Origin: Candidatus Gastranaerophilales bacterium
GTDB lineage: Bacteria; Cyanobacteriota; Vampirovibrionia; Gastranaerophilales; Gastranaerophilaceae
Reading direction: 5' to 3'
Assembly: GCA_944326585.1 (NCBI GenBank)
Contig: CALVEN010000003.1
Coordinates: 62,001 to 126,000, forward strand
DNA: 64,000 bases
Shown here: piece after piece, positions 1 through 64,000 of the stretch
Layout of the letters: each line of letters begins with the position of its first letter
Position numbering within the stretch: the stretch's first letter is position 1
Translations under genes and position numbers: made by a program
Notes under the pieces: model-generated
What the model was told of the DNA's origin: nothing
What the model saw: the letters and a program-made list of their open reading frames with translations, nothing else
Database searches by the model: none

Positions 1-2
1 CG

Positions 3-1082
3 GCAAAAAAAGTCGGAGGAGTGAGGACAATTTGTTTCGTAAGCAAAGGCGAATACAAAAATACCCTCAATACAAGCGACTATTGCGACTTTTTCATAGA
101 TTACATAATCTGGCCGGAAGAATTGTTAACTCAGGATATTTTCAGAATTGTCACGGTAGCACACGCGCTGGATGTCGAAAACTTTGCGGACGGCAAGGCA
201 AGGCTTCTGGAGTACAAAGTTCAGCCGGGGCTTTCTATAATCAACCAAAAATTGAAAGATATCGGATTTACAAAAGATACGATTATCGTAGGGCTTACGC
301 GCGACAGCAAACTCTTTATCCCTAACGGCGACACGGAAATTCTGGAAGGCGACAAGCTTATTTTTATGGGTACACCGCACTCTCTGGATATTCTTGCGGG
401 AACTTTTTTCCACGAAAAAGATCAGGTGAAAACCGCTGCCATTATCGGCGGAGGGAACGTCGGGGCAATGCTTGCAAAAAGTCTTGACGATTTAAAAATC
501 AAAACGAAAATAATCGAAAAAGATTACGAAAGATGCCAATTTTTGGCGCAAACGCTTGAGAGAACCCTCGTAATCCACGGCGACGGTACAAATTTAAAAA
601 TCCTTGACGAAGAGGATATCGGCTCAAGCGACATTGTGATAAGCGTTACAAATAATGACGAAAGAAACCTTTTATGCTCGCTTTTGTGCAAGCAGCTCGG
701 CGTAAAACGTGTAATTGCGCGTGTCGCAAAGGTTTTGAATATACCTTTATTTGAAAAAGTCGGAATTGATATCGCGATTTCTCCGAAAAATTCAGCTATA
801 AACGAAGTTAAAAACGATTTGGAAGAAAACGACGTTGACATTCTGGCAACAGTAGAGCAGGGGCAGGGCGAGGTGCTGGAAATATGCGTCAGAGAAGAAT
901 TTAACGACAAAATGATTATGGAATTAAAACTTCCGGCAAGAGCCATAATAGGCGCTATTCACAGAAAAAATTTCGTAATAATTCCGAAAGGCGATACAAA
1001 AATACGAACCGGCGATGTTTTGATTACGTTTACGATGGCGGAAAATGCCGATACGATTAAAGAATTCTTCAAGGTGGGATAA
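3..1082 (+). CDS. trkA: Trk potassium uptake regulator TrkA (5' truncated by window edge)
   Basis: This is the cytoplasmic NAD(H)-binding regulatory subunit that gates the TrkH potassium channel. The visible part has the end of a first RCK/TrkA-N domain, a TrkA-C domain (GDKLIFMGTP), then a second Rossmann domain starting at AAIIGGGNVGAMLAKSL with the nucleotide-binding acidic residue in KIIEKD, and a second TrkA-C domain at the C-terminus. Family members are about 450 residues; only about 360 are visible. The reading frame is open to the window edge, with the residues AKKVGG preceding the GTG at 21, so that GTG is probably internal and the real start lies upstream. The stop overlaps the trkH start by one base (TAATG), showing translational coupling. 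Confidence 0.9.
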   Translation, partial: AKKVGGVRTICFVSKGEYKNTLNTSDYCDFFIDYIIWPEELLTQDIFRIVTVAHALDVENFADGKARLLEYKVQPGLSIINQKLKDIGFTKDTIIVGLTRDSKLFIPNGDTEILEGDKLIFMGTPHSLDILAGTFFHEKDQVKTAAIIGGGNVGAMLAKSLDDLKIKTKIIEKDYERCQFLAQTLERTLVIHGDGTNLKILDEEDIGSSDIVISVTNNDERNLLCSLLCKQLGVKRVIARVAKVLNIPLFEKVGIDIAISPKNSAINEVKNDLEENDVDILATVEQGQGEVLEICVREEFNDKMIMELKLPARAIIGAIHRKNFVIIPKGDTKIRTGDVLITFTMAENADTIKEFFKVG

Positions 1083-2551
1083 TGCGCTTAAACTATTTAT
1101 TTTATGCAATAGGGCTGGTTATAAAATACGTCGGGATAACACTTTTAATCCCCGTTCTTGTGGCACTTTATTATAAAGACTTTTATTCCGTCCTGCCATT
1201 TTTAAGCTCAGGCATTATTTCAATAATCATCGGGAGTCTGTTTAAACGATTAGGCAATGCAAACGGTCGAATTGAAAACTTAAACGACATAAAAAAATCC
1301 GAAGCATTGTTTGTAGTTGCCGTATCGTGGATAATTTTCGGGATACAGGCAGCTTTGCCGTTTTTATTTTACGGAATAAATTTTGTTGACGGATTATTTG
1401 AATCCGTATCAGGGATAACTACAACAGGCGCAACGATATTAACGCACTTTAATTATCCGAAAGCCTTCTTTTTCTGGCGGTCATTTACACAATGGCTTGG
1501 CGGTATGGGGATTATAGTGTTGTTCGTTGCGGTACTTCCGCAGTTCGCGGTTGCCGGACGCCAGATGTTTTTTGCGGAAGCTCCAGGGCCTGTAGAGGAA
1601 AAGTTATCTCCGAGGATACGAAATACGGCGTCAGCGCTGTGGGGGATTTATGCGGGGCTGACAATTCTTGCGGCGGTGCTGTTATCGTTTGCGGGAATGC
1701 CGAAATTCGATGCCGTGTGTAACGCAATGTCAACCCTTGCGGCAGGCGGATTTTCACCCAATGCGCAGAGCACTATGGGGTATCATTCAAATTTAATCAC
1801 ATGGATTTTGACGTTTTTCATGTTTTTGGCGGGAGCAAGTTTTATTCTGCAATTAAGAGCAATAAAGCAGAAAAATCCGTTTGTGATGTTCAAAAGCGAA
1901 GAATTCAGGGTTTATACGTATATAATCGTGATTTTATCGGGCTTAATTGCGGCGGCACTGTATTTTAACGACCATTACAATGTATTTGACGCAATAACCG
2001 CGGCATTTTATCAGGTAATAAGCCTTACAACATCAACAGGAAGCGCGAGTGTTGACTTTGCACAATGGAGTTTCAGCGCAAAACTTTTACTGTTTATTGC
2101 GATGTTTACGGGCTCATGCGCGGGGTCTGCCGGCGGCGGGATTAAAATGACCCGATGGATTCTGGTTTTCAAATCAATGAAAAGCGAAATTTTCAGAATT
2201 TTGCACCCGAACGCAATTACCAATATTAAAATTGACAATACAATTGTGCAGCCTGAAGTCATACGGCAGATTGTAGTATTTGTATTTTTCTACTTTTTTA
2301 TATTTGCTCTGAGCGCACTTTTGGTGGCAATTATTGAACAAAACACCACAATCGGCGTCACGGGCGCCATCACGACGCTTGGCGACTGCGGGCCGGGCTT
2401 CGGCGCGACAATCGGACCTATGGGAAGTTTCAGCAGTCTGCATGTATCATCAAAACTTATTTTCACGGCAAATATGCTTGTCGGACGTCTTGAATTAATT
2501 CCGTTTCTGGTTCTTTTCCAGCGTGATTTCTGGTCTGTTAAGCAAAATTAA
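1082..2551 (+). CDS. trkH: Trk potassium transporter membrane subunit TrkH
   Basis: Potassium-translocating membrane subunit of the Trk system (489 residues, the usual length). It is very hydrophobic throughout, with four pore-loop/selectivity-filter segments of the MPM fold visible as SGITTTGATIL, STLAAGGFSP, SLTTSTGSASV and TTLGDCGPGFGA. The start codon overlaps the trkA stop by one base, so the two subunits are co-translated. The combination of adjacent trkA and trkH argues strongly for a functional Trk system rather than a KtrB-type paralogue. Confidence 0.93.
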   Translation: MRLNYLFYAIGLVIKYVGITLLIPVLVALYYKDFYSVLPFLSSGIISIIIGSLFKRLGNANGRIENLNDIKKSEALFVVAVSWIIFGIQAALPFLFYGINFVDGLFESVSGITTTGATILTHFNYPKAFFFWRSFTQWLGGMGIIVLFVAVLPQFAVAGRQMFFAEAPGPVEEKLSPRIRNTASALWGIYAGLTILAAVLLSFAGMPKFDAVCNAMSTLAAGGFSPNAQSTMGYHSNLITWILTFFMFLAGASFILQLRAIKQKNPFVMFKSEEFRVYTYIIVILSGLIAAALYFNDHYNVFDAITAAFYQVISLTTSTGSASVDFAQWSFSAKLLLFIAMFTGSCAGSAGGGIKMTRWILVFKSMKSEIFRILHPNAITNIKIDNTIVQPEVIRQIVVFVFFYFFIFALSALLVAIIEQNTTIGVTGAITTLGDCGPGFGATIGPMGSFSSLHVSSKLIFTANMLVGRLELIPFLVLFQRDFWSVKQN

Positions 2552-2619
2552 TTTGAATAAATGATTGAAATGAACAAAAATTATGCTTAAATCGTTATAA
2601 AAATAAAAGGATAGCGATT

Positions 2620-4083
2620 TTGCGATTTGGTATAAAAAAACTTGTAGCCCTATGCCTGTCATTTACACTGATGACAAGCATTTCCGCGTGTGCTATCGAA
2701 GAAATTACAATAGAAAAGGATTCTGTTGTAACCCTTAATGACTGTATAAAAATAGCGCTTGAAAACAGTCCTTTGATAAAACGGTTCAAATACAATTACG
2801 GAGTATCAAAAAGCAATGTAGGTCTTGCAAAATCAGCGTATTTTCCGACCCTCGGGGTAAGCACGGGCTACACCTTCAATGATTCCACATCATCAGGCCG
2901 TTTCAGGTCAATGACAAACCGGAATTCGTATAATGTTGAGGCGTCTTTGAACCAATTAATCTGGAATTTCGGAAAAACAAACGCGAATATAAGAATGCAA
3001 AAATTCAATATGATAACCGCATTATTTAACTTTGACGACAGCGTTCTGGATACGATTTATGAAGTAAAAACCAATTACTACGGAGTTTTAGCCGCAAAAG
3101 CCGCCGTTGATATTAATAAAGCGAACGTACAAATAAACGAAAGAAACTACCAGAGAATAAAAGCCTATTTTGACGAGGGAATACGTTCCAAAATCGACCT
3201 TGTAAATGCTGAGGTTAACCTGAGTGACTCCAAAGTAACCCTTGTAGATGCCGAAAAAGCATACAAAAACGCAATGGTAACCCTTAACAATTCAATGTAT
3301 ATAGCATTTACGCCGGATTACGAAATCACACCGACGGAGAGCTTCAACTTCAACGAAAGCACCTATTCAATAGACCTTGAAGAACTTGACAGGAAAAACG
3401 ACATAAGCACGCCCCCGCCTGCAGCGTCAGATGCAATGCTTACATCAACAGTTGAAAAAACCGATATTTTAACGGATTACAAATTTGAGGAATTTCCCTA
3501 TACATTTGAAAAAGCTGTTGAACTGGCATACAAAAACCGCCCTGATATAAAGGCTTATGACGCTACATTAAGGGCAATGGAAGAAAACCTTTTGTACATC
3601 AAACGCGAATATTATCCGGAACTTTCCGCAAGCGCGGGCTACGGTTACCGCAACATGAATTCGACAAGCTCTTTTAATGTAGGCGTAAATCTTTCAAGCA
3701 GCATTAATATCTTAGGCAAAAAACACGAAATCGACGCCGGCAAACTTCAAGTGCAATTAGCACAGAATGAAATTGATATGCTTAAACAAAACGTCTATTT
3801 TGAAGTTCAAAATGCCTACGTAAATATGATAGAATTAGAAAGACAAATCCCGCTTTTAGCCGTAAAAGTCCGCCAGACATTAGAAAACTTTGAACTGGCA
3901 GACGGAAGATACGCGGTCGGGCTGGGTGATTTTATAGAATTACAGGACGCAAAAGTCCAATACAACAATGCACAGCACAATTATGTGCAAACCGTGTATA
4001 ATTATAACGTAGCCAGAGCTTCTCTTGAAAAAGCCATGGCATTGCAGCAGGATGTAACAATAACAATTGAGGACGTAAATTAA
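2620..4083 (+). CDS. TolC-family outer membrane efflux protein
   Basis: Outer-membrane channel of a tripartite exporter (487 residues). An N-terminal signal peptide (RFGIKKLVALCLSFTLM) is followed by two outer membrane efflux protein repeats, each beginning with a LNDCIKIALENSP / FEKAVELAYKNRPDIKA type helix typical of the TolC fold. The predicted start is TTG at 2620, preceded by AAAAGG nine bases upstream; no ATG fits the signal peptide. It ends with a one-base overlap (TAATG) into the adaptor gene, and the ABC components follow, so substrates are exported by a MacAB-like pump. A low-complexity segment rich in Pro/Ala (about residues 265-280) interrupts the two halves. Confidence 0.87.
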   Translation: MRFGIKKLVALCLSFTLMTSISACAIEEITIEKDSVVTLNDCIKIALENSPLIKRFKYNYGVSKSNVGLAKSAYFPTLGVSTGYTFNDSTSSGRFRSMTNRNSYNVEASLNQLIWNFGKTNANIRMQKFNMITALFNFDDSVLDTIYEVKTNYYGVLAAKAAVDINKANVQINERNYQRIKAYFDEGIRSKIDLVNAEVNLSDSKVTLVDAEKAYKNAMVTLNNSMYIAFTPDYEITPTESFNFNESTYSIDLEELDRKNDISTPPPAASDAMLTSTVEKTDILTDYKFEEFPYTFEKAVELAYKNRPDIKAYDATLRAMEENLLYIKREYYPELSASAGYGYRNMNSTSSFNVGVNLSSSINILGKKHEIDAGKLQVQLAQNEIDMLKQNVYFEVQNAYVNMIELERQIPLLAVKVRQTLENFELADGRYAVGLGDFIELQDAKVQYNNAQHNYVQTVYNYNVARASLEKAMALQQDVTITIEDVN

Positions 4084-5240
4084 TGAAACTGAAGAAAAAA
4101 CACATAATAATTCTAATCGCGGCAGCACTTGCGCTTATATTTCTTGTAGTCATAAACGCAAAAGCAAACGGGGTTAAATACGAAACCCGAAAAGTCCGCC
4201 GCTGCACGATTACGGAAGTTGTGGAAGCCTCCGGCACAATTAATCCTGTTAACACGGTCAGTGTCGGTTCAACAGTTTCAGGCTTGATAAAAGAAATCTA
4301 CGTTGACTTCAACTCCGTTGTAAAAAAGGGACAAATTCTTGCACAGATTGACCCTGCGAACTTTCAAGCCTCCGTTGATCAGGCAACCGCACAGATTAAT
4401 AACGCGCAGGCAAACCTTGCAAATACTCAGGCAGTTATGGAAATGTCCAGAAAAACTTACAACCGCTACAAAAACCTTTACGCAAAAAATTTCATAGCCA
4501 AAAGCGAACTTGATCAGGCAGAAAGCGACTATTATGCGAACCTTGCGAAAGTAAATTCGGCAAAAGCCCAGATTTCACAGGCGCAGGCAACATATAACAC
4601 AGCAATGACAAACCTTGGTTACACAAAAATCATTGCCCCTGTGGACGGAACAATAATTTCCCGTGAAATAGACCTCGGTCAGCCGGTTGCCGCAAGCTTT
4701 CAGGCTCCGCAATTGTTTACAATCGCGCAGGATTTGACCAATATGCAGATAGAAGTAAACGTTTCCGAAGCCGATATAGGCAAAGTCAAAGTGGGGCAGG
4801 ATGTTACCTACACGCTTGACGGCTACCCCGATACAGATTTTAAAGGCAAAGTAACTCAGGTAAGAATCTCCCCGACAACCGTTTCTAACGTTGTTACCTA
4901 CGTTGTAATTGTCGACGTACACAATGAAGATTTAAAACTTATCCCCGGCATGACGGCAAATGTTTCAATAATCACGGATCAAAAAGAAAACGTGCTTTGC
5001 GTACCCAATGTTGCACTGAAATTCACTCCCGAAACCTCGGGTCAAAAATACAAAAATCAGGGCATCTGGCTTCTGCAAAAGAATAAACCCGTCAGAATTG
5101 ATATAGAACAGGGCGCAAGCGACGATTCAAGGTTTGAAGTAATATCAGACAAAATAAAAGAAGGCGACCTTGTTCTGACAGGTTCCACAGGCGGCAAAAA
5201 GACAACACAGCAGCCGAGAAGACGCAGAGGAATGTTCTAA
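4083..5240 (+). CDS. MacA-like periplasmic adaptor (HlyD family)
   Basis: Periplasmic membrane-fusion protein that bridges the inner-membrane ABC transporter to the TolC-like channel (385 residues). A single N-terminal membrane anchor (IIILIAAALALIFLVV) is followed by a barrel-sandwich/lipoyl half motif (VSGLIKEIYVDFNSVVKKGQ), an alpha-helical hairpin rich in Ala/Gln (about residues 95-180), the second lipoyl half (IIAPVDGTIISREIDLGQPV) and beta-barrel domains. The C-terminus is basic (RRRRGMF). It overlaps the upstream tolC-like stop by one base and is followed after one base by the ATPase gene. The order adaptor, ATPase, permease is the macAB arrangement. Confidence 0.88.
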   Translation: MKLKKKHIIILIAAALALIFLVVINAKANGVKYETRKVRRCTITEVVEASGTINPVNTVSVGSTVSGLIKEIYVDFNSVVKKGQILAQIDPANFQASVDQATAQINNAQANLANTQAVMEMSRKTYNRYKNLYAKNFIAKSELDQAESDYYANLAKVNSAKAQISQAQATYNTAMTNLGYTKIIAPVDGTIISREIDLGQPVAASFQAPQLFTIAQDLTNMQIEVNVSEADIGKVKVGQDVTYTLDGYPDTDFKGKVTQVRISPTTVSNVVTYVVIVDVHNEDLKLIPGMTANVSIITDQKENVLCVPNVALKFTPETSGQKYKNQGIWLLQKNKPVRIDIEQGASDDSRFEVISDKIKEGDLVLTGSTGGKKTTQQPRRRRGMF

Positions 5241-5241
5241 A

Positions 5242-5931
5242 ATGGCTCTGATTGAAGTTAAAAACGCAATAAAAACATACCGCACAGGCGAAGACAGCTT
5301 CAATGCAATGAATAATGTTTCATTAAGCATTGAAAAAGGCGAATTTGTAGCGATTATGGGCGCCTCAGGCTCCGGCAAATCAACTTTTATGAATATGCTC
5401 GGAACTTTAGACAAACCCAACAGAGGGAGCTATTTTCTGGACGGTGTAGATATGCTGTCTTTAGCGCCGGATGAGCTTGCGGAAGTCAGAAATCTCAAAA
5501 TGGGTTTTGTTTTTCAAGGCTTTAACCTGATTTCCCGAACAACAGCGCTTGAAAACGTTGAACTTCCGATGATTTACAAAGGGATACCCGAAGAAGAAAG
5601 AATAATCCGCGCGAAAGAAGCTTTAAGGATAGTGGGGCTTGAAAACAGGGAAGATCACATGCCGAACCAGATGTCAGGCGGTCAGCAGCAGCGTGTTGCA
5701 ATTGCCCGCGCAATCGTAAACGATCCGCCGCTTATCTTAGCGGACGAACCCACAGGTAACCTCGACACCAAAACCAGTATTGAGGTTATGGAATTTTTTG
5801 TAAAACTCAACGAACAAATGGGCAAAACAATCGTGCTTGTAACTCACGAACCCGATATTGCTGAATACTGCAAACGCGTTGTACGATTTAAAGACGGAAA
5901 CATTATTTCCGATGAGGTAAAAGTTAAATGA
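5242..5931 (+). CDS. MacB/LolD-type ABC transporter ATPase
   Basis: ATP-binding subunit of the exporter (229 residues). Walker A is GASGSGKST, the Q-loop lies in VFQGFNLI, the signature is [14 protein letters not shown], Walker B is [12 protein letters not shown] and the switch histidine is in VTHEPD. This is the MacB/LolD/FtsE subfamily pattern. It begins one base after the adaptor stop and overlaps the permease gene by four bases (ATGA), consistent with one polycistronic unit. ATPase and permease are split into two proteins rather than fused as in E. coli MacB. Confidence 0.92.
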
Positions 5932-7157
5932 TAGACTTCAAATCAACGGTCAAAATGGCTATAATTTCATTAAAAATCAACAAAATGCGCTCGATTTTAA
6001 CTAGTTTAGGCATAATTATCGGGGTAAGCGCGGTTATCATAATGCTTGCGGTCGGCTCAGGCGCCAGCAAAAAAATCGCAAAAGATATGGAATCCATGGG
6101 CAGCAATCTTTTGATGATAAGGTCAGCCTCTGCAACCTCCGGCGGGGTTCGGATGGGGTTCGGCACAAAACCGTCTTTAACGCTTAAAGATGCAGACGCC
6201 ATCTACAAAAATTGCCGCGGAATAATGGCTGTCGCGCCTTATTCTTCCGCAACAAGCCAATTGACCTACGGTAACCAGAACTGGTCTACAACCGTCGGAG
6301 GCACCACTGCCGAATACCTGTTTATAAGAAATTACGAAATAGAATCAGGCAGAAATTTTGTTGAAGAAGATGTCAAAAACAATACCAAAGTCGCAATTAT
6401 AGGCAGCACGGTTGCAACGGAACTTTTCGGCGACATGAACCCCATAAATAAGACAATGCGTGTGGGAAATGTTCCATTCAAGGTAATCGGACTTTTAAAA
6501 ACCAAAGGTCAAAGCGGCATGGGAATGGATCAGGATGATCTTGTGTTCATTCCTATTACAACCGCCCAGAAAAAGGCTTTCGGAACGGAATACCCCGGAA
6601 CCGTCAAAATGATTAACGTAAAAGCACAGAATTCGGAAGTTTTACAAACCGCACAGGACGATATCACAGATCTTTTGCGAACCCGCCACAACATAGGCAA
6701 AAATCAAGAGGACGATTTTGAAATCCGTAACTTAGCCGAAATGCAGGAAACTATTAAATCCTCCGCACGTACAATGTCAATTCTTCTCGGTGCGATTGCA
6801 TCTGTATCTCTGTTGGTCGGCGGTATAGGGATTATGAATATCATGCTTGTATCGGTTACGGAAAGGACTAAAGAAATCGGCATCCGTATGGCAATAGGGG
6901 CAAAAGCTTCCGACATCAGGGTGCAATTTTTGATTGAATCGTTTTTATTGTCCGTAATCGGCGGTGTAATCGGTGTTGTTATAGGTGTTTTGGGTGCAAA
7001 AGTCGTTGAGCTTACAGATGCAATGACTATTTCAATATCAAGCGGCTCAATCATTTTGTCACTCGGGTTTTCAGGCGCAATCGGGGTTCTGTTCGGCTAT
7101 TATCCTGCCTACAAAGCCTCACTCCTTAACCCCATTGACGCGTTGAGGTATGAGTAA
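5928..7157 (+). CDS. MacB-like ABC transporter permease (FtsX family)
   Basis: Inner-membrane permease partner of the preceding ATPase (409 residues). One N-terminal membrane helix (ILTSLGIIIGVSAVIIMLAVG) precedes a large periplasmic MacB_PCD domain, followed by three C-terminal helices of the FtsX domain, including GGIGIMNIMLVSVTERTKEIG and the conserved IRMAIGA segment. It ends with the family-typical YPAYKASLLNPIDALRYE. Last gene of the tolC-macA-macB-like operon; substrates could be macrolides, peptides or lipids and cannot be chosen from sequence alone. Confidence 0.9.
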   Translation: MIDFKSTVKMAIISLKINKMRSILTSLGIIIGVSAVIIMLAVGSGASKKIAKDMESMGSNLLMIRSASATSGGVRMGFGTKPSLTLKDADAIYKNCRGIMAVAPYSSATSQLTYGNQNWSTTVGGTTAEYLFIRNYEIESGRNFVEEDVKNNTKVAIIGSTVATELFGDMNPINKTMRVGNVPFKVIGLLKTKGQSGMGMDQDDLVFIPITTAQKKAFGTEYPGTVKMINVKAQNSEVLQTAQDDITDLLRTRHNIGKNQEDDFEIRNLAEMQETIKSSARTMSILLGAIASVSLLVGGIGIMNIMLVSVTERTKEIGIRMAIGAKASDIRVQFLIESFLLSVIGGVIGVVIGVLGAKVVELTDAMTISISSGSIILSLGFSGAIGVLFGYYPAYKASLLNPIDALRYE

Positions 7158-7463
7158 TAAAGATACTAAGATACTAGGACAATAAGTTACTAAGAGTAAG
7201 TAGTGTATGTAAAATGAGTGACGGAAAGCCGGGAACGAGATTTTGCAGGTCGGATTATCCGACTGTAAATTTTTCTGTCGGCTTGGTAAAGACGACCTAC
7301 TGCTGTAAATCCTTAGTATCTTAGTGCCTTAGTATCTTAGTAACTTAATATCTTTATCCGAGATCCTGAAACGAGTTCAGGATGACAAATGTAGGTCGGA
7401 TTTACTAATCCGACAGTAAATCCTTACTGCCTTAGTATCCTAGTATCTTAGTATCTTCTCCAA
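7158..7463. repeat. Composite intergenic repeat region (AT-rich heptad arrays plus GC palindromes)
   Basis: This gene-free stretch between convergent operons is made of repeats. Copies of AAGATACTAAG on the left and CTTAGTATCTT on the right form inverted arrays (7165-7200, 7312-7355, 7428-7456). Between them are palindromes: GTCGGATTATCCGAC (7249-7263), a second imperfect GTCGG/CGAC hairpin (7277-7296), GAGATCCTGAA/TTCAGGATGAC (7360-7387) and GTCGGATT-TACT-AATCCGAC (7395-7414). Variants of the same modules recur at 47490-47830 and 52651-52674. No coding sequence is credible here. Function is unknown; it may be REP-like DNA or bidirectional termination. Confidence 0.75.
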
Positions 7464-8552
7464 TCACAACACTTCCAACAACGCTATTTTCATCAAATCC
7501 GTGTTGGGCTTTCTGCCTGTCCAAATTTCTTCCGCGGCAGCAGCCTGCCCGATAAACATATCAACTCCGTTCACGGTTTTGTAACCGAGTTTCTGCGCAA
7601 GCTTTAATAAAACAGTATTTTTCGGGTTATAAATAACGTCATAAACAAGCGCACCTTGGGGAAGCGTCATCAACTGCGGCTTTTCAACAGGAGTCATATC
7701 AGCGGAGCGTCCGAGCATACCGATAGGGGTTGTGTTTACAAGAATATCCACCATTGACAGATCTCTGATGTATTCTATCTGATAAGCATCAAATTTAACT
7801 TTCGGGAAAACTTTACGCATATAAGTCAACAATTCCAGCGAATTCGGGATACTTCTTGTGTAAAAACGGATTTCTTTTACATTGGAATCCGCGAGTGCAA
7901 CTGATGCCGCATGCGCAGCCCCGCCGGTTCCCAAAATTCCCGCGACTTTTCCGCTCAGGCTGAAATCGTTCGGTATTGCGTTTTTAAACCCGATAACGTC
8001 CGTATTATAACCCTTCATGGTTCTGTCAGGGTTAATTATAACCGTATTTATGGCACTTGCAATATCCGCGTATTTGTCAACTTCGTCAATAAACAATGCC
8101 ACCGGAAGCTTCAAAGGTATTGTAACGTTAAAACCTTTGTAGTTATTATTTTTCAGATATTTAATTCTTTCGACAAGCGTTTCCGGCGGAGTTTCCAGCG
8201 TTTCATAACTTGCATTAATGCCCATACTTTTGAATCCTGCGTTATGAATTACGGACGAAAGCGAATGCCCCAGCGGATAACCGATTACACAGAATTTATT
8301 TTCACGGCGGTCAACAATTTGAGGCTCGTAATTTTGCGTCAAAGCCGGCTCAATCGGTGTCTGATAAGTCTGCGGTACGGGATTAACCGGCGCAACAGGC
8401 TGCTCATACTGAGGCGGCTGAACTGATTGATGCTGAGGTTCCTCAAGAGGCTCTGAAGGCTGCATTGATCCGCCTTTGAGTTCTTCAACGGATATCCCGA
8501 GTTTTTTAGCTTTTTTTTGCAAATATCTTTCGTAAAGGTCTTTATTCAGCAT
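7464..8552 (-). CDS. aroE: Shikimate dehydrogenase with N-terminal extension
   Basis: NADPH-dependent reduction of 3-dehydroshikimate to shikimate in aromatic amino acid synthesis. The catalytic domain starts near residue 87 with FCVIGYPLGHSLSSVIHN (shikimate-binding S-x-S), followed by the catalytic lysine in VTIPLK, the NADP loop GTGGAAHAASVAL and the C-terminal GVDMFIGQAAAAEEIWTG. The first 85 or so residues are extra: a basic helix (YLQKKAKKLGISVEEL) and a Pro/Gln-rich linker absent from usual 270-290 residue enzymes. I chose ATG 8552 because AGAGG lies nine bases upstream; a longer frame to 8594 would only lengthen the overlap with topA. It overlaps the end of topA by 11 bases. Last gene of the lptC-to-aroE operon. 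Confidence 0.88.
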   Translation of the reverse strand: MLNKDLYERYLQKKAKKLGISVEELKGGSMQPSEPLEEPQHQSVQPPQYEQPVAPVNPVPQTYQTPIEPALTQNYEPQIVDRRENKFCVIGYPLGHSLSSVIHNAGFKSMGINASYETLETPPETLVERIKYLKNNNYKGFNVTIPLKLPVALFIDEVDKYADIASAINTVIINPDRTMKGYNTDVIGFKNAIPNDFSLSGKVAGILGTGGAAHAASVALADSNVKEIRFYTRSIPNSLELLTYMRKVFPKVKFDAYQIEYIRDLSMVDILVNTTPIGMLGRSADMTPVEKPQLMTLPQGALVYDVIYNPKNTVLLKLAQKLGYKTVNGVDMFIGQAAAAEEIWTGRKPNTDLMKIALLEVL

Positions 8553-10830
8553 TTTCTTCAGCCTCTTTTTTGTATGCGCACTTTGAGCAGACAATTGTAT
8601 CGCCGTTTTTCAAAACTTTTTTAACAAGAAGCGAGCCGCATTTGGGGCAAACTTCTCCTGTCGGTTCGTTCCAGAGAACAAAATCGCATTCCGGATACGC
8701 GTTACAGCCGTAAAAAACCGTACCGCGCTTGGATTTGCGCTCGACTATAATGCCTTTTCCGCATTTGGGGCATTTGACCCCCGTTGATTTATGGTAAGGC
8801 TTTCTGTGCTTGCAGTTTTGATTGGTACACTCAAGATATTTGCCGTAAGGACCTGTTTTGAAAACCATACCTGAGCCGCACTTTTCGCACTTTTCCTCGC
8901 AAATTTCTTCCGGCGGAGTTTCCGTATTTTCCTCATTTTGTTCGGATAAAACATTCATCGACATAACGGTTTTGCAATCAGGGTAGCCTGAGCAGCCCAG
9001 AAACTGTGTACCGAATTTGCTTGTTCTCACAACCATAGGCTTTCCGCAGTTCGGGCAATTGATACCGGTTTCTATATTAATCTTTTTCGCGGTTTTCATA
9101 ACGGAATTTACTTCTTCCATAAACGGGTCGTAAAAATCCTTCAAAACCTTGTTCCAGACGGCTTTTTTGTCGGCGATTTTATCGAGTTTTTCTTCCATGC
9201 CTGCTGTGAACTTGTAATCCATAATGTCGGAAAACTGTGTAACAAGCTGTTTTGAAACCGCACGTCCCAAAATTGTCGGATGAAGGGCTTTATCGCGTTT
9301 TTCAACGTATTTGCGTGTCTGAATTACCGTAATAATAGTTGCATAAGTCGACGGACGTCCTATTCCGTATTCTTCCAGAGCCTTGACCAAAGACGCTTCG
9401 TTATATCTCGGCGGCGGCTGGGTAAAGTGTTGTTTCGGGGTTATTTTATTACAATCAACGCTGTCGCCTTTTTCAAGGTCGGGGATTTTGGAATCTTCAA
9501 CCTTTTCGTCCTCCGCGTCGTTATAAAGTTTCAAAAACCCGTCAAAGGTAACCTTGCTTGTGCCTGCTCTTAACGTGTAATCACCTGCCGTAATCTCAAT
9601 TGATTTATTTGCGATTTCAGCGTTTGACATCTGGGAGGACATAAATTTGTCCCAGATCAGTTTATACAATCTGTACTGGTCATTATCAAGATATTGCTTA
9701 ATGCTTTCGGGCGTTCTTTCGGGGTAAGAGGGACGGATTGCCTCGTGCGCGTCCTGAACGTTTTGTTTGCCTTTGACGTAAATATTAGGGGTTTCGGGAT
9801 AATATTTTTCACCGAAATTATTCAGAATAAAATCCTTTGCCATTGCCATAGCGTCATCAGAAACCCTTGTACTGTCAGTTCTCATATAAGTAATAAGCCC
9901 GACTGCGCCTGAATCAAGCTCAATACCTTCATAAAGCCTTTGCGCAACCTGCATTGTTTTTTGAACTCCGAAACCGAGCTTGGAGCTTGCCGCTCTCTGA
10001 AGTGTTGATGTTATAAAAGGCGCGGTGGGTTTGCGTTTTGTTGATTTATTGGTAACTTTTGACACCAAAAAGTCGGAATTTTTAAGATAATCGACAATTT
10101 TTTGCGCTTCTGCTTCGTTTTTTATAGTTTTTTCAACGGGTTTGTCTTTGTATTTTGCGACTTCCGCCTCAAAAACTTTTCCGTCTTTTGCAAGCTCCGC
10201 GTGGATTGACCAGTATTCCTGCGGAACAAATGCCTCTATTTCGTCCTCGCGCTCGCAAATCATCCTCAACGCAACAGACTGAACGCGGCCTGCGGAAAGA
10301 TTATAATTTCCCATCTGCTTCCACAAAACAGGGCTTAACTTATACCCCACAAGCTTGTCAAGAATTTGTCTTGTCTGCTGTGCCTGCACCATATCCATAT
10401 TAATCATTCGCGGGTGTTCTACGGAATATTTTACCGCTTTCGGGGTAATTTCGTTGAACTCAATCCTTTTGATTTTTTCGTCGGGAACTTTCAAAACCTG
10501 TCGTACATGCCAGGCAATAGCTTCACCCTCGCGGTCAGGGTCGGAGGCGATATAGATATTATCAAACTTTTGCGCAAGGTCATTTAATTTTTTCACAACA
10601 GCCTTTTTGCCGGGGATAATCTCGAATTTCGGCTCAAAATTGTTATCAACGTCAAACCCTAAGTTATCGGTTTTCGGGTCTTTTGTCGGTAAATTCCTAA
10701 TATGTCCGAAACTCGCCTCAATCTGAAATCCGTCACCTAAAATCTTTTTGATTGTTTTGGATTTTGCGGGAGACTCAACGATTACTAACGATTTTTCTTT
10801 TTTATTTGTCTTTTTAGCTGTTTCTGCCAC
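8542..10830 (-). CDS. topA: DNA topoisomerase I
   Basis: Type IA topoisomerase that relaxes negative supercoils (762 residues). The TOPRIM domain opens with VIVESPAKSKTI and contains DPDREGEAIAWH; the active-site tyrosine is in YMRTDSTRVS. The C-terminus carries four tetra-cysteine zinc ribbons: CPNCGKPMV..CSGYPDC, CEKCGSGMV..CTNQNC, CPKCGKGII..CNAYPEC and CPKCGSLLV..CSKC. It starts two bases after the dprA stop and overlaps aroE, within a six-gene minus-strand operon. The topA-dprA adjacency is common across bacteria. Confidence 0.96.
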   Translation of the reverse strand: MAETAKKTNKKEKSLVIVESPAKSKTIKKILGDGFQIEASFGHIRNLPTKDPKTDNLGFDVDNNFEPKFEIIPGKKAVVKKLNDLAQKFDNIYIASDPDREGEAIAWHVRQVLKVPDEKIKRIEFNEITPKAVKYSVEHPRMINMDMVQAQQTRQILDKLVGYKLSPVLWKQMGNYNLSAGRVQSVALRMICEREDEIEAFVPQEYWSIHAELAKDGKVFEAEVAKYKDKPVEKTIKNEAEAQKIVDYLKNSDFLVSKVTNKSTKRKPTAPFITSTLQRAASSKLGFGVQKTMQVAQRLYEGIELDSGAVGLITYMRTDSTRVSDDAMAMAKDFILNNFGEKYYPETPNIYVKGKQNVQDAHEAIRPSYPERTPESIKQYLDNDQYRLYKLIWDKFMSSQMSNAEIANKSIEITAGDYTLRAGTSKVTFDGFLKLYNDAEDEKVEDSKIPDLEKGDSVDCNKITPKQHFTQPPPRYNEASLVKALEEYGIGRPSTYATIITVIQTRKYVEKRDKALHPTILGRAVSKQLVTQFSDIMDYKFTAGMEEKLDKIADKKAVWNKVLKDFYDPFMEEVNSVMKTAKKINIETGINCPNCGKPMVVRTSKFGTQFLGCSGYPDCKTVMSMNVLSEQNEENTETPPEEICEEKCEKCGSGMVFKTGPYGKYLECTNQNCKHRKPYHKSTGVKCPKCGKGIIVERKSKRGTVFYGCNAYPECDFVLWNEPTGEVCPKCGSLLVKKVLKNGDTIVCSKCAYKKEAEENAE

Positions 10831-10832
10831 GG

Positions 10833-11915
10833 TTATACCTTTTTATATCTGTCAGAACCGACTTGTTTTATTATGCCCTTAAGCTCCATGGTTGTCAAGT
10901 CCGTCAATAAATTTTCAACACTCATCCCGGTTATCGAAATCAGTTCATCAACCCCTTTTTCTTCAATTTCAAGGGCATTGAGAATAATTTTTTCATTTTC
11001 ACTCAATAACGGAAGTTCTTTTTGCACAGGCACTTTTTTAATTTCCCAGTTAAGGGCGTTCAAAATATCTTCGGCGGAAGTTACAAGAGTTGCGCCGTTT
11101 TTAAGAAGCTTATAAATCCCTTCTGTATTCGGATTGGAAATCAACCCCGGCATACACATTAATTCTCTGCCCTGCTCAAGCGTTAAGTTTGCGGTAATCA
11201 ATGCACCGCTTTTCAAAGACGCCTCTGCCACAAGTGTTCCGTAAGAAAGCCCCGATACAATTCTGTTTCTCTGCGGAAATCTGAATTTCAAAGGTTCAAA
11301 TGTCGGGAAATATTCGCTCACGACGGCGCCGTTGCCGTTCTCTATTCTTTCATAAAGGTGTTTGTTACTTGTCGGGTAGAAGAAATCCAGCCCGCTTGCG
11401 ATTACGCCGATTGTTTTAAGGTTATTGTTAAGCGCCGACAAATGCGCCTCTGAATCAATTCCCGCAGCCAATCCCGATACTATACAGATATCCGTTCCCC
11501 AAAATTGCGAAATAATCCTGCTTAACTCATCCTTTGCGCTGTAGCTTGCACGTCTTGACCCCACAACCGCAAGAGTTTTTTCAAGATTACAAATATCAAG
11601 GCTTCCTTTATAATATAATACCGCAGGCGGATCCGATATGTTTTTAAGCATTACGGGGTAATTTTCATCCTCAAGCGTCAAATATTTTATGTTCCGCCGT
11701 GTGACTTCTTCCAGAACCTTATCAGGATTAACTTTATCGCGCAGCGTCAGAAAATTTTCGGCTTTCTTGATATTTAAGCCGTCAATATTCATCAAATCAA
11801 GACGTGACGCATTGAATGCCGCCTCTATATCCCCGAAATAATTATATAATCTTTTTATAAATCCGCTGTCTATCTGCTCTATTGACGACAGCGCAACCCA
11901 GTATTTACTTTTCAT
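10833..11915 (-). CDS. dprA: DNA processing protein DprA
   Basis: DprA/Smf binds incoming single-stranded DNA and loads RecA during natural transformation (360 residues). The Rossmann-like core is visible as AVVGSRRASY, IVSGLAAGIDSEAH, GVIASGLDFFYP, FRFPQRNRIVSGLS and ALITANLTLEQGRE; an N-terminal helix-hairpin-helix-like segment (NIDGLNIKKAENFL) precedes it and a C-terminal winged-helix (DML1-like) segment starts near residue 300. It overlaps the upstream TPR gene by 11 bases and is separated from topA by two bases. Its presence suggests, but does not prove, competence for DNA uptake. Confidence 0.93.
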   Translation of the reverse strand: MKSKYWVALSSIEQIDSGFIKRLYNYFGDIEAAFNASRLDLMNIDGLNIKKAENFLTLRDKVNPDKVLEEVTRRNIKYLTLEDENYPVMLKNISDPPAVLYYKGSLDICNLEKTLAVVGSRRASYSAKDELSRIISQFWGTDICIVSGLAAGIDSEAHLSALNNNLKTIGVIASGLDFFYPTSNKHLYERIENGNGAVVSEYFPTFEPLKFRFPQRNRIVSGLSYGTLVAEASLKSGALITANLTLEQGRELMCMPGLISNPNTEGIYKLLKNGATLVTSAEDILNALNWEIKKVPVQKELPLLSENEKIILNALEIEEKGVDELISITGMSVENLLTDLTTMELKGIIKQVGSDRYKKV

Positions 11916-12681
11916 CTCTTTTCTTTTTAACTTTTTCTATCAAAGCCTTGACACTGTCAATTTCTTCCTCAGGCACGTCAAGCTTTATGTAATCTTCAAA
12001 ATACTCAATCGCATCGTCATAATCTCCGCGTGCCATAAAAAGTATTCCCGCCTTTTTATATGCCGGATGAAATTTATCGTTCACCGTAATTGCTTTCAGA
12101 TAATTTGAGATTGCCTTGTCGATTTCATCATTTGCCTCATAAGCCTGTGCCAGAATATAATAGACAAATTCGTTGTTCTCTTTGTATTCAAGAACATTTT
12201 CAAAATTTTCAATTGCAAGCTGATAATTTCCAAGCTCAAAATGAACTTTTCCTAAATCATAATAAGCATCGTAATTATCGGGCTGGCGTTCCAAAATCTG
12301 CTCCAATTCATCAATTGCCAAATCCAGCCTTGCATCTTCCATATAAAACCGCGCAAGATAATGAGAAAGAATTAATTCCTCAGGCAGCTCGTAAATCCCC
12401 GTATTCAAAAGCCCGATACCGTGTTCAAAATCTTTTTGGCGGTAATAGATATCCGCAAGATTTATGTATGCCTGCACAATTTTAGGATTCAATTCAAGCG
12501 CGTGAAGAAAATTTCTCTCCGCTTTTTCATAATCACCCTTATTTGCGTAACATAATGCCAGATTGTTATAAATTTCCGCATTATCGGGATTTTTTTCCAG
12601 AATTGCCGTGAAAATATCAATTGCCTTGTCCCAATCGCGCTTTTTAAAATATTCAATTGCTTTATCGAGTTGTTCCTGCAT
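11905..12681 (-). CDS. Tetratricopeptide repeat protein
   Basis: Soluble protein of 258 residues made almost entirely of about seven TPR units (for example KAIDIFTAILEKNPDNAEIY and KAERNFLHALELNPK), each with the usual W/L-G-Y-A-P pattern. No signal peptide is seen. It sits between lptA (10-base gap) and dprA (11-base overlap). TPRs mediate protein contacts; context could suggest a scaffold for envelope biogenesis, but nothing in the sequence assigns a specific partner. Confidence 0.85.
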   Translation of the reverse strand: MQEQLDKAIEYFKKRDWDKAIDIFTAILEKNPDNAEIYNNLALCYANKGDYEKAERNFLHALELNPKIVQAYINLADIYYRQKDFEHGIGLLNTGIYELPEELILSHYLARFYMEDARLDLAIDELEQILERQPDNYDAYYDLGKVHFELGNYQLAIENFENVLEYKENNEFVYYILAQAYEANDEIDKAISNYLKAITVNDKFHPAYKKAGILFMARGDYDDAIEYFEDYIKLDVPEEEIDSVKALIEKVKKKRDEK

Positions 12682-12691
12682 AATTTTTTCC

Positions 12692-13672
12692 TTATAAACC
12701 GAGTGTCATACCTGAATCTTCACTATTTCCGGAACCTATATTTTTGATAACTGTTCTTGTATTGCCGGTTGCCTGAAAATCTTTCGGCTCAAGCGTCATC
12801 CTGATTTTATCGGCATAAATTGTTCTGACGCCCTGAGTTATGCTTGAGCGGCCTGTGAAATAAATTTCGTTAGGCTTGCCGGTAGTTTTGTCCGGATAGA
12901 AAGTAATTTTCGGTCCGACAGCAAAATAATCCTGATACCATACGTGAACATTTCCGCTAGCATTATAGGTATTTTTCTTTTTGTTATATTCCTGATAATT
13001 TGATTTTAAAACGAGCTTATCTCCGCCTTCCATAGTGGCTTTGGACGTTGTATTGCCGGTTGCAACCAAAATTTCGGTTGCCGGATCATATACAAATTTA
13101 TCCGCAAAAGATTCGTTATTTTTTTCCTTTACCATAGCATTGCCAATTAAGGTAATATTTTTCAAGTCACCGTTTTTGTCGGTTTTCACGGTAGCATGAT
13201 TTGAATAAGTTTCTATGTCTTTATACTGAATAGTAACGGTTCCGTCAGCATCCATAACGCCGGATTTTGTGTCATATTCCTGACTGTCAGCATTTATAAT
13301 AACAATCGGAGTTTTTCCGTCATAGACAATTGACTGGGTATCTCCTTCGGCTTTTATAACCTTGGTTATCAAAGATACTTTCAAAATATTTGCTTTAACT
13401 TCGCGTTTTTTGTTCTTTTTTATTTCATAAGCGTAAGGTTTGTCGTAAAAAGTTGCGGTATCAAGCTGCTTGTCCTGCGTCATATTAACGTCAGCGGTCT
13501 GACCTTCCACCCGCAAATCGTCGATTGAAACTTTTACATCGCCCTGAAATTTAATCTTGTTTTCGGATTCCGCATAACTCTGAGTTTTTGAATCTATAAC
13601 AAGATCGGACGCATTCACCGCAATGCCGGCGGTTAATATTACAGCTGTTAACCCAATCAATATCTTTTTCAT
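12692..13672 (-). CDS. lptA: LptA/OstA-like periplasmic LPS transport protein
   Basis: Predicted periplasmic bridge protein for lipopolysaccharide export (326 residues, longer than the roughly 185 of E. coli LptA). A clear signal peptide (KKILIGLTAVILTAGIAVNA) is followed by OstA-type beta-jellyroll repeats: SDLVIDSKTQSYAESENKIKF, the repeated pattern Y-D-x-K-x-x-x-x-x-A-x-G and NKKKNTYNASGNVHVWYQ. The extra length suggests two tandem OstA units. It overlaps lptC by four bases. Together with lptC it implies an outer membrane bearing LPS-like lipid. Confidence 0.8.
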   Translation of the reverse strand: MKKILIGLTAVILTAGIAVNASDLVIDSKTQSYAESENKIKFQGDVKVSIDDLRVEGQTADVNMTQDKQLDTATFYDKPYAYEIKKNKKREVKANILKVSLITKVIKAEGDTQSIVYDGKTPIVIINADSQEYDTKSGVMDADGTVTIQYKDIETYSNHATVKTDKNGDLKNITLIGNAMVKEKNNESFADKFVYDPATEILVATGNTTSKATMEGGDKLVLKSNYQEYNKKKNTYNASGNVHVWYQDYFAVGPKITFYPDKTTGKPNEIYFTGRSSITQGVRTIYADKIRMTLEPKDFQATGNTRTVIKNIGSGNSEDSGMTLGL

Positions 13673-14259
13673 TTTTTCTCCTTAGTATCGTATATTTTGG
13701 AAGTTGTGTTTCCGCTGATTTTGAAATGTTCGTAATCCGGGCTGATTTCAACTTTATCTGCCGTTGCAACAAAATTATCGTCACGGGTAATTCTTACGTT
13801 TCCTGTTGCAATAACAGGCCGGTCGCTTCCTGCATAACGTAACCTGTCAGCTTTTAACGTTGTTCCGTCCTCAAGAACAATAAAAGTATCCTGATACAAC
13901 ATTATCACTTTTGTTGTTGCGTTATAGGTGCCTTTTGAAGATTGAAAACTCATCCCGACTTCATTTTCTTTATAAAAATTTCCGATGACATTATCCATCA
14001 TTGCAATTTCATTTCTGCTGTCATAGGAACCCGTTTCGCCATAGATTTCCCAGTATTTTTTTTCGTTTTTGGTTTCTGTGAGAATAATCCCGTTTATCAA
14101 AGCTTCCTGACGGTCTTTGTCGGTTGAAAGCTGGCTTCTGTTAAAATCATGCGTAATAACACCTGCGGATATAAATGCCCAAACCATAACTCCCGCAAGC
14201 ACGCCGAATGCGCCTATATATGCTTTCTGTTTTCTGCTTAAATTACTCCACCGGTTCAT
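13669..14259 (-). CDS. lptC: LptC-like LPS export inner-membrane-anchored protein
   Basis: Bitopic protein of 196 residues. One N-terminal membrane helix (AYIGAFGVLAGVMVWAFISAG) is followed by an LptC jellyroll with GIILTETKNEKKYWEIYGETG (the W-E-L/I-x-x family hallmark), DNVIGNFYKENEVGMSF and ATGNVRITRDDNFVATADKVE. LptC receives LPS from LptBFG and passes it to LptA, whose gene follows with an ATGA overlap. It is the first gene of the lptC-lptA-TPR-dprA-topA-aroE operon. Confidence 0.82.
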   Translation of the reverse strand: MNRWSNLSRKQKAYIGAFGVLAGVMVWAFISAGVITHDFNRSQLSTDKDRQEALINGIILTETKNEKKYWEIYGETGSYDSRNEIAMMDNVIGNFYKENEVGMSFQSSKGTYNATTKVIMLYQDTFIVLEDGTTLKADRLRYAGSDRPVIATGNVRITRDDNFVATADKVEISPDYEHFKISGNTTSKIYDTKEKK

Positions 14260-14304
14260 AAAAAAATTTTAGCACGAAGGATTTTTGTTGGCAATTTTTT
14301 TGGG

Positions 14305-14416
14305 AAGTCGTTAAGACGTTAGGTCGTTAAGTTCTTTAATAAGAAAGCGGTATTGGTGAGAATTTACTCAGACTGTTAAAAGAAATGAACTTATCGACTT
14401 ATCGTCTTAACGACTT
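14305..14416. repeat. Imperfect long inverted repeat upstream of dapA
   Basis: AAGTCGTTAAGACG at 14305-14318 is the exact complement of CGTCTTAACGACTT at 14403-14416, and the adjoining bases (through AAGTTC / GAACTT) continue the complementarity with a few mismatches, giving a stem of roughly 30 bp with a loop of about 50 bases. The 9-mer GTCGTTAAG is also directly repeated within the left arm. It lies between the divergent lptC and dapA genes. The architecture resembles the AT-rich inverted arrays at 7158-7463; no coding potential. Confidence 0.65.
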
Positions 14417-14440
14417 TTTATTAACTCTCTTTAATATTTA

Positions 14441-14469
14441 TGTAACTTTTGGGACTTTTGTTATATAAT
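14441..14469 (+). promoter_or_regulatory. Candidate sigma-70-type promoter for dapA
   Basis: TATAAT at 14464-14469 is a perfect -10 hexamer; a weak -35 candidate TGTAAC (14441-14446) lies 17 bases upstream. The start codon of dapA is 35 bases downstream with AAAGGGGAGA as a strong Shine-Dalgarno sequence. Confidence 0.5.
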
Positions 14470-14504
14470 AAAATAGTAGGATTAGGGAAAAAGGGGAGAA
14501 ATAT

Positions 14505-15398
14505 ATGCCTATAAGATACGACGCAGGTGAAGTTATTACAGCAATGGTCACACCGATGGACGCGAAAAAAGAGGTGGACTACAACAGAGTTGAATCACTT
14601 ACGCAGCATTTGATTAATAACGGAAGCGATGCAATTCTGGTTTGCGGAACAACGGGGGAATCTCCGACACTGACACATGAAGAAGAAGTGGAAATTATAA
14701 GCACGGTAAAACGTGCAGCCGCAAACAGAGCAAAAATTATTGCAGGAGCAGGCTCAAATTCAACCCAAACAGCTGTTATGTCCGCTAAACTTGCACAAAA
14801 AGAAGAAGTTGACGCAATTTTATCCGTCGTACCTTATTATAACAAACCGTCACAAAAAGGCATGATTGAACATTTTTCGGCAGTTGCGGAAGCTGTTAAC
14901 ATCCCTGTAATTTTGTATAACATCCCCTCAAGAACAGGGGTTACAATGCAGCCGGCAACCGTTGCATACCTCGCAGGTAAATACGACAATATCGTAGCTG
15001 TTAAACAAAGCTGCCCTGATATGGATTTGATAAGCGAAATGAAATTGCTCTGTCCGGAAGATTTTTTAATCTATTCCGGCGACGACAGCCTGACACTTCC
15101 GATGCTGTCACTCGGCGCTCACGGGGTAATTTCCGTTGCATCTCACCTTTTCGGCGCGGAAATTAAATCCATGATAAGAAACTTCAAAACCGGAAACCCG
15201 ACAGCGGCAAGAAATATGCACACCAAACTTTTTCCGGTATTCAGAAAATTGTTTATGGCGCCCAATCCCGTGCCTGTTAAGGCGGCTCTCGCGCATAAAA
15301 AACTTATTGATGAATACGTCAGACGCCCGCTTGTGGAATTAACGGATGACGAAAAAATTGTTCTTTTCGCGGCAATTGACGGATTCCATGCGGATTAG
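14505..15398 (+). CDS. dapA: 4-hydroxy-tetrahydrodipicolinate synthase
   Basis: Condenses pyruvate with aspartate semialdehyde in the lysine/diaminopimelate pathway (297 residues, usual length). The TIM-barrel motifs are GTTGESPTLTHEEE, the tyrosine in YYNKPSQKGM, YNIPSRTGV and the Schiff-base lysine in IVAVKQSCPDMD (an unusual variant of the common IKEASGD). It is well isolated with its own promoter, an AAGGGGAGA ribosome site and a 67-base gap before secD. Confidence 0.94.
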   Translation: MPIRYDAGEVITAMVTPMDAKKEVDYNRVESLTQHLINNGSDAILVCGTTGESPTLTHEEEVEIISTVKRAAANRAKIIAGAGSNSTQTAVMSAKLAQKEEVDAILSVVPYYNKPSQKGMIEHFSAVAEAVNIPVILYNIPSRTGVTMQPATVAYLAGKYDNIVAVKQSCPDMDLISEMKLLCPEDFLIYSGDDSLTLPMLSLGAHGVISVASHLFGAEIKSMIRNFKTGNPTAARNMHTKLFPVFRKLFMAPNPVPVKAALAHKKLIDEYVRRPLVELTDDEKIVLFAAIDGFHAD

Positions 15399-15465
15399 CC
15401 GATACGGCAATAAATGAAATCTTATTTTTGATAAAATTATATCAGTATAGAGAGGATAAATAAAA

Positions 15466-16773
15466 GTGAAAAACAAAATTATTATGTTTTGGGCAATTGT
15501 ACTTATTGTAATCGTATCAACGGTTATAATATTTGTAAAGCCGACAAAACTCGGACTGGATCTGGTAGGCGGCTCACGTCTTATGCTTGAGGCCGAAACC
15601 ACGCAATCCATTGCAAAAATCACACCCGAGGTTATGGGACGTTTGCAGTTTGCAATTGAAAACCGCGTAAATAAACTCGGGGTAGCAGAAACCGTCGTTC
15701 AACAGGTTGGCGACAAAAGACTTTTAATCGAAATTCCGAACGTTACGGATTTGAAAGAAGCAAAAGCATTTTTGGGCGAAACCGCACAATTGGAATTCAA
15801 AAAAGAAGGTAAAGATTCTGACGGCAATCAGATTTGGGTAGACACGGGACTGACAGGGCAGGATCTTCAAAGATCATCCTTAAGCACTGATCAGACAGGT
15901 CAGTGGGTTGTGTCATTGGAATTTAATGACGCGGGCGCAAAAAAATTCGCTGATTTGACAAAAGCTCTTGTAGGGCAGCAAATGGCAATTTTCTTTGACG
16001 GAGAAATCCAGTCAGCCCCTGTAATCAGAGAGGCAATCTATGGCGGCAAAGCACAAATTTCCGGCGGAAACAGCGGTTTTGAATACGCGGAAGCCGAAAG
16101 AATGGTTAACCTGCTTAACGCAGGCGCTCTGCCGGTTCCGGCTAAAATAGTCGAAGAAAATACAGTCGGACCTACACTCGGTGCTGACAGTATTGAAAAG
16201 TCAAAATTCGCAGGTATTGTAGGTCTGGGTGCAGTTATGCTGTTTATGATTGCATACTACAGATTACCCGGTTTGATTGCGGATGTGGCGTTAATCATTT
16301 ACAGCTTAATCCTGTTTGCGCTGTTCAAAACAATCCCCGTAACCCTGACCCTTGCGGGTATTGCAGGTTTTATTCTTTCAATCGGTATGGCGGTTGACGC
16401 TAATATCTTGATTTTTGAAAGAACAAAAGAGGAATTAAGAGCCGGAAGAAACCTGTTTACGGCAATCAATTCAGGTTTTGACAGAGCATTCACAAGTATT
16501 TTTGACTCAAATATGACAACAATCATAACCTGTACGATTTTGTACTTATTGGGTACAAGTATTGTCAAAGGTTTTGCATTAACTCTTGCACTCGGTGTAA
16601 TCGTTTCAATGTTCAGCGCAATTACCATTACAAAGAACTTTATGCACCTGATATTCGGAACGGGTGAATTAAAATATCCGGCACTTTTCGGACTTTCAAA
16701 AGACGAAATCGGCAAGAGTTACGAAGCAACCGAAACCAAACGTGAAAAAGCTCGTTTCGGTATTTTAGACTAG
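15466..16773 (+). CDS. secD: Protein translocase subunit SecD
   Basis: Membrane component of SecDF that uses the proton motive force to finish protein export (435 residues; shorter than the 615-residue E. coli form, as in many other phyla). It has an N-terminal helix, LGLDLVGGSRLMLEAE (the D-L-x-G-G hallmark), a periplasmic domain, and five C-terminal RND-type helices with GMAVDANILIFERTKEELRAG. The start is GTG at 15466 with AGAGGA ten bases upstream. It is followed after 16 bases by secF. Confidence 0.95.
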   Translation: MKNKIIMFWAIVLIVIVSTVIIFVKPTKLGLDLVGGSRLMLEAETTQSIAKITPEVMGRLQFAIENRVNKLGVAETVVQQVGDKRLLIEIPNVTDLKEAKAFLGETAQLEFKKEGKDSDGNQIWVDTGLTGQDLQRSSLSTDQTGQWVVSLEFNDAGAKKFADLTKALVGQQMAIFFDGEIQSAPVIREAIYGGKAQISGGNSGFEYAEAERMVNLLNAGALPVPAKIVEENTVGPTLGADSIEKSKFAGIVGLGAVMLFMIAYYRLPGLIADVALIIYSLILFALFKTIPVTLTLAGIAGFILSIGMAVDANILIFERTKEELRAGRNLFTAINSGFDRAFTSIFDSNMTTIITCTILYLLGTSIVKGFALTLALGVIVSMFSAITITKNFMHLIFGTGELKYPALFGLSKDEIGKSYEATETKREKARFGILD

Positions 16774-16789
16774 GAAAGGATTAAATAAA

Positions 16790-17785
16790 ATGTTTGCACT
16801 AAAAAGACATCTGGTACATATAGTTAAGTACAGAATTTTATGGATGGTGTTGTCCGCAATCCTGTTGATTCCGGGTATTGTTGCAATGGTATATTCCTCA
16901 ATGACTTACCCGAACCACGCACCGATGAAGGTCGGTATTGACTATACGGGCGGCACGATTTTGCAGTACGGTTTGAAACAAAAAATTACAAATAACGATT
17001 TGACAACAACCCGTGCGAACTTAGAAAAAATCGGGGTCGAAAACCCTTACCTGCAAATCTTAAACGTTAATAACACCCAGCAGGAAGAAACCAAAAATAA
17101 CATTAATTCAATTATTTCAATCAGAACAAAATTCATCGGCGAAAGCTCCGAGGATGTACAAAATATCACAAACGCGCTTTCAAGCCAGTTTGAAACCCCT
17201 GAATTAATTCAGGTAAGTTCAGTCGGACCGACTATGGGTAAAGAATTATTCAAAAATTCATTCATAGCTGTTGCGCTGGCATTTTTAGGAATATGCGTAT
17301 ATCTTTCTTTGAGATTCCGGTTTGATTATGCTATAGCGGCAATTCTCGGAATTTTGCACGACGTACTTTTTGTTTGCGGTGCGTTTTCAATTCTGGGACT
17401 TTTGTATAACGTTCAGATTGACGGGTTATTCATCACTGCGATTTTGACGGTAATCGGATTTTCAGTCCACGATACAATCGTTGTATTTGACAGAATCAGA
17501 GAAAACTTAAGATACTATTCAAAGAAAATGTCATTCGGCGAAATCGTGGATGCATCGGTTAACCAGACACTTGCAAGAAGTATCAACACATCATTGACTA
17601 CTTTAATTACGTTGTGCGCACTGTATTTCTTCGGCGGCGTAACAACCAAAGACTTTGTTCTTGCAATGATTCTGGGTATTGCAATCGGAACATATTCAAG
17701 TATATTCTTCTGCAGTATGCTGATTGACTTCTGGAACGATAAGAAAAACGGTCCAAAACCGGTTAAAGAAACCGTTGCGGCATAA
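16790..17785 (+). CDS. secF: Protein translocase subunit SecF
   Basis: Partner of SecD (331 residues). Hallmarks are VGIDYTGGTILQYGL, SVGPTMGKELFKNS, RFDYAIAAILGILHDV and the RND-type GFSVHDTIVVFDRIRENL. Six membrane helices are apparent. The AGGA ribosome site is 12 bases before the ATG. A strong terminator follows directly, closing the operon. Confidence 0.95.
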   Translation: MFALKRHLVHIVKYRILWMVLSAILLIPGIVAMVYSSMTYPNHAPMKVGIDYTGGTILQYGLKQKITNNDLTTTRANLEKIGVENPYLQILNVNNTQQEETKNNINSIISIRTKFIGESSEDVQNITNALSSQFETPELIQVSSVGPTMGKELFKNSFIAVALAFLGICVYLSLRFRFDYAIAAILGILHDVLFVCGAFSILGLLYNVQIDGLFITAILTVIGFSVHDTIVVFDRIRENLRYYSKKMSFGEIVDASVNQTLARSINTSLTTLITLCALYFFGGVTTKDFVLAMILGIAIGTYSSIFFCSMLIDFWNDKKNGPKPVKETVAA

Positions 17786-17813
17786 AAAAAGAGCCTTTAG
17801 GGCTCTTTTTTTT
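17784..17813. terminator. Bidirectional rho-independent terminator
   Basis: The stem AAAAAGAGCC/GGGCTCTTTTT with a TTTA loop, flanked by A-run and T-run, lies between the stops of the convergent secF and 17812 genes, so it can work on both strands. Confidence 0.9.
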
Positions 17814-18195
17814 ATAATTTTTTCAGTACTTTCACGGTATCTTGAAGCTTTTGGGAGGCAACAAATTCCGCTTTCTTAGAAATCCCGTCAAGTGTCATGG
17901 TATTTTGTAATGAGTCAATGAACTTATTGACTTTTTCACGTTTCAAAGAATCTTTTACGGCTTTGTATTCATTATCCCAAAAAGCTCTTTTGTTTGTAGT
18001 ATTAAAACTTGCATCTTCAAGAGTTGATGTCGGAATCATTTCACCGCTTATTCTTTTTTCAGCCAATTCATAACGTTCAGGATCAAGCTGCTGAAGCTCT
18101 TTTTTCTGTCGTTCTGTTCTTGAACCGTCCAGCACCATACCTACAAGCGTCGCCCCTATAAGAACACCGCCGATTATATCACCTACTTTTGCCAT
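17812..18195 (-). CDS. Small protein with N-terminal glycine-rich membrane segment, unknown function
   Basis: A 127-residue protein I do not recognise. It begins with a short glycine-zipper-like hydrophobic stretch (VGDIIGGVLIGATLVGMVLDG) and continues as a charged, helix-rich domain (RTERQKKELQQLDPERYEL). I chose ATG 18195, seven bases after AAGGGG, over a GTG two codons upstream. It converges on secF and shares its terminator. Downstream of pdxA by 79 bases with a likely independent promoter. Confidence 0.6.
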   Translation of the reverse strand: MAKVGDIIGGVLIGATLVGMVLDGSRTERQKKELQQLDPERYELAEKRISGEMIPTSTLEDASFNTTNKRAFWDNEYKAVKDSLKREKVNKFIDSLQNTMTLDGISKKAEFVASQKLQDTVKVLKKL

Positions 18196-18273
18196 ATACA
18201 CACCCCTTTTTTGAGAATAGTAGTAAAAGAATACCTGAATGTCAATTCACGGGATAAATTTCTTGTTACAAAA

Positions 18274-19173
18274 TTAATAAACCGCTTTAATCGCTTCAAC
18301 CATGCCTGTTTCGTCCGCAAGGTTTTTACCTGCAATGTCAAAAGCCGTGCCGTGCCCCGGAGAAGTTCTTATGACATCAAGCCCGATTGTCATATTAACC
18401 GTTTTTGAACCGGCAACTGTTTTGATAGGGATTAAGCCTTGATCGTGGTAGTTTGCAATATAGCAGTCGTAACTGTCTTTAAAGTAATTAACAAATAAAG
18501 TATCCGCGGGCAAGGGATCTGTAATATCAATTCCGCGTCCGCGCAAAATTTCAACCGCCGGCCGCAGAATTTCTATTTCTTCCGTGCCTAAAATTCCGTC
18601 CTCGCCGGAATGCGGGTTAAAACCGCAAAGTGCGAATTTCGGCTCTTTTATTCCCAATTTTTCAACAAAAAATTCGCGGAGATTCGTAACTTTTTCAATC
18701 ACCATATCTTTTGTAAGCTTAACATCTTTCAACGCACAGTGGCGGGTCAAAAGCAAAACCCTGAAATTTCCGGCAACAAAAAGCATCTCGGCAAGCTGTC
18801 CGTCATGTGCCAGATATTTTTGCAAAATTTCAGTCTGCCCGTTAAAATTATGCCCCGCAAGGTGAAGTGCGTTTTTGGCAACAGGCGCGGTCACAATTGC
18901 TCTGCCTTTAAGCTCACACGCTTTTTTTAACGCTTGAAAACTGAATTCACCCGCCTGAGCCGTGACTTTTCCGGGCAGAATATCGTTTTTTTCATACGGA
19001 ATTTCAATAATTTCATAATCCTTATTCAATTTTCCGTAAAAATCAATAACCGCTTTGTTTGAAACTATAGCCGCATCAGACACAGGCAAATCAAGCTTGT
19101 TCAAAGCTTTAACCGTAATTTCCGCACCGATACCGTTCGGGTCGCCAGTTGTTATTAAAATTTTATCCTTCAT
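18274..19173 (-). CDS. PdxA-family dehydrogenase (4-hydroxythreonine-4-phosphate or 4-phospho-tetronate dehydrogenase)
   Basis: NAD-dependent, metal-dependent oxidative decarboxylase (299 residues from ATG 19173). Family hallmarks are ITTGDPNGIGAEITVKAL, GHNFNGQTEIL, GFNPHSGEDGILGTEE, ANYHDQGLIPIKTV and DVIRTSPGHGTAFDIAGK, with the metal-binding histidines in GHNF, YHDQG and SPGHG. It overlaps the upstream DUF1537-type kinase gene by 11 bases. That pairing is known for PdxA2, which oxidises 4-phospho-D-threonate or 4-phospho-D-erythronate to dihydroxyacetone phosphate, so a catabolic role is as likely as pyridoxal phosphate synthesis. The start is uncertain: TTG at 19182 is possible and neither has a clear ribosome site. 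Confidence 0.85.
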   Translation of the reverse strand: MKDKILITTGDPNGIGAEITVKALNKLDLPVSDAAIVSNKAVIDFYGKLNKDYEIIEIPYEKNDILPGKVTAQAGEFSFQALKKACELKGRAIVTAPVAKNALHLAGHNFNGQTEILQKYLAHDGQLAEMLFVAGNFRVLLLTRHCALKDVKLTKDMVIEKVTNLREFFVEKLGIKEPKFALCGFNPHSGEDGILGTEEIEILRPAVEILRGRGIDITDPLPADTLFVNYFKDSYDCYIANYHDQGLIPIKTVAGSKTVNMTIGLDVIRTSPGHGTAFDIAGKNLADETGMVEAIKAVY

Positions 19174-20476
19174 GGTGATCAAAATATTTTAAAATATCAA
19201 TTAAAGTATTAACCCCGCCGAGGTTGCCGGATTTTGTCACAATCCACTGCGCGTTATGATCCATACAAAGCGCAATTGCAGGTGCAACTTCGTCTATCAA
19301 TTGCAATTGTGCAGCTCCGATTTCAAAACAGCACTTGTATGAAGTTTCTCCGCCAAGGGTTATCAGTATCAATTCTTTTTTCAAAACTACCTGACGTGTT
19401 AATTCTGCAAGAAAATCGGTTATAACCCCTGCCAATTCAGCCTTTGTTAACTCGGCACGCAAGGATTCGTCCGAAAATCCGTCAAAATTCTTGATTAAAT
19501 TTGAAGTGTGAACCACAACAATATTTTTGCCCGAAAGATTTGAAACAATCCTGTCGACCAGCTCTTCCTTAACTCCGCCGAGTACTGTTTCCAAATCCAA
19601 ATCAATAACAAGCGTATTTTCGTCAAATTCCTCACTCGCCTCAAGCCTTTCAATCTGGCTTGCCGTAATCTGTGTGGCGCTTCCGGATACAATAAATTTA
19701 GGTAATTCCGGCAAAGTTTTGGCGACCCTGTCCGCATCCATGTCCGCAAACCAAACATTACTGAACGCACGCGCCGCAGCCGCTGTTCCGCCCGGTAAAA
19801 TATTATATTCGGATTTTTCTATTGCAAGAACTATCTGCTCAATATCCGTTGTGGAAACCGCATCCGCTATTATAAGCTTTTTCCCGTCTTTGATAAGTTC
19901 ATTTATTTTTCTGACAATAGGCCCCGCGCCCTTCATAACCGTTGACAAATCCAATGATGCCACAAGATTATGAAATTCATCCGGCAGCTGGGATTTCAAA
20001 AGCGTCGGGAGATGAGATTCCATAATAGGTGAATGCGGATCACGCGCCATTTCAGTCCTTTCAACAGGAATACCTTTTAAAAGATGATACCCGCCGACGG
20101 TTACCCTGCATTCCGCCGGAAATGCCGGAATTACAACCGCTGCGTCCCATTCAAGAACCTCCAGCATTGCAAGCGTTTCAACCGCAATATTTCCTCTTAC
20201 CGTCGAATCAATTTTTTTGTAATAATAATCAGGTTTTAATACCTCCGCAAACATTTTGACGGTATGTTTAACTTTTTCATACGCTTCATGAGGAGTTACA
20301 TTACGCGACTCCGTTGAAATTGCCCAGGTCTGAGTGCCTGCAATATTAAAAGGTTCAACTTCATCGCTCAATAAAATCTGGGTATTTGCCCCTCTCAAAT
20401 GAAATTGCAAAGCCGTATCGTTGGCTCCGGTTAAATCATCGGCGATTATTCCGACAACGTTTGAATTAATTATCAT
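19163..20476 (-). CDS. Four-carbon acid sugar kinase family protein (DUF1537)
   Basis: Predicted ATP-dependent kinase of four-carbon sugar acids such as D-threonate or D-erythronate (437 residues). The N-terminal substrate domain starts with VGIIADDLTGANDTALQF, with YYKKIDSTVRGN as a second conserved block; the C-terminal nucleotide domain has LITLGGETSYKC and the terminal VTKSGNLGGVNTL. It overlaps ssb by four bases upstream and pdxA by 11 bases downstream. The product would be the substrate of the neighbouring PdxA-like enzyme. Substrate identity is inferred from the family and context. Confidence 0.86.
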   Translation of the reverse strand: MIINSNVVGIIADDLTGANDTALQFHLRGANTQILLSDEVEPFNIAGTQTWAISTESRNVTPHEAYEKVKHTVKMFAEVLKPDYYYKKIDSTVRGNIAVETLAMLEVLEWDAAVVIPAFPAECRVTVGGYHLLKGIPVERTEMARDPHSPIMESHLPTLLKSQLPDEFHNLVASLDLSTVMKGAGPIVRKINELIKDGKKLIIADAVSTTDIEQIVLAIEKSEYNILPGGTAAAARAFSNVWFADMDADRVAKTLPELPKFIVSGSATQITASQIERLEASEEFDENTLVIDLDLETVLGGVKEELVDRIVSNLSGKNIVVVHTSNLIKNFDGFSDESLRAELTKAELAGVITDFLAELTRQVVLKKELILITLGGETSYKCCFEIGAAQLQLIDEVAPAIALCMDHNAQWIVTKSGNLGGVNTLIDILKYFDHHEG

Positions 20477-20811
20477 ATAGCAGCTTCCGCATCCCTTTTG
20501 GAGCCTAACAGTCTGATGCTGTTGGCAATTATAAGAAAGTTTTCTCTGTCGTTTCCGGTAGCCTTGTCAGTCCATTTGTTCTGGCCTATTCTGCCGTCTA
20601 CAGCCACCTGAATACCCTTTTTAACATATTCTCCGGCAAATTCAGCCTGCTTATCCCATACATCAATATTAAACCAATCAGCAACTTCCGCCTTGGTTTT
20701 GGGATCCCAGCGGTTTACGGCAACGGAAAAATTTGCCTTTACCTTGCCTGACTCAAAATATCTGACTTCCGCATCACGGCCTACTCGCCCTACTATTACA
20801 ACTGTATTCAT
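20473..20811 (-). CDS. ssb: Short single-stranded DNA-binding protein lacking the acidic tail
   Basis: An OB-fold SSB of 112 residues: NTVVIVGRVGRDAEVRYFESG, FSVAVNRWD, ADWFNIDVWDKQAE and GDGRIG-like VDGRIGQNKW. The frame is open to 20871, but ATG 20811 follows AAGAGGT with ideal spacing and starts exactly at the conserved SSB N-terminus. The usual acidic, glycine-rich tail ending in DDDIPF is absent; the protein stops shortly after the OB fold at SKRDAEAAI, so it may not recruit replication partners. The stop overlaps the sugar kinase start by four bases, an unexpected operon partner. Confidence 0.87.
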   Translation of the reverse strand: MNTVVIVGRVGRDAEVRYFESGKVKANFSVAVNRWDPKTKAEVADWFNIDVWDKQAEFAGEYVKKGIQVAVDGRIGQNKWTDKATGNDRENFLIIANSIRLLGSKRDAEAAI

Positions 20812-20885
20812 TTTTACCTCTTTCTTATAACATTTTACACTAAAAATGAAAATCTTGAGGCAAAAAAACATTTATTTAAGAAATG

Positions 20886-21116
20886 TTAAACATCCAGAGG
20901 CATAAGTTTGTCTATTGTAACTCCCAAAGCCTTTGCCAGTCTGACAATAACCACAAGAGAAGGACTGTATTTTTCATGCTCAATTCTGGCAAGATATTCA
21001 GGTGTTATATCTGCTTTTTCCGCAAGAACTTCCTGTGAAAACTGCCTTCTCGCTCTTTCCGCTCTCAAATTTTCCGCAAAAATTCTTATTATATCTTCTC
21101 GTTTCATGTTTTTCAT
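20886..21116 (-). CDS. XRE-family helix-turn-helix regulator
   Basis: A 76-residue protein that is essentially a single HTH_3 domain: LRAERARRQFSQEVLAEKAD, then ITPEYLARIEHEKYSPSL (recognition helix) and IVRLAKALGVTIDKLMPLD. It lies 74 bases upstream of ssb on the same strand and could co-regulate the ssb-kinase-pdxA unit. The start may instead be the ATG three codons in (21107); no good ribosome site distinguishes them. Confidence 0.82.
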   Translation of the reverse strand: MKNMKREDIIRIFAENLRAERARRQFSQEVLAEKADITPEYLARIEHEKYSPSLVVIVRLAKALGVTIDKLMPLDV

Positions 21117-21230
21117 ATCAATTATAATAACTCTTTTTTAATTACATGCTAATGATTTATAATAAGATAATCAAGATTTATAAATCATAAAACAGCGATT
21201 ATACACATTCAATTAGAGCATGCTCCAATC

Positions 21231-21258
21231 TTACATACAAATAATTTTGTGATACAAT
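21231..21258 (+). promoter_or_regulatory. Candidate promoter of thrS
   Basis: TTACAT (21231-21236) and TACAAT (21253-21258) are separated by 16 bases. Transcription would begin near 21265, giving a leader of about 100 bases before thrS. Confidence 0.5.
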
Positions 21259-21264
21259 TTAAAA

Positions 21265-21363
21265 TGTAGAGTTAGGGGGGTCCGCCCCGGGCGGTAAAAG
21301 TTTATATAAACGTTATTATTTAAACAAAATTTACCGGAAAACCCAAAGGACGAAAGGATTAAA
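21265..21363 (+). promoter_or_regulatory. Structured 5' leader of thrS
   Basis: The leader has a GC-rich cluster unusual for this AT-rich DNA (GGGGGG-TCCG-CCCC and the overlapping alternative CCGC-CCCGG-GCGG, 21275-21294). The 7-mer CGGTAAA (21292-21298) is exactly complementary to TTTACCG (21330-21336), enclosing a GTTTATATAAAC hairpin (21300-21311). Two SD-like AAAGGA copies (21345-21350, 21353-21358) follow. Mutually exclusive pairings suggest regulation, but no known riboswitch or T-box element is recognised. Confidence 0.45.
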
Positions 21364-23169
21364 ATGGAAAAAAACGAATCAACACTGGGTGTTTTGAGAC
21401 ACTCAACATCACACATCATGGCACAGGCCGTACAAAAGTTGTTTCCCGAGGCAAAGTTAGCTATCGGACCTTCAACTGATACGGGATTTTACTACGATTT
21501 TGACCTGACGGACGGGCATGCCTTCACTCAGGAAGACCTCGTTAAAATCGAAGAAGAAATGAAAAACATAGTAAAACAAAACCTGACTTTTGAAAAACAC
21601 TATGTCGAAGATGTGGACGCTCAAATTGAAGAATTCAAAAAAGAAGGTGAAATCTATAAAGCTGAGCTTCTTGAAGAACACAGAAACGACAATCCGACCT
21701 TGTATTTGACAAAAGACAAAGACGGAAATGTCTTATTCAATGATCTTTGCGCAGGTCCTCACCTTCCCAATACAAGTTATATAAAGCCGAATGCAATTAA
21801 ATTATTAAAAGTTGCAGGCGCTTACTGGAGAGGCAACGAAAAAAACAAAATGCTTCAAAGAATTTATGCAACCGCATTCTGGACAAAAGAAGATTTAGCG
21901 GATTATCTGAATTTTCTTGAAGAAGCAGAAAAACGCGATCACAGAAAATTAGGCGCGAAACTTGATTTATTCTCAACCAGAGATGAGCTTGGCGGCGGGC
22001 TTGTTCTGTGGCATCCGAACCTTGCGGTTGTAAGGGAAGAAATTGAAAATTACTGGAGAACCGAACACAGAAAACGCGGTTATGTAATCGTGAACACCCC
22101 GCATATCGCAAAATCAAAATTGTGGGAAATTTCAGGTCATGCCGACCACTATAAAGAAAACATGTTCTTTATTCAAAAAGACGAAGACAGCGACGATCAA
22201 TTTATCCTGAAGCCGATGAACTGCCCGTTCCATATTTTGATTTATCAGGCAAACAGATATTCATACCGTTCGCTGCCTTTGAGAATGGCTGAACTCGGTA
22301 CGGTTTACAGAAAAGAAAAATCAGGAGCATTATCAGGTTTGACCCGTGTACAAGGCTTCACTCAGGATGATGCCCACGTATTCTGCACGCCGGAACAGCT
22401 TGTTGACGAAATCAACGAAATTATTGATTTTGTTGCGGATACAATGGCAATATTCAAAATGGATTTTGAAGTCGAACTTTCAACCCGCCCCGAAAGCTAC
22501 GTCGGCGAAATCGAGAACTGGAACAGAGCTGAAGCAGGTTTGAAAGAAGCTATGGACAGACGCGGTATGAAATACGAAATCAACGAAGGCGACGGCGCCT
22601 TCTACGGTCCGAAAATCGACTTTAAGGTAAAAGACGCAATAGGAAGAACATGGCAGTGCGCCACAATTCAATTAGACTTCAACCTGCCGGAACGTTTTGA
22701 CATAAAATATCAGGACAAAGACGGTTCAATGAAAACACCGGTTATGCTCCACCGTGTAATTTTCGGCTCCATGGAACGTTTCCACGGAATATTAATCGAG
22801 CATTATGCAGGCGCTTTCCCGACATGGCTTGCGCCGACTCAGGTGGCAATTGTTCCTATTTCAAACGAAAAACACGTTGATTTCGCGGAAAAAGTCTACA
22901 AAAAAATGCGCAATGCGGGAATAAGAGTAAAACTCGACGACCGCTCCGAAAGCATGAATTACAAAATCAGAGAAAGCCTGCAGGATAAGAAAATTCCTTA
23001 TGTCGTTGTAATCGGCGACAAAGAAATTGAATCAAATGCTCTTGCAGTCCGCGCACGCGGTATCGGACAGGTCGGAACGCTCGGCGTCGATGAATTCATT
23101 AAAAAAATTGAAAATGAAATTCACTCCCGCTCCTCCGAATCGTTCGCTAAAGAACTTGTTAAAGCATAG
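21364..23169 (+). CDS. thrS: Threonine-tRNA ligase lacking the TGS domain
   Basis: Charges tRNA-Thr (601 residues). The protein begins almost at once with the N2 editing domain (LRHSTSHIMAQAVQKLFP, editing histidines H13 and H17, and CAGPHLPNT), so the usual N-terminal TGS domain of about 60 residues in E. coli-type enzymes is missing; cyanobacterial ThrRS enzymes are similarly short. Class II motifs follow: YRKEKSGALSGLTRVQGFTQ (motif 2) and GSMERFHGILIEH (motif 3); zinc ligands include the cysteine in PMNCPFH. The anticodon-binding domain occupies the last 100 residues. ATG 21364 has AAAGGA five bases upstream. Confidence 0.95.
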   Translation: MEKNESTLGVLRHSTSHIMAQAVQKLFPEAKLAIGPSTDTGFYYDFDLTDGHAFTQEDLVKIEEEMKNIVKQNLTFEKHYVEDVDAQIEEFKKEGEIYKAELLEEHRNDNPTLYLTKDKDGNVLFNDLCAGPHLPNTSYIKPNAIKLLKVAGAYWRGNEKNKMLQRIYATAFWTKEDLADYLNFLEEAEKRDHRKLGAKLDLFSTRDELGGGLVLWHPNLAVVREEIENYWRTEHRKRGYVIVNTPHIAKSKLWEISGHADHYKENMFFIQKDEDSDDQFILKPMNCPFHILIYQANRYSYRSLPLRMAELGTVYRKEKSGALSGLTRVQGFTQDDAHVFCTPEQLVDEINEIIDFVADTMAIFKMDFEVELSTRPESYVGEIENWNRAEAGLKEAMDRRGMKYEINEGDGAFYGPKIDFKVKDAIGRTWQCATIQLDFNLPERFDIKYQDKDGSMKTPVMLHRVIFGSMERFHGILIEHYAGAFPTWLAPTQVAIVPISNEKHVDFAEKVYKKMRNAGIRVKLDDRSESMNYKIRESLQDKKIPYVVVIGDKEIESNALAVRARGIGQVGTLGVDEFIKKIENEIHSRSSESFAKELVKA

Positions 23170-23204
23170 AAAATAAGCAGGCTCAGTGCCTGCTTATTTT
23201 TTTT
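23170..23204. terminator. thrS terminator
   Basis: AAATAAGCAGGC-TCAGT-GCCTGCTTATTTTTTTT forms a 12-bp stem and T-run right after the thrS stop. The last codons and stop of the convergent XRE gene lie inside this hairpin. Confidence 0.92.
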
Positions 23205-23521
23205 AATAACATCATATTTGTAAAATCCAAAATCAGTTTTAAATTCTCCGACGGACAAATTTTTATCTTTTCTGTTAATTCTTCAAGAATCTGTTCCCTG
23301 TCTTTATATTCGGAAAAATCAAACAGCTGCCCGACGTCTGCATGCAAAACCTCAACAAGCTTTTCTATGGTTTTTAATGAAGGAGATGCAAGCCCCGTTT
23401 CAATTCTGCTCAAATATTTAGAATCAACGTCAATTTTTTCGGCAAGTTCAGTCTGTGTATACCCTTTAGACTTTCTTATTTCTTTTATTTTACGACCGAG
23501 ATATTTTACCATATTACCCAT
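23183..23521 (-). CDS. XRE-family regulator with C-terminal extension
   Basis: A 112-residue transcription factor: the HTH spans KIKEIRKSKGYTQTELAEKI, SKYLSRIETGLASPSLKTI and KLVEVLHADVGQLFDF, followed by a short helical extension (EQILEELTEKIKI). The start may be 23521 or the ATG three codons later (23512). A 12-bp palindrome ACCCATATGGGT covers the first start codon, suggesting autorepression. The 3' end is embedded in the thrS terminator. Confidence 0.83.
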   Translation of the reverse strand: MGNMVKYLGRKIKEIRKSKGYTQTELAEKIDVDSKYLSRIETGLASPSLKTIEKLVEVLHADVGQLFDFSEYKDREQILEELTEKIKICPSENLKLILDFTNMMLLKKISRH

Positions 23522-23527
23522 ATGGGT
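23516..23527. promoter_or_regulatory. Palindromic operator candidate over the XRE regulator start
   Basis: ACCCATATGGGT is a perfect 12-bp palindrome overlapping the first ATG of the adjacent XRE regulator. HTH_3 dimers typically bind such sites; repression of its own gene is inferred. Confidence 0.4.
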
Positions 23528-23659
23528 ATTATATTTTGTTATAGTGAAAAAATAAACCGCCTATTTAATAGATTTCATATTGACAATTCTACTTATTTAA
23601 AATAATATCATATTATAAGTTATATTATACATGTAAAATGTAATCTTACAGGTAGGCAA

Positions 23660-24508
23660 ATGCAAAAAACAAAAGTAAGTATCATTATTCCGGTTTACAA
23701 CAGCGAAAAATTTCTGCAAAAATGCCTTGACAGCATAGTTAATCAAACACTTCAAGAAATTGAAATAATCTGCATCAATGACGGTTCCACGGATAATTCT
23801 GGTCGGATATTAGAAGAATATAACGACAAGCGGATAAAAATAATAAACAAAGAAAACGGAGGGCAATCCTCAGCCAGAAATATCGGAATTGACATTGCAA
23901 AAGGGGAATATATCGGATTTGTAGACAGCGATGACCGGGTTGATTCGGATTTTTATGAAAAATTATACAATACAGCAAAAAAATACGACGCTGACATTGC
24001 CGTAACCGGTATTATCCGTATGCGCCCGTCCGAAACAGGAAGATATTTAATGGTAATTGATAAAGAAACCGTATCAGATGACTACTTTACGAAATTAAGG
24101 CTCAGTGATATACCGGATAAATCCTATATTTGGAATAAAATTTACAAAACCGCGGAATTAAAAAAATACAATCTAAAGTTCCCGGAAGGCAAAATTTATG
24201 AAGACATATACCTTGTCCCGCGTATGTTGTATTACTTAAAAACTCTCGCAACAGTACCCGATACGTACTATTATTATCTAAGAAGAAAAGGTTCAACAGT
24301 AACATCTAAAACGCCGGAGACTATCAGAGATTATATGTGGGCGAAAAAAGAAGCACGACATTTTGCAAAAGAACACGGCGTCAATCTTTATGATTTAAAA
24401 ACAATTACAAAAAAATTCAAATTTTTCGGCATTACAATGCTCAAAGTTTCCAGAAAAAACAACGTAAAAACTTACAACCTGTTTAACCTTATAAAATGGC
24501 AGACTTAA
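23660..24508 (+). CDS. Family 2 glycosyltransferase
   Basis: Cytoplasmic GT-A glycosyltransferase (282 residues) likely adding a sugar to a surface glycan. Hallmarks are VSIIIPVYNSEKFLQKCLDS, ICINDGSTDNSG, GGQSSARNIGI and the metal-binding DxD-like FVDSDDRV. The acceptor and donor cannot be told. ATG 23660 is preceded by ACAGGTAGG. It overlaps by four bases, convergently, the end of the 24505 gene. No glycan-synthesis neighbours are present, so it is a solitary gene. Confidence 0.88.
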   Translation: MQKTKVSIIIPVYNSEKFLQKCLDSIVNQTLQEIEIICINDGSTDNSGRILEEYNDKRIKIINKENGGQSSARNIGIDIAKGEYIGFVDSDDRVDSDFYEKLYNTAKKYDADIAVTGIIRMRPSETGRYLMVIDKETVSDDYFTKLRLSDIPDKSYIWNKIYKTAELKKYNLKFPEGKIYEDIYLVPRMLYYLKTLATVPDTYYYYLRRKGSTVTSKTPETIRDYMWAKKEARHFAKEHGVNLYDLKTITKKFKFFGITMLKVSRKNNVKTYNLFNLIKWQT

Positions 24509-25302
24509 ACATTTTTTTCAAAATATCCGATAATCTCATCAACGACATTGAGGATAAAACGTTTTGCGCTTTCTGATTTAAACCCGTCCGATTTGTCATA
24601 AAAATTTCTGTCGGCTTTCAGTATTTCAAGATTTCTGTTTTTATATGACGTTTTGAAAACTTTGTTCATATTAGCCATATCATAATGCCCGTATAACGCA
24701 ACTCTAAAAGTATCATACAAAGAATCAATCGTTGAACGGAGCGCATCATCATCTTTGAAGAAAAAAGAAACATTTACATCGTCAATTTTAACAAGGAGTT
24801 TTGTCAAATCATCCTGAACATTATTAGGGAGTTTTGTAAATATTTCCATTGGTTTTGTAGAATTTTGCAATTCATTTTCAGCAAACTGAAGGATTGCAAA
24901 CCTTTCATGTTCCGGTCTTTGTGCGATTAATTTAACAAGATTTTTGAACATATCTCTGTCAGGAATTTTTTCAGCGAATTCACCGTCAAGTGTCAGAACC
25001 TGTTTTATAATTTCGGGTTTTTCCTCACTATTCTTAACCGGTTTTAATATTCTTAAAACATCTTCAATATCATTTTCGGCAAATCTTCTTTTCATACCTT
25101 CACGTGCGGCACGTAAAATCTTTACACACTGCTCCTCCATAACATCAGCACCTTTTGCCAGTGAACCGAAATAAACATTTGCACCTTTTGTATTATACAA
25201 AGAAGTTTGAATTCCCGGTTCAAATGATGACACCGGCTTTTCAGCACGCTGCGATTGGCTTGCATTGACGTTTTTATTCAAATTTATCGGGTTTACATAC
25301 AT
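24505..25302 (-). CDS. Unknown helical protein with N-terminal F-x-G-like motif
   Basis: A 265-residue protein I do not recognise. The first 50 residues are polar and low-complexity (YVNPINLNKNVNASQSQRAE) and end with GANVYFGSLAKG, an F-G motif that recurs in several other genes of this window. The rest is predominantly charged helix (for example ILRAAREGMKRRFAENDIED), with no signal peptide or membrane helix. It follows the flavodiiron gene on the same strand but behind a terminator, so it is probably separate. Confidence 0.65.
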   Translation of the reverse strand: MYVNPINLNKNVNASQSQRAEKPVSSFEPGIQTSLYNTKGANVYFGSLAKGADVMEEQCVKILRAAREGMKRRFAENDIEDVLRILKPVKNSEEKPEIIKQVLTLDGEFAEKIPDRDMFKNLVKLIAQRPEHERFAILQFAENELQNSTKPMEIFTKLPNNVQDDLTKLLVKIDDVNVSFFFKDDDALRSTIDSLYDTFRVALYGHYDMANMNKVFKTSYKNRNLEILKADRNFYDKSDGFKSESAKRFILNVVDEIIGYFEKNV

Positions 25303-25315
25303 ATCTTCACACCAT

Positions 25316-25353
25316 AAAAAATTCTTCCTGAGATTAGTAAAACACAGGAAGAA
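25316..25353 (-). terminator. Terminator downstream of the flavodiiron gene
   Basis: On the minus strand TTCTTCCTG pairs with CAGGAAGAA across a 14-base loop and is followed by TTTTTT. It closes the oxidative-stress cluster before the 24505 gene. Confidence 0.75.
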
Positions 25354-25380
25354 CTTTTATTGACCTTATGTTACAAAATA

Positions 25381-26550
25381 TTAACTATGTTTCTCGATAA
25401 TTACCTTAGCCATCTCATCAAGCTTTTGGTAAGTATCTTCTTTGGCTTTGCCCTTAATCAAAATCGGCTCAATAAGTTCGACTTTCAAGTTTGACATCAT
25501 ATTTGTCAATTTGCCGACCAGATCGCCGCCCCAGCCGTATGAACCGATAATTGTTGCATATTTAGCTTTTGGGTTAAGGATATTAACCAGATATGCCGCA
25601 TTTGCAGCCGCAGGATGCGGAGAACAAAGCACCATAGAGGCACCAAGTACGATTGTTTTTGCATCCACAAGCGCCATTGCCAGATCTCCAAGATCATCGG
25701 ACACAATATCGTGCTTAAGTGTCTGAATTCCAGCCGCATTAAGTTTATCCGCAAGATAGTTAATCATTTGCTCTACACTGCCGTACATTGAAACGTAAGG
25801 CAATACAACAAGATTTTTTGCCTCATCGCTTGACCAATCTTCGTATAAATCAAGTATGAATTTCGGATTTTTATAAATCGGTCCGTGGCTCGGCAAAATC
25901 ATCTCAGGATTCAATTCTCTGACCTGTTTTGTATATTTCTGGCACATTTTTCTGAAAGGCATCATAATTTCCGCGTAATAACGTTTTGCGGAATGTTCAA
26001 GCTCTTTGCTGTCATCCGCGAAAATATCGTCAAACGTATAATGCGCGCCCAAAAAGTCACATGTACAAAGAAGATTATCTTCAACAATATACGTAAACAT
26101 GGTATCCGGCCAGTGAACCCCCGGTGCCATAAAGAATTTCAGGGTTTTGTCACCGAGAGAAAGCTCCTCATCGTTTTTGATAACCTGAATTCTGTCTTCC
26201 GGGATCAAAAGCATTTCCATTATGTTGTTTTTGCAAAACTGATTAGTTACAATTACAGCTTCGGGATATTTTTTAATCAATTCGGGCAAAGTTCCCGTGT
26301 GATCCTGCTCGCCATGGTTTGCGATAATATAATCGACTTTAGCGATGTTATTTTCGTCAAGATTTTTCAGATATTCTCCGGATTTGGGCGGGTACATTGT
26401 ATCAATAAGTGCAATTTTTTCCGAACCTTTTACAAGATACGAATTATAACTTGTCCCCTGTTCAAGCGGAATAAGTTCATCAAAAATCTTGCGTTCTCTG
26501 TCGTTTAGCCCGCAGTAAAAAACATTATTTTTAATTTCACGGAATTTCAT
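25381..26550 (-). CDS. Flavodiiron protein (A-type flavoprotein)
   Basis: Oxygen or nitric oxide reductase that detoxifies O2/NO with electrons from rubredoxin (389 residues). The metallo-beta-lactamase-like domain has the diiron ligands in ANHGEQDHTGTLPEL (HxExDH), GVHWPDTM, CDFLGAHY and LPSHGPIY. The C-terminal flavodoxin domain starts at LVVLPYVSMYGSVEQM and includes GSYGWGGDLVGK. No extra rubredoxin or flavin reductase domain is fused. It lies downstream of rubrerythrin and rubredoxin genes, the expected electron donors. Confidence 0.93.
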   Translation of the reverse strand: MKFREIKNNVFYCGLNDRERKIFDELIPLEQGTSYNSYLVKGSEKIALIDTMYPPKSGEYLKNLDENNIAKVDYIIANHGEQDHTGTLPELIKKYPEAVIVTNQFCKNNIMEMLLIPEDRIQVIKNDEELSLGDKTLKFFMAPGVHWPDTMFTYIVEDNLLCTCDFLGAHYTFDDIFADDSKELEHSAKRYYAEIMMPFRKMCQKYTKQVRELNPEMILPSHGPIYKNPKFILDLYEDWSSDEAKNLVVLPYVSMYGSVEQMINYLADKLNAAGIQTLKHDIVSDDLGDLAMALVDAKTIVLGASMVLCSPHPAAANAAYLVNILNPKAKYATIIGSYGWGGDLVGKLTNMMSNLKVELIEPILIKGKAKEDTYQKLDEMAKVIIEKHS

Positions 26551-26584
26551 TGTTTCTCCTTTATCTATTTATATTACGGTTTGA

Positions 26585-26618
26585 GAAAATCCGCAAAGCC
26601 CATCAGGGCTAAGCGGAT
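26585..26618 (-). terminator. Hairpin between rubrerythrin and flavodiiron genes
   Basis: On the minus strand ATCCGC and GCGGAT enclose an inner AGCCC/GGGCT stem with a four-base loop; it is followed by TTTTCTC. This could be a partial terminator or an mRNA-processing/stability element giving different levels of the two enzymes. Confidence 0.6.
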
Positions 26619-26624
26619 GAGTTA

Positions 26625-27164
26625 TTAATAATTTTTAGCTTTCATAAAGAAATAAGCTTTGGGGTGTTTGCACACAGGACACAATTCCGGAGCATTTTCA
26701 CCTTCAAATACATGCCCGCAGTTTGCGCATTCCCATACAACTTTATCGGGTTTATTGAAAACGGCATTGTTTTTAACGTTTTCCAGCAGCTTTCTGTAAC
26801 GTTCTTCGTGCTCTTTTTCAATTTTGCCGACCATTTCAAAAAGAACCGCAAGTTCCGTAAAGCCCTCTTCTTTAGCCTCTTTGGCAAACTGAGCATACAT
26901 TTCCGTCCACTCGTAATTTTCGCCGTTTGCGGCATCTTCAAGCGCTTTTAAAGTTTCCGGCACTTTGCCGTCGTGCAAATATTTGAACCAGATTTTTGCA
27001 TGTTCTTTTTCGTTATTGGCTGTTTCTTCAAATATTTTGCTTATCTGCACAAAACCTTCTTTTTTAGCCTGAGATGCGTAATAAGTGTATTTGTTTCTGG
27101 CCTGAGATTCACCGGAAAATGCTGCCAGCAGATTTTTTTCCGTCTTTGTTCCTTTTAAATCCAT
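26625..27164 (-). CDS. rbr: Rubrerythrin
   Basis: Non-haem diiron peroxidase (179 residues) that reduces hydrogen peroxide in anaerobes. The ferritin-like domain has the diiron ligands in [26 protein letters not shown] and [15 protein letters not shown]; the C-terminal rubredoxin-like iron site is [17 protein letters not shown]. The gene begins three bases after the rubredoxin stop and is downstream of the Fur/PerR-type regulator. Confidence 0.95.
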
Positions 27165-27167
27165 ATT

Positions 27168-27323
27168 TTACTCCTGAATATCTTCTTTTAATTCTTCAAA
27201 CATTTCTTTAGGCATAGCGCATAAAGGGCATGTCCAGTCATCCGGAAGCTTTTTAAAAGGTACTCCGTCATTTTCAGCCGGATCATAAACATAACCGCAA
27301 ACCGTGCATAAATACTTTTCCAT
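27168..27323 (-). CDS. Rubredoxin (51 residues)
   Basis: A small iron-sulfur electron carrier, easily missed by size cut-offs. Translation gives a protein starting [19 protein letters not shown] and ending [11 protein letters not shown], with the four iron-binding cysteines in CTVCG (C6, C9) and CPLCA (C32, C35) and the conserved aromatic and DDW residues. It has a strong AAAGGAGAG ribosome site. It is 14 bases after the regulator gene and three bases before rubrerythrin, and is the probable donor to the flavodiiron protein and rubrerythrin. Confidence 0.93.
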
Positions 27324-27337
27324 AATTTCTCTCCTTT

Positions 27338-27712
27338 TTATTTCTGACAGTCTTTACACAAACCCTTGAAAACTATTTCATGACCTGTTATTCTAAAGCC
27401 TGTTTCTTCCTCTGTTTTCTTAACAACGTCCTCAGCCACATTTGACGTCACATCATACACTCTGCCGCATTTTTCACATATAAAATGATAATGCAAATGC
27501 GTATTATGATCAAAATGCGACGACATTTCAAGTCCGTCGATTTTCTTAATTATTCCCGCTTCCGCAAGCTGGCTTAAGTTTCTGTACAAAGTCGCCTTGC
27601 TTACCTGCGGATATTCAATCTGAATTATTGAATACAACTGTTCGGCAGTCGGATGTATTACATTTTCCTTTAACGCATCCAGTACAACTTCTCTTTGTTT
27701 TGAATAATTCAT
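27338..27712 (-). CDS. Fur-family regulator, PerR-like
   Basis: Metal-dependent repressor of 124 residues. The winged helix covers [20 protein letters not shown] and [16 protein letters not shown]; the dimer domain has the regulatory-site histidines in [14 protein letters not shown] and the structural zinc cysteines CEKC and CKDC. Heading an operon of rubredoxin, rubrerythrin and flavodiiron protein indicates peroxide/oxygen sensing (PerR) more than iron uptake (Fur). A Fur-type box lies just upstream, so it probably represses itself and the operon. Confidence 0.9.
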
Positions 27713-27728
27713 ACTTTATACCTCAACT

Positions 27729-27743
27729 TGATAATCATTCTCA
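27729..27743. promoter_or_regulatory. Fur/PerR box upstream of the regulator
   Basis: TGATAATCATTCTCA matches the 7-1-7 Fur/Per box pattern (TGATAATNATTATCA) at 14 of 15 positions. It sits 17 bases before the regulator start, where it would block transcription of the whole cluster. Confidence 0.7.
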
Positions 27744-27846
27744 TTTTAAACCAAATTAATCAGCAAGTCAATTCAAAAGTTAATTTCATCTTAATATAAA
27801 TACAAAAAAATGGCAATTTTTCAACTTGTTTTGTTTTAATGAAACT

Positions 27847-28131
27847 ATGGAAGTGGTAGTGAAAGAAAATATCGCGAATAAACCGATGCACAATCCGCCT
27901 TATGTTCTTGGAGTAATTCAGGCACCGGATTATCATCTTGAGCCGGAACTGTATTCACATTTCAAGGCAACAAAAGAATTTAATCAAATTTCAAACGATA
28001 TTTTTGAAAAAAAACAAAAAGAAAAACCCGCGGACAGAAAAAAAACTCCAATCGGAGTATGGTGTACATTTGGGGCTGCCGCACTTTTTGTGCTTTATAA
28101 AATAATCAAAACTGCCGTGTTAAAAAAATAA
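27847..28131 (+). CDS. Small protein with C-terminal membrane helix, unknown function
   Basis: A 94-residue protein with no recognisable domain. The N-terminal two thirds are polar (NPPYVLGVIQAPDYHLEPEL), then KKTPIGVWCTFGAAALFVLYKII forms one membrane helix at the C-terminus, giving a tail-anchored topology. The frame extends seven codons upstream to TTG 27826; I prefer ATG 27847 although no ribosome site is obvious. It may be transcribed divergently from the Fur-type box region. Confidence 0.5.
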   Translation: MEVVVKENIANKPMHNPPYVLGVIQAPDYHLEPELYSHFKATKEFNQISNDIFEKKQKEKPADRKKTPIGVWCTFGAAALFVLYKIIKTAVLKK

Positions 28132-28192
28132 CCCCCTGAACACTTTTCTTATAATATATTTTATAGTAATATTTTATTAAAAAGGGGTTATT

Positions 28193-30769
28193 ATGAGAAA
28201 AATAATTATTTTGCTGAGCATATTTATAATGGGGAATTTAGCTTACTCAGCGGATTTCAACGTTTTTAAACTTGAAAACGGACAAACCGTTATAATCGAA
28301 GAAGTGCATTCAAATCCGATAGTCACGATAGATACCTGGGTAAAAACGGGTTCAATCAATGAAAACGATAGAAACAACGGCGTTTCGCATTTTTTGGAAC
28401 ATTTGTTTTTTAAAGGAACAACCCACCACGAGCCCGGCGAATTCGACAGAATTCTGGAGGCTAAAGGCGCCGTAAATAATGCCGCAACCAGCAAAGATTT
28501 TACACATTATCATATAACCATTCCGTCAAAAGACTTCAATCTGGCGCTGAATATGCACGCAGATATGCTGCAAAATCCGCTTATACCGCGTAAAGAAATG
28601 GAAAAGGAACGCAAAGTTGTCTTAGAAGAAATTTCAAAAGACATCAATTCGCCGTCCTCAAAGGTTTACGACAACCTTGTTGATATGATGTACACAAACC
28701 ACCCCTATAAACGCAAAGTAATAGGTACAAGCGAAATTATAGGCACAATTACACGGGAAGAAATACTTGATTATTTTAATAAATACTACACTCCATCAAA
28801 TATGGTCACCATAATTGCAGGAGATGTAAATACAGAATCAGCGCTTGAAAGGGTTAAATCGGAATTTTCAAAAGAATTTAAAAAAGTACCAAAACACAAC
28901 TATCCGAAAGAAAAACAATTAACCGCACAGCTTAGAAAAACCGAACTTATGGAGACCCAATCAGGCTATATGCTGGTAGGCTTTAGAGGGACGAAAATAA
29001 CAGACAACGACTCATACGCGCTTGACGTGCTTTCGACAATCCTCGGCGACGGAAGATCCTCAGTGCTTTACAGAAAAATAAAAGATGAAAAACAGCTTGC
29101 ATTCTCAATCGGCGCAGCAAATGCAACATTTAAAGATGACGGACTTTTTTACATTTCGGCAAACTTTACCCCTGAAAATGCCGAAAAGCTTGAAAAAAAC
29201 ATCTTTGAAGAAATTAATGAGATAAAGAAAACCGGGGTTACGCCGGAACAGGTAAGGCTTGCACAAAATTTAATTGAGCGTGACACCTATTACGCAAGAG
29301 AATCCGTAACCAATATTGCGCAGGAAATCGGCTATACCTTTGTTACAACCGGCGGAACAAAATTCTACGAAAACTATATTGAAAATATTAAAAAAGTAAC
29401 TCCCGCAGATGTAAAACGCGTTGCTAACAAATACCTCGGCGTTGAAAAAAGCGCCGTGTCAATAGTTTTGCCGAAAAAATCAAACGAAGTACAAATTTCC
29501 GATAAAAAACCGCTTAATTTAAAAGCTGCACTTGTAAGCGAAAATTCGGAAACCCAAAAATACACTCTGTCCAACGGTGCAACACTTCTTTTAACTCCGA
29601 ATGCCGCAAATGACATTATCGCTATAAGCATTTTTTCAAAAGGCGGAGAATTTTTGGAAAAAATACCCGGTACAGGCAAACTTACGGCATCTGTTATACT
29701 TAAAGGCACAAAAAAATATTCCTCGAACGAACTTTCGGAATTAATGGAAGATAACGGAATAAAAATCTCTCCAATATCAAAAGCCGACAGCTTTTCCGTG
29801 AATATTTTGACCACCAAAACCGAATATGACAAAACCCTTGATATTTTAAACGAAATTGTAAATAACGCAATCCTTGATAATTACGAAATTGAAAAAGCGC
29901 GCGCGGAAAAAATTAACGCCATCCGCAAAAACCGCGACCTGCCTCTGCAAAAGGCAATTGAAGAATACAACACCCTGATTTATCAAGGAAGCGTCTATTC
30001 AAACTCCACCAAAATCCTTGAAAAAACAATGCCTCAAATTGAACAAGCAGATATTCAGGAATTTTATAAAACCGTATTTGCGCCCCGCAATGTGGTAATT
30101 TCAATAAACGGCAATGTGGATAAAGAAAAAACAATTGCGGAAATGACTAAAATTTTCAATAACAGAACAGGCGAAACTTTTTCATACGATAAACTGACAA
30201 TTCCGGACATCAAAACTCCGAAAATATCAACCCAAATTGACAAAACCACGGAAACAGCCTGGATATTCTTAGGCTGGCAGACCTCCGGACTTTCAAACCT
30301 GAAAGATTATGCTGCATTGCAGGTAATAGATTCAATACTTGGTTCGGGAATGAGCTCACGCCTTTTCAAAAACCTCAGAGATCAAGAGGGACTTGCATAT
30401 CAACTGGGTTCAAGTTTTAACCCGAGTATGCTCAGAGGGAATTTTGTCGTCTACATAGGTACCAACCCGAATACACTGGAAAAAGCAAAAACAGAGCTTT
30501 TCGAAGAAATTAACAGACTCAAAACCGAATACGTCGGCACAAAAGAGCTTCAGGATGCAAAGGACAAAATTATCGGACAATTTGTAATCGCACAGGAAAC
30601 CAACCTTGAAAAAGCAGCAACTTCCGGATGGTTTGAAGCTTCCAAACGCGGCTATGAGTTCAAAAATGAATACTCAAAACTCATAAACAGCGTCACTGAA
30701 TCCGACATAATTGAAGTTGCAAATAAATATTTCAATAACAATTACGTACTCTCCGTTGTAAAAAATTAA
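28193..30769 (+). CDS. M16-family zinc metalloprotease (double-domain)
   Basis: Exported protease of 858 residues. An N-terminal signal peptide (RKIIILLSIFIMGNLAYS) is followed by a first M16 half with the inverted zinc motif HFLEH (H66, E69, H70) and the downstream glutamates in EKERKVVLEEI, then a second M16 half (from about residue 455, KYTLSNGATLLLT) that lacks HxxEH and so should be structural. GMSSRLFKNLRDQEGLAY is the usual R/Y substrate-binding segment of the inactive half. It has an AAAAAGGGG ribosome site. Homologues degrade small peptides in the periplasm. Confidence 0.9.
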   Translation: MRKIIILLSIFIMGNLAYSADFNVFKLENGQTVIIEEVHSNPIVTIDTWVKTGSINENDRNNGVSHFLEHLFFKGTTHHEPGEFDRILEAKGAVNNAATSKDFTHYHITIPSKDFNLALNMHADMLQNPLIPRKEMEKERKVVLEEISKDINSPSSKVYDNLVDMMYTNHPYKRKVIGTSEIIGTITREEILDYFNKYYTPSNMVTIIAGDVNTESALERVKSEFSKEFKKVPKHNYPKEKQLTAQLRKTELMETQSGYMLVGFRGTKITDNDSYALDVLSTILGDGRSSVLYRKIKDEKQLAFSIGAANATFKDDGLFYISANFTPENAEKLEKNIFEEINEIKKTGVTPEQVRLAQNLIERDTYYARESVTNIAQEIGYTFVTTGGTKFYENYIENIKKVTPADVKRVANKYLGVEKSAVSIVLPKKSNEVQISDKKPLNLKAALVSENSETQKYTLSNGATLLLTPNAANDIIAISIFSKGGEFLEKIPGTGKLTASVILKGTKKYSSNELSELMEDNGIKISPISKADSFSVNILTTKTEYDKTLDILNEIVNNAILDNYEIEKARAEKINAIRKNRDLPLQKAIEEYNTLIYQGSVYSNSTKILEKTMPQIEQADIQEFYKTVFAPRNVVISINGNVDKEKTIAEMTKIFNNRTGETFSYDKLTIPDIKTPKISTQIDKTTETAWIFLGWQTSGLSNLKDYAALQVIDSILGSGMSSRLFKNLRDQEGLAYQLGSSFNPSMLRGNFVVYIGTNPNTLEKAKTELFEEINRLKTEYVGTKELQDAKDKIIGQFVIAQETNLEKAATSGWFEASKRGYEFKNEYSKLINSVTESDIIEVANKYFNNNYVLSVVKN

Positions 30770-30906
30770 CAAAATTACAAAAACTCTGAAAAAATTTTAA
30801 AGAATTATTAATTTACACCGAATAAATGAACAAATTTATCAAAAAATCGTTATAATTATAGAGAGACAAATCCGGTTAGTTTATTACAAAAAAAGGAGAA
30901 GGAATT

Positions 30907-31197
30907 ATGACAGAAGAACAAAAATGTGAAACACAAAAATGCGATTGCATTTGTATGTCAAAGGGGTTTAGAAAATTTTTAATCGTAACATGCGGATCAT
31001 TTTTCGGCGTATTTTTTGCATTGAGCTTATTTCACGCTGTAAACAAACCGCCGATGCCGGGTATGTATCCGCCGCCTCCGTATTATCATCATGAATGCAG
31101 ATGCGACCACCACAGACACCACGGCGATTTTCATAAAAAATTCCCGCCTAAACCGGATCGCAAAGCTCCCCACAAATTTGATAAAAAAGCTAAATAA
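30907..31197 (+). CDS. Small Cys- and His-rich membrane protein, unknown function
   Basis: A 96-residue protein not recognised from any family. It starts with a cysteine cluster (CETQKCDCICMSKG), has one membrane helix (FLIVTCGSFFGVFFALSLF), then a Pro-rich stretch (PPMPGMYPPPPYYHH) and a tail rich in His, Cys and Lys (CRCDHHRHHGDFHKKF). Metal binding is plausible from composition only. It has a strong AAAAGGAGAAGG ribosome site and a TATAAT-like promoter near 30850, and it ends just before a terminator. Confidence 0.7.
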   Translation: MTEEQKCETQKCDCICMSKGFRKFLIVTCGSFFGVFFALSLFHAVNKPPMPGMYPPPPYYHHECRCDHHRHHGDFHKKFPPKPDRKAPHKFDKKAK

Positions 31198-31199
31198 TT

Positions 31200-31224
31200 T
31201 AAAGGGCGGAAATTCCGCCCTTTA
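31200..31224. terminator. Bidirectional terminator
   Basis: AAAGGGCGG-AAATT-CCGCCCTTT forms a 9-bp stem between the convergent 30907 and 31229 genes, with T-rich sequence on the plus side and A-rich on the other. Confidence 0.85.
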
Positions 31225-31228
31225 TTTA

Positions 31229-31831
31229 TTACCAGTTAGTTCTTACGACAGTTTGTTTACCGTGCCTGTCGTACATTTTATCTTTATACCAGAGTCCCTT
31301 AAACTTTCCGTCAGGCTCATACATATACTGCATGTCCTTTGAGGTAAAATATATTGCACTGACAAGTTTCCCGCCCGCTTTATACTGCTTTGAATTATAC
31401 GGAAAATTCGGATAATTTTCGGAAATTACATCCACATATTTCAAATGTCCGTACGGGTCATAGTAAAAAACATTGCGCGGATTATTTTTATATTGAAGTG
31501 CATATATTATTAATATATTACCTTTATAATAAAAAGAACAAATATTAGCGTCTTTCGTTTCTTTCACGTTATCGCGCGCAAGCATGTAATGCTCTTTATA
31601 ATTTTGATCTTTTTTAAAAGGTTTAAATTCTTCTTTGAATTCATCCTTGGTATAATTATTAACACTGTTTTCGCCGAACAGAATATCGTGATAATACTCA
31701 ATTGTTGAATCACGCTGGATTTGAGTCATATCAACCCAGTCAAAACGAGCTTCGCCTGTCAGAGTAACACCTTCCGCGCTTACACTCAGACCCAAAATCA
31801 ATAATGCCGTTAATAAAAATAATTTTTTCAT
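31229..31831 (-). CDS. Exported protein, unknown function
   Basis: A 200-residue protein with a clear signal peptide (KKLFLLTALLILGLSVSAEG); the ATG at 31831 was chosen because it starts exactly there. The mature part is soluble and rich in aromatic and charged residues; the C-terminus YEPDGKFKGLWYKDKMYDR recalls MORN-like repeats (Y-x-x-G-x-x-x-G). I cannot assign a function. The 523-bp repeat element begins 40 bases upstream. Confidence 0.65.
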   Translation of the reverse strand: MKKLFLLTALLILGLSVSAEGVTLTGEARFDWVDMTQIQRDSTIEYYHDILFGENSVNNYTKDEFKEEFKPFKKDQNYKEHYMLARDNVKETKDANICSFYYKGNILIIYALQYKNNPRNVFYYDPYGHLKYVDVISENYPNFPYNSKQYKAGGKLVSAIYFTSKDMQYMYEPDGKFKGLWYKDKMYDRHGKQTVVRTNW

Positions 31832-31871
31832 AATAAAAATTTTAACAAAAATTTTTGCGTTTGGCAACAAC

Positions 31872-32394
31872 TTACATAAAAACTATTATGGGTATCTTAT
31901 TATGTTCACTCTTTCTTTTTATTGCGATGTAAAAAGAAAGAGTGAACCGAGAAAGAAAAACACGCTAAATAAATTGCAATCCTACGGATTGCTCAAGCCC
32001 TGACGGGCGCACATCCGTGCCGTTGCAAGCTATCGCTTGCAATTCCTCACCGCGCCTTCTTACTCGCTCGCAATAAACGGCATTACGGCGGCGGAGTTCT
32101 CCGCCGACCTTCAGCCTCTGCTCGCTCCCGCTATAATCACGGCGCGGCTTAAACAAATATTCGACCTTAACGGAACGAGCAATCATTACATAACGAGACA
32201 GCTACAAAGCGAGCGTTGTCTGAGCGGCAAGTCTTTTGGATCCCGCAACAAGTGCGGGATGACGTTTAGCGAGTTTGCGAGCTCAGGGCGAGTTATAGTA
32301 ATGATTAGCGAGTGCAGTTCCGGTCGAGAGCTTCTTTGGTTACTTTCTTGTCGGTACAAGAAAGTAACAGGTACTGATAATAGTTTTTATGTAA
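31872..32394. mobile_element. 523-bp element with 18-bp perfect terminal inverted repeats (MITE-like)
   Basis: TTACATAAAAACTATTAT at 31872-31889 is exactly complementary to 32377-32394. Inside is a chain of hairpins: CACTCTTTCTTTTT/AAAAAGAAAGAGTG (31907-31944), GCAATCC/GGATTGC, GCCC/GGGC, TGCAAGC/GCTTGCA, CGGCGGAG/CTCCGCCG (32089-32106), TCCCGCA/TGCGGGA and GTTACTTTCTTG/CAAGAAAGTAAC. The GC content is clearly above the flanks. No transposase is encoded; a 123-codon frame inside is just an open reading of the repeats. No convincing target-site duplication is visible. It is either a non-autonomous mobile element or a stack of REP-type palindromes. Confidence 0.55.
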
Positions 32395-32471
32395 CAATCC
32401 AAAAATAAAATTAAAGTTTTTGTTATATCTGCCGTAAATAAATTAGTGTAGATAAAATATAGGAGATATTT

Positions 32472-32960
32472 ATGTCAGGTGAAGGTGAATTAAAACTAAA
32501 CTCATTACATTTTGAAGGAACAAATTACAAAAAAGCATTAGCTCCGGGCGAAAATATCCAAAATTATTTCAGACAAGAAGATATTTTTACAGAATTCAAA
32601 AAACAAACACGTTCAACTCCGGAAATTGATGATGCATATATTGAAATTAAAAATGACGGTGCTTCAAAAAGAGATCTGCAAGGTCATGATATAGCAGGAC
32701 GTCCATACAACATAAGCGGCTTTAAAGTTATGCTAAATAGCGCTATGTACAAAAAGTTCATTGAGATTAACGGTGATGATTTTACCGAAGGTTTAAACGA
32801 CTATGGCGAAAAAGTTATGCTATATGACGAATCAAAATCCGACAGAAAAATCACAATGTTTTCGGAAGAGGTTACACCTCAAGGCGAAACCTTTTACGCG
32901 ATTAAAGATAACGACGGGAATATCTTTAAGTTTGATGAGGATGGCAACGCAATACAATAA
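32472..32960 (+). CDS. Unknown soluble protein with N-terminal F-x-G motif
   Basis: A 162-residue protein, not recognised. Near the N-terminus is LNSLHFEGTNYKKA, matching the F-x-G tag seen in other genes of the window. The rest is acidic and soluble (EVTPQGETFYAIKDNDGN), without membrane segments or cysteines. TAGGAGAT gives a good ribosome site. It is a single gene with its own terminator. Confidence 0.65.
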   Translation: MSGEGELKLNSLHFEGTNYKKALAPGENIQNYFRQEDIFTEFKKQTRSTPEIDDAYIEIKNDGASKRDLQGHDIAGRPYNISGFKVMLNSAMYKKFIEINGDDFTEGLNDYGEKVMLYDESKSDRKITMFSEEVTPQGETFYAIKDNDGNIFKFDEDGNAIQ

Positions 32961-32965
32961 TTATT

Positions 32966-32987
32966 AAGCCGGCAAAGCCGGCTTTTA
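32966..32987 (+). terminator. Terminator of the 32472 gene
   Basis: AAGCCGGC-AAA-GCCGGCTTTT, an 8-bp GC-rich stem followed by a short T-run, begins five bases after the stop. Confidence 0.85.
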
Positions 32988-33104
32988 TTATGTTCTGGAA
33001 TGTGTAATAATAACTCTTAATAAAAATCACCGGAAGGATTACCCACCTGTGGTTATTGAAATTTTGTTTTTAGTTTATGCTAATATATAAAAGGAGTTAA
33101 AATT

Positions 33105-33506
33105 ATGAAAAAAAATCTGATTACAATTTTGTTAATTTTTGCGGTGCCTGTAATTGCGTATATGGCATTGACAAAATCCGCCGCAACAACAGCACAGCCT
33201 GCGGCTACCGCAACAAACACAGCCAACAAACCGCAGGTAATCAAATTTACATCCGCGATGTGTCTTGACTGCCAGAAAATGAACGATATTTTCAAAGAAA
33301 TTTTTCCGAAATACGAAGGCAAAATTATCTTGACAGAAATTCCTGTTCAAGACGGAACCTCATTTACAAATTCACAAATCGAAAAATACAGCGTCACTCT
33401 TGTACCGACAATCATTTTGCTTGACGCAACCGGCAAACAGGTAAAAAGAATTGAAGGTGCAATTGAAAAAGAAGAAATGGAAAACCTTTTGAAAGGTCTT
33501 GAATAA
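33105..33506 (+). CDS. Membrane-anchored thioredoxin-like protein
   Basis: A 133-residue protein with an N-terminal hydrophobic anchor (NLITILLIFAVPVIAYMAL), an Ala/Thr-rich linker and a thioredoxin fold containing the redox motif CLDC (C53, C56) in FTSAMCLDCQKM and the cis-proline segment VTLVPTIILL. It probably carries electrons across the periplasm. The stop overlaps the next gene by one base (TAATG); that gene encodes a CcdA-type transmembrane electron carrier, so the two form a DsbD-like pair. Confidence 0.85.
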   Translation: MKKNLITILLIFAVPVIAYMALTKSAATTAQPAATATNTANKPQVIKFTSAMCLDCQKMNDIFKEIFPKYEGKIILTEIPVQDGTSFTNSQIEKYSVTLVPTIILLDATGKQVKRIEGAIEKEEMENLLKGLE

Positions 33507-34201
33507 TGGATTACACGGATATTTTTACGAACAACACGAGTGTTTTGATATTATTTATAATGTCGTTTCTCGGAGGGCTTGTTGCATCTGTTTCGCCGTG
33601 TTCTCTTGCGATGCTTCCGATAATAGTCGGCTATATAGGCGGATATTCGGATGCAAAACCGTCTAAAACCCTCTTGCAGATGATATTTTTCGTATTCGGA
33701 ACCGCAATAGTTTTCTCGATAATAGGAATAATCTGCGCGCTTACGGGAAAAGTTTTTGTATCAAACCACTATTTTGCCCTGATACTGGCATCTTTGCTGC
33801 TTGTAATGGGACTGAAACTCGTAGGTTTTTTGGACTTTGATTTTCCCGTATTAATAAAAGAAATGCCCAAAAGCACGGCACACAATACATTTATTTATCC
33901 TATACTTCTGGGGGCTGTTTTTGCACTAATCGGAACCCCTTGTTCCACACCGATTTTAGCGGGAATAATGGCGTTTGCATCACTTTCCGCAAATATTGTT
34001 AACGCAATTATAATGCTGTTTTTATTTTCAATCGGGCAGGGGTTAATCCTGATTCTTGCCGGATTTTTAACCTCCCGCCTTAAAAACTGGCAAAATTTCT
34101 ACAAAATTTCCGATATTTTGATGAAAATTAGCGGCGTTTTGCTAATCCTTGCATCATTATATATTTTTTATAAGATTTTCTATCCGCTTATTGTAAAATA
34201 G
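33506..34201 (+). CDS. CcdA/DsbD-type transmembrane thiol electron transporter
   Basis: Inner-membrane protein of 231 residues with about six helices. The paired redox cysteines of the family are visible as SPCSLAMLPIIVGY in the first helix and GTPCSTPILAGIM in the fourth. It would pass reducing equivalents from cytoplasmic thioredoxin to the periplasmic thioredoxin-like protein encoded just upstream (one-base overlap). The final target (cytochrome c maturation or disulfide repair) is not given by the context; no cytochrome genes are nearby. Confidence 0.88.
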   Translation: MDYTDIFTNNTSVLILFIMSFLGGLVASVSPCSLAMLPIIVGYIGGYSDAKPSKTLLQMIFFVFGTAIVFSIIGIICALTGKVFVSNHYFALILASLLLVMGLKLVGFLDFDFPVLIKEMPKSTAHNTFIYPILLGAVFALIGTPCSTPILAGIMAFASLSANIVNAIIMLFLFSIGQGLILILAGFLTSRLKNWQNFYKISDILMKISGVLLILASLYIFYKIFYPLIVK

Positions 34202-34241
34202 CCCTATATGATGTACAATATATGCAAAGGAGTATATTAAG

Positions 34242-34703
34242 ATGAAAACATTTGAAGGGCAGTTAACAGTATCAGGGGAAAAATTTTGTATAATAATTTC
34301 AAGATTTAACGATTTTATCGGGTCAAAGCTTCTGTCAGGAGCAGTAGATGAGCTTAAAAGACATGGCGTTGCCGACGAAAATATAGATATCGTAAAAGTT
34401 CCGGGCGCATTTGAAATTCCTCTTGCGTCTCAAAAATTTGCCAAAACCGGCAAATACAATGCGATTATCACACTTGGCGCGGTTATAAAAGGTTCAACAC
34501 CGCATTTTGATTACGTAAGCGCCGAGGTTTCAAAAGGCGTTGCACATGTTGCATTAGAAACAGGGGTTCCTGTAATTTTCGGAATATTAACAACGGATAA
34601 TATAGAACAGGCAATCGAAAGAGCCGGAACAAAAGCCGGCAATAAAGGTGCGGACGCTGCAAAAACCGCAATAGAAATGGCAAATCTGGTCAAATTAGTG
34701 TAA
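34242..34703 (+). CDS. ribH: 6,7-dimethyl-8-ribityllumazine synthase
   Basis: Penultimate step of riboflavin synthesis (153 residues, normal). Hallmarks are [44 protein letters not shown] (substrate binding) and [17 protein letters not shown]. No other rib genes are next to it; it starts a run with murQ (13-base gap), gpsA and the ricT-like gene. AAAGGAG precedes the ATG. Confidence 0.95.
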
Positions 34704-34716
34704 TAGGGGGATTAAA

Positions 34717-35607
34717 ATGAGCGAAGTCATTACAGAGTACAGAAACGAGAACACCAAAGACATTGATCTTTTATCAACAGTCGATATGGTGAGAAAAATG
34801 AACGAGGAGGACAAACTCGTTGCGCTTGCGGTTGAAGATGAAACCGAACATATTGCCGAAGCTATTGATTTAATTGCAAAACAGTTTTTAAAAGGCGGAA
34901 GATTATTCTACTTTGGCGCAGGAACATCAGGCAGATTAGGTATTCTTGACGCATCGGAATGCCCGCCGACATTCAGCGTGCCTTTTGATATGGTTCAGGG
35001 AAGAATTGCGGGAGGCAAAGACGCATTTTTGTATTCTGTTGAAGGCGCCGAGGATAACTTTGATTTGGGCGTTGAAGATGCAAAAGTTTTGACTGATAAA
35101 GATGTGTGTGTTGCGATTTCTGCAAGCGGAAACCCGAAATATTTACTCGGGGTTTTGCATCAGGCAGATGAAGCCGGTGCAAAAACAATTGCCGTAACTT
35201 GCAACTCTCAAGGCAGAATTGCCGAAGAAGCAGGGCTTGTAATCTGCGTTGAGGTAGGTCCTGAAGTTATTGCAGGCTCCAGCAGACTTAAAGCCGGCAC
35301 AGCACAAAAAATGATTTTGAATATGCTCTCAACAGGTTCCATGATTAAAATCGGCAAAACTTACGAAAACTTTATGATTGATTTGAAAGCCGTGAACGAA
35401 AAATTAAAAGACAGAGCAATCAGAATTGTTGCTCAAATCGCTGATGTAAACCTTGCGGATGCACTTTCAACCCTTTTGAAATGCGACTGGGAAATCAAAA
35501 CGGCCATTGTGTCATTAATGATGAATATGAGCATAGATGACGCAAGAACAGAGCTTAAAAAACACGGCGGAGTTTTAAGAAAAATTATCTATAAAGCAAT
35601 GGTATAA
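34717..35607 (+). CDS. murQ: N-acetylmuramic acid 6-phosphate etherase
   Basis: Cleaves the lactyl ether of MurNAc-6-phosphate during peptidoglycan recycling (296 residues). The SIS domain has FGAGTSGRLGILDASECPPTF, the catalytic glutamate in EGAEDNF and AISASGNPKYLLGVLHQA; the C-terminus shows the UBA-like helices typical of MurQ. RBS GGGGG-ATTAAA precedes the ATG. It lies 13 bases after ribH and nine bases before gpsA. No anmK or MurNAc transporter is adjacent. Confidence 0.94.
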   Translation: MSEVITEYRNENTKDIDLLSTVDMVRKMNEEDKLVALAVEDETEHIAEAIDLIAKQFLKGGRLFYFGAGTSGRLGILDASECPPTFSVPFDMVQGRIAGGKDAFLYSVEGAEDNFDLGVEDAKVLTDKDVCVAISASGNPKYLLGVLHQADEAGAKTIAVTCNSQGRIAEEAGLVICVEVGPEVIAGSSRLKAGTAQKMILNMLSTGSMIKIGKTYENFMIDLKAVNEKLKDRAIRIVAQIADVNLADALSTLLKCDWEIKTAIVSLMMNMSIDDARTELKKHGGVLRKIIYKAMV

Positions 35608-35616
35608 GGAGAGAAT

Positions 35617-36618
35617 ATGAAGCTTACGGTATTAGGCGCAGGGTGCTGGGGATTAACATTAGCATGGCTTTTGACAAATAATTTTGATGAAATAACCGTC
35701 TGGGGCAGACAGCAGGATTTGACGGAAGATCTGGTGCAAAACAAACACGCGTCAAAGCCTCTTGAAGTTCAGCTTTCAAACAAAGTTGAAATAACCTCAG
35801 ATATGACATCCGCAATCACAGATGCCGATATAATTTTGAATGTTGTTGCGACATCAGGCACGCGTGATGTTTGTGAAAACCTTAAAAAATCAGACATCAA
35901 GCCGGAACAAATTCTTGTAAATGCTTCAAAAGGTATTGAACTGCCTTCTTTAATGCGGATGAGCGAGGTTATAAAAGACGTTCTGCCCGAGCAAAAACTC
36001 GCAATTCTTTCGGGTCCGACTCTTGCAAAAGAAGTTTTGCAAGGTAAACCTACCGCCGCATGCGTTGCAAGTGAGGATATGACAACCGCTGAATTTGTTC
36101 AGCACGCCCTGAATGTTCCCGGTAAATTCAGACTTTATACGAATAACGATGTTATAGGCGTTGAGCTTGGCGGAAGTTTGAAAAACGTAATCGCAATTGC
36201 CTCGGGCTTTGCACACGCAATGAACCTCGGCGATAATTGCGCAGGAACTCTTTTAACCCGCGGCATGGCGGAAATAGTCAGGGTCAGCATCAGGCTCGGC
36301 GCAAATCCTTCAACACTTTACGGGCTTTCAGGCATGGGAGATTTGATTGCCACCTGCTCAAGCCCTATGTCCAGAAACTACACGGTAGGTTCAATGCTCG
36401 GTAAAGGCAAAAAAATTGATGACATTTTGAGAGAATTAGGTTCCGTCGCAGAAGGCGTCAAAACCTCCAAAGCAATTTGCGAACTTGCAAAAAAACTTGA
36501 TATTGACGTTCCTGTCTCAAACGCTATTTATGAAGCCGTTTACACAGATATAACCCCGCAGGAATTATTGGACAAATTAATGAACAGGAAGTTAAAAGAA
36601 GAAGAAAGATATGTATAA
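35617..36618 (+). CDS. gpsA: Glycerol-3-phosphate dehydrogenase [NAD(P)+]
   Basis: Makes sn-glycerol-3-phosphate for phospholipids from dihydroxyacetone phosphate (333 residues). Nucleotide binding is GAGCWGLTLAWLL; other hallmarks are ILSGPTLAKEVLQGKPTAA, the catalytic lysine in LGGSLKNVIAIASGF and TRGMAEIVRV. An AAGGAGAG ribosome site is present. It overlaps the following gene by eight bases. Confidence 0.95.
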   Translation: MKLTVLGAGCWGLTLAWLLTNNFDEITVWGRQQDLTEDLVQNKHASKPLEVQLSNKVEITSDMTSAITDADIILNVVATSGTRDVCENLKKSDIKPEQILVNASKGIELPSLMRMSEVIKDVLPEQKLAILSGPTLAKEVLQGKPTAACVASEDMTTAEFVQHALNVPGKFRLYTNNDVIGVELGGSLKNVIAIASGFAHAMNLGDNCAGTLLTRGMAEIVRVSIRLGANPSTLYGLSGMGDLIATCSSPMSRNYTVGSMLGKGKKIDDILRELGSVAEGVKTSKAICELAKKLDIDVPVSNAIYEAVYTDITPQELLDKLMNRKLKEEERYV

Positions 36619-37543
36619 ATTTGCAGTAAGATACCTTAAAAACACATTTTATCCCGTAACCGTGCCTGAAACAATTCATCTTGAAGGCGGTCAAATGGTT
36701 ATTGTAAGAACTGAAAAAGGCGAAGAAGCTTTGAAAATCATTCTGGTAAGTCCGGAGATTTCACAAGCGTGGGAAAAAAGTGAGGTTAAACCGGAGCCTT
36801 TGCCTGTTATAAGAGTTTTATCCCAGAGAGATTTGCAAACTCTTGACGACATTAAAAAAGAGGAAGTAACCTCGTTTTTCAAATGTCAGGAGCTTGTAAG
36901 ACAGCACGGATTAAACATGAACCTTGTCCAGTGCAGAATAACTTTTGACAGACGCAAGATAACTTTCTACTATACGGCACCGGAAAGAGTGGATTTCAGG
37001 GCGCTTTTAAAAGATTTAACCCAAGTTTTCACGCGTGTTCGTATTGATTTGAGGCACATCGGCGTAAGAGATGAAACCTCAATTCTTGACGGGGTAGGGA
37101 TTTGCGGCAGACCTTTTTGCTGTTCGAGTTTTTTGAGAAAATTTGCCACAATTAACGTAAAACTTGCCAAGGATCAAGGAATGCCGATAGCTCCGGGGAA
37201 AATTTCCGGAACCTGCGGAAGATTATTGTGCTGTCTGACTTATGAATACTCAAACTACATTGACGCTGCAAAAGGCATGCCGCCTGTAGGATCGTCCGTT
37301 ATGACACCCGAAGGGCTCGGCAAAGTCTGCTATCTGCAATTTTTAAGCGGCAAAGTAGCTGTCAAAACCGAGGACGGCAAAGTAAAAGAATTTTCTAAAG
37401 GTGATATTGAAATGGTTGACGCTGATGTTAACGTTGAAATTGACGTTCAGCCGCTGAATACATCCTACGTTGTTGAAGATGACATAAATATTGACATCAA
37501 ACAGCTTGAAGATGACAGAAACAGCTCAACAGGAAACATTTAA
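36611..37543 (+). CDS. PSP1-domain protein (RicT/YaaT-like)
   Basis: A 310-residue protein of the PSP1/RicT family: VQCRITFDRRKITFYYTAPERVDFRAL-type core, DGVGICGRPFCCSSFL and SGTCGRLLCCLTYE (paired cysteine motifs that bind iron-sulfur clusters in RicT), then GSSVMTPEGLGKV. Family members act in RNA processing and cell-fate regulation in Bacillus; the role here is unknown. The C-terminal 40 residues are acidic. It overlaps gpsA by eight bases and ends nine bases from the convergent nrdG. Confidence 0.85.
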   Translation: MYKFAVRYLKNTFYPVTVPETIHLEGGQMVIVRTEKGEEALKIILVSPEISQAWEKSEVKPEPLPVIRVLSQRDLQTLDDIKKEEVTSFFKCQELVRQHGLNMNLVQCRITFDRRKITFYYTAPERVDFRALLKDLTQVFTRVRIDLRHIGVRDETSILDGVGICGRPFCCSSFLRKFATINVKLAKDQGMPIAPGKISGTCGRLLCCLTYEYSNYIDAAKGMPPVGSSVMTPEGLGKVCYLQFLSGKVAVKTEDGKVKEFSKGDIEMVDADVNVEIDVQPLNTSYVVEDDINIDIKQLEDDRNSSTGNI

Positions 37544-37552
37544 AACAAAATT

Positions 37553-38233
37553 TCAGCGCACGGAAACGTATTTTACGTACGGCTTTAAAATATTCGTAAT
37601 TTCTTTGAATTCGGCATCTGTATAAGTTGTTTCCGTCATCATTTTGGGATCTAAAGTTTTGGACGGGACAAATTTTTGAAGATAATATTTTTCGGCACCT
37701 TTTATAAGTTTGCCGATTGCACGAAAATCATCATAGCTCAATTGCGATTTTACAACTGTTGTCCTGAATTCATAGCCGATACCGGAGGTCATAATAATAT
37801 CAATACTTTCGCGGATTTTTTCGGAATTGATTTTGGAATTGGTAACAAGCGGATATTTTTCAATCGGGGCTTTTATATCCATTGCAATGTAATCCAAAAA
37901 AGGCAATAACCCTTTAATTTTTTCGGGGAAAGTGCCGTTGGAATCCAATTTAACAAGAAAACCGAGCTTTTTAATCTCTTTTATAAAATCTTTCAAATCA
38001 GACTGAAGGCAAGGTTCACCGCCTGTAATCACAACCCCGTCAAGCTTGCCGCGTCTTGTATTTAAAAATTCAAGAAAGGCCGGCACAGTCCATGCCGGCT
38101 CATTTCTTACAGCTATAAGTTCAGGATTGTGGCAGTAACCGCATCTGAAGTTACACCCCTGCGTAAAAACGATTGTGCTGATTTTATCGGGGAAATCCAA
38201 TAACGATGTTTTTTGAACTCCGCCTATGAGCAT
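37553..38233 (-). CDS. nrdG: Anaerobic ribonucleotide reductase activating radical SAM protein
   Basis: Generates the glycyl radical on NrdD (226 residues). The iron-sulfur motif is GCNFRCGYCHNPEL (C27, C31, C34); VVITGGEPCLQ is the second SAM-binding block and VKLDSNGTFPE the third. The start overlaps the nrdD stop by ten bases, so the pair is translationally coupled and shares the cobalamin riboswitch. The length fits the NrdG variant that reads pyruvate formate-lyase-activating enzyme-like. Confidence 0.92.
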   Translation of the reverse strand: MLIGGVQKTSLLDFPDKISTIVFTQGCNFRCGYCHNPELIAVRNEPAWTVPAFLEFLNTRRGKLDGVVITGGEPCLQSDLKDFIKEIKKLGFLVKLDSNGTFPEKIKGLLPFLDYIAMDIKAPIEKYPLVTNSKINSEKIRESIDIIMTSGIGYEFRTTVVKSQLSYDDFRAIGKLIKGAEKYYLQKFVPSKTLDPKMMTETTYTDAEFKEITNILKPYVKYVSVR

Positions 38234-40059
38234 TCCGAAATCACAAATTCCTTTCTGTCCTTGAATTCACGTTTTTTGCCTTTATTCCACTGGGTTACGG
38301 GTCTGATATAGCCCACAACACGTGAATAGACTTCGCATTCGGCGCCGCATTCAGGGCAGGTAAAGTGTTCGCCTGCAACATAACCGTGATTCGGGCATGT
38401 GCTGAATGTCGGTGAGAATGTGAAATACGGGAGGTGATAATTGTTGCACACTTTTTTAACAAGGTTTTTCATAGTTTCAATGTTATGAATTCTTTCCCCT
38501 GCAAAAATATGTAAAACAGTACCGCCTGTGTATTTAGTCTGCAAATCATCCTGATGATCAAGCACTTCAAAGATATCATCGGTATAATTTACCGGCAACT
38601 GAGTTGAATTTGTGTAATAAGGATATTTTTGCCTGTCAAGTTTAGCAAGCCTGTAGGAAGTACCTTCACCCGGTGTGGCTTCAAGGTTGTAGTTGTGGCC
38701 GGTTTCTTTCTGGAATTCTTTAATTTTTTCTCTCATAAAGTCCATAACCTCAACCGCAAACTGTTTTCCGCGGAAGCTGCCGATGTCATCGGCTAATAAG
38801 TTCAAGCATGCTTCATTCATACCTATCAAACCGATTGTAGAGAAGTGGTTTTTCCAGTATACACCAAATCTTGATTTGATATCCCTCAGGTAGAATTTTG
38901 TATAAGGATAAAGATTTTTGTCAGTCAAATCTTCCAATAAAGCTCGTTTGATTTCCAAACTTTCTTTAGCAAGCTCCATTTTTTCAGCCAATTTAGATAA
39001 AAATTCACCTTTAGTTTCGGAATTTGCAGCGATTTTCGGAAGATTAATCGTAACAACGCCGACAGACCCCGTCAGAGGGTTTGAACCGAACAATCCGCCG
39101 CCTCTGTATTCAAGTTCTCTGTTGTCAATTCTTAATCTACAGCACATAGAACGTGCATCCTCCGGTGACATGTCGGAATTGATGAAGTTTGAGAAATACG
39201 GAATGCCGTATTTTGCAGCCATTTCCCATAAACCTTCGATATTTTTATTATCCCAGTCAAAATCTTTTGTAATATTATATGTCGGAATAGGGAATGTAAA
39301 TACTCTGCCTGAATTGTCGCCTTTCATCATAACTTCGAAGAACGCTTTATTCAGCATGTCCATTTCTTTCTGGAAGTCTTTGTAAGTTTCTTCCATCAAT
39401 TCGCCGCCGATAATAACAGGCTGTTCCGCATAATATGAAGGAACCGTCAAATCCATTGTGATATTTGTGAAAGGTGTCTGGAACCCTACACGTGTCGGAA
39501 CATTCATATTAAATACAAATTCCTGCATAGCCTGTTTAACCTGATCATATGTCAGATTGTCATATCTGATAAACGGCGCAAGAAGTGTATCAAAATTTGA
39601 GAAGGCTTGAGCGCCTGCAGCTTCTCCCTGCATTGTATACATAAAGTTTACAACCTGACCTAAGGCTGTTCTGAAGTGTTTTGCAGGAGCGCTTTCAATT
39701 TTACCTTTAACTCCGGTAAAACCTTCAGTCAATAAATCTTTTAAATCCCAGCCCACACAGTATACTGATATGATATTCAAATCATGGATATGAATATCAC
39801 CGTTTATATGAGCGTTTTTGATATCAGCCGGATAAATTTTATTAAGCCAGTAGTTTTTGCTGATTTCGGAAGCTATATAATTATTAAGCCCCTGAATAGA
39901 ATAAGACATGTTCGAATTTTCATTAACCTGCCAGTCAAGCTGTTTCAAATAATTATCGACAAGCGAAATATTTGAATCCTGAACCGGATTTGACATAAAA
40001 GCTCTCTTTGCGGAACCCAAATCGACAACATTGTTGTCCTTCAAAATTGCATTGTTCAT
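38224..40059 (-). CDS. nrdD: Anaerobic (class III) ribonucleoside-triphosphate reductase
   Basis: Reduces ribonucleotides to deoxyribonucleotides using an oxygen-sensitive glycyl radical (611 residues). The radical glycine is in SRVVGYIRPVTQWNKGK; the zinc site is CPNHGYV..CPECGAEC; active-site segments include SMCCRLRIDNRELEYRGG and VVTINLPKIA. An N-terminal ATP-cone, present in many NrdDs, is absent: the protein starts close to the catalytic barrel, so allosteric activity control may be missing. A cobalamin riboswitch lies in the leader. The ribosome site GGGAG is inside an AAATCT/AGATTT hairpin. Confidence 0.95.
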   Translation of the reverse strand: MNNAILKDNNVVDLGSAKRAFMSNPVQDSNISLVDNYLKQLDWQVNENSNMSYSIQGLNNYIASEISKNYWLNKIYPADIKNAHINGDIHIHDLNIISVYCVGWDLKDLLTEGFTGVKGKIESAPAKHFRTALGQVVNFMYTMQGEAAGAQAFSNFDTLLAPFIRYDNLTYDQVKQAMQEFVFNMNVPTRVGFQTPFTNITMDLTVPSYYAEQPVIIGGELMEETYKDFQKEMDMLNKAFFEVMMKGDNSGRVFTFPIPTYNITKDFDWDNKNIEGLWEMAAKYGIPYFSNFINSDMSPEDARSMCCRLRIDNRELEYRGGGLFGSNPLTGSVGVVTINLPKIAANSETKGEFLSKLAEKMELAKESLEIKRALLEDLTDKNLYPYTKFYLRDIKSRFGVYWKNHFSTIGLIGMNEACLNLLADDIGSFRGKQFAVEVMDFMREKIKEFQKETGHNYNLEATPGEGTSYRLAKLDRQKYPYYTNSTQLPVNYTDDIFEVLDHQDDLQTKYTGGTVLHIFAGERIHNIETMKNLVKKVCNNYHLPYFTFSPTFSTCPNHGYVAGEHFTCPECGAECEVYSRVVGYIRPVTQWNKGKKREFKDRKEFVISECS

Positions 40060-40169
40060 AAAAAAAATCTCCCAGATTTCCGTGGTTGTACTACAAACTT
40101 ATATAAGCATTCCGACTGTAACGGCTGCGGTCCAGTGAGGGATTTTCACCCGAACTTTCCTTACATAAG
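40060..40169 (-). promoter_or_regulatory. Cobalamin (B12) riboswitch in the nrdD leader
   Basis: On the minus strand the leader shows the conserved core: GGGTGAAAATCCC, CACTGGACCGCAGCCGTTAC and AGTCGGAATGC. The core is closed by a 10-bp helix between CTTATGTAAG (40160-40169) and CTTATATAAG (40098-40107). Downstream a TTGT-AGT-ACAA hairpin is placed where the regulatory kissing stem-loop of this class lies, and the SD GGGAG sits in an AAATCT/AGATTT hairpin next to the nrdD ATG. B12 binding should hide the ribosome site and switch off nrdDG. The consensus is recalled from the family; no covariance-model score was computed. Confidence 0.82.
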
Positions 40170-40217
40170 TAATATGATTTTATAACTATTTTTCAAATTT
40201 GTCAATAAATCTCATTT

Positions 40218-40421
40218 TTAAGGAATAACATAAATAGTATATACTTCGCCTTCAACAAGCGTAACAAGATATTTAATAAAATTTTTATTCTCAGGATCAG
40301 GACCAACATGAGTTATATTTGTAACAAAATCATTATCAAGGAATTTTCTTACTTCCTTGAGAGTAAAATTTTTCTGTAAAAGAGAATCTCTAAATTTTAC
40401 ATATTCGCGATCTTTATTCAT
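40218..40421 (-). CDS. Small protein of unknown function, probably leaderless mRNA
   Basis: A 67-residue soluble protein, NKDREYVKFRDSLLQKNFTL and a C-terminal beta-rich part (YLVTLVEGEVYTIYVIP). There is no ribosome site; instead a TATAAT box lies only six bases before the ATG, so transcription would start at or next to the start codon. The gene is isolated between nrdD and the 40458 gene. Coding status rests on amphipathic, compositionally sensible sequence and the promoter. Confidence 0.5.
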   Translation of the reverse strand: MNKDREYVKFRDSLLQKNFTLKEVRKFLDNDFVTNITHVGPDPENKNFIKYLVTLVEGEVYTIYVIP

Positions 40422-40427
40422 ACATAT

Positions 40428-40455
40428 ATTATACCCGTTTTTGTAAGTAAAGCAA
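40428..40455 (-). promoter_or_regulatory. Promoter implying a leaderless transcript
   Basis: On the minus strand TTGCTT (40450-40455) and TATAAT (40428-40433) are 16 bases apart; the expected transcription start coincides with the A of the ATG at 40421. Confidence 0.5.
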
Positions 40456-40457
40456 CA

Positions 40458-41060
40458 TTATTTAATATTCTTAAAAAATTCGTCCGCAATCAGCTGTGAA
40501 TACTTATCTTTTTCCGTAACGGATATAAGCAGCCTGTCTTCACCTTTGGAATCTTTCACAACGGATATAATACCGGCAACATCTCCTATAGGAAGTTTTT
40601 TAACCTTAGCTTCAAATTTAACATACGGTGCTGATTTCCCGTAAGATGAAATTGTTCCGCGTTTTGTCACCGTCAAATCATTTACGGATATCGCCTGATA
40701 TTTTATTTTTTTAACTGAATTGCGCAATTTTTCTTCAATATCATCGGATTTCAAATCTTCGGCCGTTAATAAGGGTTTTTCACCTGTATCAACCACAATC
40801 ATCTTTTGACCGGTTGCCTTATGCTCCGCCACAACCGCGTTATACCCCATGACACCTGCGGCTTTTTCTATCTCAAATTCATCATTAAGTTTTGAAAAAT
40901 CACCGACTTTTTTTGCTCTCTCAAGCATGACATCCTGTGACGGATTCAGCCAATTACCCAGCCAGCCGCCGATTAATTCACGTCCGCCGAGCGACATAAA
41001 CCCTACTATAGCAAGGGTTATTACAACAGCTCTAACAATATTCCTCAGACAGCCAATCAT
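40458..41060 (-). CDS. Membrane-anchored protein, unknown function
   Basis: A 200-residue protein with one N-terminal membrane helix (IVRAVVITLAIVGFMSLGG) followed by a soluble domain (about residues 40-200) with VVAEHKATGQKMIVVDTGEK and ISVVKDSKGEDRLLISVTEK. No family recognised. ATG 41060 was chosen: AAGGAATTCAAG precedes it and a longer frame to 41195 would run through the mutS promoter and start. It is divergent from mutS with 46 bases between starts. Confidence 0.65.
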   Translation of the reverse strand: MIGCLRNIVRAVVITLAIVGFMSLGGRELIGGWLGNWLNPSQDVMLERAKKVGDFSKLNDEFEIEKAAGVMGYNAVVAEHKATGQKMIVVDTGEKPLLTAEDLKSDDIEEKLRNSVKKIKYQAISVNDLTVTKRGTISSYGKSAPYVKFEAKVKKLPIGDVAGIISVVKDSKGEDRLLISVTEKDKYSQLIADEFFKNIK

Positions 41061-41106
41061 CTTGAATTCCTTTTTTATAATTTTAATGTATAATAATATT
41101 ATAATT

Positions 41107-43680
41107 ATGACAAAAACGGAAATCAATAATATAAATAGTTGGGAAGTAATACCCGAAGATACAACGCCTGTTATGAGGCAGTATTTGGAAATCAAACGTG
41201 AAAATCCGAATATGCTGCTTTTATACAGGCTCGGTGATTTTTATGAAACATTTTTTGAAGATGCTTATATACTCTCCAAAGCTCTGGAATTAACTTTGAC
41301 AAGCAGAGATGCCGGGACTTTGGGCAGGATTCCTCTTGCCGGTATTCCGGTCAAAGCAGCAGACAATTATATTGAACGTCTTGTACAAAAAAATATTAAA
41401 GTCGCAATCTGTGAACAGCTTGAAGATCCGAAATATACAAAAGATTTAGTAAAACGCGGCGTCACAAGAATTATAACAGCAGGAACAATTCTTGAGAGCA
41501 ACTTTTTGGAACAAAATACAAACAATTACATCTGCTCAATATTTAAAGACGAGAAAAATGATATTTACGGTTTTGCATACACTGATATCTCAACCGGTGA
41601 ATTCAAGGTAACACAGGCGCCTCTGGATTTAATTACGGCGGAACTTGCAAGGCTTAATCCTGCGGAAATTATTGCACCTTCCGTAAGAGAAGAAATTAAA
41701 CCATTCCAGATTGTACCGGATGAAAAAATAGATCTTCCGGAAAATATTACAAAAATTTATAACTGTTCAAAAATCCCCGCCTCGGTTTTTGAACCCGCAT
41801 TTGCGGAAAATAACCTGAAAGCGGTTTTTGAAGCAAAAAGCCTTGAAGCTTTCGGCTATGAAAACTGTAAAACGGGATTCCGTGCCGCCGGCGCACTTTT
41901 ATCATATATCTGGGAAACTCAAAAAGGCAACATGCCTAAATTTGAACGAATTGAACATTATGAACTTTCCGAATATATGATTATTGATGTCAGCACAAGA
42001 AAAAATCTTGAACTTACGGAAACCTTGAGAGAAAAAAATAAATACGGTTCTCTTTTGTGGGCAGTTGATAAAACCAGAACAAATATGGGCGCAAGACTTT
42101 TAAGAAACCGGATTTGTCAGCCCTTGAAAAAAGTTGAAGATATCCAAAAACGTCAGGATGCCGTATCGGAACTTGTTGAAAAAAGCGCTATCCGACGTGA
42201 ACTTTCCGAAAAATTGGAAAAAATTCAGGATATTCAAAGACTTTCAACAAGGATAAGCAACAGCAGCGCTACCCCGAGAGATTTTATCGGTTTAAAAACC
42301 TCGCTTTCAGCACTGCCTAAAATTCTGGATATTGCCAAGAACCTTGAGAACAACCCGTTTGAAAAAATTGAACAATACAGAGAAGAAATTTCAATATATG
42401 CGGATTTGATTGAAAGAACGATTATTGATAATCCGCCAATCCACATAAAAGAAGGCGGAATCATAAAACCAAACGTTAACGGCGAACTGGATTATTTCAG
42501 AGATTTGTTAACCGGCGGAGAACAATGGCTCAAAAATTTTGAAGAAACCGAAAAAGAAAAAACAGGGATTAAGAACCTGAAAGTAGGCTACAACAAGGTT
42601 TTCGGTTACTTTATTGAGATTACAAACGCATACATTAATCTTGCGCCCGAAAATTACATAAGAAAACAAACACTTACAAATGCCGAAAGATTTATAACCG
42701 AAGAACTCAAAAAACACGAAGACGACGTTCTGTCTGCCAAATTCAAATCTACGGAATTGGAATACAAATTATTCACGGATTTCAGAGATTATTCAAAAGA
42801 ATATGTAACAAAAATCAGAGAAATCGCGGAAGCGATTGCGATAATGGATGTTGCGGCATCATTAGCCGAAGTTGCGGTTGAAAATAATTATTCAAAACCG
42901 ATTGTGGATGATTCTGATGATTTTATAGTCAAAAACGGCAGACATCCCGTTCTGGAAAAGATTTTGCCTTTAGGGGAATACGTTGCAAACGACCTGACCT
43001 TGAAAAGCAATTCTGTTGACACAACTCAATTTATGATACTAACAGGTCCAAATATGGCAGGGAAATCAACCTATATGCGTCAAAACGCACTGATTGCAAT
43101 TTTAGCTCAAATCGGGTCATGGGTTCCGGCGGATTATGCAAAAATCGGGATTACGGATAAAATCTTTACACGTGTGGGGGCGTCTGATGACTTAACTCTC
43201 GGACAATCCACATTTATGGTGGAAATGATTGAAACAGCGTGTATCTTGAATTCAGCAACGGAAAAAAGTTTTATTCTGCTGGATGAAATCGGACGCGGAA
43301 CAAGCACCTATGACGGTGTTGCTATTGCCTGGGCGGTTGCGGAATACATTGCAACAAAAATTAAAGCAAGATGTATTTTTGCAACTCACTACCACGAACT
43401 TAACGTCATGACAAACACCTATCCGCAGATTAAAAACTACAGAATTACGATTGCGGAAGAAAACGGAGAAATCGAATTTTTACGTAAAATAGTTCAGGGC
43501 GGCGCAAGCAAAAGCTATGGTATTCAGGTTGCAAAAATGGCAGGCTTGCCAAATAGTGTTGTTAAACGTTCTCAAGATTTAATGACAAGAATGCAGAGGG
43601 ATTTTTCGAATAATCTTTCCTCCCGTAAAAAGTCTGACGCTGTTGAACCTCAGGTTCCTCAATTAAATTTATTCAATTGA
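41107..43680 (+). CDS. mutS: DNA mismatch repair ATPase MutS
   Basis: Recognises mismatches and small loops (857 residues from ATG 41107, the usual length). The mismatch-wedging F-x-E motif is in LGDFYETFFEDA, the Walker A is GPNMAGKSTYMRQ, followed by STFMVEM, Walker B LLDEIGRGTSTYDG and the histidine switch ATHYHEL. An upstream open frame to 40849 is an artefact overlapping the divergent gene; 41107 gives the standard MutS N-terminus (PVMRQYLEIKRENPNMLLLY). No mutL is adjacent. A TATAAT only 13 bases from the ATG suggests a very short leader. Confidence 0.95.
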   Translation: MTKTEINNINSWEVIPEDTTPVMRQYLEIKRENPNMLLLYRLGDFYETFFEDAYILSKALELTLTSRDAGTLGRIPLAGIPVKAADNYIERLVQKNIKVAICEQLEDPKYTKDLVKRGVTRIITAGTILESNFLEQNTNNYICSIFKDEKNDIYGFAYTDISTGEFKVTQAPLDLITAELARLNPAEIIAPSVREEIKPFQIVPDEKIDLPENITKIYNCSKIPASVFEPAFAENNLKAVFEAKSLEAFGYENCKTGFRAAGALLSYIWETQKGNMPKFERIEHYELSEYMIIDVSTRKNLELTETLREKNKYGSLLWAVDKTRTNMGARLLRNRICQPLKKVEDIQKRQDAVSELVEKSAIRRELSEKLEKIQDIQRLSTRISNSSATPRDFIGLKTSLSALPKILDIAKNLENNPFEKIEQYREEISIYADLIERTIIDNPPIHIKEGGIIKPNVNGELDYFRDLLTGGEQWLKNFEETEKEKTGIKNLKVGYNKVFGYFIEITNAYINLAPENYIRKQTLTNAERFITEELKKHEDDVLSAKFKSTELEYKLFTDFRDYSKEYVTKIREIAEAIAIMDVAASLAEVAVENNYSKPIVDDSDDFIVKNGRHPVLEKILPLGEYVANDLTLKSNSVDTTQFMILTGPNMAGKSTYMRQNALIAILAQIGSWVPADYAKIGITDKIFTRVGASDDLTLGQSTFMVEMIETACILNSATEKSFILLDEIGRGTSTYDGVAIAWAVAEYIATKIKARCIFATHYHELNVMTNTYPQIKNYRITIAEENGEIEFLRKIVQGGASKSYGIQVAKMAGLPNSVVKRSQDLMTRMQRDFSNNLSSRKKSDAVEPQVPQLNLFN

Positions 43681-43758
43681 TAAAATTTGTAAATTTTTTG
43701 TAAAAAACCCGCAAAAATATTTTTTACGAGTTTTAATGATAAAGACAAAGGAGCAGTA

Positions 43759-44256
43759 ATGTACATAAGTTTTAATCCCGGCATAAGTTTCAAACAAAAC
43801 GGCATTCAGGGGGCGCCAAAAGGAGCTCAGGAAGCAAACGCTGCAGCTCAAGGTGGCGTTCAAGGAACAGATATGTCTCAAAAACCTGCTCCCAAACAAC
43901 CGAAAAAACGTTCAAGTTTAAGAGAAGATATCAGCAAAATTGCAAAATTTTTCACCACGCTGGGCGAAATGACAAAAGCATCATTTAAAGCCGTCGGCTA
44001 CGGCGCATTAACCGTTGCCGCATCACTGGCAGGTTTCTGGGCATTCGGCGCAGTACCTAAAGGTTTCAAAAAAGGCAACAATGTTCTTGATGCATTCAAA
44101 CATCCGATTAAAAATATCAGTAAAAAAGGCAAATTTATAACAGCGCTTTTAGGTTTGGGCGTTGCCTCATATCATCTGATAAAAGGCAAATTAATTTCCA
44201 ACCAGCGTACAGCAAATGTTGACCACCAGTTAAAAACAGGACACAGACCGGCTTAA
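43759..44256 (+). CDS. Unknown membrane protein with N-terminal ISFK tag
   Basis: A 165-residue protein not recognised. It begins YISFNPGISFKQNGIQGAPKG, a variant of the N-terminal F-x-G tag found in other genes of the window, followed by an Ala/Gln/Pro-rich spacer. Two hydrophobic segments follow (ALTVAASLAGFWAFGA and KFITALLGLGVASYHLI), probably membrane helices, then a basic tail. AAAGGAG gives a good ribosome site. Confidence 0.68.
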   Translation: MYISFNPGISFKQNGIQGAPKGAQEANAAAQGGVQGTDMSQKPAPKQPKKRSSLREDISKIAKFFTTLGEMTKASFKAVGYGALTVAASLAGFWAFGAVPKGFKKGNNVLDAFKHPIKNISKKGKFITALLGLGVASYHLIKGKLISNQRTANVDHQLKTGHRPA

Positions 44257-44309
44257 AAGGATACTGAAAGCTTGAGCGGTTGCCCCTATGACGGCTGGGT
44301 ATCTGCAGG

Positions 44310-45425
44310 TCAGCCGATTAAATTTCCGTAGTGTTCGTTGTAAAAATCGCCGAACCTGTCCTGCAGAATAGCTTCACGGCATTTTTGCGAAAATTCCACC
44401 AGAAATTGGATATTGTGGATGGATAAAAGCGTAGAAGCAGTGCTTTCGCCGCAGCGCCAGAGGTGTCTTATGTAGGCTCTGGAATGGTTTTGACACGCAT
44501 AACAATCACAGCCTTCCACAAGCGGACGCGCATCATCGTAAAATTCTTTATTCTTAATATTACGTTTGCCGTTCCATGTAAAAAACGAGCCGTGGCGGGC
44601 ATTTCTGGTCGGCAGGACACAATCAAACATATCCACCCCGCGTTTAATTCCGTCCAACAAATCCTCGGGCGTTCCGACACCCATAAGGTAACGCGGCTTA
44701 TTCGCGGGCAATAAAGGCGCGGTAAGCTCAACAAAATGGTTCATAATCTCTTTTGTTTCACCGACACTCAACCCGCCGATTGCATAGCCGGGGGCATCAT
44801 AAGATGAAATTACACTTGCGCTTTCACGTCTTAAATCATCGAAAAACGCGCCCTGAACTATCGGAAAAAGTGCCTGACGGGGGTTTGTTTTTGCTTTCAT
44901 ACATCTTTCAAGCCACCTGTGGGTGCGCTCCATTGCCTTTTTTGCGGTATCATAATCGCAAGGATACGGCGCACATTCATCAAAAGCCATAATTATATCC
45001 GCACCGATATCCTGCTGGATTTCCATGGAAACCTCAGGAGATATAAAATGTTTTTTGCCGTCTTTCGGGTCGCGGAATTCAACGCCGTCCTCTGTGATTT
45101 TCCTCAAATGCGACAGCGAAAACACCTGAAACCCGCCCGAATCCGTCAAAACCGGTTTATCCCAATTCATCCAGCCGTGAATTCCGCCGAATTGTTTGAT
45201 TAACTTTGTACCGGCTCTTAAATAAAGATGATATGAATTTGCCAGAATTATTTGTGCGCCGGTATTTTTCACCTGTTCAGAGGTAAGCGTTTTGACAGCG
45301 GAATTTGTTCCGACAGGCATAAAAATAGGCGTCAAAATTTTTCCGTGCGGGGTGGCTAAAATTCCTGCGCGGGCGCCAGTTTGCGCACATTCGTGAACCA
45401 ATTCGTAATCAAAAAAATCATTCAC
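44310..45425 (-). CDS. tgt: tRNA-guanine transglycosylase
   Basis: Inserts preQ1 at position 34 of tRNAs for queuosine (371 residues). Catalytic aspartates are in VLTDSGGFQVFS and FDCVLPTRNARHG; substrate binding GGLSVGETKEIM; the zinc site is CDCYACQNHSRAYIRHL. The start overlaps the ndk stop by one base, so tgt is translated after ndk. Queuosine precursor genes are not in the window. Confidence 0.95.
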   Translation of the reverse strand: MNDFFDYELVHECAQTGARAGILATPHGKILTPIFMPVGTNSAVKTLTSEQVKNTGAQIILANSYHLYLRAGTKLIKQFGGIHGWMNWDKPVLTDSGGFQVFSLSHLRKITEDGVEFRDPKDGKKHFISPEVSMEIQQDIGADIIMAFDECAPYPCDYDTAKKAMERTHRWLERCMKAKTNPRQALFPIVQGAFFDDLRRESASVISSYDAPGYAIGGLSVGETKEIMNHFVELTAPLLPANKPRYLMGVGTPEDLLDGIKRGVDMFDCVLPTRNARHGSFFTWNGKRNIKNKEFYDDARPLVEGCDCYACQNHSRAYIRHLWRCGESTASTLLSIHNIQFLVEFSQKCREAILQDRFGDFYNEHYGNLIG

Positions 45426-45901
45426 TATGTTAAATCTTCCTTTTCTGTGACGAGTTCCGTCATATTTTTCCAGTTTGTGCAGAGTTCTTCGGGCTTAAAG
45501 TATATTGCAATTTCGCGCGCGGCACTTTCCGGACAATCTGAACCGTGGACAGAATTGTATTCTTTCAACTGTGCAAAATCAGCGCGGATAGTGCCGACCT
45601 GAGCTTCCGCAGGATCTGTTGCACCCATAAGCTGACGCGCACCTTTGATTACGTTATATCCTTGCAAAACCATTGCAACAATCGGACCGCTCTGGATGTA
45701 TTTGATAAGTCTGTCATAAAACGGTTTGCCAAAGTGTTCGGCATAATGCTGAGCAGCCTGTTCTTTACTAACCATAAGCATCTTTAAGCCGATAATTTTA
45801 TACCCTTTATCTTCAAATCTTTTTATGATTGTGCTTGTAAGCCCTCTGATTACCGCATCCGGCTTAATCGCTATAAATGTTCTCTCTTCAGTATGTCCCA
45901 T
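45425..45901 (-). CDS. ndk: Nucleoside diphosphate kinase
   Basis: Transfers phosphate between nucleoside tri- and diphosphates through a phosphohistidine (158 residues, normal plus a short tail). Hallmarks are FIAIKPDAVIRGL, AMVLQGYNVIKGAR, the N-S-V-H-G-S-D active-site loop (H119) and TIRADFAQ. The C-terminus is about ten residues longer than in E. coli. AGGAGG-like site AGGAAAAAAC precedes the ATG. It is the first gene of the ndk-tgt pair. Confidence 0.95.
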   Translation of the reverse strand: MGHTEERTFIAIKPDAVIRGLTSTIIKRFEDKGYKIIGLKMLMVSKEQAAQHYAEHFGKPFYDRLIKYIQSGPIVAMVLQGYNVIKGARQLMGATDPAEAQVGTIRADFAQLKEYNSVHGSDCPESAAREIAIYFKPEELCTNWKNMTELVTEKEDLT

Positions 45902-45949
45902 GTTTTTTCCTCCATATAGAGCTATAATAGCATAAATCCCCGAAAAAAG

Positions 45950-47296
45950 CTAATATTCTTCCGCAATTCTCACAAAATCAAGGTTTTTCTTCATATCGTT
46001 TATGTATTTTCTCAAAATTATAAGCATTATTGTACAAAGAATAATTGCCGCACTTACAAGCCCGTACCAGAAGCCCATGATATTCATATTGTATTTAAAC
46101 GCAAGCGTATAACCTACAGGTATTGAAATCAGCCAGTATCCGATAAAATTCGCAATCATAACGATTTTGGTCTTTTTCATGCCCTTGAATATTCCGGCGA
46201 GCGACACCTGCAGCCCGTCAAACACCTGAAACAGAGCCAGTACATATAAAACAGGCACGCTGATATCAACGAGCTTGCTGTCAGATGTAAACAATCCGAC
46301 AAGAAAACCCGGAAAACTTGCAAAAATAATTGAACTGCAAGCCATAAACCCGACCGCCATTCCCAGACCTATATAAGCGTAACGTCGAAGTTCCATAAGG
46401 TTTTGCGCGCCGTTTGCGAACCCGACTTTTACCGCAATCGCGTTTGATATGGCAAGCGGCACCATAAAAGATACCGTTGTCAAAGTGCACACCAAATTCT
46501 GCGCAGCTGCATAAACCCCTGACACACGTCCCATAATTACCGCAACGCAATTAAACGCAACAAATTCAATCAAAATTGCAATTGATATGGGCATACCGAT
46601 TTTCAAAAGCCCCCTGAAATATTCCCTGTCATCTCTGTAATTGCGAAATTTCATCAGCTTAAAACAATACCACAACAGCACAAATCCCATAAAATATCTT
46701 ACGGTAAAACTTGCAATAGCAAGCCCTATTGCACCCAAAGACGGTATCGGACCCCAGCCGAACACAAGTATTGCGTTCAATGCAAGGTTCAAAAATACCG
46801 AAAACACAGTCACAACGTTCGGCAAAAATACAATTTCAAACGCCTGCAAAAATTCCTTCAACGCAGCATGCAAATACGCCCCGAAAGTCGAAAACGCAGT
46901 TATAATCATATATTCCTTAATCGGCTTTACAAGCTGCGGTTCAAAATTCAAATAATCAATCAACGGTACGCACAACAAAACGCCAATCATCATTATGACA
47001 GCCAAAATCATCGCAAACCTGATTGTCGGGTAAAAATACTTTTTAGCGGAGTGTTTTTCGCCCCTATAGTTTGACAAAAGCGGCGAAACACTTGCAATTA
47101 AACCGATTCCGAAAGTCATAATACAATTGGAAATAGCTGTTGCAATGGAAATAGCCGCGAGAGTATCCGTCGAATGACGTCCCGCAATCAAAACATCTCC
47201 CGCACCTATCATAATAAAGCCCAAATTCCCCATTATAATGGGCAGGGCAATATGTAACAGCTCTTTTGCATAATGTTTAAAATCGGATAAACGCAT
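45950..47296 (-). CDS. MATE-family multidrug/cation exporter
   Basis: Inner-membrane antiporter of 448 residues with 12 helices in two MatE halves: LLHIALPIIMGNLGFIMIGAGDV begins the first and LLKIGMPISIAILIEFV the second, each with the G-x-P-x-x-x helix-1 signature. ATG 47296 fits the family start; the frame is open to 47389 but that part is a repeat. No ribosome site is visible, a weak TACTAT -10 lies just before the start. Na+ or H+ coupling and substrate unknown. Confidence 0.9.
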   Translation of the reverse strand: MRLSDFKHYAKELLHIALPIIMGNLGFIMIGAGDVLIAGRHSTDTLAAISIATAISNCIMTFGIGLIASVSPLLSNYRGEKHSAKKYFYPTIRFAMILAVIMMIGVLLCVPLIDYLNFEPQLVKPIKEYMIITAFSTFGAYLHAALKEFLQAFEIVFLPNVVTVFSVFLNLALNAILVFGWGPIPSLGAIGLAIASFTVRYFMGFVLLWYCFKLMKFRNYRDDREYFRGLLKIGMPISIAILIEFVAFNCVAVIMGRVSGVYAAAQNLVCTLTTVSFMVPLAISNAIAVKVGFANGAQNLMELRRYAYIGLGMAVGFMACSSIIFASFPGFLVGLFTSDSKLVDISVPVLYVLALFQVFDGLQVSLAGIFKGMKKTKIVMIANFIGYWLISIPVGYTLAFKYNMNIMGFWYGLVSAAIILCTIMLIILRKYINDMKKNLDFVRIAEEY

Positions 47297-47950
47297 GACT
47301 ATATAGTAACATGAAAAAGACGATAAGTGTGTTTTTTGTTGCGGCAAATCCGGCATGTCCGAGGCACCCCTCGCCCCTTGGGAAAACAAAGCGAATCAAC
47401 TCGTTCCTCGTTGGTTCGCTTTGCAAAGTTCAACATGCTTTCTATTCCCTCCGCCTTGAGGGGTAAGAGTTAGGGTGGGGGTGGCTAAACTCAGGTCGGG
47501 TTAACCCGACTGTTAGTTTTTCTGTCGGCATAGTAATGCCGACCTACGTTTCCTAATTCTTCCCTCCCGCCCTTGAGGAACAAAGGGAGCCAACGAGGTA
47601 CGAGTTGTGCGACCCTGTTTCCGAAACGTAGTGAAGGTGGGAGGGTTAGGGTGGGGGGATTTTTCTTGAGATCCTGCGGAAAAACCGGACATTTTTCACA
47701 AAATCGTAGATTTTGGAAAAAGTAGTCAAACAAGTTCAGGATGACATAAAACCTCTCGCCACTCACTCTAAAACCTTCTTAGTATCTTAGTAACTTTATC
47801 CGAGATTCTTCGCTAGCGCTCAGAATGACTGAGTCCTGCCCCTCTTGTTCGCTCGCATTAAACGGCGTTGCGGTCTTTGCCTTCGCAAAGCCCTTCAGCC
47901 TCTGCTCGCTCACGCTCAGGCACTTCAGGATGACAATAAGTTATCCCCCT
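47297..47950. repeat. Composite intergenic repeat region
   Basis: A gene-free stretch of mixed repeats. The GTCGGGTTAACCCGAC (47495-47510) and GTCGGCAT-AGTA-ATGCCGAC (47524-47543) palindromes are variants of those at 7249-7296. AGTTAGGGTGGGGG occurs twice (near 47468 and 47646). GAGATCCTG and AGTTCAGGATGACA (47668-47745) are the two arms of the 7360-7387 palindrome split by about 55 bases; GAGATTCT..AGAATGAC (47803-47829) is another variant. A module with CTTTGC-CTTC-GCAAAG (47875-47890) shares flanks with 32063-32130. Short open frames across it (47491-47766, 47825-48250) are not genes. Confidence 0.75.
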
Positions 47951-50900
47951 TTAGTCAACCGAGAAGATTTCCTTCAAATCTTCCATAGTAAGCGATTTAG
48001 TAATATTTCTGTCAACGGAAATTACGCTGTCAACAAGATTGCGTTTAATTGTTTTGAGTTTTTGAATTTTTTCTTCAACAGTATTTTTTGTGATAAGTCT
48101 GTAGACAAATACTTTTTTAGTCTGACCGATACGATAAGCACGGTCTGTTGCCTGATCTTCAACCGCAGGGTTCCACCACGGGTCGTAATGGATTACGTAA
48201 TCCGCGCCGGTCAAGTTCAAGCCCGTTCCGCCGGCTTTCAAACTGATTAAGAAAATCGGAATTGACGGTGTTGAATTAAATCTTTCAACAGCAGCCTGAC
48301 GGTCTTTTGTTTTACCTGTCAGGTATTCATAATCAATGCCTTCGCGCTCAAGCCAAGCTTTTACGATATCCAGCATGTCGACAAATTGGCTGAACAAAAG
48401 CACTCTGTGACCTTCAGAGATAATTTCTTCCAGCATGGATTTAAGTTTTTCAAATTTACCTGAGGACATAATATTTTTAACGTTTTCTTTATCGTAAAGC
48501 CGCGGGTGGCAGCAGATTTGACGTAATCTGAGAAGTGCGGAGAAAATCGACAATCTGCTTTTTTCAAGTCCGTTCTGCTCGATACTTTTGAACAATTCTT
48601 CTTTGGTACTGTCAAGAACCTGCAGATAGAAGTCTTTTTGCTCATCCGTAAGTTCACAGTATGCAATGTTTTCGACCTTATCCGGCAAATCTTTTGCAAC
48701 ATCGCGTTTCATACGTCGCAAAATAAACGGATAAATCTGCAATTTCAGACGTTTTTCAACGGTTTTGTCCTGACGCTCCATAATCGGGTTAACATATCTG
48801 TAATTGAAATCCGCAACGCTGAACAAAAATCCCGGCATCAAAAAGTCGAATACAGACCACAATTCCTCAAGTTTGTTTTCAATCGGGGTGCCGGAAAGCG
48901 CCAGTTTATGCTGGGATTGCAGTTTTTTAACCGCCTGAGCAGTTTGCGACATCGCGTTTTTAATATTCTGAGATTCATCAAGAATTATATATCTGAAATT
49001 AATATTTTTCAGTTTTTCAATATCGCGTCTGACAAGTGCATAGCTTGTAATTACAACATCGTAATTCGGAATTTCCTTAAACATCTGTTTGCGCTCAATC
49101 CCTGCAAGTTTTAAACATGTCAAAGTCGGCGCAAATTTTTGAATTTCGGCTTCCCAGTTAAAAACAACCGTTGTCGGACAGATTACAAGAGTCGGCATCG
49201 GACCGTCCTCTTCTTTTGCCTTCTGAACAGCCGTCAGAGCCTGTAAGGTTTTACCAAGCCCCATGTCGTCCGCCAGAATCCCGTTCAGTCCGTATTTATA
49301 CATAAACCAGAGCCAGCCGAAACCTTTTGTCTGGTATTCACGGAATTCCGCATGAATACCTTCCGGCAGCGTCAAATCCTCTGACGTTGAGAATGTTGAC
49401 ATCTGCTCCCAGAATTTTTCAAAGTCATCGCTCAAAATAAGCTCAACACCGAGGTTCTTCAATTCATTGATAAGCCCTGCACGGTAGGTTTTTACGGTAA
49501 ATCTGTTATCGGGCGTTCTATACACATCAAAAGAATTAAATGCCCTCATCATTGCGTAAATATTCTGCGCCGGATATTCTACAAAGCCCAAACTTCTTAT
49601 GCGGGCATATTTTTCACCGCTTTGAATAGTTTCGTAAATATCGTCAAAGTTGATAATCTCATCACCGGCTTTTCCGAAAATATGAATTTCAAAGCTGTCC
49701 TGTGATTCCTCGCTGAATTTAATTTCCGCACATAATTTGAAAGGCTCGTCCATAAGCTTGAAAAAGCCCATATCGTCTTTTTCTTCAAACTTCCAGCCGT
49801 CGCCTGCCTGTTTTATATAATAATTGTAAAAATCAATTGCGTTTTCTTTTTCAAGCGCAAGGTTATTGGTCTGCATCGGAACAAATTTGCATGCCAGAAG
49901 CATATTATATGCCTCAATTTCGTGCTTGTAATTGCGTTTGACCCAGTAAATCAAATCCTCATCGGGTTTTTTAATGGTAAGATAAGGTGATTTTTCCTTG
50001 GCATTTTTGGAAAACGGCACCCTGACCCCGTCATATTCAAATTCCAGAGCGGCTTTCAATGATTGGTCATAATCAATTCCGAGCGTCACGATATTCAAAG
50101 GCGGACGTTCTTCAAGCATTAATTTGGAAATATTATCCGCAATTCTGACATCCATAATTTCGCGCAGTTTCGGCAATTCTTCATAGATAAATTTGCCGCC
50201 TTCCGCATCTTTCAAATCGGTAAAAGTGGATTTCAAAAGGTTTTGCGGAATGGATTGCATTGCAATATTTGTCGGGAAAATTATGTTTTTATATCTGCCC
50301 CATTTCAAATGTCTTGAAAAATACCTGACCTCTTCAAACGGGTAAACATCGTCCTTATCAGGTCTTTGCCATTCAAGGGACAAAAGTATGGTACCGGCTT
50401 GAGAACTGTTAACATACAACACAAGCTGCCATTCTTTGTCGGTAAACTTCAACCTCTGTTTGGTTTTCTCATCCAGAACCTCATCCGCCATGGCTAATAA
50501 GCTGAACATCGGACCGAATTTGGTAATCGGAATGTCATACCAGCCGGCTTTTTTGTCCTGACGCGAAATTTTCAACAGCTCTTTTAAAATATTCAACTCA
50601 ACTTTTTGAGTGTTATTGATTTCAAAATTTTTATCCTGTTTTTGGGCTTCAATAAAATTCCTCAAAATCGGTTCAATCTGGCGGACGACCTTGCCTGTTT
50701 CCCTTGACATTACAAGGATTGAAAAGAAATTTGCTTTTCTTTTCGGGTTAAAGTGGAAAATGTAATTCCCTTTAGGCGGTTCTGTCAAAGCCGTATTTTC
50801 ATCCGGAAAATCAAATTCCATACCGAATTTAGTTTCCAGCCAATCTTCATAAGCATGTTCATCAATAGCTTTCAGAGCAACGGCAACGGCATGTTTGCAC

Positions 50901-51130
50901 CATTCTTCCTTTAAAGGGCAGTTGCATCTGGCGGTTACACCGTTTTTCTTAAAGATTAAATCGGTATTATAATGATCCTGAAAATTCCCTTTGACTTTTG
51001 CCATATAGAAATTCTTTTCAGGATAAGCATCGAACACCATATCTTTCAGATGGTATTCGTAACCTCTGCGCCAGCTGCCAGCGCTTGCATGCTCTTTTAT
51101 AAACTTATAATTGAATTGCTCGCCACTCAT
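47951..51130 (-). CDS. SWI2/SNF2-family helicase with SWIM zinc finger
   Basis: Large DNA-dependent ATPase of 1059 residues. The N-terminal SWIM finger is ARCNCPLKEEWCKHAV (C69, C71, C78, H80). The SNF2 helicase is in the C-terminal half: motif I DDMGLGKTLQAL, motif II ILDESQNIKN, motif III LSGTPIENKLEELWS, then SLKAGGTGLNLT and QATDRAYRIGQTKKV. The central 500 residues are an SNF2-associated region. Bacterial members are of largely unknown role (HepA/RapA relatives or defence-associated). It is solitary, with no methylase or nuclease neighbour, arguing for a housekeeping role. Confidence 0.93.
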   Translation of the reverse strand: MSGEQFNYKFIKEHASAGSWRRGYEYHLKDMVFDAYPEKNFYMAKVKGNFQDHYNTDLIFKKNGVTARCNCPLKEEWCKHAVAVALKAIDEHAYEDWLETKFGMEFDFPDENTALTEPPKGNYIFHFNPKRKANFFSILVMSRETGKVVRQIEPILRNFIEAQKQDKNFEINNTQKVELNILKELLKISRQDKKAGWYDIPITKFGPMFSLLAMADEVLDEKTKQRLKFTDKEWQLVLYVNSSQAGTILLSLEWQRPDKDDVYPFEEVRYFSRHLKWGRYKNIIFPTNIAMQSIPQNLLKSTFTDLKDAEGGKFIYEELPKLREIMDVRIADNISKLMLEERPPLNIVTLGIDYDQSLKAALEFEYDGVRVPFSKNAKEKSPYLTIKKPDEDLIYWVKRNYKHEIEAYNMLLACKFVPMQTNNLALEKENAIDFYNYYIKQAGDGWKFEEKDDMGFFKLMDEPFKLCAEIKFSEESQDSFEIHIFGKAGDEIINFDDIYETIQSGEKYARIRSLGFVEYPAQNIYAMMRAFNSFDVYRTPDNRFTVKTYRAGLINELKNLGVELILSDDFEKFWEQMSTFSTSEDLTLPEGIHAEFREYQTKGFGWLWFMYKYGLNGILADDMGLGKTLQALTAVQKAKEEDGPMPTLVICPTTVVFNWEAEIQKFAPTLTCLKLAGIERKQMFKEIPNYDVVITSYALVRRDIEKLKNINFRYIILDESQNIKNAMSQTAQAVKKLQSQHKLALSGTPIENKLEELWSVFDFLMPGFLFSVADFNYRYVNPIMERQDKTVEKRLKLQIYPFILRRMKRDVAKDLPDKVENIAYCELTDEQKDFYLQVLDSTKEELFKSIEQNGLEKSRLSIFSALLRLRQICCHPRLYDKENVKNIMSSGKFEKLKSMLEEIISEGHRVLLFSQFVDMLDIVKAWLEREGIDYEYLTGKTKDRQAAVERFNSTPSIPIFLISLKAGGTGLNLTGADYVIHYDPWWNPAVEDQATDRAYRIGQTKKVFVYRLITKNTVEEKIQKLKTIKRNLVDSVISVDRNITKSLTMEDLKEIFSVD

Positions 51131-51236
51131 TTGCGGAGTATAATCTTCCTTTACAAAGGGTACAACGCCGGATATAGATAAAATCTATAAGCCCTTATAT
51201 TTCTATTATACATGAATAAATAAAAAGTGCAAGTGT

Positions 51237-51698
51237 TTAAGGCACCAAAAAATTATGGAACGCAAACGCGAATAAAATTCCGAAAACCGCCCCGAAAAAT
51301 ACCTCTAAAGGCGTATGTCCCAAAAGTTCTTTCAATTTGCCGCCTGCAGCCTGCAGATCATGTTTATAAAAATCATCCATCATACGGTTAAGGCACGCCG
51401 CTGTTTTACCGGCAGCACGGCGTAAACCTGCCGCGTCGTACATTACAATAAGGGCATAGCCAAATGCAATTGCAAACAACAATGAGCTGAACCCGGCTAT
51501 AATCCCGACAGAGGTTGATAACCCCATAACTCCCGCCGAATGTGAACTCGGCATGCCGCCCGTTGTCGTAAATATTTTAAAATTTATTTTACGGGTTCTG
51601 ATTGTAAAAACGCAAAACTTAATTACCTGCGCCAAAAATGCGGATAAAAGCCCGCAGGCTAATGCCTCATAACCGTTATTTATAATCATAATGTGCAT
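51237..51698 (-). CDS. Divergent PAP2-family membrane protein (DUF212/YuiD)
   Basis: A 153-residue integral membrane protein related to acid phosphatases/vanadium haloperoxidases. It has the family block GGMPSSHSAGVMGLSTSVG (SSH resembles the PAP2 active-site motif) and the C-terminal LGHTPLEVFFGAVFG. Three or four helices. ATG 51698 was chosen (AAGAGAG upstream) over a longer frame to 51731. The ispA-like gene is upstream on the same strand, suggesting an isoprenoid-phosphate link, but this is context only. Confidence 0.85.
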   Translation of the reverse strand: MHIMIINNGYEALACGLLSAFLAQVIKFCVFTIRTRKINFKIFTTTGGMPSSHSAGVMGLSTSVGIIAGFSSLLFAIAFGYALIVMYDAAGLRRAAGKTAACLNRMMDDFYKHDLQAAGGKLKELLGHTPLEVFFGAVFGILFAFAFHNFLVP

Positions 51699-51773
51699 AA
51701 AATCTCTCTTTCCTTTGTCAATCTGTGGCAATTATATCAAACATAATAACGCATTGCAAAAACTTTACAAATC

Positions 51774-52634
51774 TTATGCAATACGGATTTTGGCAATAAT
51801 TTGATCAAAAATATCCGATTTCAAGCCGTTTTCCGACAATATTTTTTCGCAATCATCCAGAATTTGAGCCAAATCCGCTTTTGCCCTGTCCAGACCGTAT
51901 AAAGAAACATAAGTCAATTTGCCGGAGAGTTTATCTTTGCCGAGAGTTTTACCCATTTGTTCAAAAGTTGAGGTTTCATCCAGAATATCATCGGCAATCT
52001 GGAATGCAAATCCGAGATTTTGAGCAAATCGGGTTATAACATCAAGCTGTTTTTCGTCCGCGCCTGCAATTATTGCACCTGTTCGCAACGCGAGTTTAAA
52101 TAAATCTGATGTTTTATGAATATGAATATATTCAAGTGTTTTTTCAGGATTTTCAGGGGTTGTTTTTTCACTTTCAATATCCGCGACCTGACCCGCGATA
52201 ACCCCGTAGGCGCCTGCATATTTAAAATATTCTTCAAGGATTTTTAATAACTTTTCCGCCCCGAGATTTTTTGAATTTTTCACAATAACCTGCGGTGCAA
52301 AAGTCAAGAGAGCATCGCCTGCAAGAACTGCCACGGCTTCTCCGAAAACCTTGTGATTGGTCAATTTGCCGCGTCTGTAGTCGTCGTTATCCATACAGGG
52401 CAAATCGTCGTGGATAAGGGTTTGCGCATGAAGCATCTCAATTGCACACGCAGCAGGAATTGCATCTTCAAGTTTCCCGCCGAACATTTGGCACGCCTCA
52501 AGACACATCACAGGACGCAAACGCTTCCCGGGCAGCAATACCGTGTATCTCATGGATTTGAAAATATCCTCGGGATATGTTATTTCCATAAATTTATCTA
52601 AATTTTCGTTTACTAAATTAATTAAACTCTGCAT
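51774..52634 (-). CDS. Polyprenyl diphosphate synthase (farnesyl/geranylgeranyl type)
   Basis: Condenses isopentenyl diphosphate onto allylic diphosphates (286 residues). First aspartate-rich motif HDDLPCMDNDDYRRG, second ADDILDETS, with PGKRLRPVMCLEAC at the N-terminus and KAFGEAV-like HKVFGEAVAVLAGDALL. The DDxxxxD first motif is the bacterial short-chain IspA type. Exact chain length is not determinable. Upstream neighbour is rsgA (63-base gap containing a repeat copy). Confidence 0.93.
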   Translation of the reverse strand: MQSLINLVNENLDKFMEITYPEDIFKSMRYTVLLPGKRLRPVMCLEACQMFGGKLEDAIPAACAIEMLHAQTLIHDDLPCMDNDDYRRGKLTNHKVFGEAVAVLAGDALLTFAPQVIVKNSKNLGAEKLLKILEEYFKYAGAYGVIAGQVADIESEKTTPENPEKTLEYIHIHKTSDLFKLALRTGAIIAGADEKQLDVITRFAQNLGFAFQIADDILDETSTFEQMGKTLGKDKLSGKLTYVSLYGLDRAKADLAQILDDCEKILSENGLKSDIFDQIIAKIRIA

Positions 52635-52650
52635 TTTCTATTCCTTATTC

Positions 52651-52674
52651 TGTCATCCTGAACTCGTTTCAGGA
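52651..52674. repeat. Dispersed palindromic repeat copy
   Basis: These 24 bases (TGTCATCCTGAA then CTCG then TTTCAGGA) are the exact reverse complement of 7364-7387. It lies between rsgA and the prenyl synthase and forms a TCCTGAA/TTTCAGGA hairpin. Confidence 0.8.
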
Positions 52675-52697
52675 GCTTGCCTGAGAGGCAAAATAAT

Positions 52698-53687
52698 TTA
52701 CTCATAATCAATATTTTTTATCTGTTGTTTCAAGGTATTTCTCGCACTCCGGCGTTTTTTACCGCTGATTTTGGCAACAGCCTTGTTATTTACAAGTTTT
52801 TTGGAGTGTTCGACTTTTTGTCCTGCGTTCTGCACACGGGTTTTAAACTCTCTTGCTTCCTCAGCAAAAGCCAAATAACTTTCGTACCTTGACGGGTCGA
52901 TCTCGTCAAGATTTGCAAGAACCGCACAGCCTGTTTCGTTTATATGCAGACAGTCGCTGAATTTGCAATCTCCGCTGAATTTTGAAATATCCTCAAACAG
53001 CAAATCCACGTCTTTCGGCAATATAAAGTCAAATTTCACGTTGCTGAACCCGGGAGTGTCAACAATTCGCGAATTTTGGTTTAATTTTATAATTTCGCAA
53101 TGACGGGTTGTGTGAGTGCCTCTGCCGATTTTTTCGCTAACCTCTTTTGTGCGCAGATTCAAATTCGGGTTCAAAGCATTAATAAGACTTGATTTGCCGG
53201 CACCTGACGTTCCGCAGAGAACACTTGTTTTGTCCGTCAAAATCTTTTCAAACTCTCTCAAGCCTTTATGTTCCGTTGCGGACGTAAAAATAATTCTATA
53301 CCCGAGAGGTTCATAAATCGAAAGAATTTTAGGTTTTAAATGTTTATCCCACTTTAAATCGCTCTTATTAAAACAGAGAACAGCTTCAATATTATGATAT
53401 TTTGCAAGTGAAGCGTACCTGTTCAGCTGCATAAGGTTTAAATCAGGCTCTTTTAAAGCCGACACAATTATAATTTGGTCAATATTTGCAACGCTCGGAC
53501 GCGGAATGAAATTTTTGCGCGGAATTATTTTTTCTATAACACCGCCTTGAAATTCCACGAAATCCCCGACGAGAATTTTTTCTCTCTGTTTTTTTAAAAC
53601 CTCACGGATTTTGCACTCGCAACGGTTCATACCGTCGTCCACATAATAAAAATCCGAATGTATCTTGTAAATTTGTCCTTCTGCCAT
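52698..53687 (-). CDS. rsgA: Ribosome small subunit biogenesis GTPase RsgA
   Basis: Circularly permuted GTPase in 30S maturation (329 residues). OB-fold N-terminus, then G4 NKSD, G5 TSA, G1 GTSGAGKSS, G2 T in THTTRH and G3 DTPG in the permuted order; the C-terminal zinc site has the cysteines and histidine of CKFSDCLHINETGC. The C-terminal 20 residues are basic (KKRRSARNTLKQQ). Divergent from efp by 135 bases. Confidence 0.95.
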   Translation of the reverse strand: MAEGQIYKIHSDFYYVDDGMNRCECKIREVLKKQREKILVGDFVEFQGGVIEKIIPRKNFIPRPSVANIDQIIIVSALKEPDLNLMQLNRYASLAKYHNIEAVLCFNKSDLKWDKHLKPKILSIYEPLGYRIIFTSATEHKGLREFEKILTDKTSVLCGTSGAGKSSLINALNPNLNLRTKEVSEKIGRGTHTTRHCEIIKLNQNSRIVDTPGFSNVKFDFILPKDVDLLFEDISKFSGDCKFSDCLHINETGCAVLANLDEIDPSRYESYLAFAEEAREFKTRVQNAGQKVEHSKKLVNNKAVAKISGKKRRSARNTLKQQIKNIDYE

Positions 53688-53822
53688 TACATATTTATTT
53701 TAGCATAAAAAACAAAATGTCTGCAGACTTCAAATTTATCGATTTGTTAAGCTGATTTGAATTTTTAAATTTTTGTGTTATTATCAATATATTAAGATAT
53801 ATCAGAGTAAAAGGGGAAAAAT

Positions 53823-54380
53823 ATGATTTCAGTAAACGACTTAAAAACAGGCTTGACTCTTGAGCTGGACAACGGTCTCTGGTCAGTGGTCGAGTTCTTG
53901 CACGTTAAGCCGGGTAAAGGCGCAGCTTTTGTAAGATCAAAACTTAAAAACGTTGAAACCGGTCAGGTGGTTGAAAAAACATTCCGTGCCGGCGAAAAAG
54001 TTGCAAAAGCAATGCTTGACAGACGTGAAATGCAATATTTATATAAAGAAGGCAAAGAATTCGTTATGATGGATACGGAAACCTACGAACAGTTACAGAT
54101 AACGGAAGATCACGTAGGCTCCGGCGTTAAATATTTAAAAGAAAACATGATTGTTCAGGTATTAATGCACGATAAAAGAATTATCGGCGTTGATATTCCG
54201 GCACATGTTGAATTGGAAGTTGTTGACACACCGCCTTCCGAAAAAGGCAACACCGCTCAGGGCGGTACAAAACCCGCTACACTTGAAACAGGTGCCGTTG
54301 TTAACGTTCCGTTCTTTATCTCTAACGGCGACAAAATAAGAGTTGATACACGTACAAATGAATATTTGGATCGTGCATAA
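53823..54380 (+). CDS. efp: Elongation factor P
   Basis: Relieves ribosome stalling at polyproline (185 residues, normal). KOW-like domain I with the tip lysine K32 in [11 protein letters not shown], then two OB domains with the C-terminal [34 protein letters not shown] is the ribosome site. It is followed after 18 bases by accB, the efp-accB-accC order common in Cyanobacteria and Firmicutes. Confidence 0.96.
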
Positions 54381-54398
54381 TTAAGAAAGGCATATAAA

Positions 54399-54845
54399 AT
54401 GAAGTTTGATACAGATTATATTGAAAAGTTAGCTGAAATAATTGAAGCAAAAGGCTTAACAGAAATTTCACTGGAAGACGGCAATCAGGCAATTACGGTA
54501 AGACGTGAATTGTATACGGCAGGCGCTCCTGTTGTTGCAGCACCTGCAGCAGCTCCTGCTGCGCAGCCGGTTCAAACACCTGCAGCAGCCCCGAAACAGG
54601 AAGCTAAAAAAGGCCAGCCGGTTACATCACCTATGGTCGGCACTTTCTATAAAGCCTCCTCTCCGGATGCAAAACCGTTTGTTGAAGTAGGTCAGACAAT
54701 TTCAAAAGGCGATGTTGTTTGTATTGTCGAAGCTATGAAATTGATGAACGAAATTGAATCCGAATTTTCAGGCAAAGTAGTTGAAATTTGCGTGGAAGAC
54801 GGTCAGCCCGTTGAATTCGGTCAGGTATTAATGTATATAGAATAG
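54399..54845 (+). CDS. accB: Biotin carboxyl carrier protein of acetyl-CoA carboxylase
   Basis: Carries biotin in fatty acid synthesis (148 residues). The biotinylated lysine is K114 in [12 protein letters not shown]; it has an N-terminal helical domain, an Ala/Pro-rich linker (about residues 42-68) and the C-terminal lipoyl-like domain starting at [15 protein letters not shown]. The gene ends eight bases before a strong terminator that separates it from accC. Confidence 0.96.
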
Positions 54846-54852
54846 TTATTTT

Positions 54853-54888
54853 AAGTGAGATAAAATCTTTATCTCACTTATTTTTTTA
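54853..54888 (+). terminator. Intra-operon terminator between accB and accC
   Basis: AAGTGAGATAAA pairs perfectly with TTTATCTCACTT across a three-base loop and is followed by ATTTTTTTT. It lies between accB and accC and overlaps the accC ribosome site region. Confidence 0.85.
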
Positions 54889-54899
54889 AGGGAATGGGT

Positions 54900-56255
54900 A
54901 TGTTTAGAAAAGTATTGATAGCAAACCGCGGAGAAATTGCGGTAAGAATTATAAGAGCGTGCAGAGAAATCGGAATTCCGACAGTTGCAATATATTCACA
55001 AGCCGATGCAAATTCACTCCACGTAAGACTCGCAACGGAAGCCTACTGTATAGGACCCGCTCCGAGCGCACAGAGCTATTTGAGTATTCCGGCAATAATT
55101 TCAGCCGCGCTTGTATCCGGTGCTGACGCAATCCACCCCGGCTACGGCTTTATGTCAGAAAGAGCCGATTTTGCGGAAATTTGTGCAAAACATAATATCA
55201 AATTCATCGGCCCGACACCTGAAGCCATGCACAAAATGGGCGATAAAGCCACTGCCCGCAAAACAATGATTGAAAATAACGTCCCCGTAACTCCGGGTAC
55301 GGGAATTTTGAAAACTCCCGAGGAAGTTAAAGAATTTGCTAAAAAAGCAGGCTACCCGATTATCCTGAAAGCAACAGCCGGCGGCGGCGGAAAAGGTATG
55401 AGAATTGTCCGCTCCGATGACGAAGTTGAAACAAATATGAATCTTTGCCAGTCAGAAGCACAGAATTTCTTCGGCAACCCTGATGTTTATGCGGAAAAAT
55501 ACCTTGAAAATCCGCGCCATATCGAAGTTCAAATTCTTGCCGATCAATACGGAAATGTTGTACACTTAGGCGAACGCGACTGCTCAATCCAGCGCCGCCA
55601 CCAAAAGTTAATTGAAGAAGCACCATCACCTGCAATTAATGAAGAAACAAGACGCGAAATGGGCGCTGCTGCCGTACGTGCGGCAAAAGCAATTAACTAT
55701 GAAGGTGCAGGCACCTGCGAATTTCTGCTTGACCATGACGGCAAGTGGTATTTTATGGAAATGAATACCCGTATTCAGGTTGAACACTGCGTAACCGAGA
55801 TGATTTCAAACGTTGATCTGGTCAGAGAACAAATTATGGTTGCCTCAGGCGAAAAACTTGACTTTACTCAAGATGAAATCGTTTTAAGAGGTCATGCAAT
55901 CGAATGCAGAATTAATGCTGAGAACCCTGAAAAAGACTTTATGCCCAACCCCGGTCAAATTACAGGCTACGTAACCCCAGGAGGTTTCGGCGTCAGAGTT
56001 GATTCTCATGTTTATCAGGATTACTCTATCCCGCCTTATTACGATTCAATGATAGGCAAATTAATCTGCTGGGGCAGAACCCGTAATGAAGCCCGCCGCA
56101 GAATGTACAGAGCATTGAAAGAATACGTCGTAACAGGTATTGAAACTACTATTCCTTTCCATCAGGATATTGTTGAAGATGAAGTCTTTATCAGCGGCAA
56201 CTTTAATACAGGCTTTATTGAAGACTATTATAAAAGAAAGGGTAAAAACTCTTAA
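54900..56255 (+). CDS. accC: Biotin carboxylase of acetyl-CoA carboxylase
   Basis: ATP-dependent carboxylation of biotin (451 residues). It starts [19 protein letters not shown]; the ATP-grasp domain has [14 protein letters not shown] and the catalytic segment [33 protein letters not shown] is also typical. I chose ATG 54900 because TAAGGGA is seven bases upstream; the alternative ATG 54894 would lie right against it. It is preceded by the terminator after accB. Confidence 0.96.
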
Positions 56256-56306
56256 TATTTATTAATATATTGGCAAATAAATATTTTCAGTTTGTTTATA
56301 CCTGAT

Positions 56307-57989
56307 ATGAGAATTTATGTTACCCCTTATCATTATAACCAATACACCCAAATACCCTTTGGACAAATGAAAAAAAATAATTTTGAGGGTATAGATTTTG
56401 CTGTTGTGGAAAAATTCAAAGCTCCTATTGAAAAATTCAAGACAAATGACGATTTCCAAAATTGGGCACTGCAAAAAATTGAAAATGAGTATATGAGGCA
56501 AGATTTTGGCGGAAGGTCACATGAAACAAGAAAACTGCGCAAGTCCATGCTGAACAATTGGTTTGACTATCTCATGGGAAACGATAATTATAAGAACACG
56601 ACTAAACTGCTCATTTTAAACAGTATAACCAAAGACCTGAAAAACACAACAGAAGCTTTGCCGCCGGTTTTGAACAAAAATGCGCTGAATGCGACTCTGG
56701 AATCAATACAGTGCATACTTAAAAATAATCCTAAAACCATGTTTGATTTCAAAAAGATTTATAATGAAAAACTGCTTGAAGAATGTACTGATAAAAACAT
56801 TGAACAGTATAAAAATTACACCGGCTGGATAAAAATTCCGAGTAAAGCCAATGACGAAAAAAACTTTGAACAAAACGTAAGTAAATTGAAATTAATGTCA
56901 CATCACGGATGGTGTACAAAAAATTCCGTAGCAAAAATGCACCTTGCTAACGGCGATTTTCATATCTATGCGGAAGACGGAGAACCCAAAATCGGCATAA
57001 GATTAAAAAATGATCAGATTAAAGAAATTCAAGGCGAAACAAATAACGGCATTTTTCCTGCACGCTACTCCAAAATTATAAATGCATATATAGCAGAACA
57101 ACAAATGCAGCTGGGGGAATACGCACTTAAAGAGCTTAATAAAGTTGAAGACCAAAAAATACGGATTGCAAAAATCAAAAAAGACATTGCACCTTTTATT
57201 AAAAATAATGATACGGAAAAAATATTTAATTATTTCAACATTAAATGCGAAAAAGATAAAGACGGATTATTGATTATTGACAGATTTGAACAGCCTGATA
57301 AATATTATACCTTCAAAGATTTGGGCATTAATGAAAACAAACTTCTTGAAAATGTAAAAACAATTACGGGCAATGCTGATTTTGAAGAATGTTCCGCTAT
57401 CGAATTAAAGAATTTACGACACATAGGTAAAGATGCTTATTTTTCGGATTCTAAAATCAAAAAATTGGATATGCTGGAAAATATTGACGGTGATGCCGTT
57501 TTTACAAATTCCAGAATAAAATCTTTGAACAAATTAAAACGCATAGGGAAAAATGCTGATTTTTCCAAATCAAACGTTACGGATCTCGGTGAGCTTGTCT
57601 ATATAGGAGAAAGTGCCAATTTCAGCAGATCGCCAGTTACGGATTTAAATAACCTGCAGTATATTGGCTGGAATGTAAAATTTATGAATTCCTTAATTAC
57701 AAGTCTTAAACATTTAAAAGAAATCGGCGGCAGTGTACGTTTTGAAGATTCACCGGTAATAGATCTGGGAGATTTGAAAAAAATCGGCAGAAATGCATAT
57801 TTTCAAAATTGCGGCATAACCGACCTCAAAAATCTTGAAATAATCGGCGGAGATGCAATATTCTCAAATTCAAAAATCACAAACCTCGGAAAATTAAATT
57901 ATGTCGGAAACTCTGTTTTCATACAGAATTCCAAACTAAATTTCCGCGATTTTGATAATATCGGTATTGAAGAAAAATTATATTCATAA
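56307..57989 (+). CDS. Tandem 20-residue repeat protein, unknown function
   Basis: A 560-residue soluble protein without signal peptide. The N-terminal 30 residues end with KKNNFEGIDF, an F-x-G tag like those of other genes here. A central block around residues 205-255 reads HHGWCTKNSVAKMHLANGDF and EPKIGIRLKNDQIKEIQGE. The C-terminal 200 residues are about nine copies of a 20-residue unit, e.g. NKLKRIGKNADFSKSNVTDL, with pattern x-L-x-x-I-G-x-x-A-x-F-x-x-S-x-I-T-x-L; this should fold as a leucine-rich-repeat-like beta solenoid. The start (ATG 56307 or TTG 56292) is uncertain. Function unknown; host-interaction is only a guess. Confidence 0.75.
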   Translation: MRIYVTPYHYNQYTQIPFGQMKKNNFEGIDFAVVEKFKAPIEKFKTNDDFQNWALQKIENEYMRQDFGGRSHETRKLRKSMLNNWFDYLMGNDNYKNTTKLLILNSITKDLKNTTEALPPVLNKNALNATLESIQCILKNNPKTMFDFKKIYNEKLLEECTDKNIEQYKNYTGWIKIPSKANDEKNFEQNVSKLKLMSHHGWCTKNSVAKMHLANGDFHIYAEDGEPKIGIRLKNDQIKEIQGETNNGIFPARYSKIINAYIAEQQMQLGEYALKELNKVEDQKIRIAKIKKDIAPFIKNNDTEKIFNYFNIKCEKDKDGLLIIDRFEQPDKYYTFKDLGINENKLLENVKTITGNADFEECSAIELKNLRHIGKDAYFSDSKIKKLDMLENIDGDAVFTNSRIKSLNKLKRIGKNADFSKSNVTDLGELVYIGESANFSRSPVTDLNNLQYIGWNVKFMNSLITSLKHLKEIGGSVRFEDSPVIDLGDLKKIGRNAYFQNCGITDLKNLEIIGGDAIFSNSKITNLGKLNYVGNSVFIQNSKLNFRDFDNIGIEEKLYS

Positions 57990-58021
57990 AAAAAGCGAAG
58001 CCCGAAAGCTCCGCTTTTTTT
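57988..58021. terminator. Bidirectional terminator between 56307 and HU genes
   Basis: AAAAAAAGCG-A-AGC-CCGAAA-GCT-C-CGCTTTTTTT forms a stem with one bulge, between convergent genes, with A- and T-runs on both sides. Confidence 0.88.
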
Positions 58022-58036
58022 CAAAAAACTTAAAAA

Positions 58037-58315
58037 CTATTTGCCGTTAACAATAGTTTTGAATTTTTTACCTGCAGAGAATGCAGGAACTGTTTTAGCA
58101 GCGATTTTAAGTTCTTTACCTGTTTGAGGATTTCTGCCGATTCTTGCAGCTCTTTTACGTGATTCGAATGTACCGAAACCAACTAAAGTAACTTTTTTGC
58201 CTTTAGCAACTGTTTTTTGAATAGTGTCAACCCAAGCGCTCAATACTTCTGAAGCTTCTTTTTGAGTTACGTTTGCTTTTTTAGCGATTTCTTGTACTAA
58301 TTCTTCTTTGTTCAT
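58037..58315 (-). CDS. hup: HU family DNA-binding protein
   Basis: Histone-like nucleoid protein (92 residues, normal). It begins NKEELVQEIAKKANVTQKEA and has the DNA-binding arm LVGFGTFESRKRAARIGRNP with the intercalating proline (NPQTGKEL) and the C-terminal PAFSAGKKFKTIVN. AAGGAG precedes the ATG. It is transcribed divergently from the 58509 glycosyltransferase. Confidence 0.96.
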   Translation of the reverse strand: MNKEELVQEIAKKANVTQKEASEVLSAWVDTIQKTVAKGKKVTLVGFGTFESRKRAARIGRNPQTGKELKIAAKTVPAFSAGKKFKTIVNGK

Positions 58316-58508
58316 GATAAAACTCCTTTTTTTGTGTACATGCTAATTATAGCCGAAGTTTTCAGTTGTGCAAGTAGTTTACAATATTTAACCTTAAAAA
58401 ACATCCGAAAAGATGAATTTTTCGGCTGATTTTGTACACAAAAAGTAATAAAAATGACAAATTTGGTCAAATTTTTACGGTTTTTTGATACAATGTCATG
58501 TGGAAGAT

Positions 58509-59882
58509 ATGAAAGAAAGAGTATTATTATTTGCAATAGTTTTCGGGCTTGGTGTATTCATATACATCTTTCAAAGTTACTTTAATACACTGTGGGGCTT
58601 GGCTTTTCTGGTAGCGGCAATGGCGTTATACGCAATGTTTACGAGCCTTGCGTATAAAATAAAGAGCCGCCGGATGCAAAAATACCCGCAGATTATTAAC
58701 GAAAACTTTAAACCGTTTGTATCCGTGCTGATTCCGGCGCATGACGAAGAAAGCGTCATTGCAGCGACCGTTGAAAATATTTTGCAAATGGATTACGACC
58801 CGTTTGAAATAATTGTTATTGATGACAGAAGTGTCGACAATACCGCATCTGTTATAAAAGATTTAGAGAAAAAATACGATAAAGTTACGGCATTTATTCG
58901 CCCGAAAGATGCATTTCCGGGAAAATCAGCCGTATTAAACGATGCACTTGTATATGCAAAAGGCGAGGCAATCCTTGTATTTGACGCTGATGCAAGGGTC
59001 GAAAAGGATTTCTTAAAAAAACTTGTGCCTAATCTGGAGCCTAAAGATGTCGGTGCTGTTCAGGCAAGAAAAGTCATACGAAACAAAGACGAAAACATTC
59101 TGACCCGCTGCCAGAATAATGAAATGACGATGGATACACACTTTCAAGTCGGAAGAGATTCCGTAAAAGGTGCGGTTGAACTTAGAGGAAACGGCGAATT
59201 AATTAAACGCACGGCGCTTGAAGATATCGGCGGCTGGAACAATTACACAATTACGGACGATCTTGATATGTCAACCAGACTTCACATAAAAGGCTGGGAC
59301 GTAAGATTTTGCAAAGACGCAATCGTTTATGAAGAAGGTATAATTTATCTTTGGCCATTATACAGGCAGAGAAGAAGGTGGCTTGAAGGAACAATCAGAC
59401 GCTATCTTGAATATGCAGGACCTGTTTTAACTTCAAAAGACATGTCGTTAAGAACGAGTTTGGATCTGGTTGCGTATATTTCACAATTCATTATGCCTGC
59501 GTGGTTTATTATGGAAATTTTAATCCGCGGATTCAAAATTTTAGCAAAAGATGCTCCGCCGCATATGCTTTTTTCTTCAATAATTATAGGGTGCATAATA
59601 GGTATAGGATTTTTTACGGCTGCAAGATACAGCTTAAGGCGCTATGACAACCTCTCAAGACTGGATGCGTTTAATCAGGCGTTTGAAACGACCATTTACC
59701 TTTTCATAATCTGGTTCCCGCTTGTTTTATTTATCGGATTTAAAATCCTGTTTATGAAAAAAGACATGAACTGGGGCAAAACCGCACACGGACTTGTCCA
59801 AAGGGAACACGCAATCCAAAAAGCAAAAGAAAAAATCAGACTTGCAAAAGAAGAATTGAAAAGAATATTATTGACCAAATAG
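58509..59882 (+). CDS. Membrane glycosyltransferase family 2 (processive type)
   Basis: A 457-residue membrane glycosyltransferase resembling poly-N-acetylglucosamine/cellulose synthase catalytic subunits. Two N-terminal helices precede a GT-A domain with VLIPAHDEESVIAATVENIL, IDDRSVDNT, the metal-binding DADA, ELRGNGELIKR and the QRRRWLEGTIRRY (Q-x-x-R-W) motif of processive enzymes; three or four C-terminal helices follow. No PilZ domain. ATG 58509 was chosen (TGGAAGAT upstream). Neighbour genes are unrelated (apt after 11 bases), so the product polysaccharide is unknown. Confidence 0.88.
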   Translation: MKERVLLFAIVFGLGVFIYIFQSYFNTLWGLAFLVAAMALYAMFTSLAYKIKSRRMQKYPQIINENFKPFVSVLIPAHDEESVIAATVENILQMDYDPFEIIVIDDRSVDNTASVIKDLEKKYDKVTAFIRPKDAFPGKSAVLNDALVYAKGEAILVFDADARVEKDFLKKLVPNLEPKDVGAVQARKVIRNKDENILTRCQNNEMTMDTHFQVGRDSVKGAVELRGNGELIKRTALEDIGGWNNYTITDDLDMSTRLHIKGWDVRFCKDAIVYEEGIIYLWPLYRQRRRWLEGTIRRYLEYAGPVLTSKDMSLRTSLDLVAYISQFIMPAWFIMEILIRGFKILAKDAPPHMLFSSIIIGCIIGIGFFTAARYSLRRYDNLSRLDAFNQAFETTIYLFIIWFPLVLFIGFKILFMKKDMNWGKTAHGLVQREHAIQKAKEKIRLAKEELKRILLTK

Positions 59883-59893
59883 GAGAAAAATAA

Positions 59894-60430
59894 ATGAACA
59901 CAACCGATGTAATAGCAAATGTAAAAAGCAAAATTCGTTCAGTAAACGACTTTCCAAAAGAAGGTATAATTTTCCGCGATATAACAACAGCGCTTAAAGA
60001 GCCTGATGTATTAAAGGAAATGATAGATTACCTTTGCGACCAATTCAAAGACGTAAAAATTGATTACATTGCCGGGATTGAAAGCCGCGGATTTATTTTC
60101 GGCATGCCAATGGCATACAAACTTAATGCAGGATTTGTACCTATAAGAAAACCGAATAAACTTCCTGCCGAAACCCTGAGTCAGGAATACCAGCTTGAAT
60201 ACGGCACTGACAAAATCGAAATTCACACTGACGCCATAAAAGAAGGCGATAATGTTTTAATTGTGGATGATTTACTCGCAACGGGCGGAACAGCGGAAGC
60301 TGCCTGCAAACTTATCAACAAAACAGGCGGTAATCTTGTCGGTATAGCATTTTTAATTGAGCTTGAAGATTTGAAAGGCCGCGACAAATTTGACAAAGAC
60401 TTGAAAATCGTTTCAATGCTTAAGTATTAA
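59894..60430 (+). CDS. apt: Adenine phosphoribosyltransferase
   Basis: Salvages adenine to AMP (178 residues, normal). FPKEGIIFRDITTAL is the substrate loop, AGIESRGFIFG a dimer/PPi loop and VLIVDDLLATGGTAEAACKL the PRPP-binding motif. It is 11 bases after the glycosyltransferase gene and has AGGAG. The 3' end overlaps folP by 11 bases, convergently. Confidence 0.96.
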   Translation: MNTTDVIANVKSKIRSVNDFPKEGIIFRDITTALKEPDVLKEMIDYLCDQFKDVKIDYIAGIESRGFIFGMPMAYKLNAGFVPIRKPNKLPAETLSQEYQLEYGTDKIEIHTDAIKEGDNVLIVDDLLATGGTAEAACKLINKTGGNLVGIAFLIELEDLKGRDKFDKDLKIVSMLKY

Positions 60431-61556
60431 AAATATCCAAAAATTTTCTATGTAATTTAACATTGTGGACTCGGATGTAGTCCACTTTTTTATTTATAGC
60501 AACAGCATTCAAAGCCAGTGTAAAAATATCTTTTGTAAAATTATCTTCATCCGGCATATTCAACAGACTTTTGCGGGAAATCCCGAGCATAACAGGACAG
60601 CCAAGTCCATACAATTCCTCAATTCGTCTTAAGATTTCAAAATTATCCTCACGGGTTTTGCCAAAACCTATACCGGGGTCTACAATGATATTCTCGCGTT
60701 TTATTCCTTTTGAAACGGCAATATCAATCTTATTTTTCAACCCGAGATAAATTTCGTCCATAAGATTAGAGTAAACCGGTTTGTCCTGCATATTTTGAGG
60801 GGTGCCTTTTGAGTGCTGGATAATAACTTTGGCATTGAATTCAGCAATAACTTCCGGCATTTTTTCATCATAGTCAAAACCTGACACGTCATTAATAATA
60901 TCCGCACCGAGTTCAAGACACTTCCGCGCAACCGCTGAGCTTCTGGTATCAATGCTTACAGGAATTTTAATATCATTTTCCTTAATATATTCCAAAAGCG
61001 GCACGAGTTTTGAAAGCTGCTCTGCGGCAGATACAGGTTCGGAATAGGGTTTTGTGGATTCAGCACCAATATCAACAACATCCGCGCCGTCGTTTATCAT
61101 TTCGTTTAAATGTTCAATTGCTTTGTCAAATTCGTAAAACTCACCGCCGTCGGAAAATGAATTAGTCGTAAGGTTTAAAATCCCGACAATTTTGCACCCG
61201 TCGAGGTCTTTTTCGTGCATTTGCAGGAGCATTTCGCCTAATTTTTTAAGCCCGAAAGGCTGACAGGCAAGCTTTCCGGCAATTTTTTCGATTTGAGAAA
61301 GGCTTCCGCCCAGAATACAGTCAGTTTTTTCGACCTTAGCAGTAATGGTTTCCCTGTGAGTTGCGCAATCAGCGCCCACAGATAAAGCCGTTTGCTTCAA
61401 AATATTTGCCTGCGCAGGTGTAAGATCGAAAATTTTTATATTTTTATAAACGAATTTGCCGCGGGCTTTTTTGATATAGGATTTATCAAACCCGACTGAG
61501 GAAAGCTCTTTTTCCAAATCATCCGTTACAATTTCTTTTAAAACAAAATCGTGCAT
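60420..61556 (-). CDS. folP: Dihydropteroate synthase with extra N-terminal domain
   Basis: Forms dihydropteroate from pABA in folate synthesis (378 residues). The TIM barrel begins near residue 118 with KIVGILNLTTNSFSDGG, followed by VDIGAESTKP, SIDTRS, INDVSGF, IIQHSKGTP and DPGIGFGKT. The first 115 residues (for example LSSVGFDKSYIKKARGKFVY, ILKQTALSVGADCATHRE) are absent from the usual 270-280 residue enzyme and are of unknown role. The 3' end overlaps convergent apt by 11 bases. Confidence 0.9.
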   Translation of the reverse strand: MHDFVLKEIVTDDLEKELSSVGFDKSYIKKARGKFVYKNIKIFDLTPAQANILKQTALSVGADCATHRETITAKVEKTDCILGGSLSQIEKIAGKLACQPFGLKKLGEMLLQMHEKDLDGCKIVGILNLTTNSFSDGGEFYEFDKAIEHLNEMINDGADVVDIGAESTKPYSEPVSAAEQLSKLVPLLEYIKENDIKIPVSIDTRSSAVARKCLELGADIINDVSGFDYDEKMPEVIAEFNAKVIIQHSKGTPQNMQDKPVYSNLMDEIYLGLKNKIDIAVSKGIKRENIIVDPGIGFGKTREDNFEILRRIEELYGLGCPVMLGISRKSLLNMPDEDNFTKDIFTLALNAVAINKKVDYIRVHNVKLHRKFLDIFNT

Positions 61557-61597
61557 AACCGAAGTTTAGCACGATTTTATCAATTTAACAATATTTT

Positions 61598-62050
61598 TTA
61601 AGCTTCTTTATTAGCGAGTTTTCCGAAAGTCTGCCCCATTTCGCCGATACCTGAAATAAATACAAACGCTGCGGTAACAGCACCCAGAGCACCTGAAACT
61701 TTAGCAAAGGCTTTACTTTCAAACACAGGTTTCAGCCATTTAGCGACTTTAAGATTTTTACCCCAGTTAATAATGCTTTCTTTGTAGCTCTTGGCATTCT
61801 TAAACATTCTTGCCCAGAGTGATTTTGTCTTTTTGCTGACATCGGCAGCTTCTCTAATAGCTTTAGTTGTTTCGCCTGACAACTGAACAACATCGCCTAC
61901 TTTACCGAGTTTGAAACGTTTAAATGCATTGATACCGTATTTGGCACCGCCGACTGTAGCACCTGCGCCGACACCGACTTCTGTCGCGGTTACACGGTTG
62001 TCATCTTTATTATTACCTGTAAATGAAATTTTATTAACACTCAATGACAT
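61598..62050 (-). CDS. Unknown protein with N-terminal F-x-G tag (150 residues)
   Basis: Begins SLSVNKISFTGNNKDDNRVT, with the tag ISFTG at residues 8-12. Then a glycine-rich segment (VGVGAGATVGGAKYG), a charged helix, and a C-terminal hydrophobic stretch (FAKVSGALGAVTAAFVFISGIG) that could be a membrane helix. No family recognised. It starts one base after the stop of the 62052 gene, so the two are co-transcribed. Confidence 0.65.
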   Translation of the reverse strand: MSLSVNKISFTGNNKDDNRVTATEVGVGAGATVGGAKYGINAFKRFKLGKVGDVVQLSGETTKAIREAADVSKKTKSLWARMFKNAKSYKESIINWGKNLKVAKWLKPVFESKAFAKVSGALGAVTAAFVFISGIGEMGQTFGKLANKEA

Positions 62051-62051
62051 A

Positions 62052-62729
62052 CTAATCTTTTGTAACCTCCTGTAAAGCAGTTACACCGCCGGTAACCCCG
62101 CCGCTTACGGCAAAAAGATTTACAATGCCGTTTTCCAGATTTTTAGCAGTTGCCCATTTTGCAGCCTTTTCTTTAACCTGAATTCCTTTTTCCATAGCTG
62201 CCTGATAGAATTTATTTTCTTTAATACTATTGTTTATATTGGTTAATTGTTTTGACAATTTTGTATCTTTATATTTTTTCTCAAGATTTTCAAATAACAC
62301 CGCGGTATTTTTACCGAGTTTTGATTCTCTTAAATTTCCGATAATTTGTTTGGAATGTTCGGAAATATTTTTTACGACCTTTTTATCGCCGAGAGATTTA
62401 GTCCACGCTGCGGCTTTCTTAACCAATTTGGCAACACCTTGCGCACCGTATTTCATACTTACAAATCCGAGTGCTGCGCCGATACCGACTGATGCAATTT
62501 TGCCCAATGCGCGAACAGGTTTCGGAACTTCCGTATTTTCTATAACCGAATTAATCTCATCCAGATGTTCTTCCAATTTTGTTTTGTCTTTTGAGTAATT
62601 TTCTTTTGAATAATATTCATCTGACGGCATATCATCGACTACTTCGTAATCGACATCTTTAACTTCACCGTATCTTAGGTCATAAGTTCCGAATGCAGGT
62701 CTGAAATTTACTGATTGTACACTTAACAT
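62052..62729 (-). CDS. Unknown protein with N-terminal F-x-x-x-F-G tag (225 residues)
   Basis: Begins LSVQSVNFRPAFGTYDLRYG, a variant of the F-x-G tag. Then an acidic region (VDYEVVDDMPSDEYY), a hydrophobic glycine-rich segment (IASVGIGAALGFVSMKYGA) and a long Lys-rich coiled-coil-like helix region, ending with a second Gly-rich patch (FAVSGGVTGGVTAL). No family recognised. First of a two-gene unit with the 61598 gene, similar in layout, maybe by duplication. Confidence 0.65.
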   Translation of the reverse strand: MLSVQSVNFRPAFGTYDLRYGEVKDVDYEVVDDMPSDEYYSKENYSKDKTKLEEHLDEINSVIENTEVPKPVRALGKIASVGIGAALGFVSMKYGAQGVAKLVKKAAAWTKSLGDKKVVKNISEHSKQIIGNLRESKLGKNTAVLFENLEKKYKDTKLSKQLTNINNSIKENKFYQAAMEKGIQVKEKAAKWATAKNLENGIVNLFAVSGGVTGGVTALQEVTKD

Positions 62730-62849
62730 ATTTTCTCCAATTCTGTTGCAAACAATTAAAAATCCGTGAAAAATATTTTTTGCCGAATAATTTTAATTTT
62801 TTTAACAAAATTTTACAATCTAACCATACTAATTATTACACATTTTCGC

Positions 62850-63776
62850 TTAATTGTAAACAAATTTCAACCCCTGATATGAATTTCTCTTAATAAATTC
62901 ACGGTCAATTTTATTCAAGCAGTCAAACTTTGCTCCGAGCCATTTGGGCGCGATTAAGGTATCCTTAAAACCGTTTCCGGCAAGACGGTGGATTGTGGTT
63001 TCTTTCGGAAGATATTCCAAAAAATCGCAGACGTAATTTACATACTCATCTTCACTCATAAAATCAATTTCGCCTTTTTGGTACATATCAGCGAGCTTTG
63101 TATTTTCCAGAGCGCAGAGCATGTGGATTTTAACTCCGTCGACCTTGAGTTCCGCCAGTTTTTGAGCGGTCTGCATAATTTCGTCATGGCTTTCCCACAA
63201 CCCGAAAATCACATGCACGCACACATTAATCCCGCGTTCTTTTGTTTTTTCGTAAGCTTTCAAAAAACAATCCATGTCATGCCCGCGGTTAATCCGGCGC
63301 AAAGTCTTATTATGAATGGATTGAAGCCCGTATTCAATCCACGTGTAATAATCATCTTTATATGACGATATTAAATCAAGTTTTTCATCGTCAACACAAT
63401 CCGGACGGGTTCCGATTGAAATACCGACTATTTTGTCGTTATTAAGTGCGGAATTATAGATTTTTTCAAGCTCATTAACGGGTTTATAAGTATTTGAATA
63501 GGCTTGAAAATATGACATGAATTTTTCCGCCTTAAACCGTTCCGCCAAATTCTTAATGCCTGCCTCAACCTGTTTTTCGATTGAAAGTTTATTAGAATGC
63601 GCCTTGGAAAAACTTCCGCCTTCATCGCAGAATATACACCCGCCCGTTGAAATTGTTCCGTCCCTGTTCGGACACGAAAAACCGGCGTCAAGGGTTATTT
63701 TGTAAACCTTAGCGCCGAATTTGTTTTTCAAATGCGCACTATACTGATTATAGCGTTTATCAGTATAATTAAACAT
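62850..63776 (-). CDS. Radical SAM protein of the YhcC/TIGR01212 family
   Basis: A 308-residue radical SAM enzyme of unknown substrate. The cluster motif is CPNRDGTISTGGCIFC (C-x-n-C-x-x-C type, cysteines before and after TGG) followed by DEGGSFS; ISIGTRPDCVDDEKLDLI and TWIEYGLQSIHNKTLRRINRGHD are further hallmarks. It starts two bases after the stop of the small zinc-ribbon gene. E. coli YhcC is its best-known relative and has no settled function. Confidence 0.9.
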   Translation of the reverse strand: MFNYTDKRYNQYSAHLKNKFGAKVYKITLDAGFSCPNRDGTISTGGCIFCDEGGSFSKAHSNKLSIEKQVEAGIKNLAERFKAEKFMSYFQAYSNTYKPVNELEKIYNSALNNDKIVGISIGTRPDCVDDEKLDLISSYKDDYYTWIEYGLQSIHNKTLRRINRGHDMDCFLKAYEKTKERGINVCVHVIFGLWESHDEIMQTAQKLAELKVDGVKIHMLCALENTKLADMYQKGEIDFMSEDEYVNYVCDFLEYLPKETTIHRLAGNGFKDTLIAPKWLGAKFDCLNKIDREFIKRNSYQGLKFVYN

Positions 63777-63778
63777 AA

Positions 63779-63949
63779 CTACCGGTTATTTTCATCATCG
63801 TTCAAAATCGGATATACGTAATGTTCACCGCAATTGGGGCATACAACTTCCTGCTGTTTGCCTTCTTCCAATTGTGCAACTTCGAATAAAGTTTTGCATC
63901 CGGATTGAACGCATCTGATTGCCCATGAAGGTCTGATTAATCTTGCCAT
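63779..63949 (-). CDS. Small zinc-ribbon protein (56 residues)
   Basis: A short gene easily missed by size cut-offs. The product begins MARLIRPSWAIRCVQSGCK, and has four cysteines as C-x4-C (C13, C18) and CPNC (C37, C40), forming a likely zinc ribbon; it ends in an acidic tail (LNDDENNR). GTGAGG precedes the ATG. It ends two bases before the start of the YhcC-like gene, so they form one unit. Confidence 0.7.
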   Translation of the reverse strand: MARLIRPSWAIRCVQSGCKTLFEVAQLEEGKQQEVVCPNCGEHYVYPILNDDENNR

Positions 63950-64000
63950 ATAATTTTCCTCACTCTTTATAAAAATATTTTATCATCGAACTCCGGATTG

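Follow-up and report, generated by a model that had tools for sequence, protein, structure and literature searches.

Why would a gene for a B12-independent ribonucleotide reductase (RNR) be preceded by an RNA that appears to sense B12? This question arises at the minus-strand nrdD locus of the window, by which we mean the whole stretch of 64,000 nucleotides of Gastranaerophilales DNA that was analysed. The reading that we favour, and to which we give a probability of roughly 0.88 on the evidence of sequence, is that the nrdD leader acts as a translational, B12-repressed AdoCbl-II riboswitch and that NrdD-NrdG is a reserve enzyme. Within this reading we infer that a ligand binds, which ligand it is, in which direction control runs and why the cell has the switch.

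The nrdD gene (38224-40059, minus strand) encodes a class III RNR of 611 aa that matches TIGR02487 at 589 bits and NF006126 at 989 bits, and nrdG2 (37553-38233, minus strand), which overlaps nrdD by 10 nt, encodes a radical-SAM activase of the NrdG2 type that matches TIGR02495 at 205 bits, such that enzyme and activase are both above their NCBIfam cut-offs (TIGR02487 and TIGR02495). Searching the window's NrdD against Pfam returned NRDD only, with no ATP-cone domain. NrdD in the window's genus is about 611 aa long and without an N-terminal ATP-cone, compared with 700-aa open frames in many relatives, and allosteric control of NrdD without this domain may differ from that in the relatives. Upstream of the nrdD promoter lie two small minus-strand open reading frames (40218-40421 and 40458-41063) that have no NCBIfam match.

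A predicted AdoCbl-II aptamer ahead of nrdD

A cmscan of the whole window, with same-clan overlapping matches of lower score left out, revealed a single match above the gathering score, namely RF01689 (AdoCbl-II) at 40177-40097 on the minus strand, which covered the full model (1-81) with a score of 38.0 bits (E 1.9e-5; gathering score 36.5 bits). The earlier note, made from the letters of the window, had proposed a B12 riboswitch before nrdD, and a cobalamin covariance model above threshold bears this out; the class it had named (RF00174/RF01482) gives way to RF01689, and the closing helix that it had counted as 10 bp comes to 11 bp, including one G-U.

The leader, comprising riboswitch and expression platform, spans 111 nt (40060-40170, minus strand, as are all leader features that follow). 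Its closing helix is formed by a 5' arm, ACUUAUGUAAG (40160-40170), that pairs with a 3' arm, CUUAUAUAAGU (40097-40107). Three inner hairpins follow, these being a P4-position hairpin of T-loop type, GGG-UGAAAAU-CCC (40139-40151), a P5 hairpin, CUG-GACCG-CAG (40125-40135), with the loop L5 GACCG at 40132-40128, and a P6 hairpin, CCG-UUACAGU-CGG (40112-40124). The first and third of these (GGG/CCC and CCG/CGG) carry seven-base loops of T-loop type, are invariant in the nrdD-type alignment described below (A5) and were paired by RNAalifold. The AdoCbl-II architecture of a closing helix with P4, P5 and P6 round a junction is present in the window's leader, and we regard this RNA as confirmed in its assignment as a predicted AdoCbl-II cobalamin riboswitch.

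Conservation and covariation across the order

For 160 nrdD genes from the order Gastranaerophilales, the upstream regions were searched with a model built here (R1), which derives in part from the surveyed leaders themselves, the motif search being identical for all loci and blind to nrdJ. This search revealed the same RNA at the same position before nrdD in 85 of the 160 sampled loci. Of 238 genomes from the order, 221 have the AdoCbl-II class somewhere, not always before nrdD. An RNAalifold run on a mixed alignment (A1) yielded only 6 pairs because MAFFT had misplaced the non-nrdD members, and this alignment was replaced by A5, which is ungapped, of nrdD type and composed of 33 distinct leaders.

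Within A5, compensatory changes were seen in 8 of the 11 pairs of the closing helix, and the closing-helix cells with both sides changed numbered 52, compared with 20 ± 4 in shuffles. Pairing across the whole structure held in 91.5% of cells versus 33-50% when the partner was slid by 1-3 columns, with the inner hairpins at 97-100% and the closing helix at 85%, and closing-helix arms re-mated between leaders paired at 63% versus 84%. These data also bear on the reading that the window's aptamer has decayed and lost binding, to which an RF01689 score only 1.5 bits above the gathering score might point. We find such decay barely credible, as all core blocks are kept and the closing helix is complete, same-genus relatives keep the aptamer with compensatory changes, and nrdD-type leaders in general often score low against Rfam.

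In several genomes of genus g7 (upstream of nrdD in L118, L139, L069, L101, L104 and L076), a further AdoCbl-II lies within about 1 kb of the nrdD switch on the opposite strand, and the nrdD aptamers there are longer than the model by insertions of about 40-55 nt.

Promoter and expression platform

The promoter scan identified a near-consensus pair on the minus strand, with a -35 element TTGACA (40200-40205) and a -10 element TAAAAT (40177-40182) that match at 11 of 12 positions across a spacer of 17 (40205-40177). This pair ends 6 nt ahead of the closing helix, and its TTGACA is seen again in most related nrdD leaders. Given its position, nrdD RNA should begin at or near 40170, where the 5' arm of the closing helix starts.

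Between the aptamer and the start codon lies a P13-like hairpin of 3 bp in the window, CCA-CGGAAAUC-UGG (40072-40085), which presents an L13 CGG (40082-40080) complementary to the CCG of L5. The Shine-Dalgarno sequence GGGAG (40069-40073), recognised from its sequence, sits 9 nt upstream of the nrdD start codon; the 3' arm of P13 overlaps it, as P13 does in most relatives. So short a hairpin over the Shine-Dalgarno sequence is common by chance, occurring in 43% of shuffled leaders versus 88% of those observed, and because the stem is both short and prone to chance, the case for P13 rests on a linked change of L5 and L13 together with the published behaviour of the class. Minimum free energy was discarded as support for the leader, the folding energy being not unusual (z 0.46), and conservation was taken as the evidence instead.

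The linked change was followed across 50 leaders. The L5 base after CUGG was A in 22 of them, all with an L13 of CGG[AAA/UAA/UU]UC, and U in another 26, all with an L13 of CG[A/U/C/AU]GAC, which brings A-U or U-A to 48 of 50, with one G-U and one unresolved leader making up the rest. In one leader of the window's genus g1 (L172), both L5 and L13 are switched when compared with the eight others of the same nrdD type in that genus, and some three separate change events can be counted by eye without a tree. The arms of P13 also vary between leaders, from CCA/UGG to CCU/AGG. Because L5 belongs to the aptamer and L13 to the expression platform, their linked change supports docking of the two.

The mechanism that we propose would run as follows. 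Transcription of nrdD would start at or beside the closing helix, and when corrinoid is absent the Shine-Dalgarno sequence would be free and NrdD-NrdG would be made. Adenosylcobalamin in the junction would cause L5 to dock with L13, the docking would stabilise the P13 hairpin that holds part of the Shine-Dalgarno sequence, and translation of nrdD and of the coupled nrdG would decrease. With NrdD-NrdG reduced, DNA precursors would be supplied by NrdJ, the class II enzyme that depends on B12.

The minimum free energy fold holds a competing hairpin, GGAAAUCU-GGG-AGAUUUUU (40081-40061), that exposes the core of the Shine-Dalgarno sequence in its loop and is followed by U residues. One could take this A+U-rich hairpin (GGAAAUCU-GGG-AGAUUUUUUUU, 40081-40061) for a terminator opened by the docking of L13, such that B12 turns nrdD on, and an activating corrinoid riboswitch of like logic is that of A. 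halodurans cobT (PMC10653944). The hairpin, however, has few G-C pairs, was not listed by the terminator scan and is missing in many relatives with the same switch (e.g. ...GAGACUAGGAGAUUUG...), whereas the layout of P13 and the Shine-Dalgarno sequence is kept. Moreover, there is no reason for B12 to turn on an enzyme that does not need it, and genomes that lack nrdJ mostly lack the nrdD switch too. Terminator-based control of nrdD, unsupported by both the terminator scan and conservation, was rejected, and we consider the activating reading quite improbable.

NrdJ and the distribution of the switch

For translational repression by B12 to make sense in the way proposed, a B12-dependent RNR should be at hand, and the earlier note had placed one elsewhere in the genome. 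Single-family profile searches of the window's genome (G000; 1.70 Mb, 99.7% complete) revealed one nrdD and one nrdJ, the latter a full-length, single-copy gene (G000:C5:8160-9917) that matches TIGR02504 at 740 bits and is also above the cut-off for NF006417, 'vitamin B12-dependent RNR'.

The further claim that the switch exists because of NrdJ holds in the relatives. With a strong switch defined as one of 40 bits or more in the nrdD-leader survey, such a switch precedes 80 of the 96 nrdD loci in genomes with full-length nrdJ versus 5 of the 64 where nrdJ is absent (by-locus Fisher p 8e-23, related genomes not being independent). The association is weaker when counted by genus (27/32 versus 5/14 with the switch, p 0.002). 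For the NrdD type with profile end 580, the switch is found at 69/74 loci with nrdJ versus 5/21 without, and for the type with profile end 581 at 11/22 versus 0/43. In nine genera (g4, g10, g17, g19, g41, g42, g43, g46 and g48) every sampled nrdD locus comes from an nrdJ-less genome, and the switch is found at 0 of these 57 loci. The five nrdJ-less exceptions come either from genera that carry nrdJ in some other genome (g6, g11, g18 and g40) or from a genome that is 66% complete (G051). Sixteen of the 96 nrdD loci in nrdJ-bearing genomes are without a strong switch match, and the surveyed genomes are metagenome-assembled. That the switch is kept with nrdJ and mostly missing without it supports cross-class switching. 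Many genomes of the order also have nrdJ and no nrdD, which suggests NrdJ as the principal enzyme and NrdD as the reserve.

AdoCbl-II is also kept at other places in genomes of the order that have no nrdJ, which would suit an aptamer that senses corrinoid on account of some other B12 enzyme (e.g. MetH or QueG) or of redox state, rather than of NrdJ. Two observations make this highly improbable for the nrdD leader: its switch tracks nrdJ, and a search for the B12-binding domain gave nothing over the cut-off in the window's genome, which speaks against MetH. Provided that the repressing switch works as we propose, it would tie DNA synthesis in these gut bacteria to their corrinoid supply.

Corrinoid supply and a second AdoCbl-II operon

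The earlier note had also expected a B12 uptake or salvage capacity. On the side of salvage, the window's genome encodes two CobA/BtuR corrinoid adenosyltransferases; on the side of recognised uptake genes, neither the FecCD (BtuC) family nor a TonB plug (BtuB) was found in this genome. A PduO-type adenosyltransferase was likewise not found there, and the single weak match to the B12-binding domain (PF02310) was dismissed as a B12 enzyme because its open reading frame resembles an MtaB-type methylthiotransferase. The genome has NrdJ and two CobA/BtuR though the known importers were not found.

A second AdoCbl-II of the same genome (C1:289441-289518, 44.1 bits) leads an operon that lies outside the window (L195:5442-8230, on G000:C1). 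The first gene after this switch encodes the CPHGLPxGACPICNGM protein, which is 228 aa long and bears CPHGLPMGACPICNGMSGGG early in its sequence. This CPHGLP family was found in 272 genome stretches, 80 of which were kept (L203-L282), all being Gastranaerophilales/Melainabacteria records or uncultured bacteria without a finer name. Among the kept loci, AdoCbl-II lies directly upstream of the CPHGLP gene in 80 of 80, two of them scoring just 26.6 bits. The next gene in 79 of 80 encodes a 500-aa protein predicted to have membrane segments, and a 153-aa protein is near the CPHGLP gene in 77 of 80. The three operon proteins have no confident family in Pfam or NCBIfam, and the AlphaFold models of the two larger ones are of low confidence (pLDDT 48 and 59). 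In other families of the order, an orphan switch was seen by eye to precede a TonB-dependent-receptor-like protein (L007, L026 and L031).

Because no TonB plug, FecCD or PduO-type family was found in the window's genome, we regard the second operon as a candidate system for acquiring or handling corrinoid. More tentatively, it is possible, if rather doubtful, that this lineage-specific operon replaces BtuB/BtuCDF in that role and feeds NrdJ, with nrdD as the fallback when corrinoid is short. A second riboswitch-led operon in a genome where known importers were not found gives the search for a new B12 acquisition system a concrete starting point.

Comparison with known systems

In Streptomyces, a cobalamin riboswitch before the class Ia nrd genes represses a B12-independent RNR when a B12-dependent RNR can work. 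That switch differs from the nrdD leader in that it controls a class Ia enzyme and belongs to another aptamer class.

The earlier note had called such a switch less usual before NrdDG, which was wrong because B12-elements before nrdDG, with nrdJ in the genome, were described in 2004 in Desulfovibrio vulgaris and Desulfuromonas. The proposal made then for delta-proteobacteria was that these elements repress nrdDG so that NrdJ is used instead (PMC545781), and in Propionibacterium acnes the leader of nrdDG carries a like annotation (PMC3848588). These systems share with ours the placement before class III RNR genes, the presence of NrdJ and the proposed logic. Unlike them, the present case lies in another phylum, in an order of cyanobacterial relatives that do not photosynthesise, is of the AdoCbl-II class and comes with an across-order test of the nrdJ link. 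That absence of the B12 enzyme goes with absence of the switch on its substitute in this uncultured gut lineage provides a clean comparative test of a 20-year-old proposal. Our literature search returned no paper joining Gastranaerophilales with riboswitches, and such a paper may still exist.

At the level of the kissing loops, the window's L5 CCG and L13 CGG would form the very pairing that mutations established for the metE riboswitch of Priestia megaterium (PMC10653944), and the variable bulge of L13 among nrdD leaders fits the 1-2 nt bulge that the kissing helix is reported to need (PMC10907184). The env8 hydroxocobalamin and E. coli btuB switches hide the ribosome site by L5-L13 docking of the kind that we propose for the nrdD leader (PMC10653944, PMC10907184), with env8 having a compact aptamer as in the nrdD leader, and they differ from our leader in target gene as well as in the sequence and bulge of L13. 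The principle is already known, such that the nrdD switch of Gastranaerophilales is mostly ordinary in comparison with these systems and the second AdoCbl-II operon is the more novel lead.

Follow-up and report, generated by a model that had tools for sequence, protein, structure and literature searches.

Short palindromes that carry the tetranucleotide GTAG at their foot and often occur as inverted pairs are the published form of GTAG REP, BIME, and REPIN elements (PMC3733652, PMC3116915, PMC3686654). As far as the consulted parts of these papers go, compensatory hairpin changes in REPINs have already been called common and singlets are regarded as probable remnants (PMC3116915), and REP classes are described as remaining after loss of the RAYT transposase or as switching type, termed orthoswitch (PMC3686654). 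For a perfect-palindrome REP, the relevant section of PMC8266576 reports that cleavage requires the GTAG foot, that it was affected or nearly abolished by a mismatch in the stem, and that complementing the stem blocks had no drastic effect. In the portions of PMC6006769 considered here, REPs in frame within RAYT genes are given as a unique feature of RAYT subclass 2.4, with some also in subclass 2.8.

The window analyzed here is a stretch of 64,000 nucleotides from a Candidatus Gastranaerophilales genome (G000; 1,703,243 bases in 16 contigs, 99.68% complete). The original prediction had described a doublet module at 7249-7300 and 47495-47546, a single form at 7395-7414, and a first stem that is GGAT/ATCC in one copy and GGGT/ACCC in the other; all of these were present as described when the sequence was read directly. 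Absent from that description were the GTAG/CTAC feet, which are the defining ends of the REP unit. With the feet included, three elements lie on the forward strand. The doublet at 7245-7300 consists of foot GCAG (7245-7248), hairpin A GTCGGATTATCCGAC (7249-7263), T-rich linker TGTAAATTTTTCT (7264-7276), hairpin B with one stem mismatch (7277-7296), and foot CTAC (7297-7300), and it sits in the spacer where two convergent genes meet, 5928-7157 (+, MacB/FtsX-like permease) and 7464-8594 (-, shikimate dehydrogenase). The doublet at 47491-47547 consists of foot TCAG (47491-47494), hairpin A GTCGGGTTAACCCGAC (47495-47510), linker TGTTAGTTTTTCT (47511-47523), hairpin B (47524-47543), and foot CTAC (47544-47547), between the same-strand ORFs 45950-47389 (-, MatE) and 47951-51130 (-, SNF2 helicase). 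Both doublets are degenerate, with GCAG or TCAG in place of GTAG and the TACT-type loop gone from the first hairpin. The singlet (7391-7414) has an intact GTAG (7391-7394) followed by GTCGGATTTACTAATCCGAC (7395-7414), an 8-bp stem with a TACT loop. Folding z-scores as single-stranded DNA were -3.6 for 7245-7300, -5.6 for 7391-7414, and -6.2 for 47493-47547. A second dispersed palindrome, GAGATCCTGAAACGAGTTCAGGATGACA, occurs at 7361-7387 and 52651-52677 of the window; it adjoins many REPs and joins a repeat mosaic around them, in which arrays of TTAGTATCTTAGTAAC-like 8-mers also take part.

Genome-wide searches at three or fewer mismatches gave 48 matches for the first REP pattern and 41 for the second hairpin type, two overlapping sets, against 0 for either reversed control. 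The exact hairpin with its linker gave 5 matches against 0 in the control, and a looser pattern was less clean (88 against 37). Removal of two chance hits (C12:17689 and C9:11831, which still figure in one set of pair counts) reduced 57 half-units to 55, in 40 elements dispersed on 13 contigs of the 1.7-Mb genome, and the predicted dispersed palindrome family was borne out. Each half-unit has an 8-bp stem of GTCGG plus three pairs and usually a TACT or TACC loop, and a GTAG (or GTGG) foot directly adjoins the palindrome in most of the 55. Flank alignment gave the order of the full element as GTAG, hairpin A, TGTNAATTTTTCT or similar, inverted hairpin B, and CTAC, the linker being 13 nt in most inverted doublets. 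By a crude ORF call, 25 of 55 half-units lie within ORFs of at least 110 codons, and many REP-containing ORFs are 5' extensions of prepilin-like ORFs. We consider it highly probable that the repeats are a GTAG-tagged REP family, mostly inverted doublets of the REPIN/BIME type, that was spread by a RAYT transposase. The kind is already known; the host genome is of the Candidatus Gastranaerophilales type, an uncultured gut relative of cyanobacteria.

Judged from the cited parts of these papers, the nearest described form is that of the perfect-stem Stenotrophomonas REPs, which form 'REPtrons' of GTAG REP and RAYT (PMC3686654, PMC8266576). As there, the GTAG foot directly adjoins an 8-bp perfect stem with a short loop in many dispersed copies, RAYT genes are flanked by the same REP, related RAYTs go with different REP classes, and copies are left where the RAYT is missing. 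The G000 family differs in its stem sequences and 4-nt TACT-type loop, and its setting differs in the Candidatus Gastranaerophilales host, the absence of the cognate RAYT, and the location of about half of the copies at prepilin-gene leaders. Two inverted REPs with a short spacer are the common unit here as in the REPINs of PMC3116915, whereas the long hairpin described there pairs the two REPs together and the lowest-energy fold of an intact doublet here, as single-stranded DNA, is two separate hairpins (-17.9 kcal/mol, z -8.35).

Hairpin A together with the T-run that the linker supplies could also be read as an intrinsic transcription terminator, and one terminator-like match with a T-rich tail does lie at 47494-47511. 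However, the 1.2-kb region around the 47495 site contained 1 such structure (GC stem with an immediate T-run) against 1.9 expected in shuffled sequence, singlets carry no T-run, half of the elements precede genes, the linker forming an A-run on the gene's strand, and no Rfam family was found at these places. We regard this explanation as extremely improbable. A known RNA family was likewise discarded as an identity for the repeats: the only Rfam hit was an AdoCbl-II (cobalamin) riboswitch aptamer elsewhere in the window (40097-40177, minus strand; 38 bits, cut-off 36.5).

Stem covariation within the genome was assessed on 28 distinct full-length half-units of G000; the loop-deleted half-units at 7249, 47495, and C9:13900 differ in length and so do not enter the pair counts. 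Paired cells amounted to 88.8%, compared with a shuffled mean of 80.2 and at most 41.1 for slid structures, and the covariation score, with a shuffled mean of 0.069, was 0.200, a value attained in 0 of 500 shuffles. Pair 9/18 (CG 12, GC 6, AT 4, GT 2, other 4) and pair 10/17 (TA 16, AT 7, other 5) covaried, and the other six of the eight stem pairs showed no covariation. When the copies were collected and aligned as proposed, the score exceeded the shuffles but the number of covarying pairs did not (498 of 500 shuffles attained it). Stem covariation is real but limited, and consists mostly of switching among few stem haplotypes.

A cross-genome set, in which the inner 10 bases were left free, comprised 89 genome-type rows and 54 distinct decamers from the 19 of 29 genomes with a match among the matches listed; each decamer type was counted once per genome, and decamers that only repeated a listed one as read on the other strand were omitted. 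Among the matches listed, the three inner pairs were Watson-Crick in 68, 78, and 86 of 89 rows, against shuffled means of 27.1, 37.2, and 63.8. At least seven stem triplets were fully paired across the 19 genomes (ATT/AAT, CAT/ATG, CTT/AAG, GCA/TGC, GCT/AGC, GTT/AAC, TTT/AAA). In 15 G000 doublets aligned with their flanks, GTT or ATT prevailed in the first hairpin and CAT or CTT in the second, and each first type was seen with each second type. Although flanked on either side by closely similar sequence, the elements at C2:93798 and C3:28128 differ in both hairpins, and the CTT stem type mostly has a loop of its own, TACC. This pattern looks like whole-hairpin exchange, not repair of single mutations.

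Orthologous sites were compared in related genomes. The spacer containing 7245-7414 is 306 bp in G000 and 409 bp in G012, where one block is tandemly doubled. It is 162 bp in G001, with one singlet that shares the GCAG foot and has a full loop, and 60 bp in G002, with one REP of another family; in G003, G004, G011, and G015 it is 0-10 bp and holds no REP. The spacers of G005, G006, G013, and G014 (317-414 bp) showed no such REP by inspection; G007, G008, G009, and G010, which could not be read across, were excluded from the comparison. At the 47495 spacer, no such copy was found in G001, G002, G003, G006, G009, G011, or G012; the G002 spacer contains two REPs of that other family. Elsewhere, at a position equivalent to window 14308-14415, G012 carries a doublet that is missing from G000, with borders that are not clean. 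The orthologous hairpins compared were identical or nearly so with one exception, C2:122321, in which pair 9/18 is A-T in G009 and G-T in G000 and G012, a one-sided change. The evidence for REP mobility here is this presence or absence at sites, as seen by sequence comparison.

These comparisons bear on the idea that a conserved RNA or DNA structure evolves by compensation in place, each copy being functional in situ and a stem mutation being repaired by a second one on the opposite side. The covariation score above shuffled and slid controls and the one-sided step at C2:122321 speak for such a process. Nevertheless, we assign it only a small probability: 2 of 8 pairs covary; the stem types are limited to a few haplotypes, to which particular loop bases are linked, and all four pairings of hairpin types occur; orthologous sites vary by presence or absence more than by substitution; both window copies are decayed; and G-T and A-C intermediates do not clearly differ in frequency (13 versus 9 rows and 8 versus 8 types in the 19-genome set, among the matches listed), a result that also led us to reject selection for RNA on one strand. 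The original prediction that pairing is kept while sequence changes is supported, whereas drift by in-place compensation is not supported, and between the two agents it had offered, selection on structure or hairpin replacement, replacement fits better; no stepwise compensation was found at the orthologous sites. Selection for pairing most likely comes from a RAYT that recognizes the hairpins in single-stranded form, and by analogy the cleavage biochemistry described in the cited section of PMC8266576 is the likely reason for pairing without a fixed sequence.

Half of the family, 20 of 40 G000 elements, is found 139-367 bp ahead of a prepilin N-methylation motif, which is on the same side in every case. 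REPs upstream of this motif were also found at 18 of 33 loci in G012 and 19 of 26 loci in G009, at 66-384 bp and with the gene always downstream. One REP-linked ORF matched Pfam N_methyl (22.5 bits, cut-off 21.2), and the motif was otherwise rare (1 in 79,400 bp of G000, comprising the window and C9:1-15400; 3 in 682,234 bp of RAYT loci). Prepilin-like genes with the motif AFTLAEVLITLxIIG, for example at L006, L016, L017, and L011, have long leaders partly encoded by palindromic repeats. The prepilin link was rejected as a general property of such REPs, as outside the genus only L056 had the motif downstream of a REP (479 bp).

This position, together with flanks that several copies share on both sides, raises passive duplication, in which the repeats ride in larger duplicated blocks, chiefly the leaders of prepilin-like genes, and no transposase is needed. 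As an account of the whole family it is very unlikely: the remaining 20 elements, which include both doublets of the window, have no prepilin motif at that position, the same REP type occurs in other genera mostly without the motif, and RAYT genes bear the same REPs. For about half of the G000 copies, prepilin-gene leaders and not RAYT may nonetheless have been the vehicle of spread.

Spread by RAYT, the reading that we prefer, directs attention to the transposase genes. G000 has one Y1 transposase gene, a RAYT by NCBIfam NF047646 (143.8 bits, cut-off 80); an IS200/IS605 identity was rejected, the transpos_IS200 profile giving 36.1 bits (cut-off 55) and the RAYT profile scoring better. Using a profile of 27 RAYTs, E. 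coli TnpA-REP (4er8) was recovered as the top match by sequence (E 1.2e-36). An AlphaFold2 model of the G012 RAYT protein (50 sequences, mean pLDDT 88.1) had the same structure, in which E. coli TnpA-REP is bound to a REP hairpin, as its best fold match (E 1.4e-16, TM-score 0.81). H57, H59, and Y117, of the HUH and tyrosine motifs, are invariant in the 50 RAYT rows. By profile, motifs, and predicted fold, these genes are RAYTs (TnpA-REP).

In the same genus, the RAYTs of G012 and G013 carry GTAGGTCGG REPs upstream and within the gene, with the stem triplet CTT in G012 and ATT in G013, and the RAYT-linked REP of G012 is identical to the G000 hairpins at C2:88104 and C2:93834. The RAYT gene is thus flanked by a REP of the window family in G012 and G013 but not in G000, whose only RAYT is linked to a REP of another type, GTTGGGCATACTTGCCCAAC, with a GTCG foot (L036:1-400 on G000 C9; 12 sites of this type in G000 at three or fewer mismatches). 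The G000 RAYT (L036) reads as the same protein in G010 (L088). Bases 1-110 of the G012 RAYT stretch match G000 C8 17824-17930 and bases 876-4000 match 17969-21094, the RAYT itself being absent; G009 also lacks a RAYT at the orthologous site. In the adjoining region of G000, C8:17500-17930 (L256), the tRNA 3' end and a leader block of ~150 bp are tandemly repeated downstream of a tRNA-like sequence. Because its only RAYT has another REP and the site of the G012 RAYT lacks the gene, G000 is classed as REP-rich without a detected cognate RAYT. Such REPs are abundant in other genomes without a detected RAYT (G009, G042, G065), and RAYTs are also found in genomes with few such REPs, so that, read by eye, REP number and RAYT presence diverge in both directions. 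A cognate RAYT could lie in the unassembled part of G000, or the other RAYT of G000 might act on the window family.

In the mechanism that we propose, the RAYT, an HUH/Y1 single-strand nuclease, would bind the folded single-stranded hairpin; it would need the foot and an unbroken stem and tolerate changes of stem sequence, and any stem variant that remains paired would thereby spread. A change of stem type would follow from an orthoswitch, a switch in the type of the REPs at a RAYT gene, after which the new type would spread and old copies would decay. With the cognate RAYT gone or never there, the G000 family would be an orphan whose copies lose their feet and loops and are shuffled by recombination, about half of them in the duplicated leader region upstream of prepilin-like genes.

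We also compared 92 distinct RAYT loci (from L079-L106 and L109-L188, after removal of 15 duplicate loci and of L081, which is cut by the locus end; L107, a weak match of another kind, and L108, a fragment, were also excluded). In 44 of 92, a REP-like palindrome lies within nt 150-300 of the gene, between the HUH and Y motifs and in frame 0 in 44 of 44, coding VGxxxPT; two further palindromes in RAYT genes are off frame. This in-gene REP is inverted and lies at approximately +252 to +261 (for example L112:272-772 and L036:339-875). In the AlphaFold2 model, the residues it encodes (85-91) form the stretch that directly follows helix 67-84 and precedes strand 101-104. In-frame REPs within the transposase gene recall RAYT subclass 2.4 as presented in the consulted passages of PMC6006769, unlike whose Y motif YIxNNP, found in 0 of the 86 proteins with an identifiable Y motif (of 92), the RAYTs compared here have YIHYNP/S, YIHFNP, or YV variants.

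Of the 44 genes with an in-gene REP, 39 also had a footed REP upstream, in most cases 42-51 nt ahead of the start. Set against the reverse complement of the in-gene REP, the upstream REP differed on average at 0.72 of 20 positions, compared with 4.66 when shuffled (the minimum in 2000 shuffles was 3.03); when each of the 15 distinct combinations was counted once, the values were 1.27 and 5.64. Their feet agreed in 34 of 39. A downstream inverted REP was present in 3 of 44 genes with an in-gene REP versus 26 of 48 without (Fisher p 9.5e-7, a test that ignores relatedness). On a tree of 88 rows (4 of the 92, shorter than 150 residues or identical, were left out), the in-gene versus downstream comparison gave 6 pairs, on average 2.7 in the expected direction and 0.1 in the opposite one, too few for significance (sign test, median p 0.25). 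The third positions of the V and P codons, which pair in the hairpin, were paired in 42 of 45 tree rows (33 T-A, 9 C-G); for these synonymous positions and for the upstream match, independent pairs on the tree numbered only 1 to 3. L145 has no in-gene REP and an inverted downstream one, and the other members of its clade mostly have an in-gene REP. The pattern runs one way and suggests that the in-gene REP largely replaces the downstream REP, although it rests on few events.

The 5' half of a RAYT gene was found in G020 (C9:7685-8028, L332), where ~345 bases match the G039 RAYT region at ~97-98% identity by eye. The match begins 10 nt ahead of the upstream foot and extends ~9 nt beyond the in-gene foot; outside it the two sequences diverge and another REP follows. 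For this single case, deletion explains the half gene as well as movement. Among 16 fragment loci, this was the only one that ends at the in-gene REP, and we rejected RAYT fragments as general products of REP-bounded movement. We tentatively entertain the possibility that the in-gene REP is kept for a purpose, forming with the upstream REP (approximately -46) one doublet over the 5' half of the gene in place of the downstream REP, and that the loop VGxxxPT is rewritten with each switch of REP type. The in-gene REP may serve as a self-recognition, autoregulatory, or end signal. In-gene REPs are known from other RAYT subclasses; the matched upstream and in-gene arrangement, the fixed position, and the near exclusion of a downstream REP do not appear in the passages of PMC6006769 considered here.

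In the literature covered by title and abstract opening, with few subscription papers and no preprints included, no REPs or RAYTs were reported from Gastranaerophilales or Melainabacteria. The present analysis places REP/RAYT biology in a non-photosynthetic gut cyanobacterial order and accounts for stem covariation that is visible in the raw sequence. Very close species, 98-99% identical at these loci, nevertheless differ in their REPs and in the presence of the cognate RAYT, so that gain and loss can be traced at single sites. According to the cited portion of PMC3686654, the molecular mechanism of the orthoswitch can only be speculated on; a RAYT with a REP in its coding sequence makes such switches traceable, because hairpin, flanking copy, and protein loop change together.
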